Source: Acetofilamentum sp.
GTDB lineage: Bacteria > Bacteroidota > Bacteroidia > Bacteroidales > JAADGE01
Direction of reading: 5' to 3'
Assembly: GCA_020720665.1 (NCBI GenBank)
Contig: DYOF01000014.1
Coordinates: forward strand, 1 to 34,388
DNA length: 34,388 nucleotides
Of this stretch, positions 1 through 34,388 are shown one piece after another; the stretch's first letter is position 1, and the number at the start of each line of letters is the position of its first letter. The notes below the pieces were generated by a model. The model did not search any database and was not told the origin of the DNA. It saw nothing but the letters and a program-made list of their open reading frames with translations. The translations under genes and the position numbers were made by a program.

Positions 1-312
1 GCAGATAGGAACACCTTTATAAATCAGCATTAAATAATATCTTCCGTTAGTCATGCTCTTGTGTGTAAAAAATCGTTTTACATGGGTGTTTCATGAATAC
101 TAACTTAACGAAAATCTACGAAACGCTAAGCTGCAAAATTTGCCCTTTCAGAAAGGAAATTACGCAGTTCCCTGATTGAAAATTCAAAAAATCAATCCCG
201 CATTATTTTATGGCACACATAGTTACCGGTTTCAAGTCGGGTTAAAAAGTTAACTATTCCCTTTTAGTTTTCAAGAGTTCTTCTTAACAACTTTATTCAG
301 TTTTTTTCGTTC

Positions 313-342
313 TTGTTTTTCAGCAATACTGTTTTATCTTTG
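313..342 (+). promoter_or_regulatory. Candidate Bacteroidota-type promoter for valS (TTG at 313-315, TATCTTTG at 335-342)
   Basis: Matches the TTTG-N19-TAnnTTTG pattern of the Bacteroidota primary sigma factor, 19 nt spacing, 64 nt upstream of the ATG. Confidence 0.5.
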
Positions 343-406
343 CAAAAAATATCAACTATTCAAAATAATTTGATGAACAGATACACTGATAAAAGAGATA
401 AACAAA

Positions 407-3043
407 ATGACTGAAACCTCAACAAAGTACAATTCGAAAAATACTGAAATAAAATGGTATCAATATTGGTTGGAGCATAAATTATTCAAATCAGTTCCGG
501 ATACCAGAGAACCGTTTACAATTGTTATTCCGCCGCCAAATGTAACCGGAGTTCTTCACATGGGACATATTTTGAACAATACGATTCAAGATATTTTAAT
601 TCGACGTGCTCGCATGCAAGGAAAGAATGCATGCTGGGTTCCCGGAACAGATCATGCATCAATTGCAACTGAGGCTAAAGTTGTTAATAAACTTGCAGAA
701 GAAGGTATTGATAAACACTCTGTCAGTCGAGAAGAATTTATGGATCACGCATGGGATTGGACACATAAGCACGGTGGTATAATTTTGGAACAACTAAAAA
801 AACTCGGGGCTTCATGCGATTGGGACAGAACTAAATTTACTTTAGATAAAGATTTAAGTGAGAGCGTTATTAAAGTATTTATAGACCTATACAACAAGGG
901 GTTGATATACAGAGGGATACGAATGGTAAATTGGGATACGAAAGCTAAAACTGCAGTTTCTGATGAAGAGGTTGAATACAAAGACGAAAAGTCTAAACTC
1001 TATTATGTCAAATATAAAATAGTTGATATGAATGAGTATATTACTATTGCAACAACACGTCCGGAAACAATTTTAGGCGACACAGCCGTTTGCGTTCATC
1101 CGGATGACAGTCGATATAAACATTTACACGGAAAACAAGTAATTATACCTTTAATTAACAGAGAAGTACCTATTATAATTGATGATTATATTGATATTGA
1201 ATTTGGTACAGGTGCATTAAAAGTAACACCGGCTCATGACGAAAACGATTATCGATTAGGCGAAAAACATAACTTGCAATCATTCAATGTTTTCAATGAC
1301 AACGGAACCATGAGTAAAGAAGCACTGCTTTATGAAAACATAGATAGATTTGAAGTCAGAAAAATAATTACGGATGATTTAGATAAAGCCGGAAATTTGG
1401 TTAAAATTGAAGACTATACCAACCGTGTAGGATATTCGCAACGCACTCAAGTTCCTATTGAACCGAAACTTTCCATGCAATGGTTTTTAAAAATGCAAGA
1501 TATTGTTAAACCGGCGATTGAAAAAGTAAACGACGAAACAATCAATTTCTCGCCAAAACGATTTGTGAATACCTATAATCACTGGATGGAGAATATTAGA
1601 GATTGGAACATTTCCAGACAATTATGGTGGGGTCATCAAATTCCGGCATACTATATTTCCGGAACTAACGATTTTGTAGTTGCCGAGAATATTGAAACCG
1701 CTCTCAAACTCGCCCGAGAAAAAAATAAAAACAACAATTTAACAATAAACGATTTAAAACAAGACGAAGATGTTTTAGATACTTGGTTTTCTTCATGGTT
1801 ATGGCCCATTTCGGTTTTTGACGGCATCAGATTTCCTGAAAATGAAGAAATTAAATATTATTATCCGACAAATGTATTGGCAACCGGGCATGATATTATT
1901 TTCTTTTGGGTTGCCCGCATGATTATTGCCGGTTATGAATTCAGAAATGAATTTCCTTTTAAAAACGTTTATTTTACCGGAATGGTTCGTGATGAGCAAC
2001 GCCGAAAAATGTCAAAACAACTCGGAAATTCCCCTGACCCCTTGCATCTGATTGACGAATACGGAGCTGACGGTGTTCGCTTCGGAATGATGCTCTGTTC
2101 TCCTGCCGGCGGCGACCTTTTATACAGCGACAGTTTACCCGAACAAGGACGAAATTTTTTAAATAAAATATGGAATGCTTATCGCTTAACACAAAGCCGG
2201 GAAGTTGATGACGAAATTAAACAACCCGAACATTCAAAAATAGCTCTTGATTGGTTCAATGAAAAATTCAACGAACAAATTGCTAAGCTTGACGAACTTT
2301 ACGACACATTCAAGCTGTCAGAGGCTTTAATGTTGGTTTATAAACTATTTAAGGATGAATTTTCTTCATGGCTGTTAGAAATTGTTAAACCGGATTATCA
2401 AAAACCCATTGACAGAAAAACCTTTACTCGATTAAATGAGTATTTTGAGCAATTACTCCAAATTTTGCATCCGTTTATGCCGTTTATTACAGAAGAATTG
2501 TGGCATCAGTTAAGAAAACGAAATGCAGGAGAAAGTATTATGATTTCAAATATGCCGAAACCCAAACCGTTTCATTCAAAAATAATTAATAATTTTGATG
2601 TTGCAAAAGATATAATTACGCAAATAAGAACTGTTCGTAAAGAAAAAAATATTTCATATAAAACGAAATTTAAGCTTTTCTATTCCGATAACACAAACAG
2701 TTTTAATTCTGAGCTTCAATCTGTAATCATTCGTTTATGCGGTATAGAAAATTTCTCTAAAACAGATATTAAACCTGAAGGAGCAACTCATTTCGTTGTT
2801 AAAAAAACTGAATTTTTTATCCCCTTAGGAACATTAATTGATACCGATGCCGAAATAAAACGATTGAAAGAAGAATTAAATTATGCACAAGGCTTCTTAA
2901 ATTCAGTATTAAAGAAATTAAGCAATGAACGATTTGTAAAAAATGCACCTGCTGATGTAATAGAAAAAGAAACAATGAAACAAGCAGATGCTGAAGCAAA
3001 AATTAAAGCTCTTGAAGAGCAAATTCTAAATTTGAACTCGTAA
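407..3043 (+). CDS. valS: Valyl-tRNA synthetase
   Basis: 878 aa; class I aaRS motifs PPPNVTGVLHMGH (HIGH) and RRKMSKQLGNSPDP (KMSKS variant); DTWFSSWLWP; C-terminal coiled-coil arm typical of ValS. Confidence 0.97.
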   Translation: MTETSTKYNSKNTEIKWYQYWLEHKLFKSVPDTREPFTIVIPPPNVTGVLHMGHILNNTIQDILIRRARMQGKNACWVPGTDHASIATEAKVVNKLAEEGIDKHSVSREEFMDHAWDWTHKHGGIILEQLKKLGASCDWDRTKFTLDKDLSESVIKVFIDLYNKGLIYRGIRMVNWDTKAKTAVSDEEVEYKDEKSKLYYVKYKIVDMNEYITIATTRPETILGDTAVCVHPDDSRYKHLHGKQVIIPLINREVPIIIDDYIDIEFGTGALKVTPAHDENDYRLGEKHNLQSFNVFNDNGTMSKEALLYENIDRFEVRKIITDDLDKAGNLVKIEDYTNRVGYSQRTQVPIEPKLSMQWFLKMQDIVKPAIEKVNDETINFSPKRFVNTYNHWMENIRDWNISRQLWWGHQIPAYYISGTNDFVVAENIETALKLAREKNKNNNLTINDLKQDEDVLDTWFSSWLWPISVFDGIRFPENEEIKYYYPTNVLATGHDIIFFWVARMIIAGYEFRNEFPFKNVYFTGMVRDEQRRKMSKQLGNSPDPLHLIDEYGADGVRFGMMLCSPAGGDLLYSDSLPEQGRNFLNKIWNAYRLTQSREVDDEIKQPEHSKIALDWFNEKFNEQIAKLDELYDTFKLSEALMLVYKLFKDEFSSWLLEIVKPDYQKPIDRKTFTRLNEYFEQLLQILHPFMPFITEELWHQLRKRNAGESIMISNMPKPKPFHSKIINNFDVAKDIITQIRTVRKEKNISYKTKFKLFYSDNTNSFNSELQSVIIRLCGIENFSKTDIKPEGATHFVVKKTEFFIPLGTLIDTDAEIKRLKEELNYAQGFLNSVLKKLSNERFVKNAPADVIEKETMKQADAEAKIKALEEQILNLNS

Positions 3044-3046
3044 GCA

Positions 3047-4135
3047 ATGAATAAAAATAATTTTTGTGTGATAATGGCAGGAGGTGTAGGCAGCCGTTTT
3101 TGGCCCGTAAGCCGAGCAAAAAAACCTAAACAATTTTTAGATATTCTGGGAACAGGTAAATCATTAATTCAGCAAACCTATCAACGGTTTTCAAAAATAT
3201 GCCCGCCTGAAAATATTTTGGTTGTTACTAATGAAATATATGTTAATGAGCTTATTAAACAACTTCCTGAAATTAAGCCGGGTCAAATATTATCAGAGCC
3301 GTCCAGACGAAATACGGCTCCGTGTATCGCCTATTCAAATTTAAAAATAAAAACGCTGAATCCGAATGCAAATATTATTGTTGCTCCGTCTGACCATTTA
3401 ATTTTAGATGAGCACAAGTTTATAGAAGTTATAAAAACAAGTTTAGAGTTTGTACAAGAAACTGAAAGTTTGCTTACTTTAGGCATCAATCCGTCTCGAC
3501 CCGAAACCGGATACGGTTATATTCAAATATCTGAAAAAAGGGACGAAAAATTTAAAGAAATTTATAAGGTTAAAAATTTTACTGAAAAGCCGAATAAAGA
3601 AACAGCCGAAAAGTTTATTGAGAGCGGAGAATTTTTTTGGAATTCAGGAATTTTTATCTGGTCTTTAAAAAACATTAACCGTGCTTTTGATAAGTATTTA
3701 CCTGATATTGCCGATTTATTTTCGGATGTAAAAAATATATCTGATTCTGAAAAAGAAAATCATTTTATTCGTAAAGTTTATAGTGAATGCAGAAACATTT
3801 CTATTGACAACGGAATTATGGAACATGCCGACAATGTATTTGTCTTCCCCACAGAGTTTGGATGGTCTGATTTAGGCACGTGGGATTCGTTATATGAAAA
3901 TTCATTAAAAAATCAGGAAGGTAATGCTTTTAATGTGGATAACGTATTAACTTACAATACAACAAATACTCTTTTTAATATTCCGAAAAACAAATTGGTT
4001 GTTGCCGAAGGGTTAAACGATTATTTAGTTGCCGAATCCGACGATATTTTGCTGATATGTAAAAGAGAAAACGAACAAAAACTGAGAGAATTTGTTCGAG
4101 ATGTTGAAGACCAAAAAGGCGATGATTATTTATAA
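3047..4135 (+). CDS. manC: Mannose-1-phosphate guanylyltransferase (ManC-like nucleotidyltransferase)
   Basis: 362 aa; N-terminal VIMAGGVGSRFWPVSRAKKPKQFL, EPSRRNTAPCIAY, FTEKPN, WNSGIFIW; 3 nt after valS stop. Confidence 0.93.
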   Translation: MNKNNFCVIMAGGVGSRFWPVSRAKKPKQFLDILGTGKSLIQQTYQRFSKICPPENILVVTNEIYVNELIKQLPEIKPGQILSEPSRRNTAPCIAYSNLKIKTLNPNANIIVAPSDHLILDEHKFIEVIKTSLEFVQETESLLTLGINPSRPETGYGYIQISEKRDEKFKEIYKVKNFTEKPNKETAEKFIESGEFFWNSGIFIWSLKNINRAFDKYLPDIADLFSDVKNISDSEKENHFIRKVYSECRNISIDNGIMEHADNVFVFPTEFGWSDLGTWDSLYENSLKNQEGNAFNVDNVLTYNTTNTLFNIPKNKLVVAEGLNDYLVAESDDILLICKRENEQKLREFVRDVEDQKGDDYL

Positions 4136-4155
4136 ACAGCTAAATCTGAGTTTCT

Positions 4156-5997
4156 TTATTCTACGGTTACTGATTTTGCTAAATTCCTCGGCTGGTCAAC
4201 ATTACAGCCTCTCATAACTGCAATATGATAGGATAATAATTGTAACGGAATAACTGTTAATAAAGGTGCAATAGCTTCGTGTGATTTCGGAACTTCCAAT
4301 ACGTGGTCGGCTAAGTCTTTGATAATTTTGTCTCCCTCCGTTACAATTGCAATCACTTTTCCGTTTCTTGCCTTTACTTCCTGAATATTCGTAACAATTT
4401 TATCGTACGAATTATCTTGAGTTGCGATAACAACAACCGGCATGTTTTCATCTATCAATGCAATCGGTCCGTGTTTCATTTCGGCAGCCGGGTATCCTTC
4501 GGCATGAATATATGAAATTTCTTTTAATTTTAACGCCCCTTCTAAGGCAACAGGGAATAGATAACCTCTTCCTAAATATAAAAAGTTTGTTGCATCTTTA
4601 TATAATGAAGAAATTTCTTTAAAAAGTGAATCGTATTTTAATATTTCCTCAACTTTGTCAGGAACGGAAACTAATTCTTTAATCAATTTCAAATATTCTT
4701 CTTCGGATAATTTATTATTTTTTTTACCCAGCATTACCGCCATCATTGTCAGAACTGTTACTTGTGCGGTGAATGCTTTTGTTGAAGCAACTCCGATTTC
4801 CGGTCCGGCATGTGTATAAACCCCGGCATGAGTTTCTCTGGGAATACTGGCGCCGACTACGTTACAAATACCCAGAACAGTAGCTCCGGCTTCTTTTGCA
4901 ATATTAATTGCTGCTAATGTATCAGCTGTTTCACCGCTCTGACTGATAGCAATAACGACATCATCAGCAAAAATAATCGGCTTACGATACCTGAACTCCG
5001 AACCGTATTCAACTTCAACAGGAATCCTTGCAAATGTTTCAATTAAATATTCACCGACCAAGCCGGCGTGCCATGATGTTCCGCAGGCTATTATTATAAT
5101 TCGTTTTGCATTTTCTATCTTAGGCATCACATGATGTAAACCGCCTAACCTAATTTCTGATAAATCAGCGGCAATTCTTCCTCTGAATGTATCTAAGATT
5201 GATTTCGGCTGTTCAAATATTTCTTTAAGCATGAAATGCTCGTAACCGTTCTTTTCAATTGACCCGATATCCATAGTTAATTTTTGAATCATCGGTTCTA
5301 ATTGATCGTTATCAATAGTCTTTAAAGTCAGTTGATCTTTTTTTATAACTGCTACATTATCATTATTTAAATATATAACACTATCGGTATATTCAATTAT
5401 CGGAGTGGCATCCGATGCAATGAAATACTCACCGTCACCAATTCCGATAACTAAAGGGCTGCCTTTTCTTGCCGCAATCAGTTTATCGGGTTCGTCTTTT
5501 GCAATTATAACAACTCCGTATGCCCCGATAACTTTTGTTAAGGCTAATCTTACGGCATGTTCTGCATCTAATGAGCCGTTAGCGGTAATGTATATGTGTT
5601 CGATTAAATTAGCTAAAACTTCAGTATCGGTCATACTTAAAAATTCATAACCGCGAGCTTCAAGACGATCTTTTAAACGTGAATAATTTTCGATAATCCC
5701 GTTATGTATAACCGTAAATAACCCGTTTTGAGAGGTATGCGGGTGTGCATTGGTGTCATTTGGTTCTCCGTGTGTTGCCCAACGTGTATGCCCTATTCCG
5801 ATTGTTCCTGATGCATCTTTTTCTTTAATCAGATGTTCAAGCTCACTTACTTTGCCTTTTTTCTTATATATTTTGGTTTCTTTTCCGATAATGGCAATAC
5901 CGGCAGAATCATATCCTCTGTATTCTAAACGTTTTAATCCGTTGATTAAAATAGGGTAAGCATCTCTATAACCTATATATCCTACTATTCCACACAT
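4156..5997 (-). CDS. glmS: Glutamine--fructose-6-phosphate aminotransferase (isomerizing)
   Basis: 613 aa; MCGIVGYIG N-terminal Cys glutaminase, GHTRWATHG, two SIS domains, C-terminal DQPRNLAKSVTVE. Confidence 0.98.
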   Translation of the reverse strand: MCGIVGYIGYRDAYPILINGLKRLEYRGYDSAGIAIIGKETKIYKKKGKVSELEHLIKEKDASGTIGIGHTRWATHGEPNDTNAHPHTSQNGLFTVIHNGIIENYSRLKDRLEARGYEFLSMTDTEVLANLIEHIYITANGSLDAEHAVRLALTKVIGAYGVVIIAKDEPDKLIAARKGSPLVIGIGDGEYFIASDATPIIEYTDSVIYLNNDNVAVIKKDQLTLKTIDNDQLEPMIQKLTMDIGSIEKNGYEHFMLKEIFEQPKSILDTFRGRIAADLSEIRLGGLHHVMPKIENAKRIIIIACGTSWHAGLVGEYLIETFARIPVEVEYGSEFRYRKPIIFADDVVIAISQSGETADTLAAINIAKEAGATVLGICNVVGASIPRETHAGVYTHAGPEIGVASTKAFTAQVTVLTMMAVMLGKKNNKLSEEEYLKLIKELVSVPDKVEEILKYDSLFKEISSLYKDATNFLYLGRGYLFPVALEGALKLKEISYIHAEGYPAAEMKHGPIALIDENMPVVVIATQDNSYDKIVTNIQEVKARNGKVIAIVTEGDKIIKDLADHVLEVPKSHEAIAPLLTVIPLQLLSYHIAVMRGCNVDQPRNLAKSVTVE

Positions 5998-6013
5998 ATT
6001 AAGGATTTAAAAA

Positions 6014-7270
6014 TTAAAGTTTTGTGTAAGTTATATATAATTTCATTCGGTTTGAATGTTTACCGGTGGTAATTACCGAGCGATTATAATTTGTACTTCC
6101 GGAATAGGCTAATAATAATAATCCGTTATTATCTATTCGCCCGTCAATAACATCTCTGATATAACCGGCTAATTCAAAACGATATTGTCCGTCAGTTAAA
6201 GTTGCTCCGGAATATCCGGTTGTCGTATAATATTCAGGTAGCATATAGTAAATATTTTCAGGGTCATAACCGGTAATCAACATTCTGTCAATAGCCGGAA
6301 ATTCTTCTTCTTCAGATAAATCAGACGGGCATAAATTTACTATTAATTCTGCTCTAAAAACGGCAATATTTCCTAATGATTTTAAATTTTCTAAAAACGG
6401 TATTTTAATTTTTGCCATTAAGCCTCCCATTGATTGAATATAAGCTACAGAATCTTGTTCAGAAAGCTCATCGTTAATTCCGGCGTTAAACGTTGCAGAG
6501 CTGTAATCGTGCTGAAATAAGTTAAATCTGATGTTACCGGAATGATTCATTGTTACTTTAAATGTTTTTTGAGAACTTGTTCCTTCGTGTGCATAAACTG
6601 TAATGACTGAATTACTGTTTATATCTGTCTTCATAATCGCACCGTCATTACCCTCTGAATCTGAGTTAACATATATTCCTTTTATTACCTCTTTTAACTC
6701 ATCATTTGATGCAGAAACCGGAATATCCTGAAATAATTCGGCATAAGCATTCGACAGCTTTATATTAATGGTTTTAGTGGTACCGGTGACTATCACATTT
6801 TTTGTACCTATTATGTTTCCTGAAGTAAACTCTGTTGTATCTTTATTTGAATAATAGGATGTGTCTATCAAAGCGTTTTCTAATTCATAAACTCGAATGT
6901 TTTGAGCTGTTAAAGTGTTGCCGTAGTGTTTTGTAGATACGGTATCTAATGTTAATGTAAGTACAGCAGAATCAATGGTGTAATTATTGTTTAAAAAAGA
7001 TGCTTCCGCCAAACTGAATTCGGTAACAAAGCTTGCTTTTGTATAACCATATATAGGGTCGTTGTATTCACCTAAAAGTAATCTGCCGGCATTACTTGAA
7101 AGTACAGAATCCATAGATAATGTATATACTTCAATGGAGCTTGTGTCTGTTATGTATGCAATTAATTTATCATCTTCGGGTAATACTCCCATTCCTATAT
7201 CTGACAGTTTGTTGCATGAAAAAATCAGCGGAAAAATGCTGATTATTAATAATTGAAAAAATCTTTTCAT
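6014..7270 (-). CDS. DUF4270-family lipoprotein
   Basis: 418 aa; lipoprotein signal MKRFFQLLIISIFPLIFSC; sequence and position between glmS and the short glycogen-synthase-like gene fit the DUF4270 family of Bacteroidota. Confidence 0.8.
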   Translation of the reverse strand: MKRFFQLLIISIFPLIFSCNKLSDIGMGVLPEDDKLIAYITDTSSIEVYTLSMDSVLSSNAGRLLLGEYNDPIYGYTKASFVTEFSLAEASFLNNNYTIDSAVLTLTLDTVSTKHYGNTLTAQNIRVYELENALIDTSYYSNKDTTEFTSGNIIGTKNVIVTGTTKTINIKLSNAYAELFQDIPVSASNDELKEVIKGIYVNSDSEGNDGAIMKTDINSNSVITVYAHEGTSSQKTFKVTMNHSGNIRFNLFQHDYSSATFNAGINDELSEQDSVAYIQSMGGLMAKIKIPFLENLKSLGNIAVFRAELIVNLCPSDLSEEEEFPAIDRMLITGYDPENIYYMLPEYYTTTGYSGATLTDGQYRFELAGYIRDVIDGRIDNNGLLLLAYSGSTNYNRSVITTGKHSNRMKLYITYTKL

Positions 7271-7351
7271 TTTAAAATTTGGGTTATATATATAAAATTG
7301 GATTGTAATAAGAACGAATATTTTAATTTTAAGGTATTGATTAATTTAAAA

Positions 7352-8158
7352 TTATTTTGACATCTTATTATAAAAATCATTATATGCATTCAAATAATGT
7401 TCGGAATCATGATATTCTAAAAAAGATTTGCTCGACTCATTAATATATTTGATAAGCCCCTCTTCAATTTTAGGATTCCCTTGGATAACGGCATCAGAAT
7501 AATCAATTGCCAATTTTTGAAGATTAATATAATTTGGCGGAGACAGGTTTTTTAGTTTAGCAGCTTGAATTCCGTCAAATTCTAATTTCTTTTTTAATCC
7601 GCTGTCTAAATTTCCTGAAAACATTTCATCATATACAGAATAAACAACTTTTGAATGTTCAAAAAGCGGATCATCTTTATAGGTTTGTTTAATTAGTAAA
7701 GGAACCAAAGCAGTCATCCATCCGTGACAATGAATGATGTCAGGAGTCCATCTGAGCTTTTTAATTATTTCTATTGCCCCTCTGCCGAAAAAAATCATTC
7801 GTTCATCATTATCTTCAAATAAATTACCGTTATCATCAAAAAGTGTTGCTTTGCGTTTAAAATATTCCTCATTATCAATAAAATAAACTTGCATTCTGGC
7901 TTGCTGAATAGAAGTAACCTTAATAATTAAAAAATGATCGGTATCATCAATAATCAAATTCATACCTGACAATCTGATAACTTCATGCAACTGATTTCTT
8001 CTTTCGTTAATTGTTCCGAAACGCGGCATAAAAACTCTGACCTCTTTTCCTTTTTCCTGAATTCCTTGCGGTAAATATCTGCTGATGTATGACATTTCTG
8101 TTTCAGGAGAAAACGGCATAATTTCTTGAGATATGTATAGAATTTTTTTATTCTCCAT
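7352..8158 (-). CDS. Short glycogen/starch synthase-like protein (GT5 N-terminal domain only)
   Basis: ORF track starts at a TTG (8194), but MENKKILYISQEIMPF at ATG 8158 is the better start because a TATATTTG -7-like motif (8192-8199, minus) overlaps the extension. GT5 N-domain features: KILYISQEIMPF, DIIHCHGWMTALVPLL. Confidence 0.78.
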   Translation of the reverse strand: MENKKILYISQEIMPFSPETEMSYISRYLPQGIQEKGKEVRVFMPRFGTINERRNQLHEVIRLSGMNLIIDDTDHFLIIKVTSIQQARMQVYFIDNEEYFKRKATLFDDNGNLFEDNDERMIFFGRGAIEIIKKLRWTPDIIHCHGWMTALVPLLIKQTYKDDPLFEHSKVVYSVYDEMFSGNLDSGLKKKLEFDGIQAAKLKNLSPPNYINLQKLAIDYSDAVIQGNPKIEEGLIKYINESSKSFLEYHDSEHYLNAYNDFYNKMSK

Positions 8159-8191
8159 GAAATTTATTCTCTTGGTTTTTGAATAATTTTG

Positions 8192-8223
8192 CAAATATAC
8201 AACAATTCATCATTTCTATCAAG
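8192..8223 (-). promoter_or_regulatory. Candidate promoter for the glgA-like/DUF4270/glmS block (minus-strand TATATTTG at 8192-8199, CTTG at 8220-8223)
   Basis: TAnnTTTG match on the minus strand with 20 nt spacing to a TTG element. Confidence 0.45.
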
Positions 8224-8294
8224 ATTATCATAAAACATATTTTTTTTTCTTATTATTGTAAGTTTATTCAACTATTCATATCAGACTGATTATT

Positions 8295-9137
8295 ATGGTA
8301 GTAATTAAAACAAAAAAAGAAATGAGCGTTTTATTGAATGATATTCGTATGAATAAAAAATCGACGGGTTTTGTTCCTACCATGGGTGCTCTTCACCAAG
8401 GTCATATCTCATTAACAGAATGCTCAAAATTGCAAAATGATATAACGATTGTAAGTATTTTTGTTAATCCTACACAATTTAATAATCAAGAAGACCTGCA
8501 AAATTATCCGCGAAGCTTGACAGCTGATATCGAAATGCTTCAACGTTCAAATTGTGATATTGTTTTTACCCCGGAAATTGATGAAATGTATCCCGAAAAT
8601 GATAGAAGAATATTTGATTTTAAAGGATTAGACAAAGTAATGGAGGGAAAATACAGAAAGGGGCACTTCAACGGTGTTGCTCAAATTGTTTCAGTTCTTT
8701 TTGAAATTATACAACCGACAAATGCTTATTTCGGGAAAAAAGATTTTCAGCAAGTTGCTATCATAAAATTCCTTAACAAAAATTATCTTAACGATTTAAA
8801 CATTAATATTATTTCATGTGATATCATCAGAGAATCTGACGGTTTAGCAATGAGTTCACGAAATCAATTACTTACTGTGGAATACAGAATTGCTGCTAAG
8901 TTAATTTCAGAAACATTATTTAAATTTCAGAAAAACTATAATAATTTTACAGTCAGCCGATTAAAGAAAAATATTGAAGACGAAATAAATGCAAATCCCT
9001 TACTGGAAGTTGAATATATCGACATAGTTGATAATGACACATTACAAAGTGTAGATTATATTGAAACCGGAAGGACAACCGCTTGTATAGCTGTATTTGC
9101 AGGTAAAATAAGATTAATTGACAATATTTCTTTTTAA
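8295..9137 (+). CDS. panC: Pantothenate synthetase (pantoate--beta-alanine ligase)
   Basis: 280 aa; FVPTMGALHQGHISL, IFVNPTQFN, YPRSL, FGKKDFQQ, SDGLAMSSRNQLL. Confidence 0.96.
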   Translation: MVVIKTKKEMSVLLNDIRMNKKSTGFVPTMGALHQGHISLTECSKLQNDITIVSIFVNPTQFNNQEDLQNYPRSLTADIEMLQRSNCDIVFTPEIDEMYPENDRRIFDFKGLDKVMEGKYRKGHFNGVAQIVSVLFEIIQPTNAYFGKKDFQQVAIIKFLNKNYLNDLNINIISCDIIRESDGLAMSSRNQLLTVEYRIAAKLISETLFKFQKNYNNFTVSRLKKNIEDEINANPLLEVEYIDIVDNDTLQSVDYIETGRTTACIAVFAGKIRLIDNISF

Positions 9138-9147
9138 ACTTTTTAAC

Positions 9148-10392
9148 ATGAGGAATAAACTTAAAATTATTAATGACCCTGTTTACGGATTTATAAACAT
9201 CCCGTCCGAACTTCAATTCCACATTATTGAACACCCTTATTTTCAAAGACTAAGAAGAATAAAACAGTTAGGATTGTCATATTTCGTTTATCCCGGAACG
9301 ACACATACACGATTTGAACATGTACTCGGAGCCATGCATTTGATGAGCAATGCTTTACATGAACTCAGCAAAAAAGGACAAACAATTGCAGAAGATGAAA
9401 AACAATCTGCATTATCGGCTATTTTATTACACGATATCGGACACGGACCTTTTTCTCATACTTTAGAAGGTACGTTTTTTAAAACATTAACACATGAAGA
9501 TTTAACGCTTTTGTTTATGAAATCTATTAACGAAGAATTTAAGGGAGAACTCGATCAAACAATACAAGTTTTTCAAAATAATCATCCTAAAAAATTCTTA
9601 CACAGCTTAGTTTCAGGACAATTGGATATGGACCGTTTAGATTATTTAAAACGCGACAGCTTCTACTCCGGTGTAAACGAAGGCGAAATCGGTTCGGAGC
9701 GTATTATAAAAATGTTACGAGTTGTTAACAACGAGTTGGCAATAGAAGAAAAAGGTATTTATTCCGTTGAACAATTTATTATCGCTCGCCGAATTATGTA
9801 TTGGCAGGTTTATTTGCATAAAACAGTTATAGTTGCGGATGAAATGTTAAAAAGAGCAATTCGCAGAGCAACTGTTTTAAGTAAAAATGTTCAGGTATTC
9901 TCCACGCCCGTTTTAAGTCGTTTCATTAATGAACAGATAACGGATAATTCCATAAAAGAGTCAAAAGAAAAATTAAAAAAGGCCTTAGATGCCTTCGCTG
10001 AATTGGACGATTCGGATATCATTGTTTCTCTGAAAGAATGGGCAAAGCACCCCGACACTGTTCTGTCTGAATTAAGCAGAGGTATTTTGAACAGAAACTT
10101 ATTTAAAATTGAAATCAGTCATGAAAAATTTCCCATCGAAAAAATAAATCGTATCAAACAAAAAGTTAAAGAAAAATATAAAATTACTGATGAAGATACC
10201 GATTTTTTGGTTTTTACCGATATTATTAAAAATAAAGCATACAGTACAGAAAATGATACCGGAATAAATATTTTACTCAACTCAGGAAAAATTTCTGATA
10301 TTGCTGAGGCATCTGATCTGTCAAATATCAACACATTAACGGCAACTGTCGAAAAATACTTTTTATCTTACCCAAAAAAATTAAATTTTTAA
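9148..10392 (+). CDS. HD-domain phosphohydrolase (dNTP triphosphohydrolase-like)
   Basis: HTRFEHVLGAMHL, LLHDIGHGPFSHTLEG, DMDRLDYLKRDSFYSGV. ORF track begins at TTG 9118 inside panC; ATG 9148 (MRNKLKIINDPVYGFI) is more likely. Confidence 0.88.
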   Translation: MRNKLKIINDPVYGFINIPSELQFHIIEHPYFQRLRRIKQLGLSYFVYPGTTHTRFEHVLGAMHLMSNALHELSKKGQTIAEDEKQSALSAILLHDIGHGPFSHTLEGTFFKTLTHEDLTLLFMKSINEEFKGELDQTIQVFQNNHPKKFLHSLVSGQLDMDRLDYLKRDSFYSGVNEGEIGSERIIKMLRVVNNELAIEEKGIYSVEQFIIARRIMYWQVYLHKTVIVADEMLKRAIRRATVLSKNVQVFSTPVLSRFINEQITDNSIKESKEKLKKALDAFAELDDSDIIVSLKEWAKHPDTVLSELSRGILNRNLFKIEISHEKFPIEKINRIKQKVKEKYKITDEDTDFLVFTDIIKNKAYSTENDTGINILLNSGKISDIAEASDLSNINTLTATVEKYFLSYPKKLNF

Positions 10393-10419
10393 TTCTGTTT
10401 TATTTAAAAAAAACCTTAA

Positions 10420-10452
10420 TTTGTTAAAATTTGTTAAAAAGGTTTAATTTTG
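10420..10452 (+). promoter_or_regulatory. Candidate lpxD promoter with a 10-bp tandem duplication (TTTGTTAAAA x2) and TAATTTTG -7-like element (10445-10452)
   Basis: Exact 10-mer tandem at 10420-10439 carrying the TTTG element; TAATTTTG matches TAnnTTTG. Confidence 0.45.
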
Positions 10453-10463
10453 TAAAAAAAACA

Positions 10464-11486
10464 ATGGAATTTTCTGCTGAACAAATAGCCGGTTTATTAG
10501 GAGGCATTATTGAAGGTCAAAAAGATATAAAAGTAAATAATATATCTAAAATTGAAGATGCCCAAGAAGGTACCCTTGCTTTTTTGGCTAACCCGAAATA
10601 TACTTCGTATATATATTCTACCAAAGCTTCAATTGTTCTTGTTAATAATGATTTTAAACCTGATAAAACAATTTCTGCAACCCTTATTAAGGTAGAAGAT
10701 GCCTACAAAGCATTTGCTTCTTTGTTGGAGATATATCAGCAATACAAATCAAATAAAATAGGCATTTCTGATAAAGCCGTTATTGAAAAAACCGCACAAA
10801 TAGGTGAAGATGTATATATCGGCGCTAATGTTTACATCGGTGAAAATGCAATTATTGAAAAGGAAGCTAAAATTTATCCGAATACCTATATCGGCGACCG
10901 AGTTACAATCGGTGAGCATACAACAATTTATTCAGGAACAAATATTTATTCAGATTGTTTACTCGGAAAATATTGCACTGTTCATTCAGGAGTTGTAATC
11001 GGAAGCGACGGTTTTGGTTTTGCGCCTCAAACAGACTCAGAATTTAAAAAAGTTCCGCAAATTGGGAATGTTGTTATAGAAAATAATGTTGAAATCGGAG
11101 CAAATACAACTATTGACAGAGCAACAATAGGTTCAACACGAATTAAAAACGGTGTGAAACTTGACAATTTAGTTCAAATTGCACATAATGTTGAAATTGG
11201 CGAAAACACGGTTATCGCCTCACAAACCGGTGTATCCGGCTCCACAAAAATAGGTAAAAATTGTATGATTGCCGGGCAAGTCGGCTTTGCCGGACACTTA
11301 AATATAGGTAATAATGTAAAAATAGGAGCACAATCCGGTGTTCATAAAAATATTCCGGATAATTCCATTTTACAAGGCACTCCGGTTGTTCCGTACAGAG
11401 AGTGGTATAAAACAGCATCTATCCTTATGAAATTACCGGAAATGAAAGTAACCATAGATAAATTGAAAAAACAAATTGAATCATAA
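10464..11486 (+). CDS. lpxD: UDP-3-O-(3-hydroxyacyl)glucosamine N-acyltransferase
   Basis: Left-handed beta-helix hexapeptide repeats, HSGVVIGSDGFGFAPQ, TTIDRATIGSTRI. Track start 10431 is a TTG inside the probable promoter; ATG 10464 (MEFSAEQIAGLLGG) preferred. Confidence 0.93.
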   Translation: MEFSAEQIAGLLGGIIEGQKDIKVNNISKIEDAQEGTLAFLANPKYTSYIYSTKASIVLVNNDFKPDKTISATLIKVEDAYKAFASLLEIYQQYKSNKIGISDKAVIEKTAQIGEDVYIGANVYIGENAIIEKEAKIYPNTYIGDRVTIGEHTTIYSGTNIYSDCLLGKYCTVHSGVVIGSDGFGFAPQTDSEFKKVPQIGNVVIENNVEIGANTTIDRATIGSTRIKNGVKLDNLVQIAHNVEIGENTVIASQTGVSGSTKIGKNCMIAGQVGFAGHLNIGNNVKIGAQSGVHKNIPDNSILQGTPVVPYREWYKTASILMKLPEMKVTIDKLKKQIES

Positions 11487-11495
11487 TCGGATACA

Positions 11496-12890
11496 ATGTC
11501 AGAAAAACAATTAACAATAAAAAAAGAAATCAGCCTTAAAGGAACCGGGCTTCATACCGGAAAAGATGTAACCATAACATTTAAACCGGCTCCTGAAAAC
11601 ACCGGTTATATTTTCAGACGAGTAGATTTAGAAAACAAGCCGGAAGTTAAAGCCTTAGTTGATTTTGTTGTAGAAACTTCTCGAAGTACCGTTTTACAAA
11701 ATAAAGAAGCTGTAGTTGCAACCGTAGAACATGTTTTATCTGCTGTGTACGGTACCGGTATTGACAATTTATACATTGAAATAGACGGGCCCGAAACACC
11801 CATTTTAGACGGAAGTTCTCAACTTTATGTTAAAGTACTCAATGAAGTCGGTTTTGTAGAACAAGATGCCGAAAAACAATATTTTGAATTAACAGAACCG
11901 ATAGAACTTATTGATAAAGTTAAAGACAGTAAAATTTATGCTTATCCTGCTAAAGAGTTGAGTTTAAATGTAATGATTGATTACAATTCTACAGTTCTGG
12001 GAAATCAGTATGCCTGTTTAAATTCATTATCCGATTATAAAACAGAAATAGCACCAAGCAAAACTTTTGTTTTCCTTAAAGAGATAGAAATTTTATTAAA
12101 AAACAATCAAATAAAAGGTGGTGATTTAAGCAATGCCTTAGTTATTGTAGATAAGGATTTTACTCAAAAAGAGTTAGACCGAATAGCCGATTTATTTCAT
12201 AAAGACCATCAAATTTATAACGGAAGAGGCGTAATAAATGAAAAAGATATGACTTTTTCCAATGAACCGGCTCGTCATAAATTACTTGATTTAATAGGAG
12301 ACATGGCACTTTCGGGTATGCACATAAAAGGCAAAATTATTGCAAGTAAACCCGGTCATTTTTCTAATATATTGTTTGTTAAAAAAATCAGAGAACAAAT
12401 ACAAAAAAGTCAAAAAGAAGCAAATATTCCGGTTTATAACGAAAGCATAAAACCGATTTATGATATAAACGGAATTAAAAAAATATTACCCCACAGACCC
12501 CCGTTTTTATTAGTTGATAAAATCATTGAATTGTCGGAAAATCATATAGTCGGAATTAAAAACGTAACTGTAAATGAAGATTTTTTCAGCGGGCATTTTC
12601 CCGAAGAACCACTCATGCCCGGTGTTCTTATTGTTGAGGCAATGGCTCAAACAGGCGGCATTTTAGTTTTGAATTCGGTAAAAGACCCTGAAAATTATCT
12701 CACTTATTTTTTAAAAATTGATAATGTTAAATTTAAGAAAAAGGTTGTTCCGGGTGATACGCTTATTTTTAAGTTAGAATTAATATCTCCGATAAGAAGA
12801 GGAATTGCAAATATGAAAGCCGAGGCATTTGTAGGCAATAACTTGGTAACTGAAGGGGAGTTTACCGCACAAATATCAAAAGTTAAATAA
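11496..12890 (+). CDS. lpxC/fabZ: Bifunctional UDP-3-O-acyl-N-acetylglucosamine deacetylase / 3-hydroxyacyl-ACP dehydratase (LpxC-FabZ fusion)
   Basis: N-terminal LpxC (GTGLHTGKDVTITF, VEHVLSAVYG, DGSSQLYV, HKLLDLIGDMALSG); C-terminal FabZ from about 12462 (ILPHRPPFLLVDKI, GHFPEEPLMPGVLIVEAMAQ). Confidence 0.96.
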   Translation: MSEKQLTIKKEISLKGTGLHTGKDVTITFKPAPENTGYIFRRVDLENKPEVKALVDFVVETSRSTVLQNKEAVVATVEHVLSAVYGTGIDNLYIEIDGPETPILDGSSQLYVKVLNEVGFVEQDAEKQYFELTEPIELIDKVKDSKIYAYPAKELSLNVMIDYNSTVLGNQYACLNSLSDYKTEIAPSKTFVFLKEIEILLKNNQIKGGDLSNALVIVDKDFTQKELDRIADLFHKDHQIYNGRGVINEKDMTFSNEPARHKLLDLIGDMALSGMHIKGKIIASKPGHFSNILFVKKIREQIQKSQKEANIPVYNESIKPIYDINGIKKILPHRPPFLLVDKIIELSENHIVGIKNVTVNEDFFSGHFPEEPLMPGVLIVEAMAQTGGILVLNSVKDPENYLTYFLKIDNVKFKKKVVPGDTLIFKLELISPIRRGIANMKAEAFVGNNLVTEGEFTAQISKVK

Positions 12891-12912
12891 TTAAATAAAT
12901 AATTTTACATAC

Positions 12913-13710
12913 ATGAAAAGTCCGTTAGCCCAAATCCATCCGAATGCTAAAATAGCAGAAAGTGCTGTTATTGATGCCTTTGTTACAATTGAAGAAGATG
13001 TTGTTATCGGTGAGTTTACGCATATTTTTCCGAATGCGGTTATTATGAACGGAGCACGTATAGGTAATCATGTTCAAATTTTTCCGGGAGCTGTTATTTC
13101 TGCAGTACCGCAAGATTTAAAATATGCCGGTGAAAAAACAAGCGTCGAAATAGGAAATAATACAATTGTCAGAGAATGTGTTACAATTAACAAAGGAACT
13201 GCCGCAAAACAAAAAACCATTATCGGAACTAATTGTTTAATAATGGCTTATTCGCACGTTGCACACGATTGTATTTTAGGAAATCACATCATTCTTGCAA
13301 ACGGTGTTCAATTAGCCGGAGAAGTTGAAGTTGATGATTATGCAATTCTGGGAGGCGGAACATTGGTTCATCAATTCACAAGAATAGGAAAGCATGTAAT
13401 GACACAAGGCGGGTTATTATTAGGAAAAGATGTTCCTCCCTATGTTATGGCGGCAAGAGAGCCGGTGTCATTTGCCGGATTAAATTCCGTTGGGCTCAGA
13501 CGAAGAAACTTTACCAACGAGCAAATTAATTCCATACAAGATATATACAGAATCATTTTCAGCAGCGGTTTAAATTATAAAGATGCTGTTGAAAAAGTTG
13601 AATCAGAAATTGAGGATTCTCCTGAAAAACAAATCATTTTAAGTTTTATTAAGCAATCGAACAGAGGCTTAATTGCCGGATATTCTGTTAAAAAGAATAA
13701 AAAATCTTAA
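12913..13710 (+). CDS. lpxA: UDP-N-acetylglucosamine acyltransferase
   Basis: 265 aa; IHPNAKIAESAVIDAFVTIEEDVVIG, VPQDLKYAGEKTSVEIG, GLNSVGLRRRNF. Confidence 0.96.
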   Translation: MKSPLAQIHPNAKIAESAVIDAFVTIEEDVVIGEFTHIFPNAVIMNGARIGNHVQIFPGAVISAVPQDLKYAGEKTSVEIGNNTIVRECVTINKGTAAKQKTIIGTNCLIMAYSHVAHDCILGNHIILANGVQLAGEVEVDDYAILGGGTLVHQFTRIGKHVMTQGGLLLGKDVPPYVMAAREPVSFAGLNSVGLRRRNFTNEQINSIQDIYRIIFSSGLNYKDAVEKVESEIEDSPEKQIILSFIKQSNRGLIAGYSVKKNKKS

Positions 13711-13717
13711 ATCGTTT

Positions 13718-14374
13718 TCAAAGTTTCATTTCCGGAATTTCACCCTCAATAATTAAATCGGCTTCCGTAGCTTTTTGAATTTCGCTGACACTTACACCGG
13801 GTGCTCTTTCAACTAATTTGAATCCGCGTTGGGTAAGTTCAATTAAAGCTAAATCAGTAACAATTTTTTTGACACACGAAACACCGGTCAGGGGTAGGGT
13901 ACAGGTTTTTTTCAGTTTTGAATTACCGTCTCTGTCGGTATGTGTGGTAGCAACAATAATATTCTTTGCAGAAGATACTAAATCCATTGCACCTCCCATC
14001 CCTTTAACTAATTTGCCCGGAATTTTCCAACTGGCAATATCTCCTTTTTCTGAAACCTCAAATGCCCCTAAAACAGTTAAATCGATATGACCGCCTCTTA
14101 TCATCGCAAAACTTGTAGCCGAATCAAAAAAAGAAGCTCCTTTTATGGTTGTAACTGTTTGTTTACCTGCATTAATCAAATCCGGATCGGCTTTTCCTTT
14201 TTCCGGAAATGTACCGATTCCCAGCAATCCGTTTTCAGATTGTAGAATAACATCCATCCCTTCAGGAATAAAATTGGCAACTAAGGTAGGTATTCCGATT
14301 CCTAAATTAACATAATATCCGTCTTGTAATTCTTGAGCAATACGTTTTGCTATTCCGTTTTTATCTAATGCCAT
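13718..14374 (-). CDS. 3-oxoacid CoA-transferase subunit B
   Basis: 218 aa; IAKRIAQELQDGYYVNLGIGIPTLVANFIPEGMDVILQSENGLLGIG (SENG catalytic motif). Confidence 0.93.
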   Translation of the reverse strand: MALDKNGIAKRIAQELQDGYYVNLGIGIPTLVANFIPEGMDVILQSENGLLGIGTFPEKGKADPDLINAGKQTVTTIKGASFFDSATSFAMIRGGHIDLTVLGAFEVSEKGDIASWKIPGKLVKGMGGAMDLVSSAKNIIVATTHTDRDGNSKLKKTCTLPLTGVSCVKKIVTDLALIELTQRGFKLVERAPGVSVSEIQKATEADLIIEGEIPEMKL

Positions 14375-14397
14375 AATTTTTTTGACTTTAAAATAGG

Positions 14398-15087
14398 TTA
14401 TTGTGTGGTTTCAAATTCAATTCGTTTTTCATAATCTTTACCCTGAAAAATTCTTTGCACAAAAATTCCGGGTGTATGTATTTGATTGGGATTGAGTTCA
14501 CCTAACGGAACAAGCTCCTCTACTTCTGCAATTGTTATTTTTCCGGCGGTTGCCATCATATTATTAAAATTATTTGCCGTATTGTTATAAATCAAATTAC
14601 CGGCAGTATCACCATATTTTGCTTTTATTATAGCAAAGTCAGCTGTAAGGGCAAATTCTAATAAATGCATTTTCCCGTTAAATTCTCTCGATTCTTTACC
14701 TTCTGCAATCTCTGTTCCGTAACCGGCCGGAACAAAAAATGCAGGTATCCCGGCACCTCCGGCTCGTATTCGTTCTGCAAGAGTTCCTTGCGGAACCAAT
14801 TCAACATCTAATTCTCCGCTTAAAAACTGCCGTTCAAACTCCTTATTTTCACCGACATATGAAGCAATCATTTTTTTTAATTGTTTGTCTCTTAATAAAA
14901 CACCCAATCCGAAATCATCAACTCCGGCGTTATTTGATATACATGTTAAATCCTTAATTTTAAGCTTTGCTAACTCTTTCAATGTGTTTTCGGGGATACC
15001 GCACAAACCGAAACCGCCTAACATGAGTGTCATTCCGTCATTAATTCCGTGAAGTGCCTCCGTTGCATTTTTATAAACTTTGTTCAT
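14398..15087 (-). CDS. 3-oxoacid CoA-transferase subunit A
   Basis: 229 aa; DGMTLMLGGFGLCGIPENTL, ISNNAGVDDFGLGVLL, GTLAERIRAGGAGIPAFFVPAGYGT. Confidence 0.93.
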   Translation of the reverse strand: MNKVYKNATEALHGINDGMTLMLGGFGLCGIPENTLKELAKLKIKDLTCISNNAGVDDFGLGVLLRDKQLKKMIASYVGENKEFERQFLSGELDVELVPQGTLAERIRAGGAGIPAFFVPAGYGTEIAEGKESREFNGKMHLLEFALTADFAIIKAKYGDTAGNLIYNNTANNFNNMMATAGKITIAEVEELVPLGELNPNQIHTPGIFVQRIFQGKDYEKRIEFETTQ

Positions 15088-15113
15088 TGTTCTTAAATTA
15101 AAAAAGATGTTAA

Positions 15114-17597
15114 TTAATATTCGCCGTTATCATCAATACTGTTGAAATAGGTATTGTCTTCAATCCCGTTTTGATTGTACTTACTGCAATCAAGCTCTAC
15201 TTCGTCATACATTGCAGGTTTAGGAAACGGTTCTTTTGAAATTCCTAATTTTTCATTTTTATAAACTTTTTGCATATATAAAGCCCAAATCGGCAGAGCC
15301 ATATTTGCACCTTGACCGTCAGCCGAATTTAAAAACCGAATACTGCGTTCCTCTCCTCCTACCCATACCCCGGTTACCAAATTCGGAACAATTCCTATAA
15401 ACCAACCATCAGAATTATCATTTGTTGTACCCGTTTTTCCGGCTATTTCATTTGTAAACCCATATTTATATGACAATCTTGTGCTTGTTCCTATTTTTAC
15501 TACTCCCATCATTAAATCAATCATTCGGTATGCGGTATTCGCATTCAGAGCCTCGCTTCGTTTAGCTTTAAATCTTGCAATTACATTTCCGTTTTTATCT
15601 TCAATTCGCGTAACAAATAAAGGTTCAACATGAATGCCTTCATTTACGTAAGTATCATATGCCCCGACCATTTCTGACAATTTTAAATCTGCCGAACCGA
15701 CACATAATGAAGCAACCTCAGGAATATATGATTTGATACCTGTTTTATGTGCTATTTCCTTGATTCGTCTCGGACCATATTTTTTCATAACCCATGCAGA
15801 AATTTGATTCAAAGAAAGAGCTAAACCGGTTTTAAGCGAAATCATTTTCCCGTCTAATTTTTCATTCGGAGAATATTGAGGAGTATAAGTCGGAGGAACC
15901 TGCCCTTCGGGTAAATCGATAGTTACGGGAACATTCGGGACTAAATGACAAGGAGATAATTTATCTTCCATTGCAATTGAATAAACAAAAGGCTTAAAGG
16001 TTGAACCGACTTGACGCTTTGATAAAGATACATTGTCAAACCTAAAATAATCATAATCAATATCACCTACATATGCTCTGACGTAACCGGTTTGAGGCTC
16101 CAATGACATTAATCCGGCATGCAAAAAGAATTTATAATACCTTATTGAGTCTGCCGGAGTCATAACAGTATCCTTGTCTCCTGTCCAAGAAAAAACTTTC
16201 ATTGCTACGGGTGTATTGAATGATTTTTCAATTTCAGAGGAATCTGCTTTTAAGTCGTATTTTAAATGTCTATAGCGTTCACTTCTTTTTTTTGCTGTAT
16301 TCAAAATCATGTCTATATCTTTATCTGATACTTGCCATGCAAAAGGAGCATTTTTCCTTCCTTTATGTCGTTCATAGAATAAGGGTTGCAAATATCCTCC
16401 CATGTGCTCTTTAACCGCTTCTTCTGCATAAGTTTGCATGTTTGAATTAATGGTTGTATATATTTTTAGCCCGTCTTTATAAATATCATAATTTTTACCG
16501 TCAGGTTTTGTATTTTTATTACACCAACCATATAATTCGTTATTAACCCATTCAACCGAATCTTCCAAAAATTTATTATAGTTGTTTTCATAGGAAGCCA
16601 ATTTCTCTTTGTATTTTTTATATTCCTTATCTTTCCATGTTAAATTATCAGGTTTTTTAGGCTTAACAGGAGCTGTCGGTTTCTTTTTATACATCAATAA
16701 ACGAATATATTCTCTGAAATGTCTGGCAATCCCCTTAGTGTGTGATTGTACGCTGTAATCTAAATCTATGGGCAAATTTTTTAAGGAGTCATAATAGGAT
16801 TTTGGCTGTTGTTTATAACCATGAAGATCTTCTAATTTATTTTGATATTTGTAGATTTGGTTCAAAACGGTATTTCTTCGATGTAACGAATTTTTCGGAT
16901 TCAGTTTCGGACTATACAATGTGGGGGCTTTTAAAATACCTACCAAAACTGCAGCTTCTTCTAATTTTAAAGAATCAGGACTGGTATTAAAAAAAGTCCT
17001 TGCAGCTGATTTAATACCAAATGCGTTACTGCCGAAATCGACTGTTGTTAAATACATTGCAATTATTTCCTGCTTAGTATAGTTTCGTTCTAATCTGACA
17101 GCTGTTACCCATTCTTTGAATTTTGTAATAATTAAATCAGCTTTACCCGGAAGTCCGGTTTTATACTCCGACGAATCACGTCGCATATTATATAAATTTT
17201 TTGCTAACTGCTGTGAAATTGTACTCCCTCCGCCCGACAAATCAAGAGTTAAAATACCCTTTATAACTCGAGTCAATGCTCTGGCATCAATTCCCGAATG
17301 ACTATAAAACCGAACATCTTCAGTAGCAACTAATGCATTTAAAACATTCGGAGAAACTTCTTTGAAATCTACAATACCTCTGTTCTCTCTAAAATATTTA
17401 CCCAATAAAACTTGATCGGCAGAATAAATTTCAGTTGCTAAGTTAGTTTTTGGGTTTTCTAATTCTTCAAAATCGGGTAATTTACCGAAGACCTCCAAGT
17501 TAATAAATATAAACATTAATATCATAAGACCTATCGGTGTTAAAAAAATTATCCGGAAGATGCGTTTATATTTTTTGAATTTATCAATAGTTTCCAT
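15114..17597 (-). CDS. Bifunctional penicillin-binding protein 1A (GT51 transglycosylase + transpeptidase)
   Basis: 827 aa; N-terminal TM, VATEDVRFYSHSGIDARAL, GGSTISQQLAKNLY, transpeptidase STFK (KRQVGSTFKPF) and KTGTT (IAGKTGTTNDNSDGWFIG). Confidence 0.95.
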   Translation of the reverse strand: METIDKFKKYKRIFRIIFLTPIGLMILMFIFINLEVFGKLPDFEELENPKTNLATEIYSADQVLLGKYFRENRGIVDFKEVSPNVLNALVATEDVRFYSHSGIDARALTRVIKGILTLDLSGGGSTISQQLAKNLYNMRRDSSEYKTGLPGKADLIITKFKEWVTAVRLERNYTKQEIIAMYLTTVDFGSNAFGIKSAARTFFNTSPDSLKLEEAAVLVGILKAPTLYSPKLNPKNSLHRRNTVLNQIYKYQNKLEDLHGYKQQPKSYYDSLKNLPIDLDYSVQSHTKGIARHFREYIRLLMYKKKPTAPVKPKKPDNLTWKDKEYKKYKEKLASYENNYNKFLEDSVEWVNNELYGWCNKNTKPDGKNYDIYKDGLKIYTTINSNMQTYAEEAVKEHMGGYLQPLFYERHKGRKNAPFAWQVSDKDIDMILNTAKKRSERYRHLKYDLKADSSEIEKSFNTPVAMKVFSWTGDKDTVMTPADSIRYYKFFLHAGLMSLEPQTGYVRAYVGDIDYDYFRFDNVSLSKRQVGSTFKPFVYSIAMEDKLSPCHLVPNVPVTIDLPEGQVPPTYTPQYSPNEKLDGKMISLKTGLALSLNQISAWVMKKYGPRRIKEIAHKTGIKSYIPEVASLCVGSADLKLSEMVGAYDTYVNEGIHVEPLFVTRIEDKNGNVIARFKAKRSEALNANTAYRMIDLMMGVVKIGTSTRLSYKYGFTNEIAGKTGTTNDNSDGWFIGIVPNLVTGVWVGGEERSIRFLNSADGQGANMALPIWALYMQKVYKNEKLGISKEPFPKPAMYDEVELDCSKYNQNGIEDNTYFNSIDDNGEY

Positions 17598-17735
17598 AGA
17601 TGAGATTCAATTTTATTTTAAACCGTAAAATTACAAAAAAAAAGATAATTGTAATTTGTATTCATTTTAAATTTCATGCAAATCGTTTGAAACTTCCTGA
17701 AAAACTGACTTTCAGAAAAATATATTCAGAAAAAA

Positions 17736-17767
17736 TTTGACCGGTGATTTTTATTTACTTTATTTTG
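17736..17767 (+). promoter_or_regulatory. Candidate topA promoter (TTTG 17736-17739, TATTTTG 17761-17767)
   Basis: Approximate TTTG/TAnnTTTG pattern, 21 nt spacing, upstream of topA ATG 17811. Confidence 0.35.
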
Positions 17768-17810
17768 CACTTTTAAAAATGTAAAATTACATCTGATAAG
17801 AGAATAAGAT

Positions 17811-20348
17811 ATGAGCAAAAACTTAGTAATTGTTGAATCTCCGGCTAAAGCAAAAACAATTGAAAAATTTCTGGGAAAAAATTACACGGTTAAATCAAGT
17901 TACGGACATATCCGCGATTTAGTCAAAAAAAACTACGGAATTGATATTGAAAATAATTTTCAACCGGAATATATGGTAATGCCGGACAAAAAGAAAGTAA
18001 TTACCGAATTGAAAAAGGAAGTTAAAAATGCTGATTTGGTATTATTAGCATCCGATGAAGATCGTGAAGGAGAGGCAATTGCATGGCATTTATATGAAGT
18101 TTTAGATTTAAAAAATAAAAACACAAAACGAATCGTTTTTAATGAAATAACCGATACTGCAATAAAAAATGCCGTTAACAACCCCGGAGATATCAATTTA
18201 GATTTAGTAAATGCTCAACAAGCTCGCAGAATTTTAGACCGATTAGTAGGTTTTGAACTCTCTTCTGTACTGTGGAAAAAAGTTCAGTCAAAATTATCTG
18301 CCGGTAGAGTACAATCCGTTGCTGTCAGAATGTTAGTTGAACGAGAACGAGAAATTATAAATTTTATTCCTGAAACGTACTTTAAACTTATCGGAGAATT
18401 TGACATTTTTGATAAAAACAGAACAACATCAGTTCTTCTTTCTGAACTTTCTGAAAAATTAAAAGACGAAAAGGATGTTTTAAGTTTTTTCAAAGAAATT
18501 AATAATGCCGAATTTATTATTTCACAAGTTGAAACAAAACCCGGCAAACGTTCACCCGCCCCACCGTTTACAACATCTTCTTTACAACAGGAAGCAAGCA
18601 GAAAGTTAGGATTCCCCGTTGGTAAAACAATGACAGTCGCACAAAAATTATATGAAAACGGTCATATAACATACATGAGAACCGATTCATTTAATTTGTC
18701 CGATGTAGCAATAAATACAGCAAAAGAATTTATAATAAAAGAATTCGGAAAAGAATATCATTCCAAACGAATTTATAAAACAAAAACAAAAGGGGCGCAA
18801 GAAGCCCATGAAGCAATTCGCCCGACATACATTCAAAACAAAACTGTTTCAGGTTCATACGATGAAGTCAAATTGTATGATTTAATAAGAAAACGAACAA
18901 TTGCCTCTCAAATGAGTGATGCCGAATTTGAAAAAACAAATATTGTTATAGATTTTAAACATCCCGAATATACTTTTGAAACCTCCGGTGAAGTCTTAGT
19001 TTTTCCCGGGTTCCTTAAAGTTTACACTGAAGATTCATATTTTAAAAAAGAAACAGAATTATTACCTCCGGTAAAAATCGGTCAAATTATTCAATTGAAC
19101 GAAATAAATGCCGAACAAAAATTTACTAAGCATCCGTCAAGATATTCAGAAGCATCATTGGTTAAACAACTTGAAGACAAAGGAATAGGTCGTCCTTCAA
19201 CCTATGCTCCGACAATTTCAACCATTCAAAACAGAGGCTATGCAGTAAAAGAATCCAGAAACGGAGTTGAAAAAGAAATTTTACACCTTATATATAAGAC
19301 CGACAAAAACATTACTAAAAAAATTTTGCTTAAAGAAGTCGAAGCTGAAAAAAACAAACTGTTCCCGACAGATATTGCTATGGTTGTTACCGATTTCCTA
19401 ATAGAAAACTTTGACAATATCATTGATTTTAATTTTACCGCAAATGTTGAAAAAGAATTTGATGATATCGCAGAAGGCGAAATCGTTTGGTATAAAATGA
19501 TAGAAAAATTCTACAAAGAATTTAATCAAAAAGTACAAACAACCCTAAAAGACGCCGAAAGAAATACCGGAGAGCGAATACTCGGATTACACCCAATAAC
19601 CGGTAAGCAAATTTCGGTAAGAATCGGAAAATACGGTCCGATAGTGCAATCAGGAACTATCGGTGACAATGATAATTTACAATACGCAAGTTTAAATAAA
19701 GATCACTATATTGAAACAATCAGCTTAGAAGAAGCTATAGAAATTTTGGAAAATTCCGGAAACGGAAAATTTTTAGGTGTTGATACCGAAACCGGCAAAA
19801 ATGTTTATGCTCGTTTTGCCCGATTCGGAGCAATTGTTCAATTGGGTGAAACCGGTGAAAAAGATGACAAACCCAAATACGCAGGTTTAATTAAAGGCAT
19901 GACAATTGATACCATTACTCTTAAAGAAGCACTAAAATTATTAGAATTACCGCGTTATATAGGTGATTTTGAAAATAAAAAAATTATTGCGGCTGTCGGT
20001 AAATTTGGCCCCTATATCAGCCACGATTCAAAATTTGTATCGCTTAAAAAAACAGATAATCCTTTAAATATAACATTAGAAAGAGCTATTGAGCTGATTG
20101 AAGAAAAAAGAATTTCAGACGAAAAAAGAATTATTAAAGAATTTACTGAAAATTCAGATGTAAAAATTATTAAAGACCGATGGGGAAAACCATGCATTTT
20201 TTATAATAAAAAATATATACGTATTAACCCAAAAACTAATCCCGAAACATTAAACCTATCTGAATGTTTAAAACTGATAGAAGCTGAAATGCCGTTAAAA
20301 AAAACGAATACTAAGAAACCCGTTACTAAAAACAAAAAGAAAAAATAA
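17811..20348 (+). CDS. topA: DNA topoisomerase I (type IA)
   Basis: 845 aa; Toprim NLVIVESPAKAKTIEKFLG, DEDREGEAIAWHL, GHITYMRTDSFNLS active site, QLEDKGIGRPSTYAPTISTI; C-terminal topoisomerase repeats and Lys-rich tail. Confidence 0.97.
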   Translation: MSKNLVIVESPAKAKTIEKFLGKNYTVKSSYGHIRDLVKKNYGIDIENNFQPEYMVMPDKKKVITELKKEVKNADLVLLASDEDREGEAIAWHLYEVLDLKNKNTKRIVFNEITDTAIKNAVNNPGDINLDLVNAQQARRILDRLVGFELSSVLWKKVQSKLSAGRVQSVAVRMLVEREREIINFIPETYFKLIGEFDIFDKNRTTSVLLSELSEKLKDEKDVLSFFKEINNAEFIISQVETKPGKRSPAPPFTTSSLQQEASRKLGFPVGKTMTVAQKLYENGHITYMRTDSFNLSDVAINTAKEFIIKEFGKEYHSKRIYKTKTKGAQEAHEAIRPTYIQNKTVSGSYDEVKLYDLIRKRTIASQMSDAEFEKTNIVIDFKHPEYTFETSGEVLVFPGFLKVYTEDSYFKKETELLPPVKIGQIIQLNEINAEQKFTKHPSRYSEASLVKQLEDKGIGRPSTYAPTISTIQNRGYAVKESRNGVEKEILHLIYKTDKNITKKILLKEVEAEKNKLFPTDIAMVVTDFLIENFDNIIDFNFTANVEKEFDDIAEGEIVWYKMIEKFYKEFNQKVQTTLKDAERNTGERILGLHPITGKQISVRIGKYGPIVQSGTIGDNDNLQYASLNKDHYIETISLEEAIEILENSGNGKFLGVDTETGKNVYARFARFGAIVQLGETGEKDDKPKYAGLIKGMTIDTITLKEALKLLELPRYIGDFENKKIIAAVGKFGPYISHDSKFVSLKKTDNPLNITLERAIELIEEKRISDEKRIIKEFTENSDVKIIKDRWGKPCIFYNKKYIRINPKTNPETLNLSECLKLIEAEMPLKKTNTKKPVTKNKKKK

Positions 20349-20355
20349 ATTTTCA

Positions 20356-21519
20356 ATGATTAAAACTATTTCTGATTTTATTAATCCTGTTAAAACAGAC
20401 TATTATAATTTACCTGATTATAAGGGAAAAGATTTATTATTCTCCGAAGTTAATTTTTATAATCCGAAAAAATCAGAAGAATTACCAAAGAAAATTGACA
20501 TCGCAATAATCGGCATCTCTGAAGACAGAAATTCTTCACATCCCGGCTCATCTTATGCTCCGGCTGAAATTCGAAAAGAACTTTATAAATTATATGCATC
20601 CTCAAAAATAAATATCGTAGATTTCGGAAACATTAAAAACGGCAAAACTGTTAAAGACACATATTTTGCAATAACAGAAGTCATATACGAATTATTAAAA
20701 AAAGAAATAATCGTAATTGTTTTGGGCGGCAGTAAAGATTTATTTTTTCCTATTTGTAATGCATACGAAAAAGGTTCAAAAAATTTTAGCCTTTGTGTAG
20801 CCGAACCCAAATTTTCTTTAAAACAAGAAGGAGAAGTTTTTAATGACACAAATTATTTAACCGAAATCATAGAAAAAAATACAAAATTATTTAATTACAC
20901 AAACCTCGGATACCAAACCTATTACAACTCTTCATCTTCAATTAATTACATACATCAAAAATACGAAGCACTAAGATTGGGATTATCTCGCACGGATTTG
21001 CGTGTCAATGAGCCTTACATCAGAGATGCCGATATATTCGGCATTGATTTGGCTGCAATAAAAAAAACAGACGCTCCGGGTGTTATTCCCTGCTCAATTC
21101 ACGGTTACTACGGCGAAGAAATCTGTCAATTAGCAAAATATGCCGGATTAAGCGACCGCACATCGGTTTTGGGTATATTCAATTTAAATCCTACGGTTGA
21201 TATTAACAATCAAACCGCAGAACTCTCCGCCCAAATTATATGGCATGTTATTCAAGGAATAGCATACAGAACAAATGAAATACCATGCAACACGTCAGAT
21301 AAATTCAGACGATACATCGTTAAAGTAAGCGGTATAAACCAAAACATTAATTTCATCAAAAGCCTTAAAACCGGCCGCTGGTGGTATGAAATTATCCACA
21401 AAACAAAAAAGGAAGAAAAATATAAATACATTTCTTGTTCATTTGAAGATTATATCAAAGCTTCCGGAGACGAAATTCCGGAAAGGTGGTGGAAATTTTA
21501 CAAAAAATTAATTTTATAA
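20356..21519 (+). CDS. Arginase/formimidoylglutamase-fold (ureohydrolase superfamily) protein, probably lacking the metal site
   Basis: 387 aa; superfamily-like IDIAIIGISEDRNSSHPGSSYAPAEIRKELYKL and VIVLGGSKDLFFPI, but GGDHS reads GGSKD and DAHxD is absent; 7 nt downstream of topA. Confidence 0.75.
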   Translation: MIKTISDFINPVKTDYYNLPDYKGKDLLFSEVNFYNPKKSEELPKKIDIAIIGISEDRNSSHPGSSYAPAEIRKELYKLYASSKINIVDFGNIKNGKTVKDTYFAITEVIYELLKKEIIVIVLGGSKDLFFPICNAYEKGSKNFSLCVAEPKFSLKQEGEVFNDTNYLTEIIEKNTKLFNYTNLGYQTYYNSSSSINYIHQKYEALRLGLSRTDLRVNEPYIRDADIFGIDLAAIKKTDAPGVIPCSIHGYYGEEICQLAKYAGLSDRTSVLGIFNLNPTVDINNQTAELSAQIIWHVIQGIAYRTNEIPCNTSDKFRRYIVKVSGINQNINFIKSLKTGRWWYEIIHKTKKEEKYKYISCSFEDYIKASGDEIPERWWKFYKKLIL

Positions 21520-21659
21520 ACATTACACCGCTAACCCCTTATTTTCAAAAGAAAAACGATGATTTATAACACATACTGTAAATAAAAAATTTGCCGAATT
21601 AATATAATTTTAATCAAAAAAAAGAGTTTATTAAAAAAAATATTATTTAATTTGTATTA

Positions 21660-22607
21660 ATGAAGAAAATATTTCTATTAATAGCATTGTCTATTTTTTC
21701 AACGGACATATTTTCACAACAAGATCCGCAATTTGCCCATAACAGTCATAATCTGTTATTTACAAACCCTGCTTATGCAGGAATGACTGACGGAATATGT
21801 GCATCTGCAATAAGCAGACAACAATGGGTTGGATTTGAAGGTGCTCCGATAACTACTTTAGCAGGAATACACACTAAAGTAAAGTTATTCGGAATAACTT
21901 CAGGAGTCGGATTAACAATAATGGATGACAGATATGAGTTTGAAAAAAATTTTCAAGCAAAGCTAGCATACTCATATCATAAAAGAATCAGTTCTGGTGT
22001 TCTTGGTATTGGTGCAGACTTAGGTTTTATCAATAAAGATTTAAAAGGAGAATGGAAATATCCCGATCCTGACGGAAGTTCAGACCCATTTATTTTTATA
22101 AATGAAGGCGGAACAAAAGCCGCATTCTTATTTGATATGGGTATTGGTGCTTATTATAAAATCGGCGAAAAATTTTATGCCGGGTTTTCCGTTTCGCATA
22201 TTTTACAACCGAATATAAATTATTTTAACATTAACTCGGCATCATTTTTGAGAAGACATTATTTTGCAACTGCCGGTTATAATTTCAGGCTTTTAAACAG
22301 CCCTGTTGAAATGCAACCTTCAGTTTTTGTTAAGTTTGACGGAACGAAAATGCAATACAGCGGAAATATTTCTGCTCTGTACAATAAAAAAATACGCATC
22401 GGCGTTACGTATAGGAATCTTGAATCGTTTATTCCTATGATAGGTATAGATTTAATAGGCGGATTAAAAATAGGATACGCATACGAAATTCCGATTACAA
22501 AATTAATAACAGTCAGTAAGGGCTCACATGAAGTTTTTGTCGGTTATTGCTTTGACTTTTGGGGTACAAATAATAATTATAAATACAAAAGCATACTTTA
22601 TTTATAG
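21660..22607 (+). CDS. PorP/SprF family type IX secretion system membrane protein
   Basis: 315 aa; signal peptide, SQQDPQFAHNSHNLLFTNPAYAGMTDG...SRQQWVGFEGAPITT characteristic of the PorP/SprF family; directly upstream of gldK. Confidence 0.92.
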   Translation: MKKIFLLIALSIFSTDIFSQQDPQFAHNSHNLLFTNPAYAGMTDGICASAISRQQWVGFEGAPITTLAGIHTKVKLFGITSGVGLTIMDDRYEFEKNFQAKLAYSYHKRISSGVLGIGADLGFINKDLKGEWKYPDPDGSSDPFIFINEGGTKAAFLFDMGIGAYYKIGEKFYAGFSVSHILQPNINYFNINSASFLRRHYFATAGYNFRLLNSPVEMQPSVFVKFDGTKMQYSGNISALYNKKIRIGVTYRNLESFIPMIGIDLIGGLKIGYAYEIPITKLITVSKGSHEVFVGYCFDFWGTNNNYKYKSILYL

Positions 22608-22640
22608 AAAAAACATATTTAATTTAATAACACAGGTATC

Positions 22641-24059
22641 ATGAAAAAGTTAATTATTTTATCTTTTGGTTTTGTTGCATTATTAATCGCAAGCTGCGGA
22701 GGAAACAGCAGTCAAGGAGAACTTGTCGGTGTAGGTGATGCCGGCGATTGGTTTGAACCCACTCCTTACGGAATGGTTTTTATACCCTCAGGAAGTTATA
22801 ATATGGGCTTAAACGATCAAGATATAACTTATGCGCACACGTCTCAATCAAAAACGGTTTCTATTGACCCTTTTTGGATGGATGAAACAGAAATCACAAA
22901 CAGCGAGTATAAACAATTTGTTTATTGGGTCAGAGATTCAATTGCCAAAAGATTATTATTAGCTAACGATTTTGAAGAATTTAAAAGAGAAATAGACCCC
23001 GAGGTTCTTACCATTCTTGAAGCTGACGGATACGATCATGAAGATGCTCAAAATTGTTTCTTAAATTGGGATATTGAAGTTGATTACAATAGAGCTGACG
23101 AAGAATTCCAAACAGCTTTAAATGAACTATTTTTACCTTCACATGAACGCTTCTACAAACAAAAAGAAATTGATACACGCAAATTAATTTTTTCATACGA
23201 ATGGGTTGATTTAAAACAAGCTGCTAATCGTAATAATAAATATTATTTTGATGAAGATTTTACCGGAGGTGAATACAAAGGTAATGTCGTAAATTCAAAA
23301 GGAGAAACTGTTCCTGTAAAAGACCGCTCTGCATTTATTATGCAAGATAAAATTGATGTTTATCCCGACACATTAGTTTGGATGAGAGATTATACCTATT
23401 CATATAACGAACCTTTCGCAAGAAGATACTTCTGGCATAGTGCTTATAATTCTTATCCGGTTGTCGGTATTACATGGAAACAAGCAAATGCTTTTGCAAT
23501 TTGGAGAACCGATTTAATGAGAAATTATAATAAAGCCAACGAATTACCGGTGTACCAAGATTATCGATTACCTACAGAAGCTGAGTGGGAATATGCAGCC
23601 AGAGGCGGTTTAGATCTCTCAATGTATCCTTGGGGCGGTATTTACACAAGAAATGTACACGGTTGTTTTATTGCTAACTTTAAACCACTCAGAGGACGTT
23701 ACGGTGATGACGGAGCAAACAGAACTCTTGAAGTTAAAAGATTTGCACCTAATGAATACCACCTATATGATATGGCCGGTAACGTAGCAGAATGGACAAG
23801 TAACGCTTTTGATGAATCAGCTTATAGTTTTACACACGATTTGAATCCCGATTACAGATATAATGCAAAATCAGAAGACCCACCGGCATTAAAACGTAAA
23901 GTTATCAGAGGCGGTTCTTGGAAAGATGTTTCTTACTATATGCAAGTCGGAGCCAGAGCATACGAATACCAAGATACGGCTAAGTCTTATATCGGTTTCA
24001 GATGTGTCAGGTCATATATGGGAAGTGACGATTATGCTTGGGATGTTAATAATTTTTAA
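22641..24059 (+). CDS. gldK: T9SS/gliding lipoprotein GldK (PorK), FGE-sulfatase-like fold
   Basis: 472 aa; lipobox LLIASCGGN; PYGMVFIPSGSYNMG, DPFWMDETEITNSEYKQFV, RLPTEAEWEYAARGG, GFRCVRS; followed by gldL-M-N. Confidence 0.94.
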   Translation: MKKLIILSFGFVALLIASCGGNSSQGELVGVGDAGDWFEPTPYGMVFIPSGSYNMGLNDQDITYAHTSQSKTVSIDPFWMDETEITNSEYKQFVYWVRDSIAKRLLLANDFEEFKREIDPEVLTILEADGYDHEDAQNCFLNWDIEVDYNRADEEFQTALNELFLPSHERFYKQKEIDTRKLIFSYEWVDLKQAANRNNKYYFDEDFTGGEYKGNVVNSKGETVPVKDRSAFIMQDKIDVYPDTLVWMRDYTYSYNEPFARRYFWHSAYNSYPVVGITWKQANAFAIWRTDLMRNYNKANELPVYQDYRLPTEAEWEYAARGGLDLSMYPWGGIYTRNVHGCFIANFKPLRGRYGDDGANRTLEVKRFAPNEYHLYDMAGNVAEWTSNAFDESAYSFTHDLNPDYRYNAKSEDPPALKRKVIRGGSWKDVSYYMQVGARAYEYQDTAKSYIGFRCVRSYMGSDDYAWDVNNF

Positions 24060-24093
24060 TTCAAAACGACAGTACGCATAATTTAATTTTATA

Positions 24094-24128
24094 CAAGGTA
24101 TTTTTAGTCGTATTCTGAAAATACCTTG
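24094..24128 (+). repeat. Intercistronic inverted repeat / RNA hairpin between gldK and gldL
   Basis: CAAGGTATTTT...AAAATACCTTG, 11-bp perfect arms (14 bp with a G-U), loop TCGTATT; no uninterrupted U-tract follows. Confidence 0.7.
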
Positions 24129-24236
24129 ATTATTTAAAAAAGTTTAATGAATAAATTTTGTTTTATATTTATTTTTTTTTAATTTTATACGATATTTTAA
24201 AAATTCAAATTATTATTAATTCTAAATTTTGATATT

Positions 24237-25121
24237 ATGGCTAATTTCACAGAAAGTCACAAGTGGAAAGTTTACATGAAGTACTTATACGGATGGGGTG
24301 CTTCAATCGTTTTGGTCGGTGCATTATTCAAATTAACACACTGGCCCGGTGCAACTGCAATGCTGACAGTAGGACTTATTACAGAAGCAATTATTTTCTT
24401 TTTCTCAGCTTTTGAACCATTACATGAAGAATTGGATTGGACATTGGTTTACCCCGAGTTAGCAGGATTAGACGGAGCAGTAGAAGTACACGCACACAAA
24501 GAAGCAGTAAAAACTTCATCGTCAGATGCAATCACTAAATTTAATGCAATGATTGAGAAAGCCGGTGACACAAATGTATTTGAAAAATTTGGAAGCGGAA
24601 TCGAAAATCTTAACCAAAGAGTTTCTCAAATGTCAGACATTACAGATGCCTCAGTTGCAACAAATGAATATACTAAAAACATGAAGGGCGCAGCCGGAGC
24701 GGTAGGAAATTTAATTGAGTCATATAATAAATCTGCCGAAGCAGTCAGTTATTCCGCAGACAGCTTATCCGATTCTTTTAACACAATTTCTCAAAAAGTA
24801 AGCGACGGCGGAAATGACTTTTCTGATGCTTATAAACGTTTAACCCAATCAATGGATTTGGATTTTTCAGCACTTCAAGAAGGAAATTCAGAATATAACG
24901 GACATATCGGTAAATTAAATAAAAATCTTGCTGCATTAAATGCTATTTTTGAATTACAATTAAATGAAACTGACTTAGAGCAAATGATGATTGATTTACA
25001 AGGTTCGGTTGAGCATTCAAAAAAATATAATAATGAAATTACAAAATTAGGACATAAGCTTGAAGCTCTTAATACTGTATACGGAAACATGCTAAGTGCA
25101 ATGAATATTAAAATGGACTGA
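24237..25121 (+). CDS. gldL: T9SS/gliding inner-membrane motor protein GldL (PorL)
   Basis: 294 aa; two N-terminal TM helices with YGWGASIVLVGALFKLTHWPGA and GLITEAIIFFFSAFEP; position between gldK and gldM. Confidence 0.95.
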   Translation: MANFTESHKWKVYMKYLYGWGASIVLVGALFKLTHWPGATAMLTVGLITEAIIFFFSAFEPLHEELDWTLVYPELAGLDGAVEVHAHKEAVKTSSSDAITKFNAMIEKAGDTNVFEKFGSGIENLNQRVSQMSDITDASVATNEYTKNMKGAAGAVGNLIESYNKSAEAVSYSADSLSDSFNTISQKVSDGGNDFSDAYKRLTQSMDLDFSALQEGNSEYNGHIGKLNKNLAALNAIFELQLNETDLEQMMIDLQGSVEHSKKYNNEITKLGHKLEALNTVYGNMLSAMNIKMD

Positions 25122-25174
25122 TCCTTTTTATTATCTTGAATTTTATTTATTTGATAATTTAAAAAATACAGATT

Positions 25175-26761
25175 ATGAGTCATGGTAATTTATCACCAAG
25201 GCAGAAAATGATTAACATCATGTACCTTATCCTCACGGCTTTGCTTGCAATGAACGTGTCGGCAGAGGTTTTGAATGCATTTGTCTTGGTTAACGATAGT
25301 TTAATTAAAACAGAAAAAGGTATTACTGCTAAAAATTCTGACATATACTCAGAATTAGGTTCAAAATATGAAGCTAATAAAAATAAAGTAAAACCATGGA
25401 AAGATAAAGCAGATATTGTTCAAACTCAAACAAAAGAAATGGTTGAATATATTTCTGCTTTACAAAAAGATATTCTTGAGTTTGCTGATGAAGATTATAA
25501 ATCGTTTTTAGACAACGGAACAAAGGTTATTGAAAAAAAAGACGATAGAGAAGGTCCTTTATTTGTAATGTTGGAAGATGAATCTCAAGGCAAAATCAGA
25601 GCATTGATTCTCAAAGAGAAATTGAAAGAATACAGAGAGAAAGTAGAATCTGTATTAGAAGGAGTACCGAATTCAGAAACTATTTTATCCGGTATGAAAG
25701 ACAACCTAAGTACCGATGCGATTGTAGGACAAGAAGGAAAACCCGTTGATTGGGAAATTGCTAATTTCAATCAATTACCCTTAGTTGCCGTTATCACAAT
25801 GTTAACTAAGCTCAAAACTGATATTTTAAATACCGAATCTGATGCTGTTACAAGTTTAATTTCGCAAGTTGATGCTAAATCTTTCAAATTTACTGAATTA
25901 AATGCAATTGTAAAATCTGACCAAGGTTTTGTTTTACAAGGGGAGAAATATGAAGCCAGAATTTTTATCGCCGCTTCAGACACATCTCAAGACCCTATTA
26001 TTGAAATGGCAGACGGTACAATCTTGAAAACAGATTCAACAGGAAAGGGTATATTTATCGGTGCAACAGGTGCACCGGGTATAAAGCCGATAAAAGGTAA
26101 AATTAAAGTTTTAAAACCGGGTTCAGCAACTGAAATGTTGGAATTTCCCTTTGAGTCGGAATATCAAGTTGCCGTACCAAGCGTAAGTGTCTCTCCGACA
26201 GCTATGAACGTGTTTTATATCGGTGTTGATAATCCTGTTGAAATTACAGCAGCAGGAACGCCTGCCGATAAAATAAATGCGAGCATGTCAGGAGCAGGTG
26301 GAACAATCACTCACAAAGGCGGTTCGGCTTATAATGTAAAAGTTAAAACACCCGGAACAACCAATGTTAACGTTTCAACTAACGGAAGAGGTTTAGGTTC
26401 AAAGGAATTCAGAGTTAAGTCTTTACCTAATCCGATAACTACAATCGGTGGTCCGACTGCTACATTTTTCAAAGGCGGAAGTATCCCTCAATCTACATTA
26501 TTGGCTTTGAGCGGAATTAACGCTACTATGGAAAATTTTGATTTTGCACTAACATTTAATATTACTCAATTTTCCTTATCATGCAGTATAGGAGGTTTTG
26601 ATGAAAGTGCTCCGTCAAACAGCAGAAACTTTACAGCTCAACAAAAAGCAATCATTAGAAAAGCAAAAAAAGGAAATCGTGTTATTATTGAAGAAGTAAG
26701 AGCATCAGGACCTGACGGGCAAACAAGAAAAATTAACGATCTTGTTTTAAAATTATTATAG
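25175..26761 (+). CDS. gldM: T9SS/gliding motor protein GldM (PorM)
   Basis: 528 aa; LSPRQKMINIMYLILTALLAMNVSAEVLNAF N-terminal TM; large periplasmic region; position in operon. Confidence 0.96.
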   Translation: MSHGNLSPRQKMINIMYLILTALLAMNVSAEVLNAFVLVNDSLIKTEKGITAKNSDIYSELGSKYEANKNKVKPWKDKADIVQTQTKEMVEYISALQKDILEFADEDYKSFLDNGTKVIEKKDDREGPLFVMLEDESQGKIRALILKEKLKEYREKVESVLEGVPNSETILSGMKDNLSTDAIVGQEGKPVDWEIANFNQLPLVAVITMLTKLKTDILNTESDAVTSLISQVDAKSFKFTELNAIVKSDQGFVLQGEKYEARIFIAASDTSQDPIIEMADGTILKTDSTGKGIFIGATGAPGIKPIKGKIKVLKPGSATEMLEFPFESEYQVAVPSVSVSPTAMNVFYIGVDNPVEITAAGTPADKINASMSGAGGTITHKGGSAYNVKVKTPGTTNVNVSTNGRGLGSKEFRVKSLPNPITTIGGPTATFFKGGSIPQSTLLALSGINATMENFDFALTFNITQFSLSCSIGGFDESAPSNSRNFTAQQKAIIRKAKKGNRVIIEEVRASGPDGQTRKINDLVLKLL

Positions 26762-26801
26762 TTTTTTAACAAGAAATGAAATATAAACAAAAAATTTACG
26801 T

Positions 26802-26835
26802 TTAACTATTAAGTATTAATTAATTTAATAGTTAA
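26802..26835 (+). repeat. Intercistronic inverted repeat between gldM and gldN
   Basis: TTAACTATTAA (26802-26812) / TTAATAGTTAA (26825-26835), perfect 11-bp arms. Confidence 0.65.
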
Positions 26836-26865
26836 TCGATAAATTAAATCAAAAATTATATCCGA

Positions 26866-27705
26866 ATGAAAAAAACTTTGTATTCATTATTAGGACTATT
26901 TTTATTGTTGTCCGTTACTGATATAGCTTCAGCACAAGTGGAAGGTGTGTATATAAGAGAAACGACAGAAAAGAGAAAACCTATACCGTTTCAACACATT
27001 AGAGAGGCTGATGTGATGTGGTCCAAAGTAATTTGGCGACGTGTTAATTTAACAGAAAAAAGAAATCTTTCTCTATTTTATCCTACTTGGGATATGGAAG
27101 ATCGCAAAAGTTTAATTCAATTAATGATGTGGGGAATTAAAAATAAAAGTTTAACTCCCTTTGAATCAGATGATTTTACAACACAATTGACATCTAATGA
27201 AATCGATCAACGTTTCGGAGCAGGAATTGATACAACATACGATTACGATCCTGAAACCGGAGAAGCTATTCCTTTAATTACAAAACGTCCCGCCGATATC
27301 AGTGAAGTAAAAGAATTAATGATAAAAGAGCGATGGATTTTTGATAAACAGCGTTCTGTTATGGAAGCGAGAATTGAAGGTTTATGTCCTATTCGCGTTT
27401 TTTACAGAGAAGATGATTTAGACCAAGCTGAAACACGCTATAAGCAGTTATTCTGGGTATATTTTCCTGAAGCAAGAAATATTTTTGCAAGTCAGGCAAT
27501 TTATAATGAAAATAATCAATCTATGGAATTATCTTATGATGATTATTTCTTAAAAAGAATGTTTGACGGGTATATTTTTAAAGAATCAAATGTTTACGCT
27601 GACAGATTAATTCAAGAATATGCAACCGGTTTGGACGTTCTATTAGAATCGGAAAGAATTAAAGATGAAGTGTTTAGCTATGAACACGATTTATGGGAAT
27701 TTTAA
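26866..27705 (+). CDS. gldN: T9SS/gliding protein GldN (PorN)
   Basis: 279 aa; signal peptide; PIPFQHIREADVMWSKVIWRRVNLTEKRN; directly after gldM. Confidence 0.95.
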   Translation: MKKTLYSLLGLFLLLSVTDIASAQVEGVYIRETTEKRKPIPFQHIREADVMWSKVIWRRVNLTEKRNLSLFYPTWDMEDRKSLIQLMMWGIKNKSLTPFESDDFTTQLTSNEIDQRFGAGIDTTYDYDPETGEAIPLITKRPADISEVKELMIKERWIFDKQRSVMEARIEGLCPIRVFYREDDLDQAETRYKQLFWVYFPEARNIFASQAIYNENNQSMELSYDDYFLKRMFDGYIFKESNVYADRLIQEYATGLDVLLESERIKDEVFSYEHDLWEF

Positions 27706-27720
27706 GAAAGAATTAATAAT

Positions 27721-27760
27721 AATTAAAAAAACCTCGTTCCGCAACGAGGTTTTTTTAATT
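27721..27760 (+). terminator. Rho-independent terminator after gldN
   Basis: AATTAAAAAAACCTCGTT-CCGC-AACGAGGTTTTTTTAATT: perfect 18-bp arms, 4-nt loop, U-tract, 15 nt after the gldN stop. Confidence 0.93.
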
Positions 27761-27811
27761 CCGGAAAATGTTAAATGATAAAAATCATTCTTCTGTGTGG
27801 TTGAAAATGTG

Positions 27812-27819
27812 TATTTTTG
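27812..27819 (+). promoter_or_regulatory. Candidate -7 element for mutA (TATTTTTG)
   Basis: TAnnTTTG match downstream of the gldN terminator; no convincing -33 TTTG at proper spacing. Confidence 0.3.
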
Positions 27820-27897
27820 TGTAAATTAGTGAACAGTAATTTTTTAATAAGCTACGTTTCATCCAATTATTAATTTTCTAATTCATAACATAGTAAC

Positions 27898-29727
27898 ATG
27901 AAAAACAATTTGTTCGGAGAATTTAATCCGGTTAATGCCCAACAATGGAATGAGAAAATTATACAGGATTTAAAAGGAGCTGATTATGAAAAAACCCTTA
28001 TTTCAGAAAACATCGAAGGAATTAAAATCTATCCGTTTTACTCACCGGAATCACTGAACAAATTTAATATTACTGAACAATTACCGGGTGAATTTCCCTA
28101 TTTGCGAGGCACAGAACAAAAAATTCCAAAACAAATAATACGTGAGGATTTTGTTGTAAATGACTTTGAAAAAGCCAACAAAAAAGCTCACCTGCTAATT
28201 TTAAAAGGTGTAAATTCTTTTGGATTTATTATTGAAAAACCGTTTAAGGATATTGATGACTTCTCAAAGTTATTTCAAGACATTAATTTATCAGAAACAG
28301 AAATTAATTTTATTTCAAATTACAACCATAATTTAATACTCTCATTACTTATTGATTATATTAAAATAAACGAAATTAATCCGAATACAATTTTCGGTTC
28401 TTTAAATTTTGATCCGATAGGAAATAAAACTATTTCTACAAAGGAATCTGACAATTCAGATTTTGATTACTCACAAGAATTAAATACTCTTTTTAAACAA
28501 GATATAAATTTCATACCTAATTTTAAACTGCTGACAGTAAATGCAAGTCATTTTAAAAACGCCGGCTCAAGCAGCGTTCAAGAACTTGCATTTGCCTTAT
28601 CTGTCGGTGTTGAATATTTATCCAATATTCAGGCTAAAAACCCCGGAAGTTTTGCACCAAGAATCTTATTCAAATTCGGCATTACTTCTGATTATTTTAC
28701 CGAAATAGCAAAACTAAGAGCAGCACGATTGCTATGGGCTAAAATTATTGAAGCTTATCAAACTCATTCGCTTGAAGAATCTAAAATGAATATTCATTCA
28801 GAAACGTCAGAATATAACAAAACAATTTATGACCCGCATGTAAATATACTAAGATGTACAACAGAAGCGATGTCGGCAATTATAGGCGGGACAAATTCTT
28901 TATACATAAAGCCTTATAATACAACTTTTGAAGCATCTAATGAGTTTTCAGAGCGAATTGCAAGAAATATTCAAATTATTTTAAAAGAAGAATCGCATTT
29001 TAATCAATTTACAGATCCTGCCGGAGGTTCCTATTATATAGAATATTTAACAGAAAAAATTGCTGAAAAATCGTGGAATTTATTTTTAGAAATAGAGGGG
29101 TACGGCGGTTATTCAACTGCTTTTGATAAAGGGTTTATTAAAGAAAACATTGAATTGCTTACAAATAAAAGAGATGAGAATTTTGCCCTGAGAAAAGAAA
29201 TATTGCTTGGTATCAATCAATATCCGAATCAAAAAGAGCAAGCAAAAGTTCAAAGCAAAAAAAGTCATAAAACTGATAATAAGTTAATAAAAGTTTATCG
29301 AGTGGCTGAAAAATTTGAAGAAATTCGTCAAAAAACAGAACGTTCAAAAAAAAGACCCAAAGTGTTTTTATTTACGATAGGAGACGCGATAATGCAGAAA
29401 GCCGGAGCAGTGTTTTCAGAAAACTTCTTTGCATGCGGCGGCTTTGAAATAATTAAGAATCCAAGTTTTAAATCTGTAAAAGAGGGAATCTCCAAAGCAA
29501 GAAAGTCAAAAGCCGAAATAACGGTTATATGCAGTTCTGATGATGAATATCCGGATATCGTTCCGGTAGTATTTGAGCAAATGAAAGAACAAACGATTAT
29601 TGTTGTTGCAGGCTATCCAAAAAATAGTATTAATGCTTTACAAAATTTCGGCATCAAACACTTCATTCACTTAAATTCAAATATTATTAAAGAATTAGCT
29701 TTATTTCAGAAGGAATTAGGAATATAA
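27898..29727 (+). CDS. mutA: Methylmalonyl-CoA mutase small (beta) subunit
   Basis: 609 aa; TIM-barrel domain (INILRCTTEAMSAIIGGTNSLYIKPYN, FTDPAGGSYYIEYLTEKIAEKSW) plus degenerate B12-binding domain (GDAIMQKAG in place of DxHxxG). Confidence 0.9.
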   Translation: MKNNLFGEFNPVNAQQWNEKIIQDLKGADYEKTLISENIEGIKIYPFYSPESLNKFNITEQLPGEFPYLRGTEQKIPKQIIREDFVVNDFEKANKKAHLLILKGVNSFGFIIEKPFKDIDDFSKLFQDINLSETEINFISNYNHNLILSLLIDYIKINEINPNTIFGSLNFDPIGNKTISTKESDNSDFDYSQELNTLFKQDINFIPNFKLLTVNASHFKNAGSSSVQELAFALSVGVEYLSNIQAKNPGSFAPRILFKFGITSDYFTEIAKLRAARLLWAKIIEAYQTHSLEESKMNIHSETSEYNKTIYDPHVNILRCTTEAMSAIIGGTNSLYIKPYNTTFEASNEFSERIARNIQIILKEESHFNQFTDPAGGSYYIEYLTEKIAEKSWNLFLEIEGYGGYSTAFDKGFIKENIELLTNKRDENFALRKEILLGINQYPNQKEQAKVQSKKSHKTDNKLIKVYRVAEKFEEIRQKTERSKKRPKVFLFTIGDAIMQKAGAVFSENFFACGGFEIIKNPSFKSVKEGISKARKSKAEITVICSSDDEYPDIVPVVFEQMKEQTIIVVAGYPKNSINALQNFGIKHFIHLNSNIIKELALFQKELGI

Positions 29728-29762
29728 GCAATCAGCATATTACTTTTAAGTGAGTGTTTCGC

Positions 29763-29792
29763 CGTTCACACCATGACTTGCGGGTGTGAGCG
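29763..29792. terminator. Hairpin between convergent mutA and tamB, possibly the mutA terminator
   Basis: CGTTCACACC / GGTGTGAGCG (10-bp stem with one G-U, 10-nt loop); T-rich stretch on the + strand begins about 11 nt later. Confidence 0.45.
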
Positions 29793-29800
29793 CTTATCAT

Positions 29801-32800
29801 TTAATTTTTTTTCTTTATTGAATCAAAATCTTCTTTTCGTTTCCAAAAAACAAAAGAATCAAATTTTTTACGTAAAACAAAACCGAGCCCTTGCGTGTAA
29901 TCGCCTTCATTTTCTCTTCCGTCATTTGCTTTATTATAGACTTTAGCTCTAATATTTCCTTTGCGATTTAATTTTGCTTCTAACTCAAATTCACCCACAT
30001 AGTTTTCTTGATTCGTACTTATTTCATTGCCACCGAGACCAAGCCCGCCCTTATATGCTAACCAATTTCCGAATGCCGTACCGGAAACAGTAATTCCGTA
30101 TTCATCCGTTGTGTTTTCTTGTCCTTTTTCATAGATTACGTTGAAGTCGATGTCGTTAACTAATTTTTCTAAAATATTATTGAGTTGTCCGGTTAATAAA
30201 TCGCCTGTTATAGGTGTTGCTTCACTGATTCCGGGTGTTCCGCCACCCTGCGACAGAAATTTTCTTTGAATAAGTAATGACAGAAATTGCTGATTGATTT
30301 CATTTTCGTCAAACGAATTTAATTTATTGGTATATTTGGTATTAACATTTTCAGAAAAATCAATATCTAAATCCAACTTCGGATCGAGTAAATTTTCTGT
30401 CAGATTTAATTCGCAAACAACATCCGATTTTACAATTGGCTCGGTTTCCTCTGTTTTTATTAAAGAATTTAAGGGAACATTTTCTATTTTATGTACAGCT
30501 GTAATGTCAACAATTGCATCTTCAGGATCGCCTGACCAAATTATTTTACTTCCTTTTTCTACATTAAAATTGGTAGAAAACAAATCTAAATCTAATTTAT
30601 AAATTCCTTTTTCAATAATATAGGTTCCGAACATATTAAAATTGCCTTCCTTATCTAATGTTAAATTTAAACCGCCTTGTCCGTTTGTAACAATATCGCC
30701 GCTTCCGGTTGTTATAATTTGTATTTGTGCATCGGGTGTTACATTAAATTTAATATTCATGCTAAATCCTTTTATATCAACACTGTAGTTGTTGCTGCCC
30801 TCAGATATATTGTTCAAACTTGTATCTTTTGATACGAATCGTATAAAATGTTTTTCTTCTTCGGGAGTTTCGTTTGTAGAAATAGGGATAAAAACATAAG
30901 TTTCTTTTTCGGTTGTTATTTCAGCATCTAATTTTAAATCGTCAAACGGACCTGAAATATTTAAGTTGCCTGTGCCGTATGCAATACCGTAAAAGTAGGA
31001 TGAATCTGTGGGATTCAAATTCATTAATTTTAAATTCTGTGCATCAATATCTAAATCAAGTTTGAAATTTTTAAAGCTGTTGTGAGTTATTTTACCTTTT
31101 AAATTCCCGGTTTCATTTTTATTGCCGCTAATAATTTGTGTCGGCATAATCGTTATTTCATTGTTTGTAAATGATACATCCATATCACTTATATTATAAA
31201 ATGTGTTCAAATATTTTAATAAGCCGGTTGTTTGTTTTAATTTGATATTTCCGAAAAATGACGGATTGCTTGGTTTTCCTGTAATATGAATTGCTCCTGT
31301 CAGATATGCCGTGGGATTAAATTGGGTGTATTCTTTGTAATATTCTTCAAAAGTTTTTAAGAGTATGCTCCTTATATCAACAACAAAATTTAAACTGTCT
31401 TTATCGGGCCAGTAGTCGCCATATATGGTATCGTTCATAAATTGATTTTTAGCTCCTTTTAAATTGTAGGCATTGGCATGAATTTTATTTTCATCAGTAA
31501 CCCAAAAACTATTTAAATAAAAATTTCCGAAATTTATATCGTTAATATTCAAAAACATAATCGAGTCTTTTGTGAAAACTAAAGGGTCTTCATATAATTG
31601 TGCTAAAATTGTACTGCCGTTAAGTTCTCCTTCAATTTTAAAATCATTGGGTAACAAGGCTTTAAAATTAGATAAATTAAGATTTTTATATTCAGTAAAC
31701 AGAAAATCACCCGGATATTTCGAAATATTTCCGTCAATTAATATTTTTTGATTATTATGTTTAAACAACAGATTATCAATGCTTATCAAACTGCTGTCAA
31801 TTTTAATATTCGCATCATTAAACGACCATAAAACATCATTTACATTTATTTCTGATTTATCCAGAAAACAATTAAAATATGTTTTTTGAATACTGTTTTT
31901 CTCAAGTTTTATAAGTCCTGAAATATTTGCCGAAAAATTTGAGCTGTCTTTAAAATTGTTCCAATCTAAATTAAAATTTATGCTGTCGTTAATAAAATCT
32001 CCTTCTAAGTTCACGTTTTCAAGAAACAACGATTCGGAGGCAAAAACTTTTGAACCGCCTATCCCGCCGAATATTTTCTTGTTTTTGTTGTAGGCTATTA
32101 AATAAAAATCTTCTATAGTGTATTTTTTATAATTAAACTCTTTTGAATTTAATGACAGATTAAATGTTTCTTTTTCATGGTCATAAAACCCGTATAGCTT
32201 TGTGTTTTCAGAAATTTTATAGTCAGGAAAAAATAAATCCGTCAAATATTTAGGATTTTTAATGTCGGCTTCAATATTTAAAATTCCGTAGTTTTTATTT
32301 TCAATTTCTGAATTTGTGTTGACATCTGCTGTTATATTTTGATTATTTAGTTGAGTTATTAACTGTTTAAGTGATGCATAGGTATCTGACGCATTGTTGG
32401 TTGTAAGAATGTTAATATCTATAGCATCAGAGCGTAATAAAATTTTCTTTTCCTTAATCTCGGTGTTTTCGGTATAAAATCCGTCAATTTTTATTGTTTG
32501 TATTTTTATTAAAACACTGTCTCTTTTATAAACTAAGGGACTTAAAAAATTAACTCGCCCGTTGAAGTCTTCAAATGTAAGACCTTTAAATGTTGCTTTT
32601 GTTCTAAATTTTATAAATGAGTCATCCTTTGCATTATTAAAATTGAGTGCTTTTAAATCGGCATAATTCACCGCTGCCACAATATTAACAGCCGGAATTT
32701 CGGTAAAAAAGTCTATGTTTCCGTTAATTTGTGCATCTATTTCTTTTTGGTTTATGAATATACTGATGCTGTCAATTTTTTTGTCATTTAATTCTGCATA

Positions 32801-34261
32801 TAAATCAATATCTTTATATAAATATTTTTTGAAATGCAATTCATTTACTTTACCGAATGTTTTTAACTTAATTTTTTTATTCTTGTCTATTGTCAGATTT
32901 ACTTCTTGGTTAAAGCTCATTTTTCCGAAATCCTTACTGTTAAATGTTTCGGCAAGGTTTAATTCTGTTCCTGATAAATTTCCTTTTACTGAGTAATTAT
33001 CAAACGAGTCACGTTTAGCAACTGCGGTTAAATTAATATTTCCGAAATTTCCCGAAAGATTTCCCTGACTAATAAAATTTGACATATTACCTTTTGTAAT
33101 TCCGAAATAGCTTATTGATTTAATATTTTTAACGTAATCAGGTAAACCGGAAAACACAGCTTTTTTACCCGGAATTTTTAAGGTTTGAAACTTTTGAAAA
33201 TCAACATTGAAATTTTTGACATCCGCAAAGAATGATGCCTCTTTTAAAGAACTGATGTTTTCAACTTTCGAATCTAAATTCAATTCAATAACATCTTCGT
33301 ATTTTAAATTTATATTTTTTAGGTCGAATTTGTTTACGCAGCCGTTAATTTGCCCGGATATTGAAATATGTTCGTAATTTTCAGCGGTGTCTTTTAAAAA
33401 AAACTTGAAATCCTTATAGGAAATAAAACTTGTTTTTTTTATTGAAACATTTGTATTTAACTTGTTTTTATAATCAGAAAAGTTATAGTTGTTTTGATAA
33501 TTCAAATTTAAACTATCAAACATCAAAGCTGAATTTTTAGTCAGAATTTTTAATTCTTTTAAATGTATGTGCGTAGGTGTTAGGTCAATTTTATTGCTTA
33601 TTAAGTTACGAAGATGAAAACCACAATGGTCTTTTGCACTAATTCTTTCTATATCAGAGGAAATATGATTATTTTCAATGCTAATTTGATTTAATGTTAT
33701 ATTAATCTCGTTCAATTTTAAATTCTCAAAATCTATTTGATTTGACTTTATACTATCAGAAACTTTCAGCGAAAATTTTGAATTATTTATTGCTAAGCGA
33801 TTGCATTTCAGGTTAAAATCTTTTTTCGAATCGGTGGTATCATCTGATTGAATTGCATCAATAAAAAATTGAAGGTTTAATGTATCTTCTCCGATTTCAT
33901 ATAGGTTAAAAAACAAACCGTCAATTTTTACTTCTTTTAATGATATGTTATTGAAATCAGTTTGTAATCCTACGGGAACGATTGATAACTTGTTAACATA
34001 TAATAATGTGTCTTTTTGTTTATCTTCAATATAAATTCCTCTAAAATCAAATCCTCTGAACAATCGAATTTTAACCTTATTTATTTTTACTTGTGTATGT
34101 AGCTTTTCAGATATTTTTTCAGTAAAATAATTTGCTATTTGAGTTTGGATATAGGGAGTTTGTAACAACAAAACCAAGGCTGTTATCAAAGAAAGTATCA
34201 GCAATACTATAAATAATGCAATTTTTCTTATTTTTTCTGTCCGTAATACATGCTTTTGCAT
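29801..34261 (-). CDS. Translocation/assembly module TamB-family protein (DUF490, AsmA-like)
   Basis: 1486 aa; single N-terminal TM, repeated beta-rich segments, C-terminal DUF490-like region (FNMFGTYIIEKGIYKLDLDLF...WSGDPEDAIVDITAVH). Confidence 0.9.
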   Translation of the reverse strand: MQKHVLRTEKIRKIALFIVLLILSLITALVLLLQTPYIQTQIANYFTEKISEKLHTQVKINKVKIRLFRGFDFRGIYIEDKQKDTLLYVNKLSIVPVGLQTDFNNISLKEVKIDGLFFNLYEIGEDTLNLQFFIDAIQSDDTTDSKKDFNLKCNRLAINNSKFSLKVSDSIKSNQIDFENLKLNEINITLNQISIENNHISSDIERISAKDHCGFHLRNLISNKIDLTPTHIHLKELKILTKNSALMFDSLNLNYQNNYNFSDYKNKLNTNVSIKKTSFISYKDFKFFLKDTAENYEHISISGQINGCVNKFDLKNINLKYEDVIELNLDSKVENISSLKEASFFADVKNFNVDFQKFQTLKIPGKKAVFSGLPDYVKNIKSISYFGITKGNMSNFISQGNLSGNFGNINLTAVAKRDSFDNYSVKGNLSGTELNLAETFNSKDFGKMSFNQEVNLTIDKNKKIKLKTFGKVNELHFKKYLYKDIDLYAELNDKKIDSISIFINQKEIDAQINGNIDFFTEIPAVNIVAAVNYADLKALNFNNAKDDSFIKFRTKATFKGLTFEDFNGRVNFLSPLVYKRDSVLIKIQTIKIDGFYTENTEIKEKKILLRSDAIDINILTTNNASDTYASLKQLITQLNNQNITADVNTNSEIENKNYGILNIEADIKNPKYLTDLFFPDYKISENTKLYGFYDHEKETFNLSLNSKEFNYKKYTIEDFYLIAYNKNKKIFGGIGGSKVFASESLFLENVNLEGDFINDSINFNLDWNNFKDSSNFSANISGLIKLEKNSIQKTYFNCFLDKSEINVNDVLWSFNDANIKIDSSLISIDNLLFKHNNQKILIDGNISKYPGDFLFTEYKNLNLSNFKALLPNDFKIEGELNGSTILAQLYEDPLVFTKDSIMFLNINDINFGNFYLNSFWVTDENKIHANAYNLKGAKNQFMNDTIYGDYWPDKDSLNFVVDIRSILLKTFEEYYKEYTQFNPTAYLTGAIHITGKPSNPSFFGNIKLKQTTGLLKYLNTFYNISDMDVSFTNNEITIMPTQIISGNKNETGNLKGKITHNSFKNFKLDLDIDAQNLKLMNLNPTDSSYFYGIAYGTGNLNISGPFDDLKLDAEITTEKETYVFIPISTNETPEEEKHFIRFVSKDTSLNNISEGSNNYSVDIKGFSMNIKFNVTPDAQIQIITTGSGDIVTNGQGGLNLTLDKEGNFNMFGTYIIEKGIYKLDLDLFSTNFNVEKGSKIIWSGDPEDAIVDITAVHKIENVPLNSLIKTEETEPIVKSDVVCELNLTENLLDPKLDLDIDFSENVNTKYTNKLNSFDENEINQQFLSLLIQRKFLSQGGGTPGISEATPITGDLLTGQLNNILEKLVNDIDFNVIYEKGQENTTDEYGITVSGTAFGNWLAYKGGLGLGGNEISTNQENYVGEFELEAKLNRKGNIRAKVYNKANDGRENEGDYTQGLGFVLRKKFDSFVFWKRKEDFDSIKKKN

Positions 34262-34388
34262 ATTTTTGCAAAATAATTATTTCTTATTCGATATAAACTG
34301 ATTTATTAAGAATTTTATTGAATAAAAGTAAAAACTATTTTTTAAAGAAATGCCCGAATAAAAATTAAATTTATTAAATGAAACACCC

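Follow-up and report, generated by a model that had tools for sequence, protein, structure and literature searches.

A pseudo-ureohydrolase family of the HutG lineage, widespread in Bacteroidia and often encoded between topA and the T9SS core genes

Background

Competent ureohydrolases require six manganese ligands, in the order H, D, H, D, D and D. In rat arginase I, MnA is held by H101, D124, D128 and D232, and MnB by D124, H126, D232 and D234. The formiminoglutamase of Trypanosoma cruzi is active with Asn replacing the MnA His, so the H101 position tolerates change, and it keeps the ligands of the DAHxD and SxDxD motifs. This enzyme (PDB 2a0m and 4mxr; N114H variant, 4myn) is a structural match of the protein described here, whose family, unlike it, has lost the counterparts of His126 and Asp234. 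Formimidoylglutamase HutG (TIGR01227; PDB 3m1r, 1xfk) shares fold and lineage with the new family, together with a framework of GGxxD, APG and NPxxD motifs, but the family differs from it in having substituted ligands, an extra C-terminal domain and new invariant residues, and the window protein scores below the TIGR01227 cut-off. The top structural match is metformin hydrolase (PDB 8x3g, 8ryi, 8snf), whose MetCb (MfmB) subunit is likewise a pseudoenzyme of ureohydrolase fold, serving as a metal-free partner (PMC11271267). MetCb is encoded beside the active MetCa, whereas the present family lacks such a partner and can supply the sole ureohydrolase-fold protein of a genome. The PorP/GldKLMN core of the T9SS is a different kind of relation: it is the immediate genomic neighbour in many families, yet it is not homologous, lies some 130 nt away and is retained where the pseudo-ureohydrolase gene is missing.

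The locus studied here belongs to an Acetofilamentum sp.; the window, by which we mean the whole stretch of DNA analysed, comprises 34,388 nucleotides. A preliminary description, made from the letters alone, had proposed a maintained pseudoenzyme of ureohydrolase fold with its metal site lost and, more tentatively, a role linked to the T9SS. The genes concerned are as follows.

17811..20348, + strand: topA (PF01131/TIGR01051), the upstream operon partner, separated by a 7-nt gap; adjacency conserved
20356..21519, + strand: pseudo-ureohydrolase gene, 387 aa, with HutG-like fold and C-terminal domain (ORF, PF00491, TIGR01227, hhalign, AF2, Foldseek)
21520..21659, + strand: 140-nt gap between the pseudo-ureohydrolase gene and porP (gap statistics, weak excess of the -7 motif)
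21660..22607, + strand: porP/sprF (PF11751, TIGR03519), the gene that opens the T9SS cluster downstream
22641..27705, + strand: gldK, gldL, gldM and gldN, the T9SS core (TIGR03525, TIGR03513, TIGR03517, TIGR03523)

Two further features of the window lie outside this group. The genes lpxD-lpxC/fabZ-lpxA occupy positions 10431-13710, some 7 kb upstream of the pseudo-ureohydrolase gene, and a TamB-like protein of 1486 aa (PF04357) is encoded at 29801-34261 on the - strand, downstream of methylmalonyl-CoA mutase (27898-29727).

Results and discussion

Ureohydrolase ancestry

The window protein matches PF00491 (Pfam Arginase) with 56.2 bits against a cut-off of 22, and TIGR01227 (HutG) with 80.7 bits, far under the equivalog cut-off of 229.15 bits. 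The HutG entries of the PDB were reached at E = 3e-8 by phmmer and at 2.5e-15 with the family profile, and hhalign aligned the family with functional HutG of the same phylum at 100% (E = 8e-47), with 27% profile-to-profile identity over residues 24-306. An AlphaFold2 model, for which a 28-member family alignment served as input, attained a pLDDT of 92.2 and a pTM of 0.92. Foldseek matched the model to 240 PDB chains at E<=0.001, with a best E of 1.2e-19; the 50 matches listed are all ureohydrolases, headed by metformin hydrolase and then Bacillus HutG, at E of about 1e-19. This ancestry is not a chance resemblance, and the arginase/agmatinase-superfamily architecture read from the letters is borne out by PF00491, hhalign, AlphaFold2 and Foldseek alike. 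It had also been foreseen that automated annotation would probably mislead, and annotation from existing family models would indeed tend to name an arginase-family protein or a formimidoylglutamase.

Loss of the metal ligands in the window protein

Against functional HutG, hhalign places K127, E150, K152, S154, D231 and A233 at the ligand columns H, D, H, D, D and D. The H101 column of the functional HutG alignment, where the window has K127, holds His or Asn. The altered positions are these.

20725..20739, + strand: degenerate GGDHS motif (GGSKD), with Lys127 at the position of arginase-I His101, an MnA ligand (hhalign)
20797..20817, + strand: degenerate DAHxD motif (VAEPKFS), with Glu150 for Asp124, Lys152 for His126 and Ser154 for Asp128 (hhalign)
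21037..21081, + strand: degenerate SxDxDxxDP region, FGIDLAAIKKTDAPG, with Asp231 kept at D232 and Ala233 at D234 (hhalign)
21181..21183, + strand: Asn276 at the position of the substrate-binding Glu of arginase, E277 (alignment column)

All three motifs quoted in the preliminary description (GGSKD, VAEPKF at 20797-20814, and the degenerate SxDxDxxDP region) were verified at their positions, and its estimate that at most one Asp was kept agrees with the single identical ligand of the six in the hhalign alignment. The set required of a competent ureohydrolase is thus absent from the window protein, which has K, E, K, S, D and A. Ligands that are present but shifted were ruled out by the alignment with functional HutG together with the columns of the family.

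A family present throughout the class

Profile searching of genome contigs with the family alignment recovered 584 relatives, where a single-protein query gave none. The family is present in about 318-322 of the 345 genomes sampled from the class (318 at E<1e-25), the class being Bacteroidia as read from named family records. Members typically share 30-40% identity, and those named come from Flavobacterium, Mucilaginibacter, Tenacibaculum, Lutibacter and many Bacteroidales MAGs. We found no paper in the openly licensed literature on the gene, its linkage or its phenotype, and within that literature the family appears to be previously undescribed.

Scoring orthologues at the six ligand positions, a check that had been proposed for this protein, returned a complete set in 0 of 150 aligned members (MAFFT columns, in which the divergent family f6 and a few members from the order are poorly aligned). 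The losses are uneven. The ligands specific to MnB have nearly gone throughout the family, with His at the His126 position in 6/150 and Asp at the Asp234 position in 4/150. Asp persists at the positions of Asp124 (139/150, 93%), Asp128 (129/150, 86%) and Asp232 (140/150, 93%), and the His101 position is occupied by Gln in 109 members, His in 18 and Asn in 11, giving a common pattern of Q-D-x-D-D-x. At the E277 position, Glu stands in 99/150 members (66%) and in 17/17 aligned true ureohydrolases; in the comparison set of ureohydrolases, whose 18 rows come from the same genomes and from further classes within the phylum, nearly all ligands are retained. Two genus mates of the window read NDVNNR and KEKNDN against KEKSDA in the window itself, and the genus thus lies at the family's more degenerate extreme. 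The earlier phrase 'metal site lost' consequently fits the window genus and overstates the case for the family, in which most orthologues keep three of four carboxylates; at family level the wording suggested by the alignment is that the second metal site has been lost and the first altered.

New invariant residues and an orphan C-terminal domain

Ten residues are near-invariant in the family and seldom or never seen in true ureohydrolases: R58, F203, R207, G209 (98%), E219 (99%), P220 (98%), R223 (99%), C257, G273 and W296 (100%). Q187 is invariant as well and occurs in about half of the true enzymes. A core that has changed and is nevertheless conserved suggests that the pocket still serves some function. 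All members have in addition a domain of about 80 aa beyond the ureohydrolase fold.

21271..21516, + strand: family-specific C-terminal domain, residues 306-387, with the pattern FxKS..RWW..C..DY..A....P..W; four strands and two helices

Residues F333, W342, W343, C361, Y366 and P375 of this domain are conserved, and the domain modelled alone with AlphaFold2 has a pLDDT of 87. It returned no Foldseek match in the PDB at E<=0.001 and no PDB sequence match above noise, and the window's own copy has no Pfam match.

Maintenance of the gene

As the preliminary description had it, the reading frame is intact and begins 7 nt past topA: it encodes 387 aa, and the topA stop falls at 20348. Compared with two genus mates, the window protein shows 51-61% identity and is the product of the fastest-changing gene of the cluster. 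Its dN of 0.31-0.42 (NG86) stands against a saturated dS, which indicates that the gene is maintained. The 387-aa frame, the class-wide relatives and a dN well below dS rule out a decaying gene. The notion of a maintained pseudoenzyme accordingly held up, given purifying selection, class-wide conservation and ligands that are substituted rather than shifted.

Candidate functions of the altered pocket

We favour, with a probability of roughly 60%, the reading that the protein is a cytosolic pseudoenzyme of the HutG lineage acting by binding or regulation without hydrolysis. It is probably located in the cytosol, no signal peptide being apparent by eye. The binuclear Mn centre of a HutG-lineage fold would have been dismantled stepwise: the MnB-specific ligands (His126, Asp234) would have disappeared at or close to the family ancestor, His101 being replaced in most cases by Gln, and most of the remaining ligands would then have been lost in the window genus. 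Judging from residue conservation, the old active-site region may have been rebuilt around R58, R207, G209, E219-P220-R223, G273 and W296. The product would be a ligand-sensing or protein-binding module made together with topoisomerase I and devoid of hydrolase activity, with the new C-terminal domain as its likely contact surface; the MnA position of most relatives could still accommodate one metal.

That last prospect opens on to a different view, in which the protein is still an active enzyme that works on a new substrate through a metal site that is mononuclear (MnA-only) or otherwise altered, the window genus being a late degenerate branch. The retention of the MnA carboxylates (86-93%) and of the substrate Glu (66%) is more than a pure scaffold would call for and is compatible with metal binding or changed catalysis. 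His or Asn at H101 in 29/150 members and the strong conservation of the new residue set also favour an active enzyme. Against this, about 96-97% of the family lack the MnB-specific ligands, and the window genus has lost its MnA ligands too while its gene remains under purifying selection. Continued catalysis is doubtful in our judgement.

Very improbable is a third possibility, that the protein pairs as a non-catalytic subunit with an active ureohydrolase of its own cell, in the manner of MetCb with MetCa. The metal-free nature of MetCb (PMC11271267), the rank of metformin hydrolase as top Foldseek match and the presence of one good ureohydrolase elsewhere in the window genome (195.7 bits) would all suit such an arrangement, but no active paralogue lies beside the gene in the loci examined, and in genomes G099 and G423 the pseudo-ureohydrolase is the only PF00491 member genome-wide. 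These two genomes rule out, as a general rule, an obligate partnership with an active ureohydrolase.

Genomic context: coupling to topA

Among 104 loci with enough flanking sequence, 51 have both topA and gld genes beside the pseudo-ureohydrolase, 22 topA only, 5 gld only and 26 neither, synteny with topA (73/104) being commoner than synteny with gldKLMN (56/104). The gap from topA to the gene is often short, with occasional 4-nt overlaps; on the other side, 57 nt or more, and typically about 130 nt, separate the gene from porP or gldK. By this spacing the gene looks like an operon partner of topA placed before a separate T9SS operon, whose promoter is likely to lie in the gap at 21520..21659. 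A Bacteroidota-type -7 motif precedes porP or gldK in 17 gaps against 9.3 expected (shuffle maximum, 18), and its spaced two-box form in 5 against 1.1 expected; because the -7 motif is only mildly enriched, the idea of a separate promoter draws mainly on gap length.

Other arrangements occur. In loci L048, L053-L055 and L129 the gene is near gldK and topA is not adjacent; in L053-L055 its sequence is divergent and it lies in opposite orientation to gldK, about 1.3 kb apart. Downstream of the gene in loci L035 and L037 (family f2) stand between one and three copies of a paralogous family of 373-381 aa (cluster c25), whose N-terminus looks like a signal peptide. Where the gene is away from both topA and gld, lpx genes (L038, L194) or an lpxA-like ORF (L045) are found within a few kb, and this proximity, with that in the window, may be residual ancestral gene order.

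Co-occurrence with the T9SS

We sampled 160 genomes of the order that were at least 97% complete, accepting a true family member at E<1e-40 and tallying members from the table. A member occurs in 108 and GldM in 148, and 106 of the 108 carriers are GldM-positive (Fisher p about 3e-4, uncorrected for phylogeny). Of the two exceptions, G542 carries the gene close to a contig end with gldK alongside, and incomplete assembly probably accounts for its missing GldM. The other, G639 (locus L193), is T9SS-negative and keeps the order PBP1-topA-pseudo-ureohydrolase on one contig; its copy is shortened and eroded, with a 332-aa frame that matches only from profile position 142, possibly through decay after loss of the T9SS. 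In the wider class, G423 has an intact, full-scoring copy with no GldM, no GldK scoring above cut-off and no SprA match, the SprA negative being a weak one because SprA was also missed in G002, a GldM-positive genus mate. Apart from G423 and G639, the gene is mostly absent where the T9SS is absent, among few independently sampled T9SS losses.

The converse does not hold. The gene is lacking in 42/148 GldM-positive genomes of the order, and in four of these (L221, L222, L228 and L230) porP or gldK comes straight after topA, the T9SS operon being intact and the gene missing. The T9SS, then, does not need the gene: these four absences at the same locus exclude a strict T9SS component, and the protein is not required by the system. 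In a further locus, L227 (G538), gldL-gldM occur without a recognisable gldK or porP directly upstream and without the pseudo-ureohydrolase, possibly a rearranged T9SS locus.

Genomes with the gene are nonetheless almost always T9SS-positive, which leaves space for a non-essential accessory link and which a purely topA-linked role does not explain. In such a case the protein could be a cytosolic aid to the assembly or tuning of the GldLM motor, or to expression of the gldKLMN operon. This is rather unlikely as matters stand, and since it overlaps with the binding or regulatory reading that we prefer, the probabilities of the readings do not sum to one. The 56/104 loci with gldK-N adjacent, including the families in which topA is not, favour it, as do the 106/108 carriers and the erosion of the copy that survives by topA in T9SS-negative G639. 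The bias among carriers may also reflect shared ancestry, since the sampled T9SS losses are few and clustered. The four locus absences, the 42/148 GldM-positive genomes without the gene, the intact copy of G423 and the 26/104 loci with neither neighbour count against it, and the openly licensed literature yielded neither a paper connecting gene and T9SS nor a mutant. The co-occurrence check that had been proposed thus came out asymmetric; along with gldKLMN synteny it keeps part of the suggested T9SS role alive, while the commoner topA synteny, the topA-like spacing and the absences weigh on the other side, and the link emerges weakly supported.

Within the reading as a non-hydrolytic binding or regulatory protein, a more specific and quite speculative version, which we think improbable, is that the protein detects a cytosolic metabolite of guanidino or amino-acid type in its pocket, emptied or holding a single metal, and acts through the C-terminal domain on topoisomerase I or on the adjacent T9SS operon. 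If true, it would make the protein a class-defining regulator of Bacteroidia that ties nutrient state to supercoiling or surface secretion.

Conclusions

Outside a few lineages, almost all Bacteroidia genomes encode this protein, and its assignment to arginase or formimidoylglutamase by existing family models may lead to mistaken predictions of histidine or arginine catabolism. The family offers a case of stepwise pseudoenzyme evolution, in which the MnB ligands would have been lost first and the MnA ligands later in some lineages, and in which the pseudoenzyme acquired conserved residues of its own together with an orphan C-terminal domain. Model gliders and Bacteroidota of gut or marine origin make the protein tractable.
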